Shown here: positions 1-64,000 of the stretch, piece after piece
Layout: each line of letters begins with the position of its first letter
How positions within the stretch are numbered: position 1 is the first letter of the stretch
DNA from: Paucibacter sp. Y2R2-4
Lineage (GTDB): Bacteria > Pseudomonadota > Gammaproteobacteria > Burkholderiales > Burkholderiaceae_C
Assembly: GCF_025717535.1 (NCBI RefSeq)
Contig: NZ_JAJIRO010000001.1
Span: 1-64,000, forward strand
DNA length: 64,000 nt
Direction of reading: 5' to 3'
Notes under the pieces: model-generated
What the model saw: the letters and a program-made list of their open reading frames with translations, nothing else
Databases searched by the model: none
Told to the model about the DNA's origin: nothing
Position numbers and translations under genes: made by a program

Positions 1-811
1 CGACGGCGGTGGAGATGGCGGTGATGTCGGCGGTGTCGATGGCACCGATCTGGTCGGTGTTGACCGAGAGGCCGGCGAACTGAGCGGCAGTCAGGGCGGC
101 AACTTGGTTGGAGCTCAGTGCGGCAAGCTCTGCAGTGTTGAAGGTGTTGAGCTGATCGGAACTCAGGGCTTTGAGTTGGTCAGAAGTCAAGACCTTGACT
201 TGCTCGGAGTTCAGTGCCTGCACCTGATCGGTGTTGAGTTTTGCCACAGCCGAGGTTGAGATGGCTCGTAAATCGGCGGACTCGAGTTTGGCAATCTGGT
301 CGGTTTGTAGACCTGCGATTTGGGCGGAGCTCAATGCGCCAAACTGCGCGCTGCCCATGGCGTTCAGATCATCTGTGCTCAGTTTGCTGATTTGATCGCT
401 GCTGAGGGCCTGGGCTTGGTCCGTCCTGAATGCTGCGAATTGTGCGGTGGTCAGCGCATTCAGGCTGTTGGTCGAGAGGTTGCGGATCTGATTGGAGGTC
501 AGAGAGGCGACCTGCGCGGTAGTGAAAGCCGCCAGTTGTTCGTTGAGCAGGCCCGCGAGTTGCTCGGTGGTCAGCTTGGCCACTGCGGCCGTGCTGATCA
601 GGCGCAGGTCTCTTGTTTCCAGCGCGAAGATATTGGCGGCTTTAATGGCAGATATGGCCAAAGGGTTGATGGCCGACATCTGGGCGGTAGTCAAGGCCAC
701 CAACTGATCAGGGGTGAAGGCGGCCCAGTCTTCTGTTGTGAAGTTCTGAATGGTCAGGGTCGACAGACCGGCAATCTGCTCGGGTGTGTAAGTCGTAACG
801 ACGGATGCCAT
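1..811 (-). CDS. Octad-repeat giant protein, N-terminal part (cut by window edge)
   Basis: The reading frame opens with ATG at 811, behind a good ribosome binding site (AGGAG on the minus strand, just upstream), and stays open to base 1, so 270 residues are visible and the C-terminus is missing. After a short head the protein is a run of 8-residue units of the type L-T/S-T/S-D/A-Q-I/L-x-A, as in LTTEQLAG and LSSDQISK. The head resembles that of the giant protein at 23522-33265 (both carry TTEDWAAF near residue 30), so the two are paralogues. Two similar ED/RDLR octads (near residues 64 and 176) lie 112 residues (14 octads) apart, not 136, and a 10-residue unit near residue 248 breaks the octad phase. 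Function is unknown; by analogy it is a surface or secreted protein exported by the type I system at 3243-6834. The promoter was not identified. Confidence 0.85.
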   Translation of the reverse strand, partial: MASVVTTYTPEQIAGLSTLTIQNFTTEDWAAFTPDQLVALTTAQMSAINPLAISAIKAANIFALETRDLRLISTAAVAKLTTEQLAGLLNEQLAAFTTAQVASLTSNQIRNLSTNSLNALTTAQFAAFRTDQAQALSSDQISKLSTDDLNAMGSAQFGALSSAQIAGLQTDQIAKLESADLRAISTSAVAKLNTDQVQALNSEQVKVLTSDQLKALSSDQLNTFNTAELAALSSNQVAALTAAQFAGLSVNTDQIGAIDTADITAISTAV

Positions 812-1327
812 GATCTGCTCTCCTGAACTTTGGTGTCTTCAGCAAGTTTTGTCTTGCTGTGGTGTCTGGGTTCTTGTCCTCGAGGGACAAGTGAATACAT
901 TGATCTGCCCGGGGGCGCCCGCGCAAATATTTGCGATGCTGACCGGACGTATCGCCGAGGCTTTACGCTTCAATCAGTCTGTTATCGGTTTTCTTTAGCT
1001 TGGCTTGAGTCGAGTCAAAAACAGGCGAAGACCCACAGGCCGAGGCGCACAAACGCCCGGTTCTAGGTCTTGCCATGTTGTGCTGAATGGCCATGAGGAG
1101 AAGCGGTGATAACCGCCGCAAAACTGGACTTTTCGCAATTCAGGGCTCAAGTTTGGCGCTGCTTGGTCGATATGCAGAACGTGGCCAGTGGGGTTTGCGG
1201 CTCAGAGCCGCTGGAGGTATGGGCGCATTTGCAGAGGTTTTCGGCGGCTAATCAAGCGCTAGCTTCAGGGCCATGGCTCATAACATGCAGTGAGCTTTCA
1301 AGAACCGTTTTAACGGAAGAAACTGCC
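812..1327. other. Divergent intergenic region
   Basis: This stretch separates the octad-repeat gene (leftward) from the TPR/GT41 gene (rightward) and probably holds both promoters. No convincing -35/-10 pair was found. The reading frame of the GT41 gene extends back to a GTG at 1106 with a GAGGAG motif ahead of it, so 1106-1327 may be translated; the composition there looks non-coding and ATG 1328 is preferred. Confidence 0.5.
873..891. promoter_or_regulatory. Inverted repeat upstream of octad-repeat gene
   Basis: CTTGTCC and GGACAAG form a perfect 7-bp dyad around TCGAG, about 60 bp upstream of the ATG at 811. It could be an operator or a small hairpin in the leader. No regulator is known for it. 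Confidence 0.3.
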
Positions 1328-3226
1328 ATGGATATGCCCGCACCTTCAATTCAGTCCACTTCTGCTCCGCAACCGGAACTGGAGAGCTTGCTCTCGCAAG
1401 CTAGAACGGGCGCGATGGCACTGGGCGATTTGATGACCAAGGCGTCGGATTTGCAGACAGCCGGTCGCGCTGAATGGGCAATTCAGCTTTATCAGGCTTG
1501 GGTGGAAGGCAACTCAAGCTCACCCTTTCTGCCCGTTGCTTGTTACAACTGGGGCACGCTCTTGGGTGCGGAACGCCGGCATAACGACGCAGAGCAGGCT
1601 TACCGCCGGGCGTTGGCGCTGAGCCCGGCTTTTTATCAAGCCCGTTTGAATTTGGGTCATCAGTTGGAACACACGGGCCGGGTGGAGGAGGCCCTGGCGG
1701 AATGGCGCACGGTCGATGAAGCCCTGGCCTGTGCCTCGAGTCAACCCCTCAGCGATGAGTTGCTGGAGTTGAAACTCCACGCCTTGAACAATTCGGCTCG
1801 CTTGCTAGAGACGCACAAGCAGTTTGCTCAATCACAAGCCTTGATGAGACGAAGCTTGGAATTGAATCCACGTCAAAGCGATGTGATCCAGCACTATGTA
1901 CACATTCGTCAGAAGCAATGCGACTGGCCGGTGTACCAGCCAGTCGGTCAAGTGACTCATAACCAATTATTGGTGGGGACCTCTTTACTGGCGATGTTGA
2001 GTGCCAGCGATGATCCGGCGTTACAGCTGATGGTGGCGCAGCGCTTTGTGCATGAAAAAGTTCTGGCCTACAAAGACAAACCTTTGCACAGCCAAGCCGT
2101 CTCGCGATTGGCTCGACAAGGCCGAATCAAGGTGGGCTATCTTTCGGGCGATCTTTGCATGCATGCTGTGGGCCTCCTGACGCCAGAGCTGTTTGAGCTG
2201 CATGACCGCGAACGCTTCGAGGTGTTTGCGTTCTGCTGGAGCCGAGAAGACGGAACGGCACAGCGCGCTCGCATTTTGAAGGGCATGGATCATCATGTAC
2301 GCCTCGCCGGTGTGGATGACTTCACCGCAGCACGGCTGATCGCCCAAGCTGGCATTGACGTCTTGGTTGACCTGCAAGGTCTGACCAGTGGTGCCCGGCC
2401 CAATATCTTGGCCTATCGCCCGGCTCCGATTCAGGTCAGCTATTTGGGCCTGCCGGCGACTTCGGCCTTGCCGGGGGTGGATTGGATCATTGCTGATCGC
2501 TTTGTAATGCAGCCGGAGTATTTGCCGTATTGCACTGAAAAACCAATCTACTTGGACAACTGCTACCAAGTCAGTGACCGGCAGCGGGAGGTGGCGCCGC
2601 CGCCAAGCCGCTCGACATACAACTTGCCGGAATCTGCCTTTGTTTTTTGCTCCTTCAATAACAACCACAAGTTCAGCGAAGAGGTGTTTGGCAGCTGGAT
2701 GAGGATCCTGAAGCAGGTGCCCAATAGCGTGTTGTGGTTGCTGGCCGATAACGAATGGTCCAAGGCCAATATGATTCAAGCTGCGGCAGCCCAGGGCATT
2801 GCTGAAGATCGATTGATCTTCGCGCCACGGGTTGCCCCAGCGGAGTACCTCGCTCGTTTCGCTTTGGCTGACCTGGTGCTGGACACTTTCCCCTACAACG
2901 CGGGCACGACGGCCAGCGATTGTCTGTGGATGGGAACGCCGATCCTGACCCGTTCAGGTTGCACCTATATTTCTCGCATGGCGGGCAGTTTGCTCACGAA
3001 TGTGGGCTTGCCTGACCTGATCACGTATTCCCTGGCGGAATATGAGCAGCGTGCGGTGCAAATTGGTCTGAACCCGGCTCGGGCCCAATCTTACAAACGT
3101 TATCTGACCGAGCACGGACGCCAGTCCAAGCTGTTTGATATTCCAGGTTTGGTACGCGACTTGGAATCCAAGTTTGAAAAGATGGCTTTGGACCATAGGC
3201 GAGCAATTGTCGGCAGCTCCGACTGA
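1328..3226 (+). CDS. TPR-containing GT41 (O-GlcNAc-transferase/SPINDLY-like) protein
   Basis: The protein (632 aa from ATG 1328) has TPR-like helices in about residues 60-180 (ACYNWGTLLG, AEQAYRRALALSP) and a Glyco_transf_41 catalytic half from about residue 265. Family signatures seen are KVGYLSGDLCMHAVG (the His region of the catalytic N-lobe), a SFNNNHKFSEEV motif with the conserved Lys, and DTFPYNAGTTASDCLWMGTPILT near the nucleotide site. GT41 enzymes transfer GlcNAc or hexose to Ser/Thr or Asn of proteins in the cytoplasm. The gene sits directly ahead of a type I secretion ATPase and next to a Ser/Thr-rich repeat protein, so it may glycosylate that substrate (inference). A GTG at 1106 would add 74 residues of doubtful coding character; GGAAGA precedes ATG 1328. 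Confidence 0.85.
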   Translation: MDMPAPSIQSTSAPQPELESLLSQARTGAMALGDLMTKASDLQTAGRAEWAIQLYQAWVEGNSSSPFLPVACYNWGTLLGAERRHNDAEQAYRRALALSPAFYQARLNLGHQLEHTGRVEEALAEWRTVDEALACASSQPLSDELLELKLHALNNSARLLETHKQFAQSQALMRRSLELNPRQSDVIQHYVHIRQKQCDWPVYQPVGQVTHNQLLVGTSLLAMLSASDDPALQLMVAQRFVHEKVLAYKDKPLHSQAVSRLARQGRIKVGYLSGDLCMHAVGLLTPELFELHDRERFEVFAFCWSREDGTAQRARILKGMDHHVRLAGVDDFTAARLIAQAGIDVLVDLQGLTSGARPNILAYRPAPIQVSYLGLPATSALPGVDWIIADRFVMQPEYLPYCTEKPIYLDNCYQVSDRQREVAPPPSRSTYNLPESAFVFCSFNNNHKFSEEVFGSWMRILKQVPNSVLWLLADNEWSKANMIQAAAAQGIAEDRLIFAPRVAPAEYLARFALADLVLDTFPYNAGTTASDCLWMGTPILTRSGCTYISRMAGSLLTNVGLPDLITYSLAEYEQRAVQIGLNPARAQSYKRYLTEHGRQSKLFDIPGLVRDLESKFEKMALDHRRAIVGSSD

Positions 3227-3242
3227 GTTGCGCTGAAGGATT

Positions 3243-5606
3243 GTGGTGAGCAAACGAAACGATTCCTTCTTTGACGGCCCCAGACCTGCGGGCGGCTCAA
3301 ACGCGCCGAGTCTTTACCTCGCTGCGGACCGCGAAACAGCTCCGGCGGCCGAGCCGACGCCTGAATGGCAGAAAGAGGCGCAAGGCGACATCGGCAACCC
3401 TTTGCTGCAGGCCATGGTTTGGCTGACTCAACACTATGGGCTCGCACGCTCTGCAGAGTCGCTCTTGGCGGGTGCTTCGGTCGATGGAACTTTGGGCCCT
3501 GATCAAGCGATGCGCATGATGCGCGAAGCAGGCTACAACGCCGGCTTGGTACGCCGCAAAATTGATGACCTCAACCCCTTGTTGATGCCATCGGTGTTGC
3601 TTCTCAATGACGGCGACGCCTGTGTGTTGGTGCGTCGCTTGGATGCAGCGCAGCCTCAGCCCGAGGGGCGCTATGAAGTGCTTTTCCCCGGAGCAGAAGC
3701 CAATATCTGCACGGCAAGCTCGGCCGAGCTTGAGGGTGAATACAGCGGTTTCACCATGTTGGTGACGCCGCAAGAGAAATCTCAAGCGCATACACGTTCC
3801 GATCCCCATTTGCGAAATCATGGGCCGCATTGGTTTTGGGGAACGGTCAAGCGCTTCATCCCGTACTACCGCGCCGCCATGCTGGCGGCCTTGTTGAGCA
3901 ACGTCCTGATGTTGGTCTCGGGTCTGGTGACCTCGGTCATCTATGACAAGGTAATCCCGAATCAGTCATTCGTGACCCTATGGACGCTGGCGATTGGTGC
4001 GGCCTTGGCGCTGGTGTTTGATTTATTCGCTCGTCAGTTGAGAGCACATTTGATTGATTTGGCCGGCCGCAAAGTCGATTTGATCGTGGGCGCCAAGCTT
4101 TTCCGCCAGTCGCTGGGCGTGCGCATGGAGTTCAAGCCCAGTTCGGCCGGCGCCTATGCCCACACCATCGGTCAGGTCGAGTGCGTTCGGGAGTTCTTCA
4201 CATCGGCGAGCATGTCGGTGGTGTCGGACCTGCCCTTCATCATCATCTTCATCGGAATGACATTTATCGTGGGCGGCCCCTTGGGCTGGGTGCCCGCCTT
4301 GGCGGTGCCCGTCATTTTGGGCATCTCGTTGTTGATGCAAAAACGCATGCGTGCGGCGGTCAATGAAAACATGGGGGAAATGGCCGATCTGCATGGCACG
4401 CTGGTTGAGGCAGTAGAAGGGCTGGAGGACTTGAAGACCTCGGGCGCAGAGGGACGCTTTTTGCGTCGCTATGAAACCACCTCCGCCGCCGCCGCCGAAT
4501 CCGCCATGCGCAGCCGTGATATGCATGCCTGGAACAGCAATCTGTCCAGTACTCTGCAGCAAGCGATCACCATGATCATGCTGGTCTGGGGCGTCTACCT
4601 CATCAAAGACGGCGTGGTGACCGCCGGTGCTTTGATCGGCGCCGTGATGTTTGCCGGTCGCGCGATCGCGCCGCTGAGCATGGTGGTGAGCCTGGCGGCT
4701 CGCTATCAAGGCGCGCGTGCCGCGATGTCCTCCTTGGATCTGTTGATGGAGAAACCGACCGAGCGGGAGTCTGACCGTAACTATGTGCCGCTCAACAAGT
4801 TCAGCGGCAGCATTGCGCTCAACGATGTGGGCTTTGCCTATCCGGCCGAGGGCAATGCGGTGGCGCCCAAAGTTCTGAAGAACGTCACTTTGAAGATTCG
4901 CGCCGGCGAACGGGTGGCCATTCTGGGACGCATTGGCAGTGGCAAGTCCACCGTATTGCGCATGATGGCCAGCCTCTATCAGCCAAGCGAAGGCATGGTC
5001 GAGGTGGACGGTATCGACCTGCGCCAAGTGGACCCGGCGGAGTTTCGGGCCCGGGTGGGCTTTGTGTCTCAGGATCCCAGGCTTTTCCACGGCAGCCTAC
5101 GCGACAACGTGTTGATGGGACGTGCTCACATCGATGCCTCGCGTTTGGTGGAAGTGGCCCGCTTGACCGGACTGGACCGTGTGGTCGCAGCGCATCCTAT
5201 GGGCTGGGATTTACCGGTCGGTGAACAGGGTTGCTTGCTTTCGGGCGGGCAACGCCAGTTGGTGGCCCTGGCCCGAAGCTTGATCAGCAAGCCGCAAGTG
5301 CTTTTGATGGACGAGCCCACCAGCTCGATGGACGCGCAATCCGAAGTGTCTTTTCTGCGCCAACTGCGTGATGCTGCGGGCGAATGCACTCTTGTGATGG
5401 TGACACACCGACCGGCGGTGCTGGAGTTGGTCTCTCGCATCACAGTGATGGACAGCGGCCGTGTCGTCATGGATGGCCCGCGCGATCAGGTCTTGGCAGC
5501 GCTCTCTGGGGTGCGGCCCACTCAGCCAGCGTCTTCACCTGAGGCCCAGTCCAATTTGCATATGCACCCGGCGGCCCAGCCGGTGCAGCGTTCTGCCTCC
5601 GTGTAA
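3243..5606 (+). CDS. Type I secretion ABC transporter ATPase/permease (LapB/HlyB type)
   Basis: 787 aa. An N-terminal peptidase-C39-like domain (about 45-165) has no Cys at the catalytic position (NPLLQAMVWLT), so it is a non-cleaving C39-like docking domain as in HlyB. The six-helix permease spans about 205-470. The ATPase carries Walker A GRIGSGKST (about 561-569), signature LSGGQRQ (about 666), Walker B VLLMDEPT (about 686) and the His of VTHRP (about 722). It would drive export of large unfolded proteins through an inner-membrane/HlyD/TolC channel without a cleaved signal. Start is GTG (GTG-GTG); the second GTG at 3246 is better spaced from AAGGA. It begins 17 bases after the GT41 gene and is followed by the HlyD-type adaptor, so these form one operon. 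Likely substrates are the octad-repeat proteins of this window. Confidence 0.93.
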   Translation: MVSKRNDSFFDGPRPAGGSNAPSLYLAADRETAPAAEPTPEWQKEAQGDIGNPLLQAMVWLTQHYGLARSAESLLAGASVDGTLGPDQAMRMMREAGYNAGLVRRKIDDLNPLLMPSVLLLNDGDACVLVRRLDAAQPQPEGRYEVLFPGAEANICTASSAELEGEYSGFTMLVTPQEKSQAHTRSDPHLRNHGPHWFWGTVKRFIPYYRAAMLAALLSNVLMLVSGLVTSVIYDKVIPNQSFVTLWTLAIGAALALVFDLFARQLRAHLIDLAGRKVDLIVGAKLFRQSLGVRMEFKPSSAGAYAHTIGQVECVREFFTSASMSVVSDLPFIIIFIGMTFIVGGPLGWVPALAVPVILGISLLMQKRMRAAVNENMGEMADLHGTLVEAVEGLEDLKTSGAEGRFLRRYETTSAAAAESAMRSRDMHAWNSNLSSTLQQAITMIMLVWGVYLIKDGVVTAGALIGAVMFAGRAIAPLSMVVSLAARYQGARAAMSSLDLLMEKPTERESDRNYVPLNKFSGSIALNDVGFAYPAEGNAVAPKVLKNVTLKIRAGERVAILGRIGSGKSTVLRMMASLYQPSEGMVEVDGIDLRQVDPAEFRARVGFVSQDPRLFHGSLRDNVLMGRAHIDASRLVEVARLTGLDRVVAAHPMGWDLPVGEQGCLLSGGQRQLVALARSLISKPQVLLMDEPTSSMDAQSEVSFLRQLRDAAGECTLVMVTHRPAVLELVSRITVMDSGRVVMDGPRDQVLAALSGVRPTQPASSPEAQSNLHMHPAAQPVQRSASV

Positions 5607-5631
5607 ACCGTAGTTCAAAAAGAGATAAGCG

Positions 5632-6834
5632 ATGACGCTAGCCCGTGACGAGGGGATGTTTTTGAGTAGTTTGGCCGCGGCCCAACTCGATGAGCCATTG
5701 CCGCGGGTAACCTGGGTCTTGTATCTGGTGTTGGCTGCGATCGTGGTCGCTGTGGTCTGGTCCACCGTAGCCAAGGTGGATATGGTGACCCGCACCGACG
5801 GTCGCGTGGTGCCAGATGGACGCGAACAAATCATCTCAACCATGGAAATTGGCATCCTCAGTGAGTTGCTGGTGCATGAAGGCGAAGAGGTGGAGCAGGG
5901 CGAAGAGCTGGTTCGACTCGACCCCACCCGTGTAGAAGCGCAGCAAAGCGAAGCGCAGGTGAAGCGTTTTTCCCTCAAGGCTGCGGCAGCTCGACTGAGT
6001 GCCGAAGCTTCAGGCCGTCCATTGGCTTTTCCTGCGGAGCTGAAGAGTCATAAGGCATTGGTTGATGCCGAATCGGAGTCTTATGAGTTGCGCAGGAAGC
6101 TCCTGGAAGAAGCGGTGAGCAGCATCAATCGCAGCGCCTCCTTGTTGTCCAACGAAATGAAAGTGGCTCAGGATCTCTCATCCAAGGGCTTGATGTCGAA
6201 TGTGGAAGTGATGCGCTTGAGCCGCCAGGTCAACGAGCTGCAGCAGCAGCGCAATGAGCGGATCAGCCGCTTCAAGCAAGAAGCCAGCGGCGAGCTGGTC
6301 AAGGTGCAAAACGAATTGGCCATGCTGGACGAACAAATGGTGGTCCGCGAGGACTCGCTCGCCCGCACCGTGCTGAAATCACCGGTCAATGGTTTGGTGA
6401 AGAACATCCGCAGCAATACCGTGGGCGGGGTCATCACGGCTGGAGCACCCATCATGGAAATTGTTCCTATGGGTGGGCGAGTGTTAGTTGAGGCCCGAAT
6501 TAAACCCATGGACGTGGGCTTTATTCATGTGGGCCAAAAGGCTACCGTGAAACTTTCGAGTTATGACTTCAATGTGTTTGGTGGGCTGATCGGCCGCGTG
6601 GAGTACATCAGCCCAGATGCTCTGGGGGATGCCGAAACGCCCAATGGTGACGCCCGCTATTACCGGGCGCGCATCAGCGCTGAAAAGAACACATTGCTGA
6701 AATCCAGGGGGGAGCAACTGCCTGTGATTCCTGGCATGACGGCCACTGTTGAGATCAAAACAGGCGAACGCTCAGTGATGAGCTTCCTCTTGCGCCCGAT
6801 GATGAAGTCCACCGAGGCCATGCGCGAGCGTTGA
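5632..6834 (+). CDS. HlyD-family type I secretion periplasmic adaptor (LapC type)
   Basis: 400 aa, a normal length for the family. A short cytoplasmic N-terminus is followed by one membrane segment (about 26-46), then a lipoyl/barrel-sandwich half (TDGRVVPDGREQIIST), a long helical hairpin (about 100-245, rich in Ala, Glu and Leu), the second lipoyl half (LKSPVNGLVKNIRSNTVGGVI) and a beta-barrel end with EARIKPMDVGFIHVGQKA. It links the ABC transporter of the preceding gene to an outer-membrane TolC-like channel. The start at 5632 lies 25 bases after the transporter stop with only a weak GAGA ribosome binding site. No outer-membrane factor follows directly; the nearest is at 17414-18922. Confidence 0.93.
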   Translation: MTLARDEGMFLSSLAAAQLDEPLPRVTWVLYLVLAAIVVAVVWSTVAKVDMVTRTDGRVVPDGREQIISTMEIGILSELLVHEGEEVEQGEELVRLDPTRVEAQQSEAQVKRFSLKAAAARLSAEASGRPLAFPAELKSHKALVDAESESYELRRKLLEEAVSSINRSASLLSNEMKVAQDLSSKGLMSNVEVMRLSRQVNELQQQRNERISRFKQEASGELVKVQNELAMLDEQMVVREDSLARTVLKSPVNGLVKNIRSNTVGGVITAGAPIMEIVPMGGRVLVEARIKPMDVGFIHVGQKATVKLSSYDFNVFGGLIGRVEYISPDALGDAETPNGDARYYRARISAEKNTLLKSRGEQLPVIPGMTATVEIKTGERSVMSFLLRPMMKSTEAMRER

Positions 6835-6893
6835 ATATGGCTTCATGTGGCGCCTCTAGGCCTATGCCGCGCCTAAATCAAAGTCCCTGAGTC

Positions 6894-6927
6894 AAAAGGG
6901 GCGACCCTTATCGGGACGCCCCTTTTT
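6894..6927. terminator. Bidirectional rho-independent terminator
   Basis: AAAAGGGGCG and CGCCCCTTTT pair, with an A-A mismatch and a further CCC/GGG pairing inside, followed by a T run on both strands. It lies between the convergent HlyD-type gene and the GT10 gene and can serve both. Confidence 0.85.
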
Positions 6928-6964
6928 CTTTGGGACTGATTGGAAGGGGGCTACCGAATTCGCT

Positions 6965-9106
6965 TCAGCCTGCCAAATCGGGGAACAGGCTGTCCGTCTC
7001 CTCGTCATGCAGCGGGAAGCTGCGTGGGCCACGGAAGAAGCTGGTCTCGCTGAAAGCACTCAGGCTTTGGCCATTGCTCGGTTGCACTGAGGCGAGCAAA
7101 CGAGTGATCAATGATTGATTGGCTTCTGGAGCTGGTGGGCTGTTCAGAATGGCATCCATGATCCCCGCCATCACCCAGGGGTCGATTTCTTCACGCAGGC
7201 CCAAGCCGGCCTCGGCACTGGTCGTTTTGACCCGGAAGTGGTAATGCCCCATGGCCAAAAGACGGTGCGTGAGTTCCGGCACCTTGCTGCGGCGAGAGCC
7301 AAGAGAACGAGGTCGGGTGAAGCTGAAAAAGGGCAGGGGCCGGCGCTCGACATCCGCCAAGGTCAGGGCCTGCCAGATGTCGTTGGGGTAGTTGACATGC
7401 GGATGCTCAGGGTCATAGCGCTCACGCATGAGCTGCAGCAAATCGCTGGAAAACAGCGAGTTCGCGCCACTGGCAAACGTCAGGCCAGACAGTTCAGGCG
7501 GCGAGTTCAGACGTGCGGGAGAGCCGGCGAAGCAGCCGCTGGTGGGCAAGGAATCGAGTAAAGCCGACAGGCCGCGGAAGTCGATCACTGAGGTGACCGT
7601 GGTTTGGAACAGAAAGAAGGGCTCATTGTGCTGACGCAAAAGATAGTCATAGACCGCTTGCTGCCGATAAATGGTGTCGCGGTTTTCTTTGCTGGACCAA
7701 ATGCCGGAAGCGGCATAACCCGTCTCCGCAGCAGCTAGGTTTTGACCATCGCCGGTACCGACCAGGAGGTCGTAACCGTCGTGACGCACTTCGCCTCGGG
7801 GCAGCTTGGTACTTGTGCGCGCAAAGATGGCCTCGACATTGGGATAGTGGGTCAGGAAGAACTGCCAGAGCGCGCGTGCGCGAGTAAAGACGGGTAACTC
7901 GTCGCCATAGCCAAAATACACAAGCAGCTTGGGGCCTCCGGCCTTCTTGAAGGAATCTCGTTGCAGCTCTTGCTCGTTTGGTCGGGCCGGGCTCGGGGTC
8001 TGGGGCGAGGACAGGGGGAATTCAATCGCCAGACTGGTCAAATTTTGTTGCAGAGTGACAGCTTGGCTGGGGTCGGCCGGACCTTGACCTCGCAGGTCCC
8101 AGTTGAGAATGCCAGTGACTGTGTCGAAGAAACATTCGCTGGAAAACGGATACGCCTTGGGGCCGTTGAGGAAGTTTTGAATGCGGTCTAAGTAGGCGCC
8201 ATGCTCTTCAGCACTCATATGGGCGAGCTTGTTGTAGAGCTCTGGATAGCTGCTGAAGCTGCGCAGATCGATGATGCAATCGGCCGGAATCCAGCGTTCG
8301 ATATTCGGCGCGCCGCCATAGACTGGCACGGTGCCAGCGCGCAAACAGTCCAGCGCTTTCTCGGTGATGTAGCCTGGGATGTTCTTTGCGTTCTCGTAGC
8401 AGATGGAGAAACGGTACTTTGCCAGTGTGTCGAGTTTGTCCTGCACTGCCCCAGAGTAACTCGGAAATTCCGCAGCATCCCAGCCCATGCCATAGAGGTC
8501 GAAGTCCGCAGGTGCATTGTGTTCAAACCATCGAATCGCCCGCACCCGCTCGGAGTAGAGCTCATTGGGGTGTGCTGAGGCCTTGGCACCGGCAATCACG
8601 GTTGCCAGTTTGCGGCGTTCGAACAAAGACTTTTGCGTGCTGAAGTCATAGGGGCGCTGTAGATCGGCCGCAAAATTGGTCTTGATGTAACGAGCGCCGT
8701 CAACCAAAGCATCGTTCCAGGTCAGAACTCGATCGAATTGGCGGTGGTAGGCGGTATCCCAGTTGTCTGGCTTGATAACGTCGCACTCAAACAGCATCAA
8801 ATACTTCTTGATGGGCGCTTGCAACAAGGCATCAATCAGCGGCCTTCCGGGGCGTGGCCGGTCCATGAAGATCACCGCATCCAGATCAGCGGGACCTTGG
8901 ATTTGGTCCAGTGTGACGAAATCGATGCCCAACTCCTTACCGCGCGCGTAAAGATCACACCAGGGCTTCAGTAGATTGGCGCCAACTGAGGTATTCGGGT
9001 TTTTGAACAAAAATCCGTCGCGCGTGATCTCTTCGTAATAGTTCCAGACGCCGACGCGAAGGCGCTTCAGGGAGGCCGTGGTACTGCGATTGACTGGTTC
9101 ATTCAT
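6965..9106 (-). CDS. GT10 fucosyltransferase-like protein with extra C-terminal domain
   Basis: 713 aa from ATG 9106 (the frame continues upstream to a TTG at 9190, but without a ribosome binding site). The N-terminal half carries the alpha-1,3-fucosyltransferase (GT10) acceptor/donor signature: FSICYEN at about 233, then IPGYITEKALDCLRAGTVPVY and APNIERWIP. GT10 enzymes use GDP-L-fucose. After a Pro/Ser-rich linker (about 365-390) a second domain (about 393-690) follows, with LLVYFGYGDELP at its start and SGANSLFSSDLLQLM and YPNDIWQALTLADV further on, vaguely like GT31/fringe-type enzymes; its function is not established. The gene is convergent with the type I secretion genes. GDP-fucose or GDP-colitose could come from the genes at 36838-40084. 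Confidence 0.8.
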   Translation of the reverse strand: MNEPVNRSTTASLKRLRVGVWNYYEEITRDGFLFKNPNTSVGANLLKPWCDLYARGKELGIDFVTLDQIQGPADLDAVIFMDRPRPGRPLIDALLQAPIKKYLMLFECDVIKPDNWDTAYHRQFDRVLTWNDALVDGARYIKTNFAADLQRPYDFSTQKSLFERRKLATVIAGAKASAHPNELYSERVRAIRWFEHNAPADFDLYGMGWDAAEFPSYSGAVQDKLDTLAKYRFSICYENAKNIPGYITEKALDCLRAGTVPVYGGAPNIERWIPADCIIDLRSFSSYPELYNKLAHMSAEEHGAYLDRIQNFLNGPKAYPFSSECFFDTVTGILNWDLRGQGPADPSQAVTLQQNLTSLAIEFPLSSPQTPSPARPNEQELQRDSFKKAGGPKLLVYFGYGDELPVFTRARALWQFFLTHYPNVEAIFARTSTKLPRGEVRHDGYDLLVGTGDGQNLAAAETGYAASGIWSSKENRDTIYRQQAVYDYLLRQHNEPFFLFQTTVTSVIDFRGLSALLDSLPTSGCFAGSPARLNSPPELSGLTFASGANSLFSSDLLQLMRERYDPEHPHVNYPNDIWQALTLADVERRPLPFFSFTRPRSLGSRRSKVPELTHRLLAMGHYHFRVKTTSAEAGLGLREEIDPWVMAGIMDAILNSPPAPEANQSLITRLLASVQPSNGQSLSAFSETSFFRGPRSFPLHDEETDSLFPDLAG

Positions 9107-9442
9107 GGAGTCGTCCGGGCTCAAGGGTTCGGCTGTATGGGCTTGCAAAGCGACGCAAGTCTGGGCGCACTCAGGCGCACCGGGGAGCAAATATAGCGGC
9201 TGGCCCGTCCGTCAAAGGCGTGGAAAAGAGTGCGCTATCGAGGCGATTAGCCGCTTTGAGTAGGGGACGTATGCCTAGCCTCACGACCGGAACGATATGT
9301 CTTCCCGTCATTGAAGCGGCGTATACCCGTAAATCGGTCGCGTTAGTTGGACTCAGCCTTGGCGTTACTGAGCGAATTCGTGCGAATTCGGCAGCTAGCC
9401 CGGTTCTATTCGAAAGCTTGACGCTTCGGCATCGAGATTAAG
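9107..9442. other. Divergent intergenic region
   Basis: 336 bases between the leftward GT10 gene and the rightward CDP-deoxysugar operon. It should contain the promoter of the operon starting at 9443. No RfaH/ops (JUMPstart) element, clear -35/-10 pair or inverted repeat was recognised; only a short tandem GCGAATTCG repeat near 9371-9391 stands out. Confidence 0.5.
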
Positions 9443-10519
9443 ATGCCCGGCAAGCTGCTGATGGCCTCTAACAACGCCCTAGCGCATTCCCTCATGCAAC
9501 GCCTTTTTGCAGGCACAACGTCCGTGATCGAACCGTCCATCGTTACTCTCGCGAATCGAAAGCAGTTCGAGGCTCCAGCTGATATCAGCTTGCTGGATGC
9601 CGCTCGTTCTGCCGGTTTGGTGCTGGAGCACAGCTGCCGCACCGGTCGTTGCGGCAGCTGTAGGGTTCAGGTCTTGGGAGGTCAGACCCGAGCTCTGCTC
9701 GATGACAGTTTGCTGTCGCCTGAAGAGCGCGCAGCCGGCTGGATATTGAGTTGCGCCAGCGCCGCTACTTGTGATTTGGAGTTGGATGCCGAAGACCTCG
9801 GGGTTGCCGCTGCCATCTCGGTCAAGACTTTGCCGGCGCGAATCGCTTCATTGGAGCAGCCGGCCCCAGGCGTACTTCGGGTCAAACTGCGCTTGCCGCC
9901 GAACAGCCGCTTGGAGTTTTTGCCAGGACAGTACCTCAACATCATCGGACCGACCGGTGTGCGTCGCAGCTATTCCTTGGCGGCGGCACCGGCAGCTGAT
10001 GGCGGCCTAGAGTTGCAAGTCCGTGCCGTGGCTCAAGGCCAGCTGAGTACTTACTGGTTTGAGCAGGCGAAGCAGAACGATTTGCTAAGGCTAGAAGGGC
10101 CGCACGGCAGCTTCTTCCTGCGCGAAGTGGCGGGGCGCGATGTGGTGTTTCTCGCGACCGGCACTGGCATTGCGCCACTCAAGGCCATGATGGAAGCCTT
10201 GCAGCGCATGCCCGCCGAGGCGCATCCGCGCTCCTTGCACTTGCTGTGGGGCGGTCGTTTGCCGATCGATCTCTATTGGTCCGTGCCAGACATGCCGGCT
10301 TGGTTCAGTTACACGCCGGTGCTGTCGCGCGCAGGGGCCGATTGGACCGGCGCGCGAGGCCACGTACAGGATGTCTTGCTACAGCAGCGGCCTGATATGC
10401 GGGGCATTGCCGTGTATGCCTGCGGGTCGCTGGCCATGATTGAGGCTGCTCGCCGCCAATTGTTGGCAGCTGGGGTGCTGCCGCGAGATTTCCACTCTGA
10501 TGCCTTTGTCAGCGCCTGA
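9443..10519 (+). CDS. ascD: CDP-6-deoxy-delta-3,4-glucoseen reductase (E3-type, [2Fe-2S]/flavin)
   Basis: 358 aa. The N-terminal plant-type ferredoxin domain has the cluster ligands C65, C70, C73 and C104 (CRTGRCGSC...C). A ferredoxin-NADP-reductase-like half follows, with FAD motif RRSYSLAAAP (about 174) and the NAD site FLATGTGIAPLKAMM (about 238). In CDP-3,6-dideoxyhexose synthesis this E3 enzyme passes electrons from NAD(P)H to the PLP/[2Fe-2S] dehydratase E1 (RfbH, 12411) to remove the C3 hydroxyl. It is the first gene of an operon with rfbF, rfbG and rfbH, which fits exactly. About 30 residues precede the ferredoxin fold, so a later start is possible. Confidence 0.9.
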   Translation: MPGKLLMASNNALAHSLMQRLFAGTTSVIEPSIVTLANRKQFEAPADISLLDAARSAGLVLEHSCRTGRCGSCRVQVLGGQTRALLDDSLLSPEERAAGWILSCASAATCDLELDAEDLGVAAAISVKTLPARIASLEQPAPGVLRVKLRLPPNSRLEFLPGQYLNIIGPTGVRRSYSLAAAPAADGGLELQVRAVAQGQLSTYWFEQAKQNDLLRLEGPHGSFFLREVAGRDVVFLATGTGIAPLKAMMEALQRMPAEAHPRSLHLLWGGRLPIDLYWSVPDMPAWFSYTPVLSRAGADWTGARGHVQDVLLQQRPDMRGIAVYACGSLAMIEAARRQLLAAGVLPRDFHSDAFVSA

Positions 10520-10540
10520 AAAACAAGGAAAGAAGTCCTT

Positions 10541-11314
10541 ATGAAAGCAGTGATTCTTGCCGGTGGCTTGGGCACGCGACTCAGCGAAGAAACCGCCGCT
10601 CGGCCCAAGCCCATGGTTGAGGTCGGGGGCAAGCCGATTCTGTGGCACATCCTCAAGATGTACGCCCATCACGGCATCAATGACTTTGTGATCTGCTGTG
10701 GCTACAAGGGTTATGTGATCAAGGAGTTCTTTTCGAACTACTTCATGCACATGTCGGACATCACTTTCGATATGCGTTCCAACCGCATGGAAGTCCATCA
10801 CAAACGCGCCGAGCCCTGGAATGTGACCTTGGTGGACACCGGCGAGCATTCCATGACCGGCGGGCGCCTCAAGCGTGTGGCCAAGTATGTGGAGTTGGAT
10901 GAAGCTTTTTGCTTCACCTATGGCGACGGTGTCAGCGACGTCGACATCAGCGCCAGCATCGAATTCCACCGCAATCATGGCAAGTTAGCTACGCTCACTG
11001 CTACCTATCCGCCGGCACGTTTTGGTGCGCTGGATCTAGAGGGCGATCAGGTCAAGAGCTTCAAGGAGAAGCCTTTCGGCGAGGGCGGCATGATCAATGG
11101 AGGCTTTTTTGTCCTCAGTCCTCAGGTGATCTCGCTGCTGGAAGACGATCGCACCATTTGGGAACGTGAGCCCTTGGATACCTTGGCAGCACGCGGTGAA
11201 CTGATGGCCTATCAGCACCACGGTTTCTGGCAGCCCATGGACACCTTGCGCGACAAAGTCTTGCTGGATGATTTGTGGGCAAGTGGCAAAGCGCCCTGGA
11301 AGAAATGGGATTGA
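10541..11314 (+). CDS. rfbF: Glucose-1-phosphate cytidylyltransferase
   Basis: 257 aa, the family length. It starts with the nucleotidyltransferase signature [18 protein letters not shown] and has the sugar-phosphate motifs [15 protein letters not shown] and [11 protein letters not shown]. It makes CDP-glucose from CTP and glucose 1-phosphate, the first committed step of CDP-3,6-dideoxyhexose synthesis. AAGGAA precedes the ATG. It is followed immediately by rfbG. Confidence 0.96.
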
Positions 11315-11316
11315 GG

Positions 11317-12414
11317 ATGAGCAAGGTCGTGAACCCCGACGTCACGTTCTGGCGCGGACGCCGTGTCCTGCTGACCGGCCACACTGGCTTTAAAGGCAGT
11401 TGGCTGGCCCTTTGGCTGCAGTCACTGGGTGCCGAGGTGCATGGTTTGGCATTGCCGGCTCCGACCGATCCCGCCTTGTTTGATCAGGCCAAGGTGAGCG
11501 CTGGCATGGCCAGCTCGACCCTGGCTGATATCCGTGATTTGGCGGCAGTCCAAGGCGTGTTCGAACGCAGCAAGCCTGAGATCTTGCTGCATTTGGCCGC
11601 GCAACCGCTGGTGCGCCTGTCGTATGAGCAACCGGTGGAGACCTTCGCCACCAATGTGATGGGCACGGTGCATGTGTTGGAAGCCGCCAGGCAATGCGAC
11701 AGCCTGCGTGCCATCGTCAATGTGACCACCGACAAGTGCTACGAGAACCGTGAGTGGGTTTGGGGCTATCGTGAAAATGAAGCGATGGGCGGGCATGACC
11801 CCTACAGCGCCAGCAAGGGCTGCGCTGAGTTGGTGACTGCCGCTTATCGGCGTTCGTTTTTGTCTCAGGGCCGAGTGGCACTTGCCAGCGCACGCGCTGG
11901 GAATGTGATCGGCGGAGGTGATTGGGCCGCAGATCGCCTAGTGCCTGATATCTTGCGGGCCTTCGAACGCAAGGAGCCTGTGCTCATCCGCAATCCGCAT
12001 GCCATCCGTCCATGGCAACATGTCCTCGAACCGTTGTCCGGCTACTTGGTGCTGGCAGAGCGATTGTTCACCCAAGGCCAGAGCCACGCTGAAGCTTGGA
12101 ACTTTGGCCCGCGCGATGACGATGTGCAGCCAGTGCAGTGGATTGTTGAGCGCCTGGTATCCGAGTGGGGCCAAGGTGCGAGCTGGAAGCTGAACCTTGG
12201 TGACCATCCCCATGAAGCCAACTATCTGAAGCTGGATATTGCCAAGGCTCGGCAAGGTCTCGGCTGGCAGCCTCGCTGGACCCTGGCGCAAGCGCTGTCT
12301 CGCATCGTCGAGTGGCAGCAGGCCTGGCTTGCCGGCCATGACATGCAGGCCCTGTGCCTGCATCAAATTGAACAGTACATCAAGTCATCGAACTCCACGG
12401 AATCCGCAGCATGA
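11317..12414 (+). CDS. rfbG: CDP-glucose 4,6-dehydratase
   Basis: 365 aa from ATG 11317; the frame also has a GTG at 11275 that would overlap rfbF, which is less likely. It is an extended SDR with the NAD motif [17 protein letters not shown] near the N-terminus, the Thr-containing [11 protein letters not shown] and the catalytic YSASK. It oxidises C4 and removes the C6 hydroxyl of CDP-glucose, giving CDP-4-keto-6-deoxyglucose for RfbH. The start lies 3 bases after rfbF and the stop overlaps the rfbH start (ATGA), so translation is coupled. Confidence 0.96.
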
Positions 12415-13763
12415 GCGCAAACCCCATTACCTTTCAACCCCAGCTCGACAAGCTGCGCAGCCAGATCGCTGATTTGGTTCAGCAATACGCCGATATTGCG
12501 CACGCCCCCAAGCCCTTCGTGCCGGGCGAGTCTTTTGTGCCGGTGTCCGGCAAGGTGATTGGCGCTAAAGAGTTGCAGTTGATGGTTGATGCCGCACTGG
12601 ACGGATGGCTGACCACCGGTCGCTTCAACGCGATGTTTGAACAACGTCTGGCACAGTTTCTTGGCGTCAAACATCTGATTACGGTGAACTCAGGCTCCTC
12701 GGCGAATCTGGTAGCTTTTTCTACCCTGACCAGCCCCCGCCTTGGCGATCGCGCCATCAAGCCAGGCGACGAGGTGATTGGTGTGGCTGCGGGTTTTCCG
12801 ACCACGGTTAATCCCATCTTGCAGTTTGGCGCCGTGCCAGTCTTTGTCGATGTTGACCTCGCCACACACAATATTGACGCCAGTTTGATCGAGGCCGCCA
12901 TCTCGCCCAAGACCAAAGCGATCATGTTGGCGCATTCGCTGGGCAACCCTTTCAATCTGGATGTCGTCACGGCCCTTTGCAAAAAGCATGGCTTGTGGCT
13001 GGTGGAAGACTGCTGTGACGCGCTCGGAGCCACTTACAAGGGGCAGATGGTCGGCAGCTTTGGTGACATTGGCACCTTGAGTTTTTATCCTGCGCATCAC
13101 ATCACCATGGGCGAGGGTGGGGCGGTGTTCACGAACAACGCTGAACTCAAGCTGATTGCCGAGTCCTTTCGAGACTGGGGCCGTGACTGTTACTGCCCGC
13201 CCGGCAAGGACAACACCTGCAACAAGCGCTTTTGCTGGAGCAAAAAAGAGCTTGGCGGTGATCTGCCGGATGGTTACGACCACAAATACACCTACAGCCA
13301 TCTGGGCTACAACCTGAAGATCAGCGATATGCAAGCCGCCTGCGCGCTGGCTCAGTTGGATCGTTTGGAAGAATTCATCGCCGCGCGCCGCGCCAATTTC
13401 AGCTACCTGATGAGCCGACTGCAAAGCTGTGCTGAGTTTTTGCATCTGCCCGAGGCGACGCCAGGCTCTGAGCCTTCTTGGTTTGGTTTTCCTTTGATCC
13501 TGAGGGACAGCGCGGGTGTGAAACGGGCTGACCTGATCAATTTCTTGGAGCAAAACAAGATTGGTACTCGCCTGCTCTTCGCTGGTAATTTGACCAAGCA
13601 GCCCTATATGGCGGGCCGAAATTTCCGCGTCAGCGGCAGCCTCACCAACACCGATGTAGTAATGAATCAAACTTTCTGGCTGGGCACCTTTCCGGGCTTG
13701 GGCGAACCTCAATTGGATTTCATTGCCGACAAGCTCGAAGAGTTCTTCGGACTGAACTTCTGA
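12411..13763 (+). CDS. rfbH: CDP-4-keto-6-deoxyglucose 3-dehydratase (E1, PLP and [2Fe-2S])
   Basis: 450 aa. It has the DegT/DnrJ fold but the PLP lysine is replaced by His ([15 protein letters not shown]229), the hallmark of the 3-dehydratases. The four cysteines C260, C262, C270 and C275 (CYC...C....C) match the [2Fe-2S] insertion of E1/RfbH. With the E3 reductase at 9443 it removes the 3-hydroxyl of CDP-4-keto-6-deoxyglucose, giving CDP-4-keto-3,6-dideoxyglucose, the branch point to abequose, paratose, tyvelose, ascarylose and branched sugars such as yersiniose. Overlaps rfbG by 4 bases and the next gene by one. Confidence 0.96.
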
Positions 13764-14827
13764 TGGGCTTTATGGCTCTGTCCGCGACACCCTTGGGCTT
13801 GCCGCCCGAGGATCTGGCCCATGTCTTGGACGGAGTGGGCGGCGACTGGCAGGCCTTGCGCGGCCAAAGGCTGCTGCTCACCGGCGGCACGGGTTTCATT
13901 GGTAAATGGTTGCTGGGCAGCTTTTTGTGGGCCAACCGTACTTTGGCGCTCGACGCCCGTGTCCTTGTATTGAGTCGCAATGTGCCGTCTTTTCGAGTGC
14001 AACATCCTGAGTTGGCCGACGCGCCCGAGATTGAATGGATGCAAGGCGATGTGCGCAGCTTCACTTTGGCCCCAGGTCAATCTTGCGGCTGGGCCATCCA
14101 TGCGGCGACCGATGTTGCCCTGAATCCCAAACCCGCTGAAGTCTTAGACGTCTGTGTGCACGGCACACAAAACATGTTGATGCAAGCGCGCCAATCCGGC
14201 GTTGGGCGTTTGCTGCTCTTGAGCTCTGGCGCGGTCTATGGCCGACAGCCCAGTTTTATGGAGCGATTGCCTGAGGACTTCAGTGGCTCGCCAGACTGTT
14301 TGGTTCCGAGCTCCGCCTATGGCGAAGGCAAACGCGTCAGCGAGTTGCTGTGCGCCATGGCCGCAGCCGAGACCGGCATGGAGATCCCCGTCGCGCGCTG
14401 TTTTGCTTTTGTCGGCCCGCATTTGCCCTTGGACCGACAGTTCGCCATCGGTAACTTCATTGCTGCTGCGCTGCGTGGCGAAGATCTTGACATTCAAGGC
14501 GATGGCACGCCTTTGCGAAGTTATCTTTATGCGGCTGATTTGGCACTGTGGCTTTGGACGCTCTTGTTCCGAGGCCAGAGCTCGCGAGCCTATAACGTCG
14601 GCGGCCATGAGTCGGTCTCCATTGCCCACTTAGCGCAGAGAGTGATCGCGGCGTTAGGCGCCACGTCCACCGCCAAGATTGCGCGCCAACCCCAGGCCGG
14701 CGTTCCGGCGCAGGCATACCTCCCCGATCTTCAAAGGGTCGAGTCCGAGTTGGGACTTCGCGTTCGTATCGATTTGGATGCGGCCATTCAAAGAACTGCC
14801 CGCTGGGCACAAAAGGCCAGACCATGA
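13763..14827 (+). CDS. NAD-dependent epimerase/dehydratase (reductase acting on the CDP-deoxysugar)
   Basis: 354 aa extended SDR with the Rossmann motif LLLTGGTGFIGKWLLG (about 36-51), a Ser-rich LLLLSSGAVYG and catalytic Y186 and K190 in SSAYGEGKR. In rfbFGH operons a gene at this place is the final C4 reductase or epimerase (abequose/paratose synthase type) or, in yersiniose loci, the reductase acting after C4 branching. Because a transketolase pair follows directly, either a plain 4-keto reduction or reduction of a branched intermediate is possible. The stop of rfbH overlaps the ATG (TGATG), and its own end overlaps the transketolase start (ATGA). The exact product sugar cannot be told from sequence. 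Confidence 0.85.
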   Translation: MGFMALSATPLGLPPEDLAHVLDGVGGDWQALRGQRLLLTGGTGFIGKWLLGSFLWANRTLALDARVLVLSRNVPSFRVQHPELADAPEIEWMQGDVRSFTLAPGQSCGWAIHAATDVALNPKPAEVLDVCVHGTQNMLMQARQSGVGRLLLLSSGAVYGRQPSFMERLPEDFSGSPDCLVPSSAYGEGKRVSELLCAMAAAETGMEIPVARCFAFVGPHLPLDRQFAIGNFIAAALRGEDLDIQGDGTPLRSYLYAADLALWLWTLLFRGQSSRAYNVGGHESVSIAHLAQRVIAALGATSTAKIARQPQAGVPAQAYLPDLQRVESELGLRVRIDLDAAIQRTARWAQKARP

Positions 14828-15654
14828 GTTCTGTCATTCAAGGCATCGTGGACACCCAAGAATTTGCGCGGCGCATGCGCGCCAATGCCTTGCGCATGGT
14901 GCAACGCGCACGCGCATCGCATATCGGCTCGGCGCTGTCCATTTGCGACATCGTCGCCGTGCTTTACGGACAAGTGATGCAGCTTGATCCCAGCCAGCCC
15001 GCGTGGGTCGAGCGTGACCGTTTTATCTTGAGTAAAGGCCACGCTTGCGTTGCCATCTACGCCGCTTTGGCCGAGGCCGGATTTATCACCGAGGCCGATC
15101 TGCTCAGCTATGGGCAAGACCATTCGATGTTGATGAACCACATCAGCCACAAGGTGCCAGGCGTTGAGTTTTCCACCGGCTCGCTGGGCCACGGCCTGTC
15201 CTTCGGTGTTGGCAAGGCTTTGGCGGCGAAGAAGCGGGGGCAGACCTGGCGAACATTTGTGCAGCTCAGCGATGGCGAATTGGGCGAGGGCTCCAATTGG
15301 GAGGCCTTGATGTTTGCGGCGCACCATGGTCTCGACAATCTGGTGGCCATCATTGACTACAACAAATTGCAAAGTCTCACCACGGTGGAGAAAACACTTC
15401 GCATCGAACCGTTGGCCGACAAAATGCGCGCCTTCGGTTGGTCGGTGCGAGAGGTCGACGGTCATGACCATCAGGCACTGAGTGAAGCTCTGGCCGGCGC
15501 GCCGTGGCAGTCCGGCCAACCTTCGGTTTTGATTGCGCACACGATCAAGGGCCGGGGAGTGAGTTTCATGGAAAACAGCGTGGACTGGCATTACCGCTCA
15601 CCCGATGCCGAACAACTCGAACAGGCCCTCAAGGAGCTGCAGGCCCATGCGTAA
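14824..15654 (+). CDS. Transketolase-like subunit, N-terminal (ThDP-binding) half
   Basis: 276 aa, matching only the pyrophosphate-binding half of transketolase. Seen are ASHIGSALSICDIVAVLYG (the first His region), LSKGHACVAIYAAL and the ThDP/Mg motif SDGELGEGSNWE..YN, in which the usual GDG reads SDG. Split transketolases of this kind form a heterodimer with a separate C-terminal half, here the next gene. The pair lies inside a CDP-3,6-dideoxyhexose operon with overlapping genes on both sides, so it probably moves a two-carbon ketol unit onto a sugar nucleotide and does not serve the pentose phosphate pathway (inference). Donor and acceptor are unknown. Confidence 0.9.
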   Translation: MSSVIQGIVDTQEFARRMRANALRMVQRARASHIGSALSICDIVAVLYGQVMQLDPSQPAWVERDRFILSKGHACVAIYAALAEAGFITEADLLSYGQDHSMLMNHISHKVPGVEFSTGSLGHGLSFGVGKALAAKKRGQTWRTFVQLSDGELGEGSNWEALMFAAHHGLDNLVAIIDYNKLQSLTTVEKTLRIEPLADKMRAFGWSVREVDGHDHQALSEALAGAPWQSGQPSVLIAHTIKGRGVSFMENSVDWHYRSPDAEQLEQALKELQAHA

Positions 15655-16540
15655 TGCTTTTATTCAAGAGTTGGTTACGCTGGCACGCGCCCATCCTCAC
15701 ATTGCATTGGTGGTCGGCGATTTGGGCTATTCGGTGATTGAGCCCTTTGCCGACGAGTTCCCTGATCGCTTTATCAATGCTGGGGTAGCGGAGCAGAACA
15801 TGACCGGTTTGGCCGCCGGCATGGCCTCCGAGGGCTACCATGTCTTCACCTATTCCATTGCCAATTTCCCAACCTTCCGTTGCGCTGAGCAGATTCGTAA
15901 CGACGTGGATTACCACCGTTTGCCCGTGACGGTGGTCTCGGTCGGTGGCGGCCTCGCCTATGGCGCCCTGGGCTACTCGCACCATGCAGTGCAAGACTAC
16001 GCGCTGATCCGGTCCTTCCCCAATATGTTGATTGCTGCGCCGGGCGATCCGATGGAGGTGCGAGCTTGCTTGCGCTATCTGGTGGCCAATCCTGGGCCGT
16101 CCTATTTGCGTCTGGGCAAAGCCGGCGAGCCATGTTTTCATACCGAACCACCTGCACTTGAGCCCGGGCGCTGGTTGCCGGTGCGGCCGGGCAGCGGTCC
16201 CAAGGCGGTGCTGACAACTGGTGCAGGGCTGGGGATTGCGATGGGCTGGCCTGGGGATTGGACTCACCAGCCGGTCTACAGTATGCCGCTCTGGTCGTTG
16301 GCCTCGAAGCGCGCGCAGGCGGCCCAACTGTCATCGTTTGAACGTGTGTTGACGGTGGAGGACCATTTGCTGGATGGCGGCTTTGGTTCCTGGTTGCTGG
16401 AGGCGCGAGCCATGGTGCAGGGCACTCAGGTCCAGGTCATGCCGCTGGCCTTGAGTGCCGAGGTTTGTGGCACCGTCGGCTCTCAAGCCATGCTCAATGC
16501 CCTCGGGGGCCTCGATCAACCACCTCGCTCATTCCTTTAA
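15647..16540 (+). CDS. Transketolase-like subunit, C-terminal half
   Basis: 297 aa from ATG 15647, overlapping the end of the N-terminal half by 8 bases. It carries the pyrimidine-binding domain with the catalytic Glu in NAGVAEQNMTGLAAGMASEGY, the aminopyrimidine-side aromatic HVFTYSIANFPTFRCAEQI, the YSHHAVQDYALIRSFPNM stretch and a C-terminal transketolase domain. Together with the preceding gene it makes a complete ThDP enzyme. The position, between sugar-nucleotide enzymes and a glycosyltransferase, points to a role in surface-sugar modification. Confidence 0.9.
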   Translation: MRNAFIQELVTLARAHPHIALVVGDLGYSVIEPFADEFPDRFINAGVAEQNMTGLAAGMASEGYHVFTYSIANFPTFRCAEQIRNDVDYHRLPVTVVSVGGGLAYGALGYSHHAVQDYALIRSFPNMLIAAPGDPMEVRACLRYLVANPGPSYLRLGKAGEPCFHTEPPALEPGRWLPVRPGSGPKAVLTTGAGLGIAMGWPGDWTHQPVYSMPLWSLASKRAQAAQLSSFERVLTVEDHLLDGGFGSWLLEARAMVQGTQVQVMPLALSAEVCGTVGSQAMLNALGGLDQPPRSFL

Positions 16541-16542
16541 GC

Positions 16543-17304
16543 ATGACCCAACTCATCACCTTCACCGGCGGGCTCGGCGCGCAGTTGTTCAGTGCGGCAG
16601 GCTATTTTTATCTGGAGCAAAGCGGGCAAGCCGTGGCGGCTGACTTGCGCTATTTTGATCGCCCAGAGCATGTCGCGACCCCGGGCACCAGCGGCCAGAT
16701 CTCGCATTGGGGTTGGGACCTGGACCATTACGGCCTGAGTAAGGCCAGTTTTCGCACGGCCACTGCGGGGAACTTGGTGCCTGATGGCCCGGAGAAGATC
16801 CGTCTGGCCATGTGCGGTTTTAACGAGCCTGCTGTGGTGGACCGCTTTAAGCTCTCGCCGGCCGTGCAAGCCCAACGCCAGCAATTGTTTGGACAAGACA
16901 GCTATGCCTGCTTGCATGTGCGTCGCGGTGACTATGTCAACGTGGCTACTTACATCGTAGACGATGAGGCTTTGTGCCGAGCTGTCTCTAAGGTGGTGCG
17001 TCTCGTCAAGCATCTGCTGGTCGTCAGCGACACACCCTTGTCACCCAAAATGGTTGAATTGTTGTCGGCCTTGCCCATTGAGGCCGTGGTCGCCATTGGT
17101 GGCGAAGCCTTGATGGTGCATGGGCTGATGCGTCTGGCGGATGTGCTGGTGTGCTCCAATAGTCAGTACTCGTTGTCCGCTGCGGTCATGCGCGACAAGT
17201 ACAGTTTGACCTTGTACCCCTCCCGCCATGACGGCGACCCGGCCAGTTACTCCAATGCGTTTTTGGGTTCGATTCGGGAGTTCCAACTGCTCAGTCGTTT
17301 TTAG
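16543..17304 (+). CDS. GT11 (alpha-1,2-fucosyltransferase-like) glycosyltransferase
   Basis: 253 aa from ATG 16543, 2 bases after the transketolase stop. GT11 signatures are the N-terminal FTGGLGAQLFSAAGYFYLE and the GDP-sugar-binding HVRRGDYVN (about residue 126), with a weak SNSQYSLSAAV third motif. GT11 enzymes use GDP-L-fucose and related GDP-6-deoxyhexoses. The protein is somewhat short for the family (often 280-300 aa). In this locus the donor might be GDP-L-fucose or GDP-L-colitose from the 36838-40084 genes. Confidence 0.8.
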   Translation: MTQLITFTGGLGAQLFSAAGYFYLEQSGQAVAADLRYFDRPEHVATPGTSGQISHWGWDLDHYGLSKASFRTATAGNLVPDGPEKIRLAMCGFNEPAVVDRFKLSPAVQAQRQQLFGQDSYACLHVRRGDYVNVATYIVDDEALCRAVSKVVRLVKHLLVVSDTPLSPKMVELLSALPIEAVVAIGGEALMVHGLMRLADVLVCSNSQYSLSAAVMRDKYSLTLYPSRHDGDPASYSNAFLGSIREFQLLSRF

Positions 17305-17413
17305 GTTCGGGCCTGGAAGGCTGGAGTCCTGGCCATGCAATGAGCTGATTTAGGCCAAGTCTGCCAAGTTGTTCACCAATTTGCCGGACTCGCTCTGTGT
17401 TCAAGTAGCAGCT

Positions 17414-18922
17414 ATGTTACGAGAGCACTCCAAAGAGCTAAGGCCCTTATTGCCCGGTCCCCGCGGTAAGAACGTGGCCACTGTTATCGCCGCAGTCCAA
17501 AGATGCTGTCAGCAATGCGCGCCTGTCGCGGCAGCCATCTTGGTATTCAGTTCCGCCGGCCTGGCGCTTGCGCAGGCGCCGGTGCGAAAACCCGGCAAAC
17601 CCGCTGCCGCCAGTGCCCCAGCACCAGCGTCCAAGGATCAAGCCACAAGCCCTAGTATGTGCGGCGAAGAAGATGCGCTGCCGTCTAGTCGCGGTCGCGA
17701 TGCCAGTACATATGAGCCGTCGGCAGTCGATCCGCGCAGCCAGTTGATCGATTTGGTGAACTTGGCCATTCAGCGCAGCCAGGCACAAGGGGCAAGCAAT
17801 CTATTAGCCCAGGCGGCCCGTGATGAATGGGAAGAGGCCCGCGCCGCTCGTATGCCTCAGGTCAGCTTGGGGGCCTCGCTGCTCAGCGTAGGTAACAAGG
17901 CCAGCAATCAAGAGCTAGTTAAGGGCTCGCAAGGTCATGCCAGTCTGCAAGTGACGGCTCCGCTTTACAGCTCGGGTCGTATCGAGCAGCTCGCCAATTG
18001 GCGCGGCCAGTTGGCCGAGTCGGCTCGCTACGGCATGCTCAACTCCGAGCAGCAGATCGCCTTGCAGACGGTGGCCTTGGCCTTGGATCGCAGTCGCTAC
18101 CACCTGCAAATCCAGGTCTACGGTCAGTATGTGCGTCGCATGTCGTGCTTGATTGAGTCTTTGGAGACCATCGTCAAGTCCGATAAGGGGCGTTCCAGCG
18201 AGTTGGTGCAGGCGCAAAAGACTCGCCAGCAAATCGAATTGACCGTGGACCAAACACGCAGCACCTTGCGGCAGATTGAGACGCGCTTGCGTCGCTTTGT
18301 CGGTGATGTGCTGCCACCCAGCGCCAGCTACTCTTCACTGCTGATGAGCGTGCCGCCCGTTGATGAGATGCAAAGCGATGCAGCTGAGGCGGCTGAGGTA
18401 CAGCAACTTGCCGCCCAGGCTCGGGCCCAGTCCAGTTACGCCGAGTCCGTGCAGGCGGCCAACCGGCCGCAAGTCAGTTTGGCCGTCAATCTTGACTCCA
18501 ACACGGGCCTGTCCAAAAGCAATGCCTGGGGGGCAGGGCTGAGCGTCACGATTCCGATCTTCACTCCAGGGTCTGACTACGGATTGAGCGCTGCGCGCAA
18601 ACGTGCAGAAGCGGCGCGCCTGCAAAAGGAAGACTCCATTGAATCGCGCCGTTATCGTGTGCTGGACGTTCATGAGTCGGCAACGTCTTCGTTTGAGCGC
18701 GCCCGCAGCGTGGTGGAGATACTGCGTAACAGCGATCGTCTACGTACCGCGACCTTGCAACAATGGCAGTTGTTGGGGCGTCGTTCCTTGTTTGACGTGA
18801 TTGGCGCGGAGTCGGACTACTATGGGCTGCGGATCTTGCATTTGAACGCGCTCAGCGATGGTCAACAGGCCGTGGCCATTCTGTGGTCTATGGGCCGCGG
18901 CGTGATGACCCCGATCAAATAG
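17414..18922 (+). CDS. TolC-family outer-membrane channel protein
   Basis: 502 aa from ATG 17414 (the frame also opens at a TTG at 17369). A long charged leader precedes the hydrophobic signal region (about 38-54, ending ALAQA). Two outer-membrane efflux repeats follow: ANLLAQAARDEWEEARAARMPQ-type and the SYAESVQAANRPQVSLAVNL segment, with heptad-like helices and the closing GRRSLFDVIGAESDYYGLR typical of the family. It would supply the outer-membrane channel for the type I exporter at 3243-6834, although it is about 10.5 kb away and inside the sugar locus. The ribosome binding site is weak. Confidence 0.88.
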   Translation: MLREHSKELRPLLPGPRGKNVATVIAAVQRCCQQCAPVAAAILVFSSAGLALAQAPVRKPGKPAAASAPAPASKDQATSPSMCGEEDALPSSRGRDASTYEPSAVDPRSQLIDLVNLAIQRSQAQGASNLLAQAARDEWEEARAARMPQVSLGASLLSVGNKASNQELVKGSQGHASLQVTAPLYSSGRIEQLANWRGQLAESARYGMLNSEQQIALQTVALALDRSRYHLQIQVYGQYVRRMSCLIESLETIVKSDKGRSSELVQAQKTRQQIELTVDQTRSTLRQIETRLRRFVGDVLPPSASYSSLLMSVPPVDEMQSDAAEAAEVQQLAAQARAQSSYAESVQAANRPQVSLAVNLDSNTGLSKSNAWGAGLSVTIPIFTPGSDYGLSAARKRAEAARLQKEDSIESRRYRVLDVHESATSSFERARSVVEILRNSDRLRTATLQQWQLLGRRSLFDVIGAESDYYGLRILHLNALSDGQQAVAILWSMGRGVMTPIK

Positions 18923-18938
18923 CCCAACTCATCTAGCC

Positions 18939-19733
18939 ATGACTCCCTTCTTCAGCTTCATCGTTCCGACCCATCTTCGCGCTAGTTTGCTGCGCCGTTC
19001 CATCGGCTCCATTCGGGCTCAAACGATGGGCGACTTTGAGATCATCGTGGTGGCAGACGCCCTAGATCAAGAGACAGCGCTCGTGGCGGCCGAATTGCTG
19101 CGACCCGAAGACACTTTCTTGAAGCGATCCGGCGCACCCGGCCCGGCCCTAAGTCGCAACGCGGGCATGCGGCATGCGCGTGGTGAGTGGGTGATCTTTC
19201 TGGATGACGACGACAGCTTGATGCCCGAGCATTTGGCGACGTTGGCGCATCAGATCAAGCTCGATGGCGGCAGCAAAAAGGTTTATTTCTCCGACCTGCA
19301 AGTGGTGATGGAGAACCGCTCCGAATCCGGCATCGAGCGTTTGCGTGTTGACGCGGTGCTGCTCAAAGACCGACCCGTAGAGTCACTCTTTGTGAGGAAC
19401 TTTATTCCGAACAATGTGCTGGCCTTCCGGCGCGATGTCTTGGAAGGCTGTGAAGTTGATTGGCATCTGGCTTCGCAAGAAGACTGGGACTTTCTGCTGG
19501 CCGTCTGCGTCAAGGCCATGCCGAGCTACTACCCCGGCGGCGGCGCTGTCGTGCACAAGGATGTGAATCCCGGCACACGCCGCGGTACGCAGACCACCTC
19601 TAATGACCTGACGGTGGTGCTCGATTTCTTGCACATCTACCGTCGTTGGCCCGCGCCCAACGACGGTTTGCGCGAACAACGACAGGCCCTGATCAAAGGC
19701 GTGGGGCTAGACCTGCCGGTCTCTTGGTTTTGA
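18939..19733 (+). CDS. Family 2 glycosyltransferase
   Basis: 264 aa. GT-A fold with FSFIVPTHLRASLLRRSIGSI at the N-terminus, IIVVADA for the nucleotide, PGPALSRNAGMRHARGEW and the metal-binding DDDD at 89-92 (WVIFLDDDDSLMP). It lacks membrane segments and probably adds one sugar to the lipid-linked polysaccharide repeat on the cytoplasmic face. Donor and acceptor cannot be told. It starts 16 bases after the TolC-like gene with no clear ribosome binding site. Confidence 0.88.
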   Translation: MTPFFSFIVPTHLRASLLRRSIGSIRAQTMGDFEIIVVADALDQETALVAAELLRPEDTFLKRSGAPGPALSRNAGMRHARGEWVIFLDDDDSLMPEHLATLAHQIKLDGGSKKVYFSDLQVVMENRSESGIERLRVDAVLLKDRPVESLFVRNFIPNNVLAFRRDVLEGCEVDWHLASQEDWDFLLAVCVKAMPSYYPGGGAVVHKDVNPGTRRGTQTTSNDLTVVLDFLHIYRRWPAPNDGLREQRQALIKGVGLDLPVSWF

Positions 19734-20038
19734 GCGTTTGAGGCTGGGTCTCGAGACTGTGATCGTCAACGAGAGTCGAGTTCAAGCCTCAGCTTCGAGT
19801 CGTATGCCCCAACACGAAAGCGAGCAGTACCTCAATCAGGAGTGGCGTCACATTGCGCCAGTTTTGAGCCAGCTTGCTCACGAGTTTCGGCGATTCGGAT
19901 CTGTACATTTTTCGGTGCAGCAGGTCTGGGCCAACGGGCACGTTGCCGTTAGTGTGGCCACTGGTGTTGTCCGAATTGGTTTTGTACAGTGGCCTATCAG
20001 GCAATTCGCGAAAGAACATTGCTTGTACGCCTGATCTC
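19734..20038. other. Intergenic region at start of AT-rich islet
   Basis: 305 bases in which base composition falls from the GC-rich level of the neighbours. A 98-codon frame at 19738-20034 has neither a ribosome binding site nor a recognisable domain and is not called. No promoter or terminator was recognised. Confidence 0.4.
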
Positions 20039-20671
20039 ATGTTTATGAAGAATGATTACTTTAGCGTCGGCGAGTTTTGTGCGACTGCTTTTCAAATTCG
20101 TCGGTGTACGGGCGTGGCGGACGCCTTTTTTTTCGACTGGCTGATATCGCCCGGCACATCATTCGATGTTGTTAATAAATTGTGTGATGCCATGTTTCAG
20201 TCCGGCAATTGGGATGTGGTTGGGGAGCCTGGGAATGAAGGCATAAGAGTTCGTGAGAAATTTTCAGGATTGTTGTTTCAGCATGAATTCGCGACCAACG
20301 CGACAGGTCAGATCGACACCGCCAAGGTCGAGGACCACTTAGTCGTCGCGAAACAAAAGTTTTCTTATCTCAAAGATAAGACTGTCGCTGCAATCAAACG
20401 CAGTCAGCGGTGTGTCTTGGTCCGGGCGGAAAATGATTTGGTGACACTCAATGACGCCTTGGTAAGAGCCAACCAAATGCGCGCCTGTTTTATGCCAATA
20501 AACTCCGGCGCAAAAATTGTGTTGGCGTCCAAGAACTTTGAGAATGAATATCAGCACCCCGACTTTTTGATGGTTAAACTGCGGGCTTGTGATGCGTGGG
20601 TGGGGGACCTCCCATCGTGGGATCGCCTATTTTCTATAGCTGAGAATTGCTTTCAATTTCAGGGTGCGTGA
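20039..20671 (+). CDS. DUF1796-like putative papain-like cysteine peptidase
   Basis: 210 aa from ATG 20039 (a second ATG at 20045 is equally good). The N-terminal SVGEFCATAFQIRRCTGV and FFFDWLISP match the pattern of DUF1796 proteins, which are predicted papain-like cysteine peptidases with the conserved Cys in a GxxC motif and a DW pair; the later FQHEF supplies a candidate His. Members often lie in polysaccharide or glycosylation loci; their true activity is unproven. The gene and its flanks are clearly richer in A and T than all neighbours and the codon use differs, which suggests recent acquisition. The coding assignment is firm, the family assignment moderate. Confidence 0.7.
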   Translation: MFMKNDYFSVGEFCATAFQIRRCTGVADAFFFDWLISPGTSFDVVNKLCDAMFQSGNWDVVGEPGNEGIRVREKFSGLLFQHEFATNATGQIDTAKVEDHLVVAKQKFSYLKDKTVAAIKRSQRCVLVRAENDLVTLNDALVRANQMRACFMPINSGAKIVLASKNFENEYQHPDFLMVKLRACDAWVGDLPSWDRLFSIAENCFQFQGA

Positions 20672-20860
20672 AAGAAGTCTTTGAGTTGATGGTGGCTTGA
20701 AGTATTGAGTTTTAATGAATTTGGTGGGTTGTTGGCGATTTTTCGGAATCCTGCTTGGCTCGCTTTATTGAGGTATTTGAAGTTCTATTTTTGACCGTCT
20801 ACGTTAATTTTTAATTGTTCTGTGGAAGATGGTATTTTTTGCGGCAAGGCAGTTTGCAAT

Positions 20861-21754
20861 ATGAGTGGAAAAACAATGAACTATTCTGTTGACCCGGCCG
20901 CGTCGGTAGGGAGTAATTTTTCTATCGGAGATTACTCAGTCGTTAGCTCTGGTGTTGCCATTGGGGATGGCGTCTCAATAGGGGGCGGAGTTTTTCTTTG
21001 GTCGGGCATGGTCCTCGAGTCTGGCGTAGTGATTGGGTCTAACGCCTCTTTCGCGACGGACGTTGAAGCAACGTCGGCCGAAGCCGTCAGCACCACGGTA
21101 TTGCGTTCGGGTGCTCGAGTCGGCGCCAATGCAACGATTGGTGCTGGTCTGACCTTGGGTGCAAATTGCCGAGTCACTCCCGGTTCAGTCGTGACACGAG
21201 ATGTACCGCCCAATGCGATCGTCGCGGGCAATCCCGCGCACATTACCGGTTACGTCAATACACCTCACCTTGACCTGCCGGGTCAAGCGGCCTCCGCCCG
21301 CACCGGAGCTGCTGACGGCGATTTGCCTGTTTTGCATGTCAAACAAGCCGCCTTGCACCGCTTGCCCAAGATCGTCGACTTGCGCGGTGCCTTGTCCTTC
21401 GGCGAGGTGGGTGCTCATCTTCCATTCGAACCTAAGCGCTTTTTCATGGTCTATGACGTCCCGAGCCGCGAAGTGCGGGGTGAGCATGCACACAAGGCAT
21501 GCCACCAATTCCTGGTCTGCGTGAAAGGCAGTTGCGGCATCGTAGTGGACGACGGCCAGTTCCGCGATGAAATCCTGCTGGACAGCGCCCGCGTCGGTCT
21601 GCACATCCCTCCGATGGTGTGGGGTATTCAGTACCAGTTCTCTCGTGATGCCGTTCTCTTGGTGCTGGCCTCGGATATTTACAGCGCCGAGGACTACATC
21701 CGCAATTACGACGAGTTTTTGCGCGCCGTGCAGGGAGACCGTCATGGCGCTTGA
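20861..21754 (+). CDS. Fused hexapeptide acyltransferase / dTDP-4-keto-6-deoxyglucose 3,4-isomerase (FdtA/WxcM)
   Basis: 297 aa from ATG 20861 (alternatives GTG 20822 and ATG 20876). The N-terminal half is a left-handed beta-helix of [IVL]GxxxxxG-type hexapeptides ending TRDVPPNAIVAGNPAHITGYV, typical of acyltransferases. From about residue 160 follows a cupin of the WxcM/FdtA family with RFFMVYDVPSREVRGEHAH, HQFLVCVKGS and the closing SAEDYIRNYDEF. The isomerase makes the 3-keto sugar for transamination by the next gene, and the acyltransferase would N-acylate the product, giving a dTDP-3-acylamino-3,6-dideoxyhexose. The start of the gene is AT-rich and the rest GC-rich, so the composition border lies inside it. 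rmlA/rmlB are not in this window. Confidence 0.88.
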   Translation: MSGKTMNYSVDPAASVGSNFSIGDYSVVSSGVAIGDGVSIGGGVFLWSGMVLESGVVIGSNASFATDVEATSAEAVSTTVLRSGARVGANATIGAGLTLGANCRVTPGSVVTRDVPPNAIVAGNPAHITGYVNTPHLDLPGQAASARTGAADGDLPVLHVKQAALHRLPKIVDLRGALSFGEVGAHLPFEPKRFFMVYDVPSREVRGEHAHKACHQFLVCVKGSCGIVVDDGQFRDEILLDSARVGLHIPPMVWGIQYQFSRDAVLLVLASDIYSAEDYIRNYDEFLRAVQGDRHGA

Positions 21755-22865
21755 GCAACAGACCCCTATTTCAGTTCCGTTCTTGGATCTGCAGCCGAGT
21801 TATACGGCGTCAAAACCTGCCATTGATGAAGCTCTGCAGCGCGTTGCTGCCAGTGGCTGGTTCTTGCTGGGGCAGGAGTTGAAGGCCTTTGAAACTGCGT
21901 TTGCAGAGTTTTGTGAAGCCCGAGCTTGCGCCGGTGTCGCCAACGGTCTGGACGCCCTGCATCTCTCCTTGTTGGCGCTCGGCGTCGGGCCGGGGGATGA
22001 GGTCATCGTGCCGTCCAACACCTACATTGCGACCTGGCTGGCGGTCAGCCAATGCGGTGCTAGTCCCGTGCCGGTCGAACCCGATGAGAAGACCTTCAAT
22101 CTGGACCCCTCGAAAGTTGCTGCGGCCATTACCCGCAAGACCAAAGTGATTCTGCCTGTGCATTTGTACGGGCAGCCCGCCGATATGGACGCGATCCGAG
22201 CGCTCGCAAGGGCTCACGGTCTCAGCGTTTTGGACGATTGTGCTCAGGCTCATGCGGCCCGGTACAAAGACCGCCAGATCGGCAATTTGGCGGACATCTC
22301 GGCCTGGAGCTTTTATCCCGGTAAGAACCTGGGCGCCTTTGGAGACGGCGGCGGCGTCAGTAGCTCCAACGAGGCCTTGCTTGACACGGTTCGTGTGTTG
22401 CGCAACTACGGATCGCGGGTCAAGTACCACAACGAGCTTAAGGGCTTTAACTCACGACTGGATGAAATTCAGGCAGCCGTTCTCTTGGCCAAGTTGCCGC
22501 AATTGCGTGCCGCCACCGAGCAAAGAGCGCAGATTGCCGCGCAGTTTCTAGAGGGTTTGGCCGGCTTGGATTTGCAACTGCCTTTTGTGCCCGATTGGGC
22601 TGAGCCGGCTTGGCATTTGTTCGTGGTCCGCCACGCGGACCGCGATGGCTTGCAGCGGCGCCTTGCCGCTCGAGGCGTGGGCAGTTTGATTCATTACCCG
22701 GTGCCGCCGCATCTGCAGCCCGCCTACGCGGAATTGGGCTACGAGGCGGGTGCCTTTCCGATTTCGGAGGCGATGCACCGGGAGGTGCTGAGCTTGCCCA
22801 TATGGCCCGGCATGAGTGAGGCCCAAGTCGAGCAAGTGATCCAGGCGGTGCGCGCCTCGGCTTGA
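21744..22865 (+). CDS. DegT/DnrJ/EryC1/StrS aminotransferase (FdtB/QdtB type)
   Basis: 373 aa from ATG 21744, behind GGGAGA and overlapping the isomerase gene by 11 bases. Sugar-aminotransferase motifs are VPFLDLQPSY, GVANGLDALHLSL, VLDDCAQAHAARY and the PLP lysine K194 in SFYPGKNLGAFGDGG, followed by RNYGSRVKYHNELKGFNSRLDE. The true Lys separates it from the two His-type dehydratases of this window. With the FdtA-type isomerase it would make dTDP-3-amino-3,6-dideoxyglucose or -galactose from dTDP-4-keto-6-deoxyglucose using glutamate. Confidence 0.92.
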   Translation: MALEQQTPISVPFLDLQPSYTASKPAIDEALQRVAASGWFLLGQELKAFETAFAEFCEARACAGVANGLDALHLSLLALGVGPGDEVIVPSNTYIATWLAVSQCGASPVPVEPDEKTFNLDPSKVAAAITRKTKVILPVHLYGQPADMDAIRALARAHGLSVLDDCAQAHAARYKDRQIGNLADISAWSFYPGKNLGAFGDGGGVSSSNEALLDTVRVLRNYGSRVKYHNELKGFNSRLDEIQAAVLLAKLPQLRAATEQRAQIAAQFLEGLAGLDLQLPFVPDWAEPAWHLFVVRHADRDGLQRRLAARGVGSLIHYPVPPHLQPAYAELGYEAGAFPISEAMHREVLSLPIWPGMSEAQVEQVIQAVRASA

Positions 22866-22909
22866 AGTATGGGCACTGCTTGGGCCAGGTCGACAAGGCC
22901 CGGCCATTT

Positions 22910-23386
22910 CTAGCGGACTGAACTTGGCCCCTTGTAGGTCGCCGGGTTGCCAAACCAGAGTTCGTCTGCTGGCACATCCTTGGTCACCACACTGCCGGCG
23001 CCGATCAAAGCGCCCGCCCCAATCCGCACTCCACCCAAAATCGTAGCGTTCGCGCCGATCGAGGCGCCACGCTCGACATAGGTGCGTTGAAAAGCCTCGG
23101 GATAGGCTTTCGAGCGCGGATATTTGTCGTTGGTGAAGGTCACATTGGGGCCGATGAAGACATCGTCTTCCACGGTGATCCCGTCCCACAGTTGCACGCC
23201 GGACTTGACCGTGACTCGGTCGCCCACCAAAACGTCGTTTTCGATCAGGCACTGGGCATTGACATTGCAGTCCTGGCCGATGCGCGCGCCAGGCAGCACC
23301 ACGCAGAACTGCCAGATCACGGTTCCGGCGCCAATGTTTGGGCTTTGCACATCGGCTGTGGGGTGGACTTTGAAGTTGCTGCTCAT
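22910..23386 (-). CDS. Hexapeptide-repeat acyltransferase (WbbJ/FdtC-like)
   Basis: 158 aa from ATG 23386; the open frame continues upstream but without domain content. It is a left-handed beta-helix enzyme: [22 protein letters not shown], an [19 protein letters not shown] stretch, the loop [10 protein letters not shown] and the closing [15 protein letters not shown]. Relatives acetylate the 3-amino group of dTDP-3-amino-3,6-dideoxyhexoses or other amino sugars using acetyl-CoA. It is convergent with the aminotransferase gene, and downstream of the giant gene on the same strand. Because the isomerase gene also carries an acyltransferase domain, one of the two may act on another substrate. Confidence 0.85.
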
Positions 23387-23441
23387 CACGGTGCTCGCGC
23401 TAGAGTGGATCAAAGAAAATGGGCAATGAAGATAAACCAAA

Positions 23442-23472
23442 GCGCCTTGGGACCTGCGCAGACCCAAGGCGC
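23442..23472 (-). terminator. Rho-independent-like terminator of the giant repeat gene
   Basis: A perfect 10-bp stem (GCGCCTTGGG with CCCAAGGCGC) around an 11-base loop lies 50 bases beyond the stop of the giant gene; on the minus strand it is followed by TTTGGTTTATC. It separates the giant gene from the acyltransferase. Confidence 0.7.
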
Positions 23473-23521
23473 CCTGGACACCGGGGAGAGGCATTTCTCC
23501 CCGCCGTGCGATCAACACCTC

Positions 23522-26500
23522 TTAAATCAGAGGATTGAATCGATTATCTTCCTCATCATTGTGCTTGCGAGGCACCAGGAGATGGCCTGCATGCTCGGAC
23601 GACGCGGGCGGTGTGAATCCACTGGCCAGATTGGCTTCCTGTAGCAGGCTACCGGATGGGCCGCTCAACAAGTCACCCAGCTTCACATCGGGTTTGGCCT
23701 CGTGGGCGGCGCCTTCAGGCTGAACATCCTTGCTGAACCAGACGTCCGCCACCGTGTGGCTTGCGCCATCCGCGGTCTTGTAGCCTGAGACCAAGCCGAT
23801 CAGATTGCCGTTGTCCAACTCGCTGTGCTTGTTGGCGTTCAATCCAATCTCGGTGATGCCCAACTCGGTCAATGTGCGAAGTTCGCCGGCATCGGTCTTG
23901 CCATCATGGTTGGCATCGACCCAGACACGTAGATCCTTAAAGTGAGTGTCATGGAGGTCCAGCTTGCCATCGTGGTTGCTGTCCTCGCCCGACATGGCCT
24001 GGTAGCCGTTGGCTGCATGTTTGCCGTTGGCCAGAACCGTGCCGGTGCCGAACAACTCCTTGCCGTCATTGATCTGGCCGTCATGGTTTCTATCCATCAC
24101 CAGCAGACCATCGTTGCCGCCCACCCAGCCCCATTTCTGAGCGTGACCGGTGGCGTTCAAGTCGAAGTTGACGCCACTGGCCGCCGACAAGGTGTCAATA
24201 CCATTGCCGTCCAGGTCCAAGACGATCGGTGTCGCCAGGAACAAGGCGTCCAACTGATCACCCGACATCGCACTGATCTGGTCGGTGGTGAATGAGGACA
24301 CTTGAGTCATGTTCATCTTGGCAATATCGACAGCTTCAAGTCCGGCGATCTGATCGGTCGTCAGGCTGACGATCTGATCGGTGGTGATGCCGGCCATCTG
24401 CGCCGTGGTTAGAGCCTTGATGTCTTCCGATCCGAAACGATGGAACTGATCGGTGCTGAAGGCATGGATTTGCGATGAAGTGAAGGCCGCGATCTGCGCC
24501 GTGCTCAAGGCGTCCACATCATCGCTCGCCAGCGTTCCGATCTGATCCGAAGTAAAGGCGCGGATCTGTGCGCTGGAGAAGCTGTGGATTTGGTCGGTTG
24601 TCAACGCTTGGAACTGCTCGGTCGAGAAGGAAGAGAGTCCCGAAGTCGATAGACCAACCAAACTGCTGGTCGCAATGGCTCCGATATCTTCGGTCTGCAG
24701 GCCGGTGAGTTGAGCACTCGAGAAGCTGGCGAACTGGCTGCTCGAGAAGGCACCCACCTGATCCGAGGTGAAGGCCGTCATATCAGCCGAGTTCAGGCCG
24801 CGCACAGCCGCTGTCGTCATGGCCCGCAGGTCCTCCGTCGCCATGACCTTGATTTGGTCGGTGGACATCACGGAGATCTGCGAGGACGTCAGTGCAGCCA
24901 CTTGGCGGGTGCTCAGGGCCTGCACATCATCGGTCGCCCAGCCGCTGATCTGCGTGGTGCTCAAGGCGGTCAGCTGTAGATTGGTCAGGGAGGTGACTTG
25001 GTCAGTCGTCAGCGCATTCAGCTGGTCGGTGTTCAAGGCACGCATGGCGAACACACTCAAGGCCCGCAGGTCCTCAGTCTGCAGTGCCTGCATCATGTCG
25101 GTACTGATACCTGCCACCTGCACCGCAGTGAGTGAAGCGAACTGTGCCGAGCTCAGAGAGTTGAGGTCATCTGAGCCCATGGCCAGGACCTGCGCCGAAT
25201 TGATGCTGGCGATCTGGCTGCTGCTCAGCTTGGTGATCTGGTCGGAGCTCAAGGCCACAAACTGATCGGTGCTGAACTTGGACAGTGCCGCCGTCGACAG
25301 GGCTCGCACATCCTCCGTCTGCATATTGGCGATCTGCTCGGTGTTGAATCCCGAAGTCTGTGCGGAGCTTAGAGCCGCAAACTGCGCCGTGCTCATGGCC
25401 ACCACAGAGTCCGTTGTCAACGAGGCCAACTGATCAGAAGTGAAGCCGCGGATGGCGGTCGAACTGATCGACGACAGATCGTCGCTGGCCAAGCCGCGCA
25501 CCTGGTCACTCGTCATTGCACCCAATTGGGCGGAATTGAGGGCCTTGAATTGCTCGGTGGTCAGCGAGTTCAAGTTGTCGGTGGAAAGGCCCTTGACCTG
25601 GCTGGTGGTCATCGATGCGACCTGAGCGGTGCTCAAGGCACGCAGCTGATCGGTCCCCAAGGCCGCAAACTGATCGCTGGCCAGGCCGCGCAAGGCTGCG
25701 GTGGACAGGGCCCGCAGATCTTCAGTCTCGAACTTGCTCATCTGTTCGGTCGTCAGCCCGCCAATTTGCTGCGTTGTCAGTTGCGAGAACTGTGCGCTGC
25801 TCATGGCCACGAATTCGTCGGTCGTCAGGGCGCCGAGCTGCACGGACGTGAAGCCGCGGATACCGCTGGTGCTGATCGAGGCCAGATCCTCGGTACTCAT
25901 CGCACGCAGCTGATCGGTGGTGATCGCCCCAATCTGGGCCGAGCCCATCAGCTTGAATTGCTCGGTGGTGAAGGCGTTCAGGTTGTCGCTGCTCAGGCCA
26001 GCGATCTGCGTCGATGTCAGCGCGTTGACCTGTGAGGAGCTCAACTTGCTGATCTCGTCGGTGGTCAGCGCCGCCAGCTGATCGGTGCCCAGGGCACGAA
26101 TGGCGGCGGTGCTGATGGCGCGCAAGTCATCGGTTTCCAACTTGGCGATCTGATCGCTGTTCAAACCACGCACTTGTGCGGAGGTCAGGGCCGCGAACTG
26201 GGTCGTGGTCAGGGCCACGGTCTCGTCCGTGGTCAACGCGGCGATCTGGGCCGAGCTCAAACCGCGGATGCCATTGGTGCTGATCGCGGCCAAGTCTTCC
26301 GTCTGCATGCTCCGCAGCTGATCGGTGTTGATCGCACCGATCTGGGCGGAACCCATCAGCTTGAACTGCTCGGTCGTGAAGGCATTCAGGTTGTCGCTGC
26401 TCAGGCCTGCGATCTGGGTGGAGGTGAGAGCATTGACCTGCGAGGTGATCAGCTTGCTGATTTCATCGGTGGTCATGGCCGCCAACTGATCGGTACCCAA

Positions 26501-29500
26501 GGCCCGAATTGCGGCGGTGCTGATGGCCCTCAAGTCATCGCTTTCCAGCTTGGCGATTTGGTCGCTGTTCAAGCCCTTGACCTGTGCAGAAGTCAAGGCC
26601 GAGAACTGGGCTGTGGTCAGGGCCACGGACTCGTCGGTGGTCAGCGCGGCAATTTGCGCCGAACTCAGACCGCGGATGCCGTTGGTGCTGATGGCGACCA
26701 GATCCTCGGTCGTCATCGTGCGCAACTGATCGGTGTTGATGGCCCCAATCTGCGCTGAGCCCATCAGCTTGAACTGTTCGGTGGTGAAGGCGTTCAAGTT
26801 GTCACTGCTCAAGCCGCCAATTTGCGTAGAGGTGAGCGCGTTGACCTGGGCCGAACTCAGTTTGCCGATCTCGTCGGTGGTCAAGGCAGCCAACTGATCG
26901 GTGCCCAGGGCTCGAATCGCCGCGGTGCTGATGGCGCGCAGGTCATCACTCTCGAGATTGGAGAGCTGATCGCTATTCAAACCACGCACTTGGGCGGAGG
27001 TCAGTGCGGCGAACTGGGTCGTGGTCAAGGCCACGGTTTCGTCGGTGGTGAGGGCTGCGATCTGGCTTGAGCTCAGGCCTCGGATGCCAGCGGTACTGAT
27101 CGCGACCAGATCCTCGGTCGTCATGGTGCGCAGCTGATCGGTATTGATGGCACCGATCTGTGCTGAGCCCATCAGCTTGAACTGTTCGGTCGTGAAGGCA
27201 TTCAGGTTGTCACTGCTCAGGCCGGCAATTTGCGTCGAGCTGAGGGAATTGACCTGTGCGGTGGTGAGTTTGCTGATCTCCTCGGTGGTGAGGGCGGCCA
27301 ACTGATCGGTGCCCAGGGCGCGAATGGCGGAGGTGCTGATCGCGCGCAGATCATCGCTCTCCAGCTTGGAGAGTTGATCGCTGTTCAAACCACGCACCTG
27401 ACCGGAAGTCAGGGCGGCAAACTGCGACGTGGTCAGTGCCACGGTTTCGTCAGTCGTCAAGGCGCCAATCTGGGCCGTGCTCAGACCACGAATGCCGTTG
27501 GTGCTGATGGCAACCAAATCTTCCGTCGTCATGGTGCGCAGCTGATCGGTGTTGATCGCCCCAATCTGCGCTGAACCCATCAACTTGAACTGCTCTGTCG
27601 TGAAGGCGTTCAGGTTGTCGCTGCTCAGGCTGGCGATCTGAGTCGAGCTCAGGGCGTTGACTTGAGCGGAGCTGAGCTTGCCTATCTCGTCAGTAGTCAA
27701 TGCGGCCAGCTGATCCGTGCCCAGGGCTCGGATTGCAGCAGTACTGATGGCGCGCAGGTCATCGCTCTCCAGCTTGGAGAGTTGATCGCTATTCAAACCG
27801 CGGACTTGTGCCGAGGTCAGCGCGGCGAACTGGGCCGTCGTCAGAGCCACGGTCTCGTCGGTGGTCAGCGCTGCAATCTGGGCCGAGCTCAAACCACGAA
27901 TCCCGTTGGTGCTGATGGCGACCAAATCCTCGGTCGTCATGGTGCGTAGCTGATCAGTGTTGATGGCACCGATCTGCGCCGAGCCCATGAGCTTGAACTG
28001 CTCGGTCGTGAAGGCGTTCAGGTTGTCGCTGCTCAGGCCGGCGATCTGCGTCGAGGTGAGCGCGTTGACCTGTGAAGAGCTCAGCTTGCTGATCTCATCG
28101 GTGGTCAAGGCCGCCAATTGATCCGTGCCCAGGGCGCGAATCGCGGCGGTGCTGATGGCACGCAGGTCATCGGTCTCCAGTTTGGAGAGTTGGTCACTGT
28201 TCAATCCACGTACTTGTGCGGAGGTCAAGGCGGCGAACTGGGTCGTGGTGAGGGCCACGGTCTCGTCCGTCGTCAAGGCGCCGATCTGAGCTGAGCTCAG
28301 GCCGCGGATGCCGGCAGTGCTGATGGCAACCAGGTCTTCCGTTGTCATCGTGCGCAGCTGATCGGTGTTGATCGCTCCGATCTGGGCCGAGCCCATCAGT
28401 TTGAACTGCTCGGTGGTGAAGGCGTTCAAGTTTTCGCTGCTCAGGCCGCCGACTTGAGTGGATGTGAGTGCGTTGACTTGGGCAGAAGTGAGCTTGCTGA
28501 TCTCGTCGGTGGTCAGGGCAGCCAGCTGATCCGTGCCCAGGGCCCGAATCGCGGCGGTGCTGATGGCCCGCAGGTCATCACTCTCCAGCTTGGCGAGCTG
28601 GTCGCTGTTCAAACCCTTCACCTGAGCCGAGGTCATGGCCGAGAACTGAGCGGTGGTCAGGGCCACGGTTTCGTCTGTCGTCAACGCGCCGACTTGGGCC
28701 GAACTCAGACCTCGTATGCCGTTGGTGCTGATGGCGGCCAAGTCTTCAGTCTGCATGGTGCGCAGCTGATCGGTGTTGATCGCACCAATCTGGGCCGATC
28801 CCATCAGCTTGAATTGCTCGGTCGTGAAGGCGTTCAAGTTATCGCTGCTCAGGCCACCCACTTGGGTCGAAGTCAGGGCATTGACTTGAGCGGAGCTCAG
28901 CTTGCTGATCTCATCAGTGGTCAATGCGGCCAACTGATCTGTGCTCAGGGCGCGAATGGCTGCGGTGCCGATGGCGCGCAGGTCATCGGTTTCCAGCTTG
29001 GCGATTTGATCGCTGTTCAGGCCGCGTACTTGGGCTGAGGTCAGGGCAGCGAACTGGGCGGTCGTCATCGCCACGGTTTCGTCCGTGGTCAACGCGGCAA
29101 TCTGTGCAGAATTCAGGCCGCGAATGCCGTTGGTGCTGATGGCGACCAGATCTTCGGTCGTCATGGTGCGCAGTTGATCGGTGTTGATGGCACCGATCTG
29201 TGCCGAGCCCATGAGCTTGAACTGCTCTGTCGTAAAAGCGTTCAGGTTGTCGCTGCTCAAACCGCCAATTTGGGTCGAGGTCAAGGCATTGACTTGGGCT
29301 GAGCTCAGTTGGGCGATTTGATCTGTGCTCAGTGCCGCCAACTGTTCGGTGCCCAGGGCTCGCAGTGATGCGGTGCTGATCGAACGCAGGTCATCGCTTT
29401 CCAACTTGGCCAGCTGATCGCTGTTCAAGCCGCGAACCTGAACCGAAGTTAGCGCGGCGAACTGAGCGGTGGTCAGCGCCACGGTTTCGTCGGTGGTCAG

Positions 29501-32500
29501 CGCGGCGATCTGCGCCGTGCTCAGGCCTCGGATGCCTGCTGTGCTGATGGCGACCAAATCTTCGGTCTGCATGGTGCGCAGTTGATCGGTGTTGATCGCA
29601 CCGATCTGTGCCGAGCCCATCAGCTTGAACTGCTCAGTTGTGAAGGCGTTCAAGTTATCGCTGCTCAGGCCCGCGATCTGCGTGGACGTGAGTGAATTGA
29701 CCTGGGCCGAAGTAAGCTTGGAAATTTCGTCAGTGGTCAATGCGCCCAGTTGATCCGTGCCCAAGGCGCGAACGGGTGCTGTGGTGATGGCGCGCAGGTC
29801 ATCGCTTTCCAACTTGGAAATCTGGTCGCTGGTCAAACCCTTCACCTGTGCGGAGGTCAGGGCGGCGAACTGGGCGGTGGTCATCGCCACGGTTTCGTCG
29901 GTGGTCAGCGCGGCGATCTGGGCCGAACTCAGTCCACGGATGCCGTTGGTACTGATGGCGACCAGATCTTCGGTCGTCATCGTGCGCAGCTGATCGGTGT
30001 TGATCGCGCCGATTTGGGCCGAGCCCATCAGCTTGAACTGCTCAGTCGTGAATGCATTCAGATTGTCGCTACTCAGGCCCGCGATCTGGGCGGAGGTGAG
30101 GGCGTTGACCTGTGCGGTGGTCAGTTTGCTGATTTCCTCGGTCGTCAAAGCGGCCAGCTGATCGGTGCTCAGGGCTCGAATGGCGGCGGTGCTGATGGCA
30201 CGCAGGTCATCGCTCTCCAGTTTGGAGAGCTGATCGCTGTTCAAACCACGCACTTGTGCGGAAGTCAGGGCAGCGAATTGGGTCGTGGTCATTGCCACGG
30301 TCTCGTCGGTGGTCAGCGCGGCAATCTGGGCCGAACTCAGACCACGAATGCCATTGGTGCTGATGGCGACCAGATCTTCGGTCGTCATGGTGCGCAGCTG
30401 ATCGGTGTTGATCGCGCCGATTTGGGCCGAGCCCATCAGCTTGAACTGCTCCGTCGTGAATGCATTCAGGTTGTCGCTGCTCAGCCCGGCGATCTGGGTG
30501 GATGTGAGTGCATTGACCTGAGCGGATGTCAGCTTGCTGATTTCGTCGGTGGTCAAGGCTCCGAGTTGATCGGTACTCAAGGCGCGTAGAGCTGCTGTGC
30601 TGATGGCGCGCAAATCATCAGTTTCCAACTTGGAGAGTTGATCACTGTTCAAGCCACGCACTTGCGCCGAGCTCATCGCGGCGAACTGTGCCGTGGTCAT
30701 GGCCACTGTCTCGTCGGTAGTCAGCGCACCCACTTGTGTGGAGCTGAGGCCTCGGATGCCGTTGGTGCTGATGGCCACCAGGTCTTCCGTGGTCATCGTG
30801 CGCAATTGATCGGTGTTGATCGCGCCGACCTGGGCCGAGCCCATCAGCTTGAATTGCTCAGTGGTGAAGGCGTTCAGGTTATCGCTGCTCAGGCCACCCA
30901 CTTGAGTCGAGGTCAGGGCATTGACTTGCGCGGAACTCAGCTTGCTGATCTCATCCGTGGTGAGGGCTGCCAGCTGATCGGTGCCGAGGGCACGCAGCGC
31001 GGCGGTGCTGATGGCTCGCAGATCATCACTCTCCAGGTTGGAGAGTTGATCGCTGTTCAGACCTCGCACCTGAGCGGAGGTCAACGCGGCGAACTGGGCC
31101 GTGGTCAGGGCCACGGCCTCATCTGTCGTCAACGCGGCGATCTGGGCGGAGCTCAAGCCGCGGATGCCGCTGGTGCTGATGGCGACCAGATCCTCGGTGG
31201 TCATTGTGCGCAGCTGATCGGTGTTGATCGCGCCGATTTGGGCCGAACCCATCAGCTTGAACTGCTCGGTCGTGAAGGCGTTCAGGTTGTCGCTGCTCAA
31301 GCCTGCGATCTGAGTGGAGGTGAGCGCATTGACCTGAGCAGTCGTCAGTTTGCTGATTTCCTCTGTCGTCAAGGCGGCGAGTTGATCCGTGCCCAGGGCC
31401 TTGATCGCTGCGGTACTGATGGCGCGCAGGTCATCGCTTTCCAGCTTGGAGAGCTGATCACTGTTCAAGCCGCGTACCTGTCCGGAGGTCAGTGCTGCGA
31501 ACTGGGTCGTGGTCAAGGCCACGGTTTCGTCGGTGGTCAGCGCGCCAATTTGGCTCGAGCTCAGGCCTCGGATGCCGGCGGTGCTGATGGAGGTTAGATC
31601 CTCCGTGCTCATGGTGCGCAGCTGATCGGTGTTGATCGAAGCGATCTGGGCCGAGCCCATTTGCTTGAACTGCTCGGTGGTGAAGGCGTTCAGGTTGTCG
31701 CTGCTCAGCCCGCTGATCTGGGTGGAGGTGAGGGCGTTGACCTGGGAGGTGCTCAGCTTGGCAATTTCATCAGTGGTCAGGGCGGCAAGCTGCTCAGTGC
31801 TCAATGCGCGAAGAGCCGCGGTGTTGATGGCGCGCAGGTCATCGGTTTCCAGCTTGGACAGTTGATCGCTGGTCAGACCCTTGATTTGGGCGGAACTCAG
31901 CGCAGCGAACTGGGACGTGGTCAGGGCCACGGTTTCGTCCGTGGTCAGCGCGGCGATCTGTGCCGAGCTCAGTCCGCGGATACCATTGGTGCTAATGGAG
32001 GCCAAGTCCTCCGTTTGCATGGTGCGTAGCTGATCGGTGTTGATTGAGCCTATCTGGGCCGAACCCATCAGCTTGAACTGTTCGGTGGTGAAGGCGTTGA
32101 GGTTGTCGCTGCTCAGCCCGCTGATCTGTGTGGAGGTGAGTGCGTTGACCTGTGAGGAACTCAGCTTGCCAATTTGATCCGTACCCAGAGCCGCGAGTTG
32201 ATCCGTACCCAGTGCTCGCAAAGCACCTGTGCTGATCGCACGAAGATCATCGGTCTCCAGTTTGGAGAGCTGATCGCTGTTCAAACCCCGCACTTGAGCG
32301 GAAGTCAGGGCCGAGAATTGCGCGGTCGTCAGCGCCACAGTTTCGTCCGTCGTCAGCGCAGCGATCTGGGCCGAGCTCAGGCCTCGGATACCGGCCGTGC
32401 TGATAGCGGCCAAGTCCTCCGTCTGCAGGGTGCGCAACTGATCGGTGTTGATGGCAGCGATCTGGGCCGAGCCCATCAACTTGAACTGCTCGGTGGTGAA

Positions 32501-33265
32501 GGCGTTCAGGTTGTCGCTGCTTAAACCGCTGACTTGAGTGGAGCTCAGCGCGTTGACCTGCGCCGAGGTCAGCTTGGTAATCTGATCGGTGCCCAGAGCC
32601 GCCAGTTGGTCCGTTCCCAAGGCGCGCAAGGCCGCGGTGCTGATCGCGCGCAAGTCGTCAGTTTCCAGCTTGGCGATCTGGTCGCTGTTGAGCCCGCGCA
32701 ACTGGGCAGAGGTCAAGGCAGCCACTTGGGCCGTGCTCAGAGCAACAATGCCGTCCGAAGTCAATGCGCCAATCTGGCTGGAACTGAAGCCCCTGACCGA
32801 TGCCGTGCTGATGGCTGCCAGGTCTTCGGTGGTCATGGTGCGCAGCTGATCGGTGCTGATGGCGCCGATCTGAGCTGAGCCCAGGCTGCGGAATTGTTCG
32901 GTCGTCAGCGCATTCAGGCTGTCGCTGGAAAGACCCGCGATCTGGTTGGAGGCCAGCACCTTCAGTTGCGCTGAGGTGAGGCGTTCGATTTGATCGGTCC
33001 CCAAGGCGGCGAACTGGTCAGTGGTCAGCGCGCGAATCGCTGCGGAGTTCAGCACGCGGAAGTCATCTGACTCCAGAGCTCTGAGCTGATCGGTGCCGAG
33101 TGCTCGAATGGCGAACGAGCCAAGTGAACTCACCTGGGCGGTTGTCAGCGCTACGATTTGGTCCGAGGAAAACGCTGCCCAGTCTTCCGTGGTGAGCTTG
33201 GCCAAGCCTTTGGTGCTCAACTTTTGGATCGCTGCCGTTCCGAAGGACAAAATGGATGAGGGCAT
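23522..33265 (-). CDS. Giant octad-repeat protein with Ca-binding secretion-type C-terminus
   Basis: 3247 aa. After 7 residues the chain is about 375 consecutive 8-residue units (residues 8-3007 by hand count) of the form [LIMF]-[TSNG]-[ST]-[DAE]-[QED]-[ILVF]-x-[AGKT], with no insertion or deletion seen. There is no signal peptide. The last 240 residues change character: TPIVLDLDGNGIDTLS, a motif common in type I-secreted proteins, then three EF-hand-like loops DRNHDGQINDGKE (about 3058), DSNHDGKLDLHD (about 3095) and DANHDGKTDAGE (about 3117). It is thus probably exported by the ABC/HlyD/TolC set in this window and may be an adhesin or matrix protein. The repeat could form a solenoid; Ser/Thr at two places per octad offers many glycosylation sites. 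The head matches that of the gene at 1-811. Confidence 0.95.
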   Translation of the reverse strand: MPSSILSFGTAAIQKLSTKGLAKLTTEDWAAFSSDQIVALTTAQVSSLGSFAIRALGTDQLRALESDDFRVLNSAAIRALTTDQFAALGTDQIERLTSAQLKVLASNQIAGLSSDSLNALTTEQFRSLGSAQIGAISTDQLRTMTTEDLAAISTASVRGFSSSQIGALTSDGIVALSTAQVAALTSAQLRGLNSDQIAKLETDDLRAISTAALRALGTDQLAALGTDQITKLTSAQVNALSSTQVSGLSSDNLNAFTTEQFKLMGSAQIAAINTDQLRTLQTEDLAAISTAGIRGLSSAQIAALTTDETVALTTAQFSALTSAQVRGLNSDQLSKLETDDLRAISTGALRALGTDQLAALGTDQIGKLSSSQVNALTSTQISGLSSDNLNAFTTEQFKLMGSAQIGSINTDQLRTMQTEDLASISTNGIRGLSSAQIAALTTDETVALTTSQFAALSSAQIKGLTSDQLSKLETDDLRAINTAALRALSTEQLAALTTDEIAKLSTSQVNALTSTQISGLSSDNLNAFTTEQFKQMGSAQIASINTDQLRTMSTEDLTSISTAGIRGLSSSQIGALTTDETVALTTTQFAALTSGQVRGLNSDQLSKLESDDLRAISTAAIKALGTDQLAALTTEEISKLTTAQVNALTSTQIAGLSSDNLNAFTTEQFKLMGSAQIGAINTDQLRTMTTEDLVAISTSGIRGLSSAQIAALTTDEAVALTTAQFAALTSAQVRGLNSDQLSNLESDDLRAISTAALRALGTDQLAALTTDEISKLSSAQVNALTSTQVGGLSSDNLNAFTTEQFKLMGSAQVGAINTDQLRTMTTEDLVAISTNGIRGLSSTQVGALTTDETVAMTTAQFAAMSSAQVRGLNSDQLSKLETDDLRAISTAALRALSTDQLGALTTDEISKLTSAQVNALTSTQIAGLSSDNLNAFTTEQFKLMGSAQIGAINTDQLRTMTTEDLVAISTNGIRGLSSAQIAALTTDETVAMTTTQFAALTSAQVRGLNSDQLSKLESDDLRAISTAAIRALSTDQLAALTTEEISKLTTAQVNALTSAQIAGLSSDNLNAFTTEQFKLMGSAQIGAINTDQLRTMTTEDLVAISTNGIRGLSSAQIAALTTDETVAMTTAQFAALTSAQVKGLTSDQISKLESDDLRAITTAPVRALGTDQLGALTTDEISKLTSAQVNSLTSTQIAGLSSDNLNAFTTEQFKLMGSAQIGAINTDQLRTMQTEDLVAISTAGIRGLSTAQIAALTTDETVALTTAQFAALTSVQVRGLNSDQLAKLESDDLRSISTASLRALGTEQLAALSTDQIAQLSSAQVNALTSTQIGGLSSDNLNAFTTEQFKLMGSAQIGAINTDQLRTMTTEDLVAISTNGIRGLNSAQIAALTTDETVAMTTAQFAALTSAQVRGLNSDQIAKLETDDLRAIGTAAIRALSTDQLAALTTDEISKLSSAQVNALTSTQVGGLSSDNLNAFTTEQFKLMGSAQIGAINTDQLRTMQTEDLAAISTNGIRGLSSAQVGALTTDETVALTTAQFSAMTSAQVKGLNSDQLAKLESDDLRAISTAAIRALGTDQLAALTTDEISKLTSAQVNALTSTQVGGLSSENLNAFTTEQFKLMGSAQIGAINTDQLRTMTTEDLVAISTAGIRGLSSAQIGALTTDETVALTTTQFAALTSAQVRGLNSDQLSKLETDDLRAISTAAIRALGTDQLAALTTDEISKLSSSQVNALTSTQIAGLSSDNLNAFTTEQFKLMGSAQIGAINTDQLRTMTTEDLVAISTNGIRGLSSAQIAALTTDETVALTTAQFAALTSAQVRGLNSDQLSKLESDDLRAISTAAIRALGTDQLAALTTDEIGKLSSAQVNALSSTQIASLSSDNLNAFTTEQFKLMGSAQIGAINTDQLRTMTTEDLVAISTNGIRGLSTAQIGALTTDETVALTTSQFAALTSGQVRGLNSDQLSKLESDDLRAISTSAIRALGTDQLAALTTEEISKLTTAQVNSLSSTQIAGLSSDNLNAFTTEQFKLMGSAQIGAINTDQLRTMTTEDLVAISTAGIRGLSSSQIAALTTDETVALTTTQFAALTSAQVRGLNSDQLSNLESDDLRAISTAAIRALGTDQLAALTTDEIGKLSSAQVNALTSTQIGGLSSDNLNAFTTEQFKLMGSAQIGAINTDQLRTMTTEDLVAISTNGIRGLSSAQIAALTTDESVALTTAQFSALTSAQVKGLNSDQIAKLESDDLRAISTAAIRALGTDQLAAMTTDEISKLITSQVNALTSTQIAGLSSDNLNAFTTEQFKLMGSAQIGAINTDQLRSMQTEDLAAISTNGIRGLSSAQIAALTTDETVALTTTQFAALTSAQVRGLNSDQIAKLETDDLRAISTAAIRALGTDQLAALTTDEISKLSSSQVNALTSTQIAGLSSDNLNAFTTEQFKLMGSAQIGAITTDQLRAMSTEDLASISTSGIRGFTSVQLGALTTDEFVAMSSAQFSQLTTQQIGGLTTEQMSKFETEDLRALSTAALRGLASDQFAALGTDQLRALSTAQVASMTTSQVKGLSTDNLNSLTTEQFKALNSAQLGAMTSDQVRGLASDDLSSISSTAIRGFTSDQLASLTTDSVVAMSTAQFAALSSAQTSGFNTEQIANMQTEDVRALSTAALSKFSTDQFVALSSDQITKLSSSQIASINSAQVLAMGSDDLNSLSSAQFASLTAVQVAGISTDMMQALQTEDLRALSVFAMRALNTDQLNALTTDQVTSLTNLQLTALSTTQISGWATDDVQALSTRQVAALTSSQISVMSTDQIKVMATEDLRAMTTAAVRGLNSADMTAFTSDQVGAFSSSQFASFSSAQLTGLQTEDIGAIATSSLVGLSTSGLSSFSTEQFQALTTDQIHSFSSAQIRAFTSDQIGTLASDDVDALSTAQIAAFTSSQIHAFSTDQFHRFGSEDIKALTTAQMAGITTDQIVSLTTDQIAGLEAVDIAKMNMTQVSSFTTDQISAMSGDQLDALFLATPIVLDLDGNGIDTLSAASGVNFDLNATGHAQKWGWVGGNDGLLVMDRNHDGQINDGKELFGTGTVLANGKHAANGYQAMSGEDSNHDGKLDLHDTHFKDLRVWVDANHDGKTDAGELRTLTELGITEIGLNANKHSELDNGNLIGLVSGYKTADGASHTVADVWFSKDVQPEGAAHEAKPDVKLGDLLSGPSGSLLQEANLASGFTPPASSEHAGHLLVPRKHNDEEDNRFNPLI
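24245..33244 (-). repeat. 375-unit octad array with 408-bp super-repeat
   Basis: The coding repeats are 24-bp units grouped in 17s. The octads LSSDNLNA-FTTEQFKL recur every 408 bp in exact register, from about 25981 to 32509 (17 copies), with a more divergent in-register copy at each side (about 25573 and 32917). The copies differ at scattered bases, not in length. Towards both ends the super-repeat fades while the octad phase stays intact. Confidence 0.95.
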
Positions 33266-33767
33266 GGTTAGCTCACTTGGTTAATTTCGCGAGGACGCTC
33301 GAAAGTCGATCGGCCTGTTGGGCGCTGTTGATGAAATTCAGCAGCAGCGCTGAAAAACTGGGACTGAAATTTCCGCCAAAAACGAAGACGCGGAGGATCG
33401 CTCCGACGACCAACTCTCTTGGCAGTTCACTCGGATTTCGGCGTCCTGGCCTTTAACTTGAGCCAAGCCGTTCATCGCCCAAGTCCCGAGCCGGGTGTAA
33501 ACCCGAGCGCGCGAAGGGCATTTAGCGACGAGATTCATGGTCGTGTTCATGGCATAAGGATGTGGCGTCGAAATCTGCAGCTCGCGCAGGCGAGCCCACG
33601 GATTGCAAGGTTCAGCAATGCTAGGGGCGTGAGTTTTCGGAAAAAGATTCAAAAGCTGTAGCAATACTTGGCTGTTCTGAGCTTGGCGGTGTGAATTGCT
33701 GCGCTTAAATCTGTTCCGCAATGCAGCAAGCTCATTCCACTGCAAGACCTCGGACGCCCGCCCGCCC
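33266..33767. other. Divergent intergenic region
   Basis: 502 bases between the leftward giant gene and the rightward glycosyltransferase gene. It should hold both promoters. The giant gene has no good ribosome binding site in front of its ATG. No clear promoter, dyad or small gene was recognised; short frames here lack coding character. Confidence 0.45.
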
Positions 33768-34724
33768 ATGAAGATCACCACCTTGATTCCGGCTTACAAG
33801 ACCAAGCACATGCTGGAGTTGCTCACAGGCTTAGCGACACAAACACGTCCGAGTCAGCGGATCATCATTTCCGATGACAGCCCGAACGGTGAGTTCACCG
33901 AGCGACTCAACAGCCCGGAGCTGGGCTATCTGCGGGCTCGTTTGCCAATAGAAATCGCCGCCGGGCCAAAGATTGGCGCTTATCAGAACTTCACCCATTT
34001 GCTGAAGCTCTGGAATGGCAGCTCAGAACTTGTCCACTTGTTGTTGGATGACGACGTGATCTACCCCGACTTTTATGCGCGCCATCTGAACGCCCATGAA
34101 GCAGGAAGCTTCCCATGCAGCATCAGTGCCCGATGGACAGCCAATGAGCGGGGCCAGCCCATTGAGGGCATGCCGATCCCCGAAGGGGTCTTCAATTCCT
34201 TGAATCGTTTGGTGACCCTGGACGCCGGCGCTATGTTTGTCAGTACCGTGCCGCAGTGCCAGAACTGGTTTGGCGAGTTTTCCAACTGCGTCATGCGCGC
34301 GAATGCTGCGGACTTGATGTTCCAGCATGAGTTCGCTGGCGTGTCTTATGCCGGTCTATGGGATCTGGGTTTTTTTCTAGCGGCCAGTATTCGCGGGCCG
34401 ATCGCCTATATCCAGGACCGCTTGGGTTACTTCAGAACCGGGGGGGGGGGGCATTCGGCGCAGCTCTATGGCAAGCATATGAAGGCCGCACACCTGGGCT
34501 ATGTGGCCTTGGCGCTGGGCGGCAAGAAACTGGGGCGCTTGGGTGAATACCATGCACGCCTGTGCTATCACGGCATTGCTGCGGCCTTGATTCAGCGTTA
34601 TGGCCAGCAAGAAGACATGTTGCCGTTTTGTCAGGTCTTGCCACAGATGGCGACCGGCGAGGCTGGCGCCGAAGAGCGCTTTGAGCAACTTTGGTCAGAG
34701 TACCTTGTCATCAACGGGTTCTGA
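33768..34724 (+). CDS. Glycosyltransferase (GT2-like) containing a 12-G tract
   Basis: 318 aa from ATG 33768. The N-terminus is GT-A like: MKITTLIPAYKTKHMLELL, IIISDDSPN and the metal-binding DDD at 94-96 (LLLDDDVIYP). The C-terminal half has no motif I recognise. A run of 12 G at 34440-34451 encodes Gly225-228 (RTGGGGHSAQ), so a slip of one base would truncate or alter the last third. It is followed after 2 bases by an acyltransferase gene, so the pair is co-transcribed and probably modifies or extends the surface polysaccharide. Donor unknown. Confidence 0.82.
   Translation: MKITTLIPAYKTKHMLELLTGLATQTRPSQRIIISDDSPNGEFTERLNSPELGYLRARLPIEIAAGPKIGAYQNFTHLLKLWNGSSELVHLLLDDDVIYPDFYARHLNAHEAGSFPCSISARWTANERGQPIEGMPIPEGVFNSLNRLVTLDAGAMFVSTVPQCQNWFGEFSNCVMRANAADLMFQHEFAGVSYAGLWDLGFFLAASIRGPIAYIQDRLGYFRTGGGGHSAQLYGKHMKAAHLGYVALALGGKKLGRLGEYHARLCYHGIAAALIQRYGQQEDMLPFCQVLPQMATGEAGAEERFEQLWSEYLVINGF
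34440..34451. repeat. Homopolymeric G12 tract inside a glycosyltransferase gene
   Basis: Twelve consecutive G in frame as four Gly codons. Tracts of this length are prone to slipped-strand mispairing and are used for phase variation of surface-sugar genes in several bacteria. A miscount in sequencing is also possible. Confidence 0.9.
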
Positions 34725-34726
34725 CA

Positions 34727-35389
34727 GTGACGGCATTGCAAAAGCGATTTGAGCGCCTGCGCGCCCTCATTGGCGCCAGCAGTCCATTTGATTTGGACCA
34801 ATGGGTGCGAACTTTGTTGATCCACTATTTCTTCCATGTCTCGGACCGGGCAAGGATGGAGTTGATGGGTGAGGGCGCGCGCGTTCTCAACTTGTTGACT
34901 CCGACTCATTTCAAAGGGGCGGGCAGGATCCGCCTGGCGGCGAGCTCAGTCTTTGGCGTGCCGCGTTCTCCAGGCAGCTATGGCGCCAGCTATATCGAAT
35001 CTCGCACGCCTGATTCCCTGATTGAAATCGGCGCTGACACGGTTTTCAATAATCGTTGCGTGCTGATTTCGGAGGGGGCGTCCATTCGTTTTGGTGCGCG
35101 CTGCCTGATCGGCCCAGAGCTTCATGTGATGGACAGCAATTCGCATGACTTACGTTTGGATCATCGTCGCCAGCCCGACTCCAAGCCCATGGCGGTGGAA
35201 ATTGGAGACGATGTTTTCATCGGTTCGCGGGTCACTATTTTGAAGGGCGCTCGCATCGGGCGTGGTTGTGTGATTGCTGCCGGTGCGGTGCTGATGCCGC
35301 GTTTTGAGGCGCCTGAACTGTCTATCGTGGCCGGCAATCCGGCGACGGTGGTCGGACGCGTCGCTGACGAAGTTGGTGGCAACAACTGA
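34727..35389 (+). CDS. Hexapeptide-repeat acyltransferase (CatB/WbbJ type)
   Basis: 220 aa from GTG 34727; the frame extends back into the preceding gene. The first 85 residues are specific to this protein. From about residue 90 it has the beta-helix repeat (SLIEIGADTVFNNRCVLISEG, VEIGDDVFIGSRVTILKGARIGRGCVIAAGAVL) and the closing SIVAGNPATVVGRV. The HVMDSNSHD segment holds the typical active-site His. It probably O- or N-acetylates a sugar of the surface polysaccharide. It sits between two glycosyltransferase genes. Confidence 0.87.
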   Translation: MTALQKRFERLRALIGASSPFDLDQWVRTLLIHYFFHVSDRARMELMGEGARVLNLLTPTHFKGAGRIRLAASSVFGVPRSPGSYGASYIESRTPDSLIEIGADTVFNNRCVLISEGASIRFGARCLIGPELHVMDSNSHDLRLDHRRQPDSKPMAVEIGDDVFIGSRVTILKGARIGRGCVIAAGAVLMPRFEAPELSIVAGNPATVVGRVADEVGGNN

Positions 35390-35401
35390 AAAGAAACTGA
35401 T

Positions 35402-36766
35402 ATGAGTATTCATGACATTCCCGTTGTTGCCGTGTCCTACAACGCGCCTGAGTTGTTGCAGGGCATGCTGGCCTCCATGCGTCGCTTTTATCCCAATAAA
35501 GTCCATGTGGTGGACGGCTCTGGGCCTGAGTTTGTCGACAAGATCCGGGCGGTAACCGAGCAGTTTGAGAACGTGGAACTGCATGTCCAGGGGTTCAATA
35601 TTCATCACGGACCGGGCATGGCTTGGGCCATTGCGAACCTGCCGCTGGGCGAGCGAGCCTTGTTCCTAGATACTGATGTGGTGGTGCTGCGCGAGGGCTT
35701 TCTCGAGGCACTCAACGAAGCGCTGCGTCCCTGTGACTATGGTGCAGGCGGCGTGGCCTATGTAAACCGCGATGGTTTCGACATTCCTTACGCTTATGGT
35801 GCGGTGGCCTATTTGCATCCACCTTGCATGCTGTGCAATATAGAAGTCATGCGCCAATGGCCTTTGCCGATCAAGCACGGCGCACCAATGGTCGCACCCA
35901 TGTTGGCTTTACACGATGCAGGCCAATCCGATTTGCTGCGCAATCTGGATTGGGCCAAGAACGACGTGCTGATGGGCACGCGTAAGGTCTATATCGACCA
36001 TATTGGCATGGGTACCAGTTCTGCAACCGGCGGCTACCATTTGGAAGAGTGGATGGCCGAGGTGCAAGCCCGCCAAGCCGCCAAACCTACCGGCGCCATG
36101 CCCAGCGAGGGGCCGGGCGAGGGCTTCAATCCCGACTTACTGGCTATGATCCCGGCGCATGCCAAAGCCATCTTGGAAGTCGGCTGCAGCACGGGGGCTC
36201 TGGCCTATGCCCTCAAGCGACAGCGGTCCGACGTTCACTACATGGGCATGGAGTTGGACCCTAAGGCAGCTGAAATCGCCGCGCGCTACTGCGACGGCAT
36301 GGCTGCGCTGGACATTGAAGGCGCTGATGAATCGCTCTACCGCGACTACGCCTCGCGCGACTGCTGGGTGTTTGGAGACGTTCTGGAACACCTGCGCGAC
36401 CCTTGGGCCGTGCTCACCAAGATTCGCAAAGTGCTACCGCCCGGCGGCTGTGTGGTGGCGAGCATTCCGAATGCCCAGCACTGGAGTTTGCAGGCTCGAT
36501 TGGCCGTAGGCGAATTCCGTTATGAAAGCGCCGGCTTGCTCGACCGCACCCATTTGCGCTGGTTCACCCGCGTGACATTGTTTGAGCTGTTCGCCCGCGC
36601 CGGCTTGCGTATCGAGGCTGGCCTGCCGCGAATTTTTGATGAGCCGGGACGGGAGCCGATCCTGGCCGCGATCCGCCAGATGGCTATTGCTCAAGGTCGT
36701 GATGCAGAGGGCGCGGTGCGTGATGCCTTGCCTTTGCAATATGTGGTGAGAGCTGTTGTCGCCTAA
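35402..36766 (+). CDS. Fusion of GT2-like glycosyltransferase and SAM-dependent methyltransferase
   Basis: 454 aa. Residues 1 to about 215 look like a nucleotide-sugar transferase with VVAVSYNAPELLQGML, VHVVDGS and a DTD at 90-92 (ALFLDTDVVVLREGF). After a linker (about 225-245) a class I methyltransferase follows, with ILEVGCSTGALAYAL (about 256-271), the acidic MELDPKAAEIA, VFGDVLEHLRDPW and LPPGGCVVASIPN. It may add a sugar and methylate it, or cap the chain. The start lies 12 bases after the acyltransferase gene. Confidence 0.85.
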   Translation: MSIHDIPVVAVSYNAPELLQGMLASMRRFYPNKVHVVDGSGPEFVDKIRAVTEQFENVELHVQGFNIHHGPGMAWAIANLPLGERALFLDTDVVVLREGFLEALNEALRPCDYGAGGVAYVNRDGFDIPYAYGAVAYLHPPCMLCNIEVMRQWPLPIKHGAPMVAPMLALHDAGQSDLLRNLDWAKNDVLMGTRKVYIDHIGMGTSSATGGYHLEEWMAEVQARQAAKPTGAMPSEGPGEGFNPDLLAMIPAHAKAILEVGCSTGALAYALKRQRSDVHYMGMELDPKAAEIAARYCDGMAALDIEGADESLYRDYASRDCWVFGDVLEHLRDPWAVLTKIRKVLPPGGCVVASIPNAQHWSLQARLAVGEFRYESAGLLDRTHLRWFTRVTLFELFARAGLRIEAGLPRIFDEPGREPILAAIRQMAIAQGRDAEGAVRDALPLQYVVRAVVA

Positions 36767-36837
36767 GTGGCCTCAATAGCTGCGAGAGGCTTTACAGTGT
36801 GCTGCTTTAGGCGGCATCGAATAACGGAGTTAGGACA

Positions 36838-37971
36838 ATGCAAGCAGCAAAAAAGAAAGTGGCGCTGATCACTGGCGTTACTGGGCAAGATGGCTCCTAC
36901 TTGGCGGAGTTCCTGCTGGAAAAAGGCTATGAGGTGCATGGCATCAAGCGCCGCGCCTCTTCCTTCAATACAGCCCGCGTTGACCATATCTTCCAAGACC
37001 CGCATGTGCCATCTCCGCAGTTCCATCTGCACTATGGCGACTTGAGCGACACCAGTAACCTGATTCGCATCATGCAGGAGGTTCGACCGGATGAGGTCTA
37101 CAACCTGGGCGCGCAAAGCCACGTAGCCGTCAGTTTTGAGTCTCCAGAGTACACCGCCGATGTCGATGGCATGGGCACCCTGCGTTTGCTAGAAGCGATT
37201 CGAATCCTGGGCTTGGAAAAAACAACCCGCTTCTACCAGGCCAGCACCAGCGAGTTGTACGGCCTGGTGCAGGAAGTGCCTCAGCGCGAAACCACCCCTT
37301 TTTATCCACGCAGCCCCTATGCGGTGGCCAAGATGTATGCCTACTGGATCACGGTGAACTACCGCGAGGCTTATGGCATCTACGCTTGCAATGGCATTTT
37401 GTTCAATCACGAAAGCCCGCGGCGCGGCGAAACCTTTGTAACGCGCAAGATCACTCGTGGACTTTGCAATATTGCGCAAGGCTTGGAGCATTGCTTGTAC
37501 GTCGGCAATATGGATGCCTTGCGCGATTGGGGTCATGCCAAAGACTATGTGCGCATGCAATGGATGATGTTGCAACAGGACCATGCCGAGGACTTCGTCA
37601 TTGCTACCGGCGTGCAACACAGCGTGCGTGAGTTCGTTCAGATGACCGCGGGTGAACTGGGTTTGAGTCTGCGCTTCGAGGGCCAGGGTGTGGACGAAGT
37701 GGCCATCGTGGACGCCATCGCTGACTCGGACAAGGCGCCCGCCCTCGCCGTGGGTGATGTAATCCTGCGCGTGGACCCGCGCTATTTCCGCCCGACAGAA
37801 GTCGAGACTCTGCTGGGTGATCCCAGCAAGGCGAAGGCCAAGCTGGGCTGGACGCCAGAAATCACGGTGCAAGAAATGGCTGCCGAGATGGTGGCTGCCG
37901 ATTTGGACCAGGCGCGTCGCCACGCCCTGCTCAAGCGCCATGGCTATGAACTGCCGGTCACCATTGAATGA
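36838..37971 (+). CDS. gmd: GDP-mannose 4,6-dehydratase
   Basis: 377 aa. SDR with [19 protein letters not shown] near the N-terminus, [14 protein letters not shown], a QASTSELYG active-site strand and the catalytic [10 protein letters not shown], followed by [17 protein letters not shown], all typical of Gmd. It converts GDP-D-mannose to GDP-4-keto-6-deoxymannose, the precursor of GDP-L-fucose, GDP-L-colitose, rhamnose and perosamine. GGAG lies 8 bases ahead of ATG. It starts a three-gene operon with overlapping ends. Confidence 0.97.
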
Positions 37972-38915
37972 GCAGCCGTATTGCTAAGCAGCGGGTGCTG
38001 CTGACCGGCGGCGCTGGCATGGTGGGTCGCAATATTGCGGAGCATCCGGGCGCTGCCGACTGGGACTTGATTGCACCGATCCGCGCCGACGTGGACTTGG
38101 AACGTTTCGATGCGGTTCAGGCTTTTGTGCGTGAAGTCAGGCCGGATGTGGTGATTCATTCTGCGGGGCTGGTTGGCGGCATTCAGGCCAATATTGCGCG
38201 GCCAGTGGACTTTCTGGTGCGCAATACCGATGTGGGGCGCAACATCATCTTGGCAGCTCATGGTGCCGGTGTCTCGCGTCTGATCAATCTGGCCAGTTCG
38301 TGCATGTATCCGCGCAATGGCGTCAACCCACTTCGTGAGGAGCAGGTCTTGAGCGGCGAGCTTGAGCCTACCAATGAGGGATACGCTCTCGCCAAGATCT
38401 ATGCCACCCGGCTTTGCCAATACCTGCGTCGCCAAGAGCCGGAGTTGCAGTACAAGACTTTGATTCCTTGCAATTTGTATGGGCGCTTTGACAAGTTTGA
38501 TCCTGTGCATTCGCATCTAATTCCAGCGGTCATTCGCAAGCTGCATGAAGCCAAGGCGGCAGGCAACTCAACGGTCGAGATCTGGGGTGATGGCTCGGCG
38601 CGCCGCGAGTTCATGGATGCAGCGGACCTAGCTGATGCGGTCGTTCGCCATGTCGAACATGGCGAGCAAGCGCCGGACTTGATGAATATAGGTTTGGGCC
38701 ATGACTACACGATCAAGGCCTACTACGAGGCCGCCGCTCAAGTCGTGGGCTGGCATGGTGAGTTCGTTCACGATCTCAGCAAACCGGTGGGCATGCGCCA
38801 AAAGCTAGTGGATGTAAGCCGGCAGACCGCCTGGGGCTGGGCGCCCAAGATCAGCCTGGAACAGGGCATTGCGCGCTGCTACGACTATTTTCTCGACAAG
38901 GTTGTTTCGACATGA
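37968..38915 (+). CDS. GDP-L-fucose synthase / GDP-L-colitose synthase-like
   Basis: 315 aa. SDR of the GFS family: [32 protein letters not shown], the Ser/Cys motif LASSCMYPR, catalytic YALAK and [23 protein letters not shown] with the acid/base His. GFS and ColC enzymes both epimerise C3/C5 or C5 and reduce C4 of the GDP-4-keto sugar. Because the next gene is a ColD-like 3-dehydratase, the product may be GDP-L-colitose, GDP-L-fucose, or both. Overlaps gmd and the following gene by 4 bases (ATGA). Confidence 0.9.
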
Positions 38916-40084
38916 CACATCAGTTTCCACTTGCCACTTCGTCCTGGGGTGCAGAGGAGTACGCCGCCATGGCCGGCGTGATTGCCAGCGGCCACTTCAC
39001 CATGGGAGAAAAAGTTGCGAGCTTTGAGCGTGACTTTGCCCGTTTTACGGGCAGCAAGCATTGCGTGATGGTGAATTCCGGTTCTTCGGCCAACCTATTG
39101 ATGACAGCCGCTCTGTTCTATACCAAGAACGACAAGCTGAGGCTCAATCGTGGCGATGAAATCATTGTGCCGGCGGTGTCCTGGCCGACGACCTACTACC
39201 CCCTGCATCAATACGGCTTGCGCCTGAAGTTTGTCGATATTGACCCTGAGACGCTGAATTACGACTTAGAAGCTTTGGCTTCTGCAATTGGCGAACGCAC
39301 CCGAGCGATCATGATCGTCAATTTGTTGGGTAACCCCAACGATTTTGACGCCATTCGCAAGCTTGTTGCGGGCCGCGACATCGTGCTGATGGAGGACAAC
39401 TGTGAGTCCATGGGCGCGACATTCAAGGGTAAACAGACCGGCACTTTTGGCGTGGTGGGCAGCTTTAGTGCCTTCTTTTCGCACCATATCTCCACGATGG
39501 AAGGCGGCATGGTCGTCACTGACGATGAAGAGCTTTACCACGTAATGCTGTCGCTGCGTGCCCATGGCTGGACGCGCAATTTGCCCAAGCACAACCATGT
39601 CAGTGGCACCAAGAGCGATGATCCCTTCGAGGAATCCTTCCGCTTTGTGCTACCCGGTTACAACCTGCGCCCACTTGAACTCTCCGGCGCTCTCGGGATC
39701 GAGCAAACCAAACGCTTGCCAGCTTTGATTCAAGCGCGCCGCGAGAACGGCCGGACCTTGCAGGCCGCCATGGCCGATCACCCCAGCCTTGCGATTCAGC
39801 GGGAGCTGGGTGAAAGCAGTTGGTTTGGTTTTGCCCTGACCATCAAGCCAGGCAGCAAGCGTACTCGGGCTGAACTGGTTGCAGCGCTGAACGAGGCCGG
39901 TTTTGAATGCCGACCCGTGGTGGCTGGCAATTTCGCCAAGAACTCTGTGGTGCAGTACTTTGATCACGAGATCCATGGCAGCTTGCGCCACGCCGACTAC
40001 CTAGACAAAAACAGCCTGTTTGTCGGCAATCACCACTACCCCATTCCCGAAGCAATCTCCGCCTTGAGTGCGATCTGGCGCTAA
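38912..40084 (+). CDS. colD: GDP-4-keto-6-deoxymannose 3-dehydratase (ColD-like)
   Basis: 390 aa DegT/DnrJ-fold protein. The PLP lysine is replaced by His (H191 in [10 protein letters not shown]), as in ColD and in RfbH, and there is no four-Cys [2Fe-2S] cluster, which separates it from RfbH and fits ColD. Other motifs are [29 protein letters not shown] and [13 protein letters not shown]. ColD removes the C3 hydroxyl of GDP-4-keto-6-deoxymannose with PLP and glutamate, the key step to colitose (3,6-dideoxy-L-galactose). Position after gmd and a GFS-like gene supports this. Its last stretch is the end of the polysaccharide region. Confidence 0.85.
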
Positions 40085-40113
40085 TGAATAGCGTGCTCGT
40101 GCGCGGCCTAACT

Positions 40114-40779
40114 TCAGGCCGTCGCCGCAGCCAATCCGTTGTCGAAGTGTGCGCGCATCAGCCGCGCAGCTTCGCCCTCATTCCGGGCCAGCAGTGCCTG
40201 GATGAGCGCGCGGTGTTCTTGTAACGACTCTTGCAAGCGCCCTTGCTTGAACAGCGAGTGATGCCGGTTGAGCTTCATCACCCGGCGCAGGTCAGTGACG
40301 ATTTGCGAGCGCCAACGGTTGGCGTCAATCTCCAACAGGCGCAAATGGAACTGCTCATTGGCGGCGAAAAACGCGTCCCGGTGGCCGATTTGCTGCTCGA
40401 GTTGCTCATGCAGCCGTTTCAAGTCCGCCAACTCTTCAGCGCTAGCGGCGCGCGCCACTTGGCCGGCCGCATCACTCTCCAGCAAGGCCAATAACTGATA
40501 AGCCTCGCGCACATCGCGCTCGCTCATTTCGGTGACATAGGCGCCGCGGCGCAGCTTCATGGTCACCAAGCCCTCAACGGCCAGCACTTTCAGCGCTTCG
40601 CGCATTGGCGTGCGGCTGATGCCCAGCTCGGCGCAGAGCTTCAACTCATCAATCCAGGCACCTGGCTCCAGTTGGCGGCCAAAAATCTGCTGGCGCAACT
40701 GTTCGGCCACTTCTTGATAAAGGGCGCGGGGCGCCAAAGGGCGAGGCGCGTCGGGGCGGGTCTTGGCGTCGGCGTTCAT
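40114..40779 (-). CDS. GntR-family transcriptional regulator (FCD type)
   Basis: 221 aa. A winged helix-turn-helix (about 15-80) with LYQEVAEQLRQQIFGRQLEPGAWI, LCAELGISRTPMREALKVLAVEGLV and RRGAYVTEM is followed by an all-helical FCD ligand domain (about 90-215) with the metal-type positions in LLALLESDAA, EQFHLRLLEI and HRALIQALLAR. It is transcribed away from the methylmalonyl-CoA mutase gene and probably binds the symmetrical site at 40806-40828 and controls the propionyl/methylmalonyl-CoA operon, with an acyl-CoA or acid as ligand (inference). Confidence 0.9.
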   Translation of the reverse strand: MNADAKTRPDAPRPLAPRALYQEVAEQLRQQIFGRQLEPGAWIDELKLCAELGISRTPMREALKVLAVEGLVTMKLRRGAYVTEMSERDVREAYQLLALLESDAAGQVARAASAEELADLKRLHEQLEQQIGHRDAFFAANEQFHLRLLEIDANRWRSQIVTDLRRVMKLNRHHSLFKQGRLQESLQEHRALIQALLARNEGEAARLMRAHFDNGLAAATA

Positions 40780-40805
40780 GGCGATCTGCCGTCAGTGTAG
40801 CGTCA

Positions 40806-40828
40806 ATTCTGAATTTATAATTATGAAT
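40806..40828. promoter_or_regulatory. Putative GntR operator over a -10 box
   Basis: The site is symmetrical: ATTC-N2-AATT-N3-AATT-N2-GAAT. A TATAAT at 40816-40821 lies in its centre in the orientation of the mutase gene, with no good -35 box. Binding here would block transcription of 40869. The size and place fit an autoregulated FCD/GntR pair. Confidence 0.55.
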
Positions 40829-40868
40829 GATGGTCGCGCTATGATGGAGCGTCCGCAGGAGCCAAGAG

Positions 40869-43046
<2,178 letters not shown>

Positions 43047-43065
43047 GCCAAGCGCTGAGACACGC

Positions 43066-43608
43066 ATGAGTGCCTATCAGCTGCAGCCGGTGGCGGCCGA
43101 AGATCTGGACGCGCTGTTCCAGCTGCGCATGGAGGCCTTGCGGCCCAGCCTGGAGCGACTGGGTCGCTTCGACCTGGCGCGCAGCCGTGAACGTTTTGAG
43201 GCCTTGTTCGAGCCCGAGACCATGCGCCACATCTGCCGCGGCAGCGAGCGGGTCGGGTTCTTGATGCTGCGCGAAACGCCCGCGGGTGAAGCGTCAGCCT
43301 TGCGTCTGGAGCAGCTATACCTGCAGCCCGCGGCGCAAAGCCAGGGCATCGGCTCCTGGGTGCTCAGCTGGGCCAAGGACCAGGCTCGGGGGGCGGGCCT
43401 GAACCTCAGCCTCTCGGCCCTCAAGCTCAGCGATGCCAACCGTTTCTATCTGCGCCACGGCTTCAAGGCGGTGGGCGAGAGTGAGTTCGACATCGACTAC
43501 CTTTGGCGCCTGCCCCATGTCGGTGATGAGGCTCGCCTGGCCCAGGTGCCGGACGGTATTGCACCGGTGTGGTCGGGCGTGCAGGGTAAGAGGACGGGGC
43601 GCGAATGA
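43066..43608 (+). CDS. GNAT-family N-acetyltransferase
   Basis: 180 aa. The GNAT core is seen as YQLQPVAAEDLDALFQLR, the acetyl-CoA-binding LYLQPAAQSQGIGSWVLSWAK (Q-x-x-G-I-G loop at about 98) and the strand ANRFYLRHGFKAVGESEF. The acceptor is unknown. It lies between the mutase and meaB genes, overlaps meaB by 4 bases and so is translated with them; whether it has a role in propionate metabolism is not known. Confidence 0.85.
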   Translation: MSAYQLQPVAAEDLDALFQLRMEALRPSLERLGRFDLARSRERFEALFEPETMRHICRGSERVGFLMLRETPAGEASALRLEQLYLQPAAQSQGIGSWVLSWAKDQARGAGLNLSLSALKLSDANRFYLRHGFKAVGESEFDIDYLWRLPHVGDEARLAQVPDGIAPVWSGVQGKRTGRE

Positions 43609-44645
43609 GCGCAGCGTCGCCCAGCACCAGCCTGGCGCCGGCCCTGCTGGCCGGCCACGGCCCGCAGCAGCGCCGGGCCATGGCCAAGGCCATCACCTTG
43701 CTGGAGTCGACGCGCCGCGATCACCGCGTCCAAGCCGATGCCTTGCTGACCGACCTGCTGCCGCACACAGGCAAAAGCTTTCGCCTCGGCATCTCGGGCG
43801 TGCCCGGCGTGGGCAAGAGCACCTTCATCGAGGCCCTGGGCCTCTTTCTGATCGCACGCGGCCACCGCGTCGCTGTGTTGGCCGTGGACCCGAGCAGCAG
43901 CGTCTCGGGCGGCTCCATCCTCGGCGACAAGACCCGCATGGAGCGGCTCTCGATGGACGAGCGCGCCTACATCCGCCCCAGCCCCAGCACCGGCACCCTG
44001 GGCGGCGTGGCCGAGAAGACGCGGGAGGCCATGCTGGTCTGTGAAGCGGCCGCCTTCGATGTGGTCATCGTCGAGACCGTCGGTGTGGGCCAGAGCGAAA
44101 CTGCCGTGGCCGGCATGACGGACATGTATGTGCTGCTGCAGCTGCCCAATGCCGGCGATGATTTGCAGGCGATCAAGAAGGGCGTGATGGAGCTGGCCGA
44201 TTTGGTCGTCATCAACAAGGCCGATCTCGATTGGGCGGCCGCCACCCGCGCCCAGGCGCAGATCGGCTCCAGCCTGCGGATCTACGGCTTCCACGGCCAC
44301 AGCCACATTGACCACGCCACGGCGGGCAAGACCTGGCACCCGCAGGTGATGCAGCTCAGCGCGCTCAAGCCCGAGCAGGGCGAAGGCTTGGAGCGCTTCT
44401 GGGCCCAGGTGACGGCTTACCGCGAATTGCAGCAGACCCAAGGCCACTGGCTGGCCAAACGCCAGCAACAGGCGCAGAGTTGGATGTGGGAGCGCATCCA
44501 TGCCGGCTTGCGCCAGCAGTTTGCCGGCTCGCCGGCCGTGAGTGCCCAGCTGCCCCAGATCACCGAAGATGTGCTGCAAGGCCGCCTGGCGCCCTCCACC
44601 GCAGCACGCCAACTGTTGAATTTCTTCTCCGGAGATCAGAAATGA
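43605..44645 (+). CDS. meaB: Methylmalonyl-CoA mutase-associated GTPase MeaB
   Basis: 346 aa. G3E/ArgK-type P-loop GTPase with GVPGVGKST (about 65-73), the family-typical AVDPSSSVSGGSILGDKTRM, VETVGVGQSE and the base motif INKADL. It acts as a chaperone that gates cobalamin loading and protects the mutase during turnover. The start overlaps the GNAT gene (ATGA). Confidence 0.96.
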   Translation: MSAASPSTSLAPALLAGHGPQQRRAMAKAITLLESTRRDHRVQADALLTDLLPHTGKSFRLGISGVPGVGKSTFIEALGLFLIARGHRVAVLAVDPSSSVSGGSILGDKTRMERLSMDERAYIRPSPSTGTLGGVAEKTREAMLVCEAAAFDVVIVETVGVGQSETAVAGMTDMYVLLQLPNAGDDLQAIKKGVMELADLVVINKADLDWAAATRAQAQIGSSLRIYGFHGHSHIDHATAGKTWHPQVMQLSALKPEQGEGLERFWAQVTAYRELQQTQGHWLAKRQQQAQSWMWERIHAGLRQQFAGSPAVSAQLPQITEDVLQGRLAPSTAARQLLNFFSGDQK

Positions 44646-44723
44646 AACCCCCACGCCCAATGAATGGGCTGCCCCCCGAGGGGGCGCGTCCTTCCTTGGG
44701 ACGGCCCGACGAAAGGACTTCCC
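44646..44723. repeat. GC-rich intergenic hairpin element
   Basis: The gap between meaB and pccB holds GCCCCC-CGA-GGGGGC (44671-44685) followed by a CCTTGGGACGGCCCGACG stretch. Elements like this occur between genes in many Burkholderiales genomes, as I recall; the match was not checked. It may be a dispersed repeat or an mRNA processing site. Confidence 0.5.
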
Positions 44724-46256
44724 ATGCATGACATCCAACAAAGACTGGAAGAAAAACGTGCCCAGGCCCGTCTGGGCGGCGGCGAAAAGCGCATCGCCGC
44801 CCAGCACAAGAAAGGCAAGCTGACGGCGCGCGAGCGCCTGGAGCTGCTGTTCGACGAAGGCACCTTCGAAGAATGGGACATGTTTGTCGAGCACCGCTGC
44901 GTGGATTTCGGCATGGCCGAGAACAAGATCCCCGGCGACGGCGTGGTCACCGGCTACGGCATGATCAACGGCCGCCTGGCCTTCAGTTTCAGTCAGGACT
45001 TCACCGTCTTCGGCGGTGCCTTGTCCGAGGCGCATGCCGAGAAAATCTGCAAGGTGATGGACCAGGCCATGAAGGTCGGCGCCCCGGTGATCGGCCTCAA
45101 TGACTCGGGCGGCGCGCGCATTCAGGAAGGCGTGGCCTCCCTGGGCGGCTATGCCGATGTGTTCCAGAAGAATGTGCTGGCCTCGGGCGTGATCCCGCAG
45201 ATCAGCATGATCATGGGCCCTTGCGCCGGCGGCGCGGTCTACTCGCCGGCCATGACCGATTTCATCTTCATGGTCAAGGACTCGAGCTATATGTTCGTGA
45301 CCGGGCCCGAGGTGGTGAAGACCGTGACGCACGAGGAAGTGACGGCCGAAGAGCTCGGCGGCGCCGGCACCCACACCAGCAAGAGCGGCGTGGCCGACCT
45401 CAGCTTCGAAAATGATGTCGAAGCCATCCTGATGCTGCGCCGCTTCTTCAACTACCTGCCGCTGAACAACCGCGAGAAGGCGCCGACCCGGCCCAGCGGT
45501 GACCCCGGCAACCGCCTCGATCATTCCCTCGACACCCTGGTGCCGGACAATCCGAACAAGCCCTATGACATGAAGGAGCTGATCCAGAAGACGGTCGACG
45601 ACGGCGACTTCTTCGAGCTGCAGCCCGACTACGCCAAGAACATCCTGACCGGCTTTGCCCGCATGGAAGGCCAGACGGTGGGCATCGTCGCCAACCAGCC
45701 GCTCGTGCTGGCCGGCTGCCTGGACATCAAGAGCTCCATCAAGGCCGCGCGCTTTGTGCGCTTCTGCGATGCCTTCAACATCCCGGTGATCACCTTCGTC
45801 GATGTGCCCGGCTTCATGCCCGGCACCTCGCAAGAGTACGGCGGCATCATCAAGCATGGCGCCAAGCTGCTTTATGCCTATGCCGAGTGCACGGTGCCCA
45901 AGGTGACCGTCATCACCCGCAAGGCTTACGGCGGCGCCTATGACGTGATGGCCTCCAAGCATCTGCGCGGCGACGTCAACTTCGCCTGGCCTAACGCCGA
46001 AATCGCGGTGATGGGTGCCAAGGGCGCAGTCGAGATCATCTTCCGCGAAGACAAGGGCGACCCGGAGAAACTGGCCGCCAAGGAAGCCGAATACAAGGCC
46101 CGCTTCGCCAACCCCTTTGTCGCCGGTGCGCGCGGCTTCATCGACGATGTGATCCAGCCGCATGAAACCCGCAAGCGCATCTGCCGCTCCCTGGTCATGC
46201 TCAAGGACAAGAAGCTGGACAACCCCTGGCGCAAGCACGGGAACATTCCGCTGTGA
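44724..46256 (+). CDS. pccB: Propionyl-CoA carboxylase beta (carboxyltransferase) subunit
   Basis: 510 aa from ATG 44724, behind AAGGA; the frame extends upstream through the intergenic hairpin, which is not coding. Crotonase-fold carboxyltransferase with [54 protein letters not shown] and [19 protein letters not shown], the usual oxyanion-hole Gly pairs. It transfers CO2 from biotin to propionyl-CoA, making (S)-methylmalonyl-CoA. Partner of pccA (46783). Confidence 0.96.
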
Positions 46257-46744
46257 ATTTCGCCAAGGCGCTCGTAGTCTGGGCCGGGCAGCTGCTGGTT
46301 TGCGGCAGCGTACACGCTGCTTTGCCTGCAGCGGACTGCGTGGCGAGCCACGCGCAAGCCCATGCCGAGGCAGCATCACAGCCTGCTTCGGCGCCAGAAG
46401 CCGCCTCGGCCCAGCAGCAATTCGCGGCCTGCGCCTTGCAGCGCTACGGCGCATCGGCCGCCAGCCGCGTGGAAGCATGCGGCAACGATCTGGCCAGCCT
46501 GCCGGTGATTCTGCTTTATCGCGTCGATGGCTTGACGCGCAGCCAGGCCCTGGCCGATCTGCAGCGCGAAGGTGCGCTCAGCGATGGCAGCGAGTACGCC
46601 CAGCGCGCGCCGGCCATGCTGAGCTTTGCCTACCAGGGCGCTGCGGCGGCCAAGGGGCAGGGCGCTGCCTGGATCGAGCGCCGCGTCGTCGAATGGACCG
46701 ATCTCTGCCTGGCTGGGCGCCTGCGTTTCTCGAAACCGCGCTGA
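46253..46744 (+). CDS. Small exported protein of unknown function
   Basis: 163 aa from GTG 46253, which overlaps the pccB stop (GTGA). Residues 1-23 look like a signal peptide ([21 protein letters not shown], cleavage after AHA-like VHA). The mature part is Ala/Gln-rich at first and has four Cys (in DC, AAC, EAC and DLC contexts), enough for two disulfide bonds in the periplasm. I recognise no family. It lies between pccB and pccA, which are normally adjacent. Confidence 0.7.
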
Positions 46745-46782
46745 AGCCGGCCGAACCAATTTACTGATGGGGACAAGACATC

Positions 46783-48873
46783 ATGTTTGAAAAAATTCTG
46801 ATCGCGAACCGGGGTGAGATCGCTTGCCGAGTGATCAAGACGGCCCGCAAGATGGGCATCAAGACCGTGGCCGTCTACTCCGAGGCCGACAAGGACGCCC
46901 GCCATGTGGAGTTGGCCGATGAGGCCGTGCTGCTGGGCCCGGCGCCCAGCCGCGAGTCCTATCTGGTGGCCGACAAGATCATTGCGGCGGCCAAGCAGAC
47001 CGGCGCTCAGGCCATCCACCCCGGCTACGGCTTTTTGAGCGAGAACGAAGAGTTCGCGCGCCGGGTCGAGGAAGAGGGCATCGCCTTCATCGGCCCCAAG
47101 CATGGTTCCATCGCCGCCATGGGCGACAAAATCGCCTCCAAAAAGCTGGCGAATGCGGCCCAGGTCAACACCATTCCGGGCCACAACGAGCCCATCCTCT
47201 CGCCTGAAGAGGCGGTCAAGATCGCCCAGGGCATCGGCTACCCGGTGATGATCAAGGCCAGCGCCGGCGGTGGTGGCAAGGGCTTGCGCGTCGCCTTCAA
47301 CGACAAGGAATGCTTCGAAGGCTTCAGCAGCTGCCGCAACGAGGCACGCAACAGCTTTGGGGATGACCGCGTCTTCATGGAGAAGTTTGTCGAGGAGCCG
47401 CGCCACATCGAGATCCAGGTGCTTGGCGACAGCCAGGGCAACACGCTCTATCTGTGGGAGCGCGAATGTTCCATCCAGCGCCGCCACCAGAAGGTGATCG
47501 AAGAAGCGCCGTCGCCCTTCATCAGCGAAGCCACCCGCAAGGCCATGGGCGAGCAGGCCGTGGCCTTGGCCAAGGCGGTGAATTACCAGAGCGCGGGCAC
47601 GGTGGAGTTCGTGGTCGGCAAGGATCAGAGCTTTTACTTCCTGGAGATGAACACCCGTCTGCAGGTGGAGCACCCGGTGACCGAGTGCATCACCGGCCTG
47701 GACCTGGTCGAGCAGATGATCCGCGTGGCCGCCGGCGAGCCGTTGAGCCTCAAGCAGGAGGACATCAAGCGCGAAGGCTGGGCGATCGAATGCCGCATCA
47801 ATGCCGAAGACCCCTTCCGCAACTTCCTGCCCTCCACCGGCCGCCTGGTCAAGTACCAACCGCCGCAGGCCAATCTGGAGCAGAGCACGCTGACCCTTCA
47901 GGGTGAAAGTTATGCCCAAGGTTCGTTCGGTGGGGTTCGGGTCGACACCGGCGTCTACGAAGGCGGCGAGATCCCGATGTTCTACGACTCAATGATCGCC
48001 AAGCTCATCGTCCATGGACGTGATCGGGCCGACGCCATCGCCAAGATGCGAGTAGCCCTGAATGGCTTTGTCATTCGCGGCATTTCCAGCAACATCCCCT
48101 TCCAGTCGGCCCTGCTGGCGCATGAGGATTTCAAGTCCGGCAATTTCAACACCGGCTTCATCGCCCAGCATTACGGCGGTGGCTTCCGCGCCGAGGATGT
48201 GCCGCACAGCGATCCGCTGTTCCTGGTCGCCCTGGCCGGCTTCATCCGCCGCAAGGCGCGGGAACGCGAGGCCGGCATCAGCGGCCAACTGCCGGGCCAC
48301 GAGGTGCGCATCGAGCACGACTACGTGGCCCTGGTGTCCGAGGGCACGGCCGGCCAGCAAGCCCGCCACGCCCTGCACATTTCCGAGTTCGTGGGGCACC
48401 TGGGTGAGGCACTGGTACGCGTCGGTGAAGGCGCCGAGGCCAAGAGCTACCGCATCGTCTGCAACTCGCGCCTGAACGACATCCGCCTGACCGGCACCGT
48501 GAACGGCCAGCCCTTTGTGGCCCAGGCCGAGCGTGGCACGGCCAAGCAGCCGCTGGCCTACCGCCTGCAGCACAACGGCTACGCCATCCTCGTCAATGTG
48601 CTTTCGCCGCGTGCCGCCGAGCTGCAGGCCTTAATGCCCTTCAAGGCCCCGCCGGACACCAGCAAGTTCCTGCTTTCGCCGATGCCGGGCCTGCTGGTGC
48701 AAATCGCCGCGCAGCCGGGCCAGACGGTGCAAGCCGGTGAGCGCCTGGCTGTGATCGAGGCCATGAAGATGGAGAACATCTTGATCGCCGAGCGCGACGT
48801 CAAGGTGGCCGAGGTGCTGGCCAAAGTGGGCGAGAGCCTGTCGGTGGATCAGCTGATCCTGCGTTTTGAGTGA
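46783..48873 (+). CDS. pccA: Propionyl-CoA carboxylase alpha (biotin carboxylase/BCCP) subunit
   Basis: 696 aa. N-terminal biotin carboxylase with [17 protein letters not shown], the ATP-grasp loop [13 protein letters not shown], and [13 protein letters not shown]; a middle BT-type region (about 500-610); and a C-terminal biotin carrier domain with the biotinylated lysine K662 in EAMKMEN. It carboxylates its own biotin with ATP and bicarbonate. The GGGGACAAGA leader gives a moderate ribosome binding site. Its stop overlaps the next frame. Confidence 0.97.
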
Positions 48874-48887
48874 GTGAGGCGGCGTCC

Positions 48888-49366
<479 letters not shown>

Positions 49367-49370
<4 letters not shown>

Positions 49371-49804
49371 GCGCCGGCCCACATCAATCGCCTGAGCCTG
49401 GCGTCGACCAGGCCCGCTTGGCGGCCTTTTTGCTGGAGCAGTTCCCGCAAACATGCTGCAGTATTGAGGCAGCGGCTGCGGGCACCGCCACCATTCGGCA
49501 TCCGGTGGGCCCAGCCGAGTTGCGGCCAGGCGGCACCGTTTCCGGTCCGGTGATGATGACGGTGGCCGATGTGGCGCTCTATGTGGCCCTGCTCAGCCAG
49601 ATCGGCATCGTACCGCTGGCGGTGACCACCAATCTGAACATCAACTTCTTGCGCAAACCCTCAGCCGACAAAGACATCATCGGCGTTTGCCGCATGAAAA
49701 AAGTGGGCAAATCGCTGGCGGTGGGCGAGGTGGATTTGTTCTCCGAGGGGGACCCGGAGCCGGTGGCGCACGCGGTTGGCACCTATGCCATCCCGCGTGC
49801 TTGA
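49367..49804 (+). CDS. PaaI-family hotdog thioesterase
   Basis: 145 aa from ATG 49367, overlapping the VOC gene by 4 bases. Single hotdog fold with [26 protein letters not shown] (the central helix with the Asp of PaaI-type enzymes) and [12 protein letters not shown] followed by [21 protein letters not shown]. It probably hydrolyses an acyl-CoA, perhaps relieving propionyl- or methylmalonyl-CoA build-up. It is the last gene of the operon. Confidence 0.88.
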
Positions 49805-49821
49805 GCTCTGATTTCCGGCCG

Positions 49822-50613
49822 TCAGTCGACCGATTTCATCAGGTGCGAAACCTGAGTTTTGAACTCCGGAGACTCGCGCAACTTGCCTTGAATTCGCCAG
49901 ATTTCCCGCGCCGTTTGTCCATGTTTGGCGAAAAATGGTTTAGAGAAAACGGTGAAATAGGGCTTCTCGATCAACGCCGGGTTGACCCGCTCAATCTTGG
50001 CTTGCAGCGAAGGCACGCTGCTCAAAGAGGCTTCGGCCTCTGTGGTCTGCAGGGCGGCTGCCAGATAGCGGCCGGAGGCCACGCGGCCTAGCAATTCATC
50101 CGCAGTGGGCGAGCTGTCTTCCACCTTGGCGCCGAGTTGCTTCAATTGCGCCACGATGGAAAAGCCTGTCTGTGCGCCCACGGTGCCATTGGCGCCCAGC
50201 GTCTTGCCGTCCCAGCTGAGCGTGGCTCCCTTGGTCTTGTACAAAGCATAGGTCGCGCGGTACATGCGTTTGGTCGCGTCGGGTTCGCCGTCAAGCTTCA
50301 AGGGGTAATGGGCAAACTCCGCGCGTTCGGCGCTGAAGCTTGCGTTCATGGCGCCTTCAACTTTGCCGGCCTTGAGTTCGGCCAAGCATTGCTTCCAGGG
50401 CATGGGCATCAGCTTGATCGGCGTTCCCAATTGCTTTTCTAGCTGCGTCATCATGATCTGGCTGTAGCCGGGCTTGTCCTTGAGCAGCCAGGGGTAAGCG
50501 TCTTCGTTCTCGTGGCAGATATGAATCACGTCTGGCGCGGTTTGGGCCAGGGCCAGGGTTGAGCCCTGCAAGATCAGGCCGGCAATCGCCAAGCTTCGGG
50601 AAGTTCGAGACAT
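49822..50613 (-). CDS. Periplasmic solute-binding protein (family 3-like)
   Basis: 263 aa from ATG 50613, behind GGAG; the open frame upstream is not needed. A signal peptide (SRTSRSLAIAGLILQGSTLALA) is followed by a bilobal SBP_bac_3-type protein: VIHICHENEDAYPWL, YSQIMMTQLEKQLGTPIKLMPMPWKQCLAELKAGKVEGAMNASFSAER-type region and RVASGRYLAAALQTTEAE. It lacks ABC transporter genes beside it, so it may be an orphan binding protein or sensor input for amino acids or similar small molecules. Confidence 0.85.
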   Translation of the reverse strand: MSRTSRSLAIAGLILQGSTLALAQTAPDVIHICHENEDAYPWLLKDKPGYSQIMMTQLEKQLGTPIKLMPMPWKQCLAELKAGKVEGAMNASFSAERAEFAHYPLKLDGEPDATKRMYRATYALYKTKGATLSWDGKTLGANGTVGAQTGFSIVAQLKQLGAKVEDSSPTADELLGRVASGRYLAAALQTTEAEASLSSVPSLQAKIERVNPALIEKPYFTVFSKPFFAKHGQTAREIWRIQGKLRESPEFKTQVSHLMKSVD

Positions 50614-50984
50614 GAAGGACTCCAATTGATTGCGTTGAAAGCCAACTCGCCCCAGCTTGGGGACAGGCGAGCGCGGCTCCTGCCATGCTAGGGCGAGTGA
50701 GTTCAATCGATTCGATCTTGGTGCCATCCGATTTGCCCTCTGTTCCTGGTGTGAGTCGCAGCTGATGGGCTCAATTCAGCGCTGCGGCCCACAAAGCTGT
50801 GAAAATTCGGCTTGTGTTCGTAGAATACGAAGCATCGCTTGTAAATTGCGGTCTGCAGGAGTTGTTGGCGAAAGCTAGATTAACGAACCTGAAAAAACCG
50901 AGTTCGACTTTTTGAAGGCGCCTGCGCGCTATCCCTTCAATCAAGCTGCATTGCCGTTCCCAGTCCCCACACAAGACACTGCCC
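50614..50984. other. Divergent intergenic region
   Basis: 371 bases between the solute-binding protein gene and the LysR gene. It holds one clear dyad at 50817-50831 (listed separately). No small gene or confident promoter was recognised. Confidence 0.5.
50817..50831. promoter_or_regulatory. LysR-type operator candidate (T-N11-A dyad)
   Basis: TTCGTA-GAA-TACGAA is a perfect 6-bp inverted repeat and includes T-N11-A, the core of LysR-regulator boxes. It lies about 155 bp upstream of the LysR gene start and about 205 bp upstream of the solute-binding gene. Confidence 0.4.
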
Positions 50985-51878
50985 ATGCGCCTGGACCTCA
51001 CCACCCTCAATCTCGTGTTGGCCATCGAGCAGACCCGCTCGATCACGCGCGGAGCGGAGCGTGAGCATTTGGCTCTGGCGGCTGCCAGCAAGCGAGTGTC
51101 GGATCTTGAGGCTCGTCTCGGTGTGCAGTTGTTTGAGCGTCGTTCCCGGGGCGTTGAACCCACGGAAGCCTGCCGCGCGCTTGTTCGCCACATCCGCTCC
51201 TTGCATGCCTCGCTGCACGCACTGGAAAGTGAAGTGGTGGAGTTCGCCCGTGGCATCAAGGGCCATTTGCGCATCGCCGCCAATAGCGGCTCGATTGCCG
51301 AGTGCCTGCCACCTGATTTGGCCGCCTTCAGCCAAGCGCATCCGCAGATTCGCATCAGCCTGGAAGATCAAACCAGTGCCGAAGTGCAGGCGGCTGTCGC
51401 CGAGGGCCGCGCCGATGTGGGCATCTTCACCCCGCCGATGTTGGACAACCGCTTGCAGACCTGGCGCTACCGCAACGGCCGTTTGGCGGTGCTGGTGCCC
51501 AAGAATCATGACTTGGCTGGCAAAGATGCAGTCAGCTTCAGCGACTTGCTGGCCTATGACCTGGTCGGCTTGCATGCCGGTGCTTCGGCCCAGGAACTGA
51601 TGCGCGAGCAAGCGCTTGCGCGCGGACAAACCTTGAATGCTCGGCTGCAGGTGCGCGGCTTTGATGCCATCGCGCAATTGGTTGAAGCCGGCCTGGGCGT
51701 GGCCGTCTTGCCGGAAGGCCCGGCGGAGCGCTTTTCTCGCGTGTTTGAGGTCAAGCTGCTGCGTCTGGACGAGCCCTGGGCCGAGCGCGAATACTGTTTG
51801 GGTGTGATGCGCCAAGAGCGCTTGCCCGCGGTGGTACAGCGCTTTGTGGATGCGCTGTGTCCTCAATCAAAAACCTGA
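50985..51878 (+). CDS. LysR-family transcriptional regulator
   Basis: 297 aa. The helix-turn-helix is TLNLVLAIEQTRSITRGAEREHLALAAASKRVSDLEARLG (about 6-45), followed by VQLFERRSRGVEPTEA and the two-lobed effector domain (about 90-290). A LysR gene commonly precedes leuC in Burkholderiales, but no direct control of leuCDB is established by this sequence. It ends 35 bases before leuC. Confidence 0.92.
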   Translation: MRLDLTTLNLVLAIEQTRSITRGAEREHLALAAASKRVSDLEARLGVQLFERRSRGVEPTEACRALVRHIRSLHASLHALESEVVEFARGIKGHLRIAANSGSIAECLPPDLAAFSQAHPQIRISLEDQTSAEVQAAVAEGRADVGIFTPPMLDNRLQTWRYRNGRLAVLVPKNHDLAGKDAVSFSDLLAYDLVGLHAGASAQELMREQALARGQTLNARLQVRGFDAIAQLVEAGLGVAVLPEGPAERFSRVFEVKLLRLDEPWAEREYCLGVMRQERLPAVVQRFVDALCPQSKT

Positions 51879-51913
51879 ATAACGAATTCCCCTAAATCCA
51901 AAGGAAGCCCGCG

Positions 51914-53326
51914 ATGAACGCACGCACCTTGTACGACAAGCTTTGGGACGAGCATGTGGTCCACACCGAAGAGGACGGCACGGCCACGCTCTATATCGAC
52001 CGCCATCTGCTGCATGAGGTGACCAGCCCACAAGCTTTTGAAGGCCTGGAGCTGGCTTCGCGCAAGGTTTGGCGCCTGTCCGCCAATCTGGCCGTCAGCG
52101 ACCACAATGTGCCCACCACCGACCGCAGTGGCGGCATCAGCGACCCCATCTCCAAGTTGCAGGTCGACACCCTGGATCAAAACTGCGACCGACACGGCGT
52201 GACCCAGTTCAAGATGAACGACAAGCGCCAGGGCATCGTCCATGTGATCGGCCCGGAGCAGGGCGCCACGCTGCCCGGCATGACCGTGGTTTGCGGCGAC
52301 AGCCACACCTCCACGCACGGTGCTTTTGGCGCCTTGGCGCACGGCATCGGCACCTCCGAAGTGGAGCATGTGCTGGCCACGCAAACGCTCTTGGCCAAGA
52401 AGGCCAAGAATATGTTGGTGCGGGTGGAAGGCACATTGCCGGCCGGTTGCGGCGCCAAAGACATCGTGCTGGCCATCATCGGCAAGATCGGCACCGCCGG
52501 CGGCACTGGCTACACCATCGAGTTCGGCGGCTCGGCCATCCGTGCGCTGTCGATGGAAGGCCGCATGACGGTTTGCAATATGGCCATCGAAGCCGGCGCC
52601 CGCGCTGGCCTGATCGCCGTGGATGACACCACCATCAATTACTGCAAGGGCCGGCCTTTCTCGCCCAGCGGCGTGGAATGGGACCTGGCGGTTCAGTACT
52701 GGCGCGGCCTGCACTCGGACGCCGGCGCCAAGTTCGACACCGTGGTGGATTTGGATGCCAGCCAGATTCGCCCGCAAGTCACCTGGGGCACTTCGCCCGA
52801 AATGGTCTTGGGCATTGATCAGCGCGTGCCCGATCCGGACAAAGAAAAAGACTCAGTCAAGCGCGGTGCCATCGAACGCGCCTTGCAATACATGGCGCTG
52901 GAACCCAACAAGGCGGTGGCCGACATCCGCATCGACAAGGTTTTCATCGGTTCTTGCACCAACAGCCGCATTGAAGACATGCGCGAAGCTGCGGCAGTCG
53001 TGCGCCGCATCGGCGGGCGCTTGGCCAGCAATGTGAGATTGGCATTGGTGGTGCCGGGGTCGGGTCTGGTCAAGGCGCAAGCCGAGGCCGAAGGCTTGGA
53101 TCAGGTCTTCAAGGCTGCAGGCTTTGAATGGCGCGAGCCCGGCTGTTCGATGTGCTTGGCCATGAATGCCGACCGCTTGGAGCCCGGCGAGCGCTGCGCC
53201 TCCACCAGCAATCGCAACTTCGAAGGGCGCCAAGGCGCTGGCGGCCGCACCCATCTGGTCAGCCCGGCCATGGCCGCTGCAGCCGCCATGCGCGGCCATT
53301 TCGTTGATGTCAGCCGACTGGCTTGA
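51914..53326 (+). CDS. leuC: 3-isopropylmalate dehydratase large subunit
   Basis: 470 aa, the family length. Aconitase-fold enzyme with a [4Fe-4S] cluster: ligands C348 ([11 protein letters not shown]) and C411, C414 (CSMC). Other signatures are [28 protein letters not shown] and [13 protein letters not shown] at the N-terminus. It isomerises 2- to 3-isopropylmalate with LeuD. AAGGAAG precedes the ATG. Confidence 0.98.
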
Positions 53327-53356
53327 CGCTCCGCTAGACGAACCCGGAACTGAAAC

Positions 53357-54007
53357 ATGGAAAAGTTCAATCTGCACAAGGGCTTGGTGGCCCCGATGGA
53401 TCGCGAGAACGTCGATACCGATGCCATCATCCCCAAGCAATTCCTCAAGTCCATCAAGCGCAGCGGCTTCGGCCCTAACTTGTTCGATGAGTGGCGCTAT
53501 CTGGACGCGGGCGAGCCCGGTCAAGACCCGGCCAGCCGTCGGCCTAACCCGGATTTCGTGCTGAATCAGGCGCGCTATCAAGGCGCCTCCATCCTGCTGG
53601 CGCGGGCCAATTTTGGCTGCGGCTCCAGCCGTGAACATGCGCCTTGGGCTCTCGAGCAATACGGCTTTCGTGCCTTGATCGCGCCTAGCTTTGCCGATAT
53701 CTTTTTTAACAATTGCTTCAAGAATGGCGTCTTGCCGATCCAGTTGTCGGAGTCGCAGGTGGCGCAGTTGTTCGATGAGGTTTTGGCATTCCCCGGCTAC
53801 CAACTGAGCATCGATCTGGAGCGCCAGGTGGTGATCAAGCCGGATGGCGCTGAGCTGCCTTTTGATGTCCAGCCCTTCCGCAAGTTCTGCTTGCTGGGCG
53901 GTTTTGACGATATTGGTTTGACCTTGCGTCATGCCGACAAGATCAAGGCTTACGAAGCTGAACGCATGGCCAGCAAGCCCTGGCTGAACAACCGTTTGAT
54001 TGCCTGA
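53357..54007 (+). CDS. leuD: 3-isopropylmalate dehydratase small subunit
   Basis: 216 aa. Swivel domain with [20 protein letters not shown] and the substrate-binding [18 protein letters not shown]. It pairs with LeuC. It begins 30 bases after leuC and is followed 14 bases later by leuB, one operon. Confidence 0.98.
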
Positions 54008-54021
54008 GGAGGCCCCAGCAA

Positions 54022-55113
54022 ATGAAGATCGCAGTTCTTCCCGGTGATGGCATCGGTTCTGAAATCGTGGCCGAGGCCGTCAAGGTCTTGAATGTCTTGG
54101 ACTTGAAGTTCGAGCTGGAGACCGCCCCTGTGGGTGGCGCGGCGTACGAGGCGGCGGGCCATCCGCTGCCCGATTCCACGCTGCAACTAGCCAAGGACGC
54201 CGATGCAGTTTTGTTCGGCGCGGTGGGCGACTGGAAGTACGACAAGTTGGATCGGCCGCTGCGCCCCGAGCAGGCCATTCTGGGCCTGCGCAAGCACCTG
54301 GGCCTGTTCGCCAACTTCCGCCCGGCCATTTGCTACGAGCAGCTGACGCATGCCTCGAGCTTGAAGCCCGAGTTGGTGGCGGGCCTGGACATCCTCATCA
54401 TCCGTGAGCTGACCGGTGACATCTATTTCGGACAGCCGCGTGGTCGCCGCACGGCCGTCGACGGGCATTTCCCCGGCAGCGAAGAAGCCTTTGACACCAT
54501 GCGCTATTCGCGCCCGGAGATCGAGCGCATCGCCCATGTGGCCTTCCAAGCGGCACGCAAACGCAACAAGCGCGTGACCTCCGTGGACAAGGCCAATGTG
54601 CTGGAGACCTTCCAGTTCTGGAAGGACGTGATGATCGAAGTCGGCGCCGAGTATCCCGATGTGGAGCTCGACCATATGTATGTGGACAACGCCGCCATGC
54701 AACTGGTCAAGGCGCCCAAACGCTTCGACGTGATGGTGACCGGCAATATGTTCGGCGACATCTTGTCCGACGCGGCCGCCATGCTGACCGGCTCCATCGG
54801 CATGCTGCCCTCGGCCTCGCTGGACAAGAACAACAAGGGCCTCTACGAGCCCAGCCACGGCAGTGCGCCGGACATCGCGGGCAAGGGCATCGCCAATCCT
54901 TTGGCTACAATCCTGTCCGCTGCCATGATGCTCAAGTTCTCCCTCAACCAACCCGAAGCTGCTGCTCGTATCGAAGCCGCTGTGGGCTCGGTGTTGTCCC
55001 AAGGTTTGCGTACCGCAGACATTTGGAGTGAGGGCACTCAAAAAGTGGGCACGCGCGAGATGGGTGATGCGGTCGTTGCGGCCATCACCATGACCAAAAC
55101 CATTAAGGGCTAG
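54022..55113 (+). CDS. leuB: 3-isopropylmalate dehydrogenase
   Basis: 363 aa. Beta-decarboxylating dehydrogenase with [14 protein letters not shown], the substrate loop [16 protein letters not shown], the [17 protein letters not shown] catalytic Lys region and the NAD site [18 protein letters not shown]. It oxidises and decarboxylates 3-isopropylmalate to ketoisocaproate. GAGGAGGCC lies in front of the ATG. Confidence 0.98.
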
Positions 55114-55142
55114 TTCAGCTCCGGTTTGTCTCGCCCCTACAC

Positions 55143-55193
55143 CCCCGGCGACACAAGCCGGGGAAGAAGAAGTCCAAGGCTTTTTTCTTTTTT
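55143..55193 (+). terminator. Hairpin with downstream T-rich tract after leuB
   Basis: CCCCGGC and GCCGGGG form a 7-bp stem (55143-55163). A T-rich run (TTTTTTCTTTTTT) follows 17 bases later, not directly. It may be a partial terminator or processing site between leuB and asd. Confidence 0.45.
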
Positions 55194-55214
55194 AGGGCGA
55201 TAGAGGTAACAGCG

Positions 55215-56345
55215 ATGACGACACTTGTTGGATTGGTAGGCTGGCGCGGCATGGTGGGTTCGGTCCTGATGGACCGGATGAGCGCAGAAAAAGACTTTGA
55301 CCTGATCGAGCCGCTGTTCTTCAGCACCTCGAATGCCGGCGGCGCCGCCCCGGCTCAGGCCAAGAACGAGACCAAGCTGCAGAACGCCTTTGATATCGAG
55401 CAGCTCAAGCGCTGCGAAATCATCATCTCCGCCCAGGGCGGCGACTACACCAGCGAAGTCTTCCCCAAGCTGCGCGCCGCCGGCTGGAACGGCCACTGGA
55501 TCGATGCCGCTTCGACGCTGCGCATGGAATCGGACGCCGTCATCATTCTGGACCCGGTCAATCTGCCGGTGATCAAGGATGCCTTGGCCAAGGGCGGCAA
55601 GAACTGGGTCGGCGGCAACTGCACCGTGTCCTGCATGCTGATGGGCGTGGGCGCGCTCTACAAGGCCGGCTTGGTCGAGTGGATGAGCACCCAGACCTAC
55701 CAGGCCGCCAGCGGCGGCGGTGCCCAGCACATGCGCGAACTGCTGACGCAGTACGGCACGCTGAATGCATCCGTGCGCGCCTTGCTGGATGACCCCAAGA
55801 GCGCCATCCTAGAAATCGACCGCCAAGTCATCGCCACCCAGCGCTCCTTGAGCGCCGCCGAGACCGCCAACTTCGGCGTGCCTCTGGGCGGTTCGCTGAT
55901 CCCCTGGATCGACAAGGACCTCGGCAACGGCATGTCCAAGGAAGAGTGGAAGGGTATGGCCGAGACCAACAAGATTCTCGGCATCGGCGAGGGCTTCGGT
56001 TCCAGCGCCATCCCCGTGGACGGCTTCTGCGTGCGCGTAGGCGCCATGCGCTGCCACAGCCAGGCCCTGACCTTCAAGCTGAAGAAGGACGTGCCCCTGG
56101 CCGACATCGAGGCCATGATCGCCGCTGATAACGAGTGGGTGAAGGTGGTGCCGAATACCCGCGAGGCGACGGTGCAAGACCTGACCCCCGTGGCCGTGAC
56201 TGGCACCATGACGATTCCTGTCGGTCGCTTGCGCAAGCTGGCCATGGGCCCCGAGTACCTGGGTGCTTTCACCATTGGCGACCAGTTGTTGTGGGGCGCG
56301 GCCGAGCCGCTGCGTCGCATGTTGCGCATCCTACTGGCGAATTAA
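55215..56345 (+). CDS. asd: Aspartate-semialdehyde dehydrogenase
   Basis: 376 aa, proteobacterial long form. NADP motif [19 protein letters not shown] at the N-terminus and the catalytic Cys in [12 protein letters not shown] (about residue 135); the [24 protein letters not shown] stretch holds the active-site His. It makes aspartate semialdehyde for lysine, threonine, methionine and cell-wall diaminopimelate. GAGGTAACAGCG precedes the ATG. Confidence 0.98.
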
Positions 56346-56628
56346 TTCCACTGACAGCCCGTTGCCGGCAAGCGACAAGCTTGTAACGGGCTGAATCAGA
56401 GCGGCGTCTATAGAGCTTTTCAGCCTTTGCCTGAGCTTCTATGCGTATATGCTTGCCACTATTCAGATTTCCAATCGAAAGTGCGCATGGGGATGGCATC
56501 GTGAGCGCTGTTGAGCAGACAACAAACATCGTCGAAACAGGCGGACACCCAAGGGTGCCCGCCTTGTTGCTTTGGGGGACGCCTTGAAACCAAATATTTG
56601 CGCAGGGGCTCTGGCCCAAGGCTTGGCG
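56346..56628. other. asd-fimV intergenic region with two hairpins
   Basis: The first dyad (CAGCCCGTT at 56355-56363 with AACGGGCTG at 56385-56393) lies 10 bases after asd and lacks a T run. The second (GGCGG-A-CACCC with GGGTG-C-CCGCC, 56540-56563) is followed by TTGTTGCTTT and may terminate transcription just ahead of fimV. The fimV frame extends back to a TTG at 56572 but ATG 56629 is preferred. Confidence 0.45.
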
Positions 56629-59418
56629 ATGAAAGACTCGCAACATTCGCAGAATCCGCAGCGCGGCCTTCGCCGCCCTCGTTATGGTCGAACCCAAGTG
56701 GCGGCTGCCGCAGCCGCTGTGTTGGCCATGGCCAGCAGCACGGCTTGGGGTTTGGGTCTGGGGCGCTTGTCGGTGCAATCGGCATTGGGCGAAACTCTCA
56801 AGGCCGAGATTGATATCACCAGCTTGAGCCCAGAAGAAGCGGGCACGCTGAAGGTTCGGATTGCGCCGCCTGAGTCTTACCGAGCCACCGGCGTTGAATA
56901 CAACGCGGTTCTGACCAGCACTCAAGTTCAAATCGCCAAGAGCAACGGTCGTAGCTTTTTGCGCGTGAGCAGTGACAGGGCGGTGCAGGAACCCTTTGTC
57001 GATGTCATTCTTGAACTGACCTGGGCGAGCGGCCGCTTGGTGCGTGAATACACGCTCTTGTTTGACCCCCCGGCGAATCCCAAGCCAGCCAACACGGCAC
57101 CCGCCGTGGTGGCTTCACCCGTGATCTCTGCGGCAAGTCCCGAGCCGGTGAGTCCGCCTGCTCCGGCTCAGACGCAGACGATCGCGCCTTCACCGGCGCC
57201 GCTGCCGGCTCCTGCACCAACGGCAGTGGCTCCAAGCAGCCGCCCGTCCCTGGAGTCCGCTCGGTCTCGCGCTGAAGCCAGCGCCGCTCGTGCAGCGCAG
57301 TCGGCTCAGCCCGCGGCGTCGGCTGCCTCGTCGGCCAGCGGTGCGTCAGAGTACAAGGTCAAGCCGGGCGACTATCTGGCTCGCATTGCCAACAAGACTC
57401 AAGTGCCCGGTGTGTCCCTGGATCAAATGTTGGTGGGCCTGTATCGCAACAATCCAGATGCCTTCTTGGGCGGCAATATGAACCGCCTCAAGTCGGGCGT
57501 GGTGCTGCAAGTGCCTGGCAGTGAAACCTTGAGTGCCCTGCCTGAGCCAGAAGCGCGTGAGGTGATTCGCGCCCAGAGTGCTGATTTCAGCGCTTACCGC
57601 TTGCGTTTGAGCAGCGCCGCCCCGACCTTGGAAAAGGACCAGAGCGAGCGCCAGGCCAAAGGTAAGGTGCAAGCGGCCGTGGAAGATCGCAAACCTGCGC
57701 CGGCTCCAACGCCTGACAAATTGATGCTGAGCAAGGCGGCCAGCGCGAATGCAGCGGCGGTGGATGCCAAGGCCGCCAAGGCCTCGAAAGAAACCGAGAA
57801 GAAAGATGCCGCGGCTCGCATGGCCGAGTTGACGCGCAACGTGGAGGAGCTAAAGAAGATCTCCAGCGCGGCCAAACCTGCAGCGTCGGCGGTGGCTTCG
57901 GCTCCAACTCCAGCGGCGGCCCCAACACCTGCGCCCGCTCCCGCAGCTGTTGCCGCACCAGCGTCAATGCCCGCATTGCCTGCCGCGCCTGTGATTGCAG
58001 CGGCTGCACCCGCGGAAGCGGCATCCCCGGCCGCGTCCGTTGCCAAACCTCAAGTTCAAGCGGCAGCATCGGCTGCGTCTGCCGCCAAGCCCGCTTCTGC
58101 ACCGATGGCCCTGCCTCCTCAGCCGCAAGCGGCAGAGCCCGGTCTGCTGGATCAGCTCTTGGCCAATCCGCTGGCTTTGGTTGGCGGCGCTTTGGCGCTG
58201 GCCGCCGGTGGTTTCGGTTTGTACCGTGTGCGTGCGCGCAAAGGTGCCGCCAAGGCGGACACGGGCTTCCATGAAAGCCGGCTGCAGCCTGACTCATTCT
58301 TTGGCGCCACCGGAGGTCAGCGCGTCGACACCCGCGATGCCACCGGCGCCGCCTCGTCGATGAACTATTCCTTGAGCCAGCTCGATGCCATTGGTGACGT
58401 CGATCCGGTGGCCGAGGCCGATGTGTATCTGGCCTACGGCCGCGATTTGCAGGCTGAGGAAATCCTCAAGGAAGCCTTGCGTGCCACGCCAGAACGTTTG
58501 GCGATTCGTCTCAAGCTGCTGGAGGTCTACGCCAAGCGTCGCGACACCAAGGGCTTTGAGCAACTTGCGATTCAGCTGTTTGCTGACACCGGTGGTGTTG
58601 GTGATGACTGGGCTCGTGCGCAAGAACTGGGTCGCCAAATCGATCCTGAAAACCCGCTGTACCAGCCCGGCGGCGCTCCCAGCCAAGGCGCAGGTGGTCG
58701 TGAGTCACCGCCCGAGCCGATGGACGCCAGCACCATGCCCCATACGGCAGGGCATTTGGCCACCGAGCCACTGGGCCGCAGCAGCGGGGCGGTGGATACC
58801 AGCCCGATGAGCGGCTTTGATCTCGATTTGGATCTGGATTTGGGTAGCCCGGCGCCCGCCGCTGCACCTGCTTCTCCGATCGCCATGGACGCCACGCAGG
58901 CCATGGCCACCACGGTCGAGCAGGCGCCTTTGTCCATGGACTTTGATCTGTCAGAGCCTCCTGCACCGGTGGACCCCGCAGCGCCGACCGATCTAGAGTT
59001 TGATCTCGATGATCTGGGCACATTGGATGAGCCGGCCGCTCCTCCGCCAGCCGCCGCAGGCTCCGCCCTGGACTTTGATCTGTCCTCGATCAATTTGGAC
59101 TTGCCCGAAGTCGACAGCCCTGCGCCCATCCCGGTGGCGGAGTCCGCTCCGATGGACGATCTGGATTTGCCGCCCGAGTTCGCCGCCATGATCAATGAGG
59201 GTGCAGCCCCTGCTGCAGAAGCCACGGACCCCTTGGCCAATGCCTTCGATCTGATGGAAGACGAGGGTGATCCTTTGCAGCGTCAGCTGGAGTTGGCTGA
59301 CGAGTTCCGCCAAATCGGCGATACCGAAGGGGCTCGCGAAGTGCTGCAAGAGTTGATCTCCAAGGCCGGTGGTCCCTTGCGTGACAAAGCGCAGGCCATG
59401 CTGAACGAGTTGCGCTGA
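56629..59418 (+). CDS. fimV: FimV-family polar hub protein
   Basis: 929 aa from ATG 56629 (AAGG ahead). An export signal (about 25-45, ending TAWG) precedes the conserved FimV N-terminal domain (LSVQSALGETLKAEIDITSLSPEEAGTL). A Pro/Ala-rich linker leads to a LysM-like peptidoglycan-binding domain (YKVKPGDYLARIA, about 241-295). After a long Ala/Pro-rich region one membrane segment (about 515-535, VGGALALAAGGFGLYRV) is followed by an acidic cytoplasmic half and a C-terminal TPR-like FimV end (QRQLELADEFRQIGDTEGAREVLQELI). FimV/TspA-type proteins organise cell poles and type IV pili. Position before truA is the usual one. Confidence 0.93.
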   Translation: MKDSQHSQNPQRGLRRPRYGRTQVAAAAAAVLAMASSTAWGLGLGRLSVQSALGETLKAEIDITSLSPEEAGTLKVRIAPPESYRATGVEYNAVLTSTQVQIAKSNGRSFLRVSSDRAVQEPFVDVILELTWASGRLVREYTLLFDPPANPKPANTAPAVVASPVISAASPEPVSPPAPAQTQTIAPSPAPLPAPAPTAVAPSSRPSLESARSRAEASAARAAQSAQPAASAASSASGASEYKVKPGDYLARIANKTQVPGVSLDQMLVGLYRNNPDAFLGGNMNRLKSGVVLQVPGSETLSALPEPEAREVIRAQSADFSAYRLRLSSAAPTLEKDQSERQAKGKVQAAVEDRKPAPAPTPDKLMLSKAASANAAAVDAKAAKASKETEKKDAAARMAELTRNVEELKKISSAAKPAASAVASAPTPAAAPTPAPAPAAVAAPASMPALPAAPVIAAAAPAEAASPAASVAKPQVQAAASAASAAKPASAPMALPPQPQAAEPGLLDQLLANPLALVGGALALAAGGFGLYRVRARKGAAKADTGFHESRLQPDSFFGATGGQRVDTRDATGAASSMNYSLSQLDAIGDVDPVAEADVYLAYGRDLQAEEILKEALRATPERLAIRLKLLEVYAKRRDTKGFEQLAIQLFADTGGVGDDWARAQELGRQIDPENPLYQPGGAPSQGAGGRESPPEPMDASTMPHTAGHLATEPLGRSSGAVDTSPMSGFDLDLDLDLGSPAPAAAPASPIAMDATQAMATTVEQAPLSMDFDLSEPPAPVDPAAPTDLEFDLDDLGTLDEPAAPPPAAAGSALDFDLSSINLDLPEVDSPAPIPVAESAPMDDLDLPPEFAAMINEGAAPAAEATDPLANAFDLMEDEGDPLQRQLELADEFRQIGDTEGAREVLQELISKAGGPLRDKAQAMLNELR

Positions 59419-59451
59419 TCGTTCGATCGCGATTGATGCGAGACAATCGAG

Positions 59452-59479
59452 GGCGCCCGGCTTGGCCGGGCGCCTTTTT
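59452..59479 (+). terminator. Rho-independent terminator after fimV
   Basis: GGCGCCCGG and CCGGGCGCC form a perfect 9-bp stem around a 5-base loop, directly followed by TTTTT. It lies 34 bases after the fimV stop and 30 bases before truA. Confidence 0.9.
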
Positions 59480-59508
59480 CTTTGTGAAGCGTTTTTTCGA
59501 GTGAAGTG

Positions 59509-60318
59509 ATGCGAGTTGCCTTAGGGGTCAGTTACCGCGGTTGGGCTTATCACGGCTGGCAAAGCCAGGCGGATCGACAGACGGTACAAGATGTACTGGA
59601 AAAAGGCTTGAGCCAGTTCACTGCGCGCCGCGTTCAGACGGTTTGCGCCGGCCGCACCGACACCGGCGTGCATGGGCTCAACCAAGTGGTGCATCTGGAC
59701 TGCGAGGTCGAACGCGATCTGAGCTCTTGGGTGCGTGGCACCAACTGCCATTTGCCGAACGATATTGCGGTGCAATGGGCGATGTACCCGCGCGCCGACT
59801 TTCATGCGCGTTTTGATGCACGCGGGCGCCGCTACAGCTATGTCTTGCTCGAGTCGGTGGTGCGCCCCTCGATGGAGGCGGGCGCAGTAGGCTGGACCTA
59901 CCGCAAGCTCGATGGCGACTTGATGCGAGAGGCTGCGGCGCTCTTGATCGGTGAGCATGATTTCAGCGCCTTCCGTTCCTCGGAATGCCAGGCCAAGTCG
60001 CCGGTGAAGACCATGCGCAAGATCGAGATCGAAAAGTACGGCGACTACTGGCGCTTTGACTTCGATGGCTCGGCCTTTTTGCACCACATGATCCGCAATC
60101 TGATGGGCAGTTTTTTGGCGGTCGGTCGCGGCGCCAAACCGGTGGAGTGGTTTGCCGAAGTTCTGGCCCGTGGCGAGCGTCGTTTTGCGGCGCCCACCTT
60201 TCCGCCCGATGGCCTTTATTTCACCGGGCCTTATTACGACACCGAAGATGCCATTCCCACACACACGGCCGCCATGGACTGGTTGCCGGGATACCGTAAA
60301 AACCGCGAAGGCGCCTGA
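59509..60318 (+). CDS. truA: tRNA pseudouridine(38-40) synthase
   Basis: 269 aa from ATG 59509 (GTG-ATG start pair). Catalytic D51 is in AGRTDTGVHGLNQVVH; other family motifs are GVSYRGWAYHGWQSQ, RYSYVLLE and FLHHMIRNLMG. It makes pseudouridine at tRNA positions 38-40 in the anticodon arm. Confidence 0.97.
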   Translation: MRVALGVSYRGWAYHGWQSQADRQTVQDVLEKGLSQFTARRVQTVCAGRTDTGVHGLNQVVHLDCEVERDLSSWVRGTNCHLPNDIAVQWAMYPRADFHARFDARGRRYSYVLLESVVRPSMEAGAVGWTYRKLDGDLMREAAALLIGEHDFSAFRSSECQAKSPVKTMRKIEIEKYGDYWRFDFDGSAFLHHMIRNLMGSFLAVGRGAKPVEWFAEVLARGERRFAAPTFPPDGLYFTGPYYDTEDAIPTHTAAMDWLPGYRKNREGA

Positions 60319-60327
60319 GAAGCTGTG

Positions 60328-60990
60328 ATGAATCAACGCACCCGCATCAAGATCTGTGGCCTGACCCGTGAGGCCGACGTCGTGGCTGCGGTCGAAGCTG
60401 GCGCCGATGCCATCGGCTTTGTCATGTACGCCAAGAGTCCTCGTTATGTCAGCCCAATGCGTGCCGCCGAGTTGGCGCGGCTGTTGCCGCCGTTTGTGAT
60501 GCCGGTGGGCTTGTTCGTCAATGCCAGCGAGGCCGAACTGGCCGAGGGCTTGGCGGCCTTGCCGAATATGCTGCTGCAGTTCCATGGCGATGAATCGCCC
60601 GAGGCCTGCAACCGACCTGGGCGGCCCTATCTTCGGGCGGCCCGAGTCACGGCAGACTTCGATTTGTTAAACTACGCGCAACAGTATTCAGCAGCCCAAG
60701 CCATCCTGCTCGACGCCCATGTCGACGGCTATGGTGGCGGTGGAAAGGTTTTCGATTGGTCACTCATTCCAAGAAACGTGCGCTCTCCAGTCGTTTTGTC
60801 TGGTGGGTTGCATGCCGGAAATGTGCTGACTGGGATCACTCAGCTGCGGCCTTGGGCCGTTGACGTCAGCTCTGGCGTGGAATCCGAGGCCAAGGGCCTC
60901 AAGTGCGCCACGCTGATGCGTCAGTTCTGCACCGCCGTACGCCAAGCCGATGCGCTATTGGCCGAGGCAGATGTGAATCAGCCAGATTGA
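60328..60990 (+). CDS. trpF: Phosphoribosylanthranilate isomerase
   Basis: 220 aa from ATG 60328 (preceded by GTG in the same frame). TIM barrel with [43 protein letters not shown] and [22 protein letters not shown], all typical of TrpF. It makes CdRP in tryptophan synthesis. It lies 9 bases after truA and 19 before trpB. Confidence 0.96.
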
Positions 60991-61009
60991 GATTGAATCC
61001 CACAAACCT

Positions 61010-62332
61010 ATGAGTAGCTATCAGCAACCCAATGCCCAAGGGCATTTCGGCCCGGTCAAGGGCCAAACCTATGGCGGCAGCTTTGTCTCCGAAACCTTGG
61101 TGCATGCGCTTGAAGAGTTGAAGACCGCGTACGCGCATTACGCCCAAGACCCCGACTTCATCGCCGAGTTCAAGAAAGAACTGGCCCACTTTGTTGGTCG
61201 CCCCAGCCCGGTTTATCACGCAGACCGCCTCAGCCGCGAACTGGGTGGCGCGCAAGTCTTCTTGAAGCGTGAGGACTTGAACCACACCGGCGCGCACAAG
61301 ATCAACAACACCATTGGTCAGGCCTTGCTCGCCAAGCGCATGGGCAAGAAGCGCATCATTGCCGAGACCGGCGCAGGCCAGCACGGCGTGGCCACGGCCA
61401 CCATCTGCGCCCGCTACGGCATGGAATGTGTGGTCTATATGGGTAGCGAAGACATCAAGCGCCAAAGCCCCAATGTCTACCGCATGCATTTGCTGGGCGC
61501 GCGCGTGGTGCCGGTGGAGTCCGGCTCTAAAACGCTGAAAGATGCGTTGAACGAGGCGATGCGCGACTGGGTCACCAATGTCGAGTCGACCTTCTACATC
61601 ATCGGCACCGTGGCCGGCCCGCACCCTTATCCGATGATGGTGCGCGACTTCCAGCGCATCATTGGCGATGAATGTCTAGAGCAGATGCCCAGCATGATTG
61701 GGCGCCAACCGGATGCGGTGATTGCCTGCGTCGGCGGTGGCAGCAATGCGATGGGGATTTTTTATCCCTATATCGAGCATGCGGGCACCCGGCTGATCGG
61801 CGTTGAGGCGGCGGGCGAGGGCATTGCTTCCGGCAAGCATGCCGCCACCTTGTCGGCCGGCAGCCCCGGTGTGCTGCATGGCAACCGCACCTATTTGCTG
61901 CAGGATGAGCATGGCCAGATCATCGAGACGCATTCGGTCTCAGCAGGTCTGGACTATCCTGGCGTTGGCCCCGAGCATGCGTATTTGAAGGACATCGGTC
62001 GCGCCGAATATGTGGGTGTGACGGATGCGGAAGCCTTGGCCGCTTTCCATCATTTGTGTCGCACCGAGGGCATCATTCCGGCGCTGGAGTCCAGTCATGC
62101 GGTCGCCTACGCCATGAAACTGGCGCCGACGCTGCCGGCTGATCAGCATTTGCTGGTCTGCCTGTCCGGACGCGGGGACAAAGACATTGGTACGGTGGCC
62201 GATCTGTCCAAGGCCGAGTTCTACTGCCGCCCCTCCTGCAAGGGCCAATCGGTGAAGGGCGGGGATCCCGTTTCAATGGGTGTTCCAACTGCCGTTCCAG
62301 TCGCGATGCCGGTGAGAGGAGCCCAGCCATGA
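61010..62332 (+). CDS. trpB: Tryptophan synthase beta subunit
   Basis: 440 aa. PLP lysine K97 in [17 protein letters not shown], substrate motif [12 protein letters not shown] and the PLP-phosphate loop [15 protein letters not shown]. It condenses indole and serine. The enzyme core ends with [11 protein letters not shown]; about 35 further residues ([10 protein letters not shown] to the end, rich in Val, Pro and Met) make it longer than most TrpB proteins. Its stop overlaps trpA (ATGA). Confidence 0.97.
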
Positions 62333-63126
62333 GCCGCATCCAAGCCACTTTTGCGCGATTGGCCGCTGAAGGTCGCAAAGCCCTGATTCCTTTTGTCACC
62401 ACCGGCGACCCTTTCCCAGAAACCACCGTGCCGCTGATGTTGGCCATGGCGGAGGCGGGTGCCGATGTGATCGAGTTGGGCGTCCCGTTCTCGGACCCCA
62501 TGGCCGATGGCCCGGTGATTCAACGGGCTGCGGAGCGCGCGGTCAAGGCCGGCATCGGCTTGGCGCGAGTCTTGGCTGATGTGGCCGAGTTTCGTCGCAG
62601 CAATCAAGCCACGCCCGTGGTGCTGATGGGCTATGCCAACCCGATCGAGCGCTACGGCATCGAGCGTTTTGTGCTTGACGCTAAGGCGTCCGGCGTGGAC
62701 GGCGTCTTGGTGGTGGACTATCCGCCGGAAGAGTGCGAAGCCTTCGCCGCCTTGTTGAAGGCGCAAGAGCTGGATCCGATCTTCTTGTTGGCCCCCACGT
62801 CCTCCGAGGCGCGCATGCAGCGCATCGGCCAGATCGCCAGCGGCTATGTCTACTATGTGTCGCTCAAGGGCGTGACCGGCGCTGGCCACCTGAACACGGC
62901 GGCCGTGGCCGAGATGATTCCGCGCATTCGGCGTCATGTGAGCACGCCGGTGGGGGTGGGTTTTGGCATTCGCGACGCCGTTACCGCGCGCGCTGTGGCC
63001 GATGTTTCGGACGCAGTGGTGATCGGTTCTCGGCTGGTTGAGTTGCTGGAGGTCCAGCCGCGCGATAATGTCGCCCAGACGGGTGCTCAGTTCATCCGCG
63101 AGATTCGGGCCGCGCTAGACGCATAG
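62329..63126 (+). CDS. trpA: Tryptophan synthase alpha subunit
   Basis: 265 aa. TIM barrel with catalytic E49 and D60 in [38 protein letters not shown] and [12 protein letters not shown]. It releases indole from indole-3-glycerol phosphate and passes it to TrpB. Overlaps trpB by 4 bases. Confidence 0.97.
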
Positions 63127-63163
63127 CCCGTCGCTTCAGTTCAAAAGACAAAGGAGTCTGCTT

Positions 63164-64000
63164 GTGAGTTGGCTTGAAAAACTTCTGCCGCCCAAGATGC
63201 AGCAAACCGACCCCACCGAGCGCCGCATGGTGCCGGAAGGTTTGTGGATCAAGTGCCCATCCTGCGAAACGGTGCTGTACAAGACCGACTTGGAGCAAAA
63301 CGTCAATGTCTGCCCCAAGTGCAGCCACCACCACCGGATTGGCGCGCGCGCCCGTCTGGATGCCTTTCTGGATGGCGAAGGCCGTTTCGAGATCGGCCAA
63401 GAGGTGCTGCCTGTCGATGCACTGAAGTTCAAAGACAGCAAAAAGTACCCCGACCGGCTCAAGGAAGCGCTGGAGCACACCGGCGAGACTGATGCGCTGG
63501 TGGTCATTGGCGGCGCCGTCATGACGGTGCCGGTGGTGGCGGCCTGCTTCGAGTTCAACTTCATGGGCGGCTCCATGGGTTCGGTGGTCGGCGAGCGCTT
63601 TGTGCGCGGCGTTGAAACCGCCATTGAGCAAAAGACGCCTTTCATTTGCTTCACGGCCACCGGTGGTGCCCGTATGCAAGAGGGTCTTTTGAGCTTGATG
63701 CAGATGGCCAAGACCAATGCAGCGCTGACACGTTTGGCCAAGGCCAAACTGCCTTATGTCTCGGTCTTGACGGATCCGACCATGGGCGGTGTGTCGGCGA
63801 GCTTTGCTTTTGTCGGCGATGTGGTGATTGCGGAGCCTAAGGCCTTGATCGGTTTTGCCGGCCCGCGCGTGATCGAAAACACTGTGCGCGAAAAGCTGCC
63901 GGCAGGCTTCCAGCGCGCCGAGTTTTTGATGGAGAAGGGCGCGGTCGACATGATTGTGGATCGCCGCGAACTGCGCGAGAAGATTGCTCGTCAACTCGCC
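63164..64000 (+). CDS. accD: Acetyl-CoA carboxylase carboxyltransferase beta subunit (cut by window edge)
   Basis: The frame opens with GTG at 63164, 8 bases behind AAGGAG, and is still open at the window end (279 residues visible). The N-terminal zinc ribbon has C31, C34, C50 and C53 (CPSC...CPKC). The carboxyltransferase part has [34 protein letters not shown] and [15 protein letters not shown]. With AccA it makes malonyl-CoA for fatty-acid synthesis. trpA-accD is the usual order in this group. Confidence 0.97.

Follow-up and report, generated by a model that had tools for sequence, protein, structure and literature searches.

The window, the 64,000-nucleotide stretch of DNA analysed here, carries on its minus strand an open reading frame of 3247 amino acids (23522..33265; ORF call, with a Pfam PF20080 match of 2404 bits), which consists of an octad array and a tail with calcium loops. 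The strand was missing from the first-pass annotation of this DNA. The array spans residues 8-3007 (24245..33244, minus strand) in a single phase, as given by the octad count and an AF2 model of 34 octads, and our recount returned the 375 octads without a phase break that had been reported before. The pattern [LIMF]-x-[ST]-x-x-[LIVMFT] fits 365 of the 375 octads; when the same residues were shuffled 200 times, 13 octads fitted on average and 22 at most. Octads that deviate at a single position (1, 3 or 6) number 25 of 375, and 15 of these have Thr at position 6. Ser and Thr together make up 781 of the 3000 array residues, and one or the other is found at octad position 3 in 98% of octads. A longer period, which had gone unremarked, is superimposed on the octads: residues 304-2479 (25829..32356, minus strand) form 16 super-repeats of 17 octads (136 aa) each, with 78% identity at lag 136. 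Among the 16 copies (120 pairs), the mean dN is 0.073, the mean dS is 1.03 and the median dN/dS is 0.07. By these values the copies are old and held by strong purifying selection, as opposed to products of recent slippage.

On the plus strand lie the genes for a TPR and GT41 glycosyltransferase of the OGT-like type (1106..3226; Pfam PF13844, 263.8 bits; best PDB match XcOGT, 2jlb), a type I secretion permease/ATPase of the LssB type (3243..5606; TIGR03375, 798 bits against a cut-off of 693), an HlyD-type periplasmic adaptor (5632..6834; TIGR01843, 330.6 bits, cut-off 208.65) and a TolC/OEP-type outer-membrane channel (17369..18922; Pfam PF02321, E 9.6e-22; TIGR01844 below cut-off). The true start of the GT41 gene may be downstream of the called one, because the 12 other GT41 orthologs in the genus align from query residue 44-74. 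As described below, the array gene belongs to a conserved set with the LssB-type type I secretion system (T1SS) and, in most members, the GT41 enzyme.

The array is a full-scoring member of the Pfam family PF20080 (ALTTAQ_rpt), with 2404.4 bits against a curated cut-off of 26.4 and 111 matching stretches. A literature search for ALTTAQ or PF20080 found no published fold or function, and a search by description of the repeat found nothing on the ALTTAQ_rpt family beyond the alpha-helical screw preprint discussed below. Thus, the earlier remark that no named structural family with this period was known is incorrect with regard to the name, given Pfam ALTTAQ_rpt and the HeliScrew4 entry with the same octad (PDB 9zem), and a function for ALTTAQ_rpt was not found in the literature search. 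Plasmid-borne relatives, where annotated at all, are labelled "heme utilization protein", "ICE nucleation protein", "large exoprotein involved in heme utilization or adhesion" or hypothetical. The source genome, Roseateles/Paucibacter-like by its named relatives, has at least three further ALTTAQ open frames. One is cut by the start of the window, which is also the start of the contig, so that its N-terminal part is left (270 aa; 1..811, minus strand); others encode 2091 aa (G000:C2) and 601 aa (G000:C5). Phase shifts are frequent in the ALTTAQ arrays of the f55 group (L151, L153, L155, L157 and L160; genomes G228, G247, G259 and G267). The array of NZ_CP084753.1 (L178), labelled Roseateles sp. 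XES5 (UNVERIFIED_ORG), has a Shinella-like composition, and the organism label may be wrong. A match at 29% identity on a plasmid of a Spiroplasma endosymbiont (CP117533.1, 14557-15339) may reflect chance periodicity.

For residues 1096-1367 (34 octads, 54 aligned sequences), AF2 gave a model with a pLDDT of 96.0 and a pTM of 0.85. Each of the 34 modelled octads forms one helix of 5-6 residues and a short link. This is the string of short capped helices that the first-pass annotation had put forward, and the structure prediction it had proposed as a check returned, for these octads, short helices and no disordered chain. We take the helices to occupy octad positions 3-8, with position 2 as the N-cap and position 5 as N3 of a capping box, and positions 1 and 6 are presumably compatible with a hydrophobic staple. 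In a phmmer comparison, the array aligned with HeliScrew4 (PDB 9zem) over 103 residues with no gap (E 1.1e-16) and with the octad pattern in register. The available text of a preprint of December 2025 (PMC12822642) describes a new, tightly wound alpha-helical screw that was obtained from random repeats and confirmed by CD and X-ray. From the name of its entry, HeliScrew4 is taken to be this screw. Its octad, L-[TS]-x-x-[QEK]-[ILVF]-x-A, is like that of the window array, and one short helix per octad, as modelled by AF2 for the array, would hold for HeliScrew4 too if the description in the available text of PMC12822642 applies to it. The two differ in that HeliScrew4 has 120 residues and is presumably designed, whereas the window array is natural and 375 octads long. 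They also differ at octad position 3, which is Pro in 11 of 13 counted HeliScrew4 octads and almost always Ser or Thr in the window. A VIA-align comparison of the AF2 model matched generic alpha-solenoids, with 9zem not among the matches listed. Because the HeliScrew4 alignment is free of gaps and the model has one helix per octad, the window array looks like a natural use of the alpha-helical screw, and we consider it highly probable that this is the fold.

A solenoid with two units per turn had also been suggested, but the periodicity gives about 3.4 octads per turn instead. Of 15 usable arrays, 14 had their strongest smoothed spectral period at 3.36-3.45 octads. The 15 were kept from 24 attempted by a filter of at least 60 in-phase octads and the strict pattern, and L149, L151, L155, L158, L160, L162, L165, L167 and L168 were dropped. 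At the level of units, the top harmonic was 3.38-3.43 octads in 17 of 18 tests, and unit permutation tests of the period gave p<0.02 in 15 of 16. The L065 array lacked the period in the spectrum, in the unit-level harmonic and in the permutation test. The lengths of the super-repeats were surveyed in 88 arrays, many of which share ancestry. The best self-match lag was a multiple of 8 residues in 80 of them and was not in the other 8. Among the 80, it was 17 octads in 36 arrays and 24 and 34 octads in 10 each, with lags of 7, 10, 27, 44, 51, 61, 75, 85 and 88 octads less frequent. In 76 of the 80 arrays the lag differs by no more than 0.15 turn from an integer count of 3.4-octad turns, as 29% of integers would; the four lags that do not fit are 2, 4, 6 and 52 octads. 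These periods point to a superhelix of about 3.4 octads per turn.

With the window array wound at 3.396 octads per turn and the cylinder divided into 60-degree sectors, three neighboring sectors have an acidic residue at position 4 in 0.95-0.98 of their octads and the other three in 0.00-0.14. Part of this contrast is by construction, since the sectors were placed according to the acidic residues. The net charge per octad ranges from -1.3 to +0.6 across the sectors, and in 13 of 16 unit permutation tests the position-4 signal is significant (p<0.01). Thus, as computed, the rod has one acidic face, with the position-4 acids on one half of the cylinder. At this geometry 375 octads would make about 110 turns, and the rod would be roughly 100 nm long if the rise is about 1 nm per turn.

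The C-terminal tail (residues 3008-3247, 240 aa; 23525..24244, minus strand) is like the self-processing module of FrpC. Residues 3013-3179, a match of 167 residues, align with this module by phmmer (6sjw, E 4.5e-30; 6sjx, E 2.8e-29), and most calcium ligands and both Trp are shared. The motif PIVLDLDGNGI, from residue 3013, and the three DxNxDG loops that were read earlier are present. By alignment to the FrpC module, calcium loop 1 covers residues 3058-3070 (24056..24094), loop 2 residues 3095-3106 (23948..23983) and loop 3 residues 3117-3128 (23882..23917), all on the minus strand. Asp3106, the final acidic residue in loop 2, is conserved as Asp in 92 of 92 array-bearing tails. The FrpC position numbered 511 in the paper aligns by count with Thr3107, beside Asp3106, and the ligand at FrpC 423 is Asn in the window tail. 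A pattern search of the whole 3247-aa protein found no RTX nonapeptide GGxGxDxxx. According to the available text of PMC7078468, calcium triggers cleavage of Asp414-Pro415 in FrpC, and a transient fifth calcium site is proposed for D414, D478 and D579. In the window tail the cleavable Asp is replaced by Thr, with Thr3012-Pro3013 (24227..24232, minus strand) aligned at Asp414-Pro415, and the residue aligned with D478 is also changed. The location of the module is different as well: it forms the end of the window protein, whereas more than 400 residues follow it in 20 of 25 non-array relatives.

The cleavage position was surveyed in 116 distinct tails, kept after five rows without the motif had been dropped. 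The cleavage position is Thr or Ser in 91 of 91 array-bearing tails (82 dense, 9 sparse), whereas the 25 tails with at most three octads have Asp in 23 and Ser in 2. With a second grouping, 92 array tails have Thr in 73 and Ser in 19, and 23 others have Asp in 21 and Ser in 2. Thus, a cleavable Asp-Pro at the N-terminal edge of the module was found in 0/91 and 0/92 array tails. The D478 equivalent is Glu in 2 and Asp in none of the 92 array tails; in the 23 non-array tails it is Asp in 1 and mostly Glu. D579 is conserved in 92 of 92 array tails, and most ligands of the remaining calcium sites are retained. Since most ligands are kept and the cleavable Asp is lost, the tail domain should fold with calcium and should not cut itself. 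The arrays of G474 and of two Pseudomonas plasmids (L149, L162, L165) are followed by another C-terminal stretch, with a VQLLVA or IQLLVA ending, in place of the FrpC-like tail.

We treated 150 genomes of the bacterial family as one sample across the tail, ABC and GT41 counts. An ortholog of the ABC gene is found in 32 of them, all 32 with a FrpC-like tail; four genomes have the tail without the ABC gene and 114 have neither (Fisher 1.3e-28, a value that overstates independence because the genomes are related). The tail lies on the same contig within 45 kb of the ABC gene in 23 of the 32, the two are on separate contigs in 7, and in the remaining 2 the distance between them is 64 kb or 438 kb. 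Within the genus, the tail gene shares a contig with the GT41/ABC pair in 12 of 13 genomes and is split from it in G001. The linked T1SS genes support the earlier description of the protein as secreted-type, and from this gene linkage type I secretion is very likely its route of export.

The GT41 gene is part of the same neighborhood. Orthologs of the GT41 and ABC proteins (at least 64% identical) occur in 13 of 18 genus genomes and are adjacent in 13 of 13. At E 1e-150, GT41 is found in 28 of the 150 family genomes, directly beside the ABC gene in 27 of 27 with both, and at this threshold there is no match in 5 of the 32 ABC-bearing genomes. The window enzyme aligns with XcOGT (2jlb) at E 3.8e-78 and with the OGT 110 kDa subunit at E 4.5e-74, and it differs from both in that its gene is linked to those of a T1SS and of a giant repeat protein. 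GT41-TPR genes also lie by the array gene on Rhizobium, Cereibacter, Rhodovastum and Pseudomonas plasmids, and Pfam confirmed six of these genes. Among 23 plasmid regions outside the family, GT41 is in the stretch in 11 and absent from it in 12, including those of two Shinella, a Thioclava and a Polaromonas plasmid; 11/23 is not a frequency, because the last 13 regions were chosen for GT41 presence or absence. At least 26 of 57 ALTTAQ plasmids, 11 of them from Cereibacter, have GT41 within 13 kb, as counted from the best 60 of 85 GT41 records. In G474, OEP, HlyD and ABC genes come after the array and GT41, on the other strand, and in G547 GT41 is just upstream of the array. No GT41 was found in the stretches from four f55 genomes, an absence that is local only because many GT41 genes lie elsewhere in these genomes. 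Away from their arrays, the f55 genomes encode giant proteins with multiple GT41 domains (open frames of 2367-3781 aa).

In an exploratory comparison, 13 arrays linked to GT41 had a mean Ser/Thr fraction of 0.84 at octad position 3, and 15 unlinked arrays had a mean of 0.62; the groups are non-independent, and L062 and L181 were counted as linked though their GT41 lies outside the fetched stretch. L162, L166, L169 and L170 were left out, and position 2 was alike in linked and unlinked arrays. Position-3 Ser/Thr failed as a mark of GT41 when used for advance prediction, on plasmids only: GT41 was found in 0 of 4 plasmids expected to carry it. The plasmids predicted to be free of GT41 lack it in 3 of 3 searched, with L178 left out. 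Because of this failure, the claim of glycosylation is one from gene linkage only. We lean, with some reserve, to the view that the GT41 enzyme modifies the array by O-glycosylation. Alternatively, the protein could be a secreted alpha-screw rod without sugars, with GT41 and the sugar genes belonging to a neighboring polysaccharide locus that is linked by position only. The window locus is rich in nucleotide-sugar genes and could simply make polysaccharide; several lineages have ALTTAQ genes without GT41 in the stretch, and the failed prediction agrees with this explanation too. However, GT41 adjoins the T1SS gene in every family genome with both, and on two Rhizobium plasmids it neighbors the ALTTAQ gene, where the incomplete annotation shows no gene for polysaccharide biosynthesis within about 16-18 kb. 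We regard the unglycosylated rod as unlikely, though it deserves serious weight.

A known system with a similar arrangement is the adhesin-glycosyltransferase pair HMW1/HMW1C, in which, as far as the available text of PMC3983070 goes, a very large surface protein has a partner GT41 enzyme encoded beside a secretion gene. The window likewise has a giant protein and a GT41 gene beside a secretion gene. HMW1 uses two-partner secretion, whereas the window system is a T1SS; HMW1C has an AAD fold and makes N-links, whereas the window enzyme is TPR-type and OGT-like. A chaperone role for HMW1C is discussed in the available text of PMC3983070, and the GT41 protein of the window, which has a TPR domain, could serve mainly as a chaperone, holding the giant chain in a state fit for export and transferring little or no sugar. 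This is improbable, since the alignment with XcOGT and OGT runs on across the catalytic region. We assume that the His and Lys aligned there act in catalysis. Finally, a low-complexity expansion without a stable fold, that is, a disordered mucin-like chain, could be proposed from the high Ser/Thr content, but the pLDDT of 96, the strict phase, the dN/dS of 0.07 and the face-specific charge make this very improbable.

We favor, with moderate confidence, a calcium-capped giant surface or matrix rod that is exported by the T1SS and is probably O-glycosylated. The chain would be made unfolded in the cytosol, where GT41 may add sugar to some of the 781 Ser/Thr of the array, and the T1SS would then export it C-terminus first. 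Outside, calcium would make the tail fold as a cap that does not cleave, and the array would wind into the rod of about 110 turns. With charge on one side, the rods could associate laterally or attach to a charged surface, as a coat or adhesive fibre; this role is a guess, for which we see even chances, and the fibre or adhesin suggested in the first-pass annotation stays plausible. More tentatively, and with slightly less than even chances, we propose the whole as a T1SS counterpart of HMW1/HMW1C. Here the alpha-helical screw would serve as the body of giant T1SS-exported rods with an acidic face, the 3.4-octad turn would set the super-repeat lengths, OGT-like glycosylation would precede export, and a cleavage-dead module would supply the calcium cap. 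If true, this would place in biology a fold that the available text of the preprint describes only as found by computation and confirmed by experiment for an example, and the sequence by itself would suffice to read the geometry of the screw. Giant bacterial surface proteins with a GT41 enzyme of their own would gain a second class, here on type I secretion, and genes labelled "heme utilization protein" or "ICE nucleation protein" would have a testable role.

Further arrangements of these genes were seen elsewhere. On plasmid pA of the laboratory strain Cereibacter sphaeroides 2.4.1 (L169), an array gene annotated as "ICE nucleation protein" (DQL45_RS23715) lies side by side with genes for GT41 (DQL45_RS20570), an ABC transporter with a peptidase domain (DQL45_RS20575) and HlyD (DQL45_RS20580). 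In a genus genome without a close ABC ortholog, one contig (G012:C206, 4811-16302) holds a divergent GT41-like gene, an ABC-like gene and the tail. In the window itself, positions 40869-48870 carry methylmalonyl-CoA mutase, MeaB and propionyl-CoA carboxylase-type genes.
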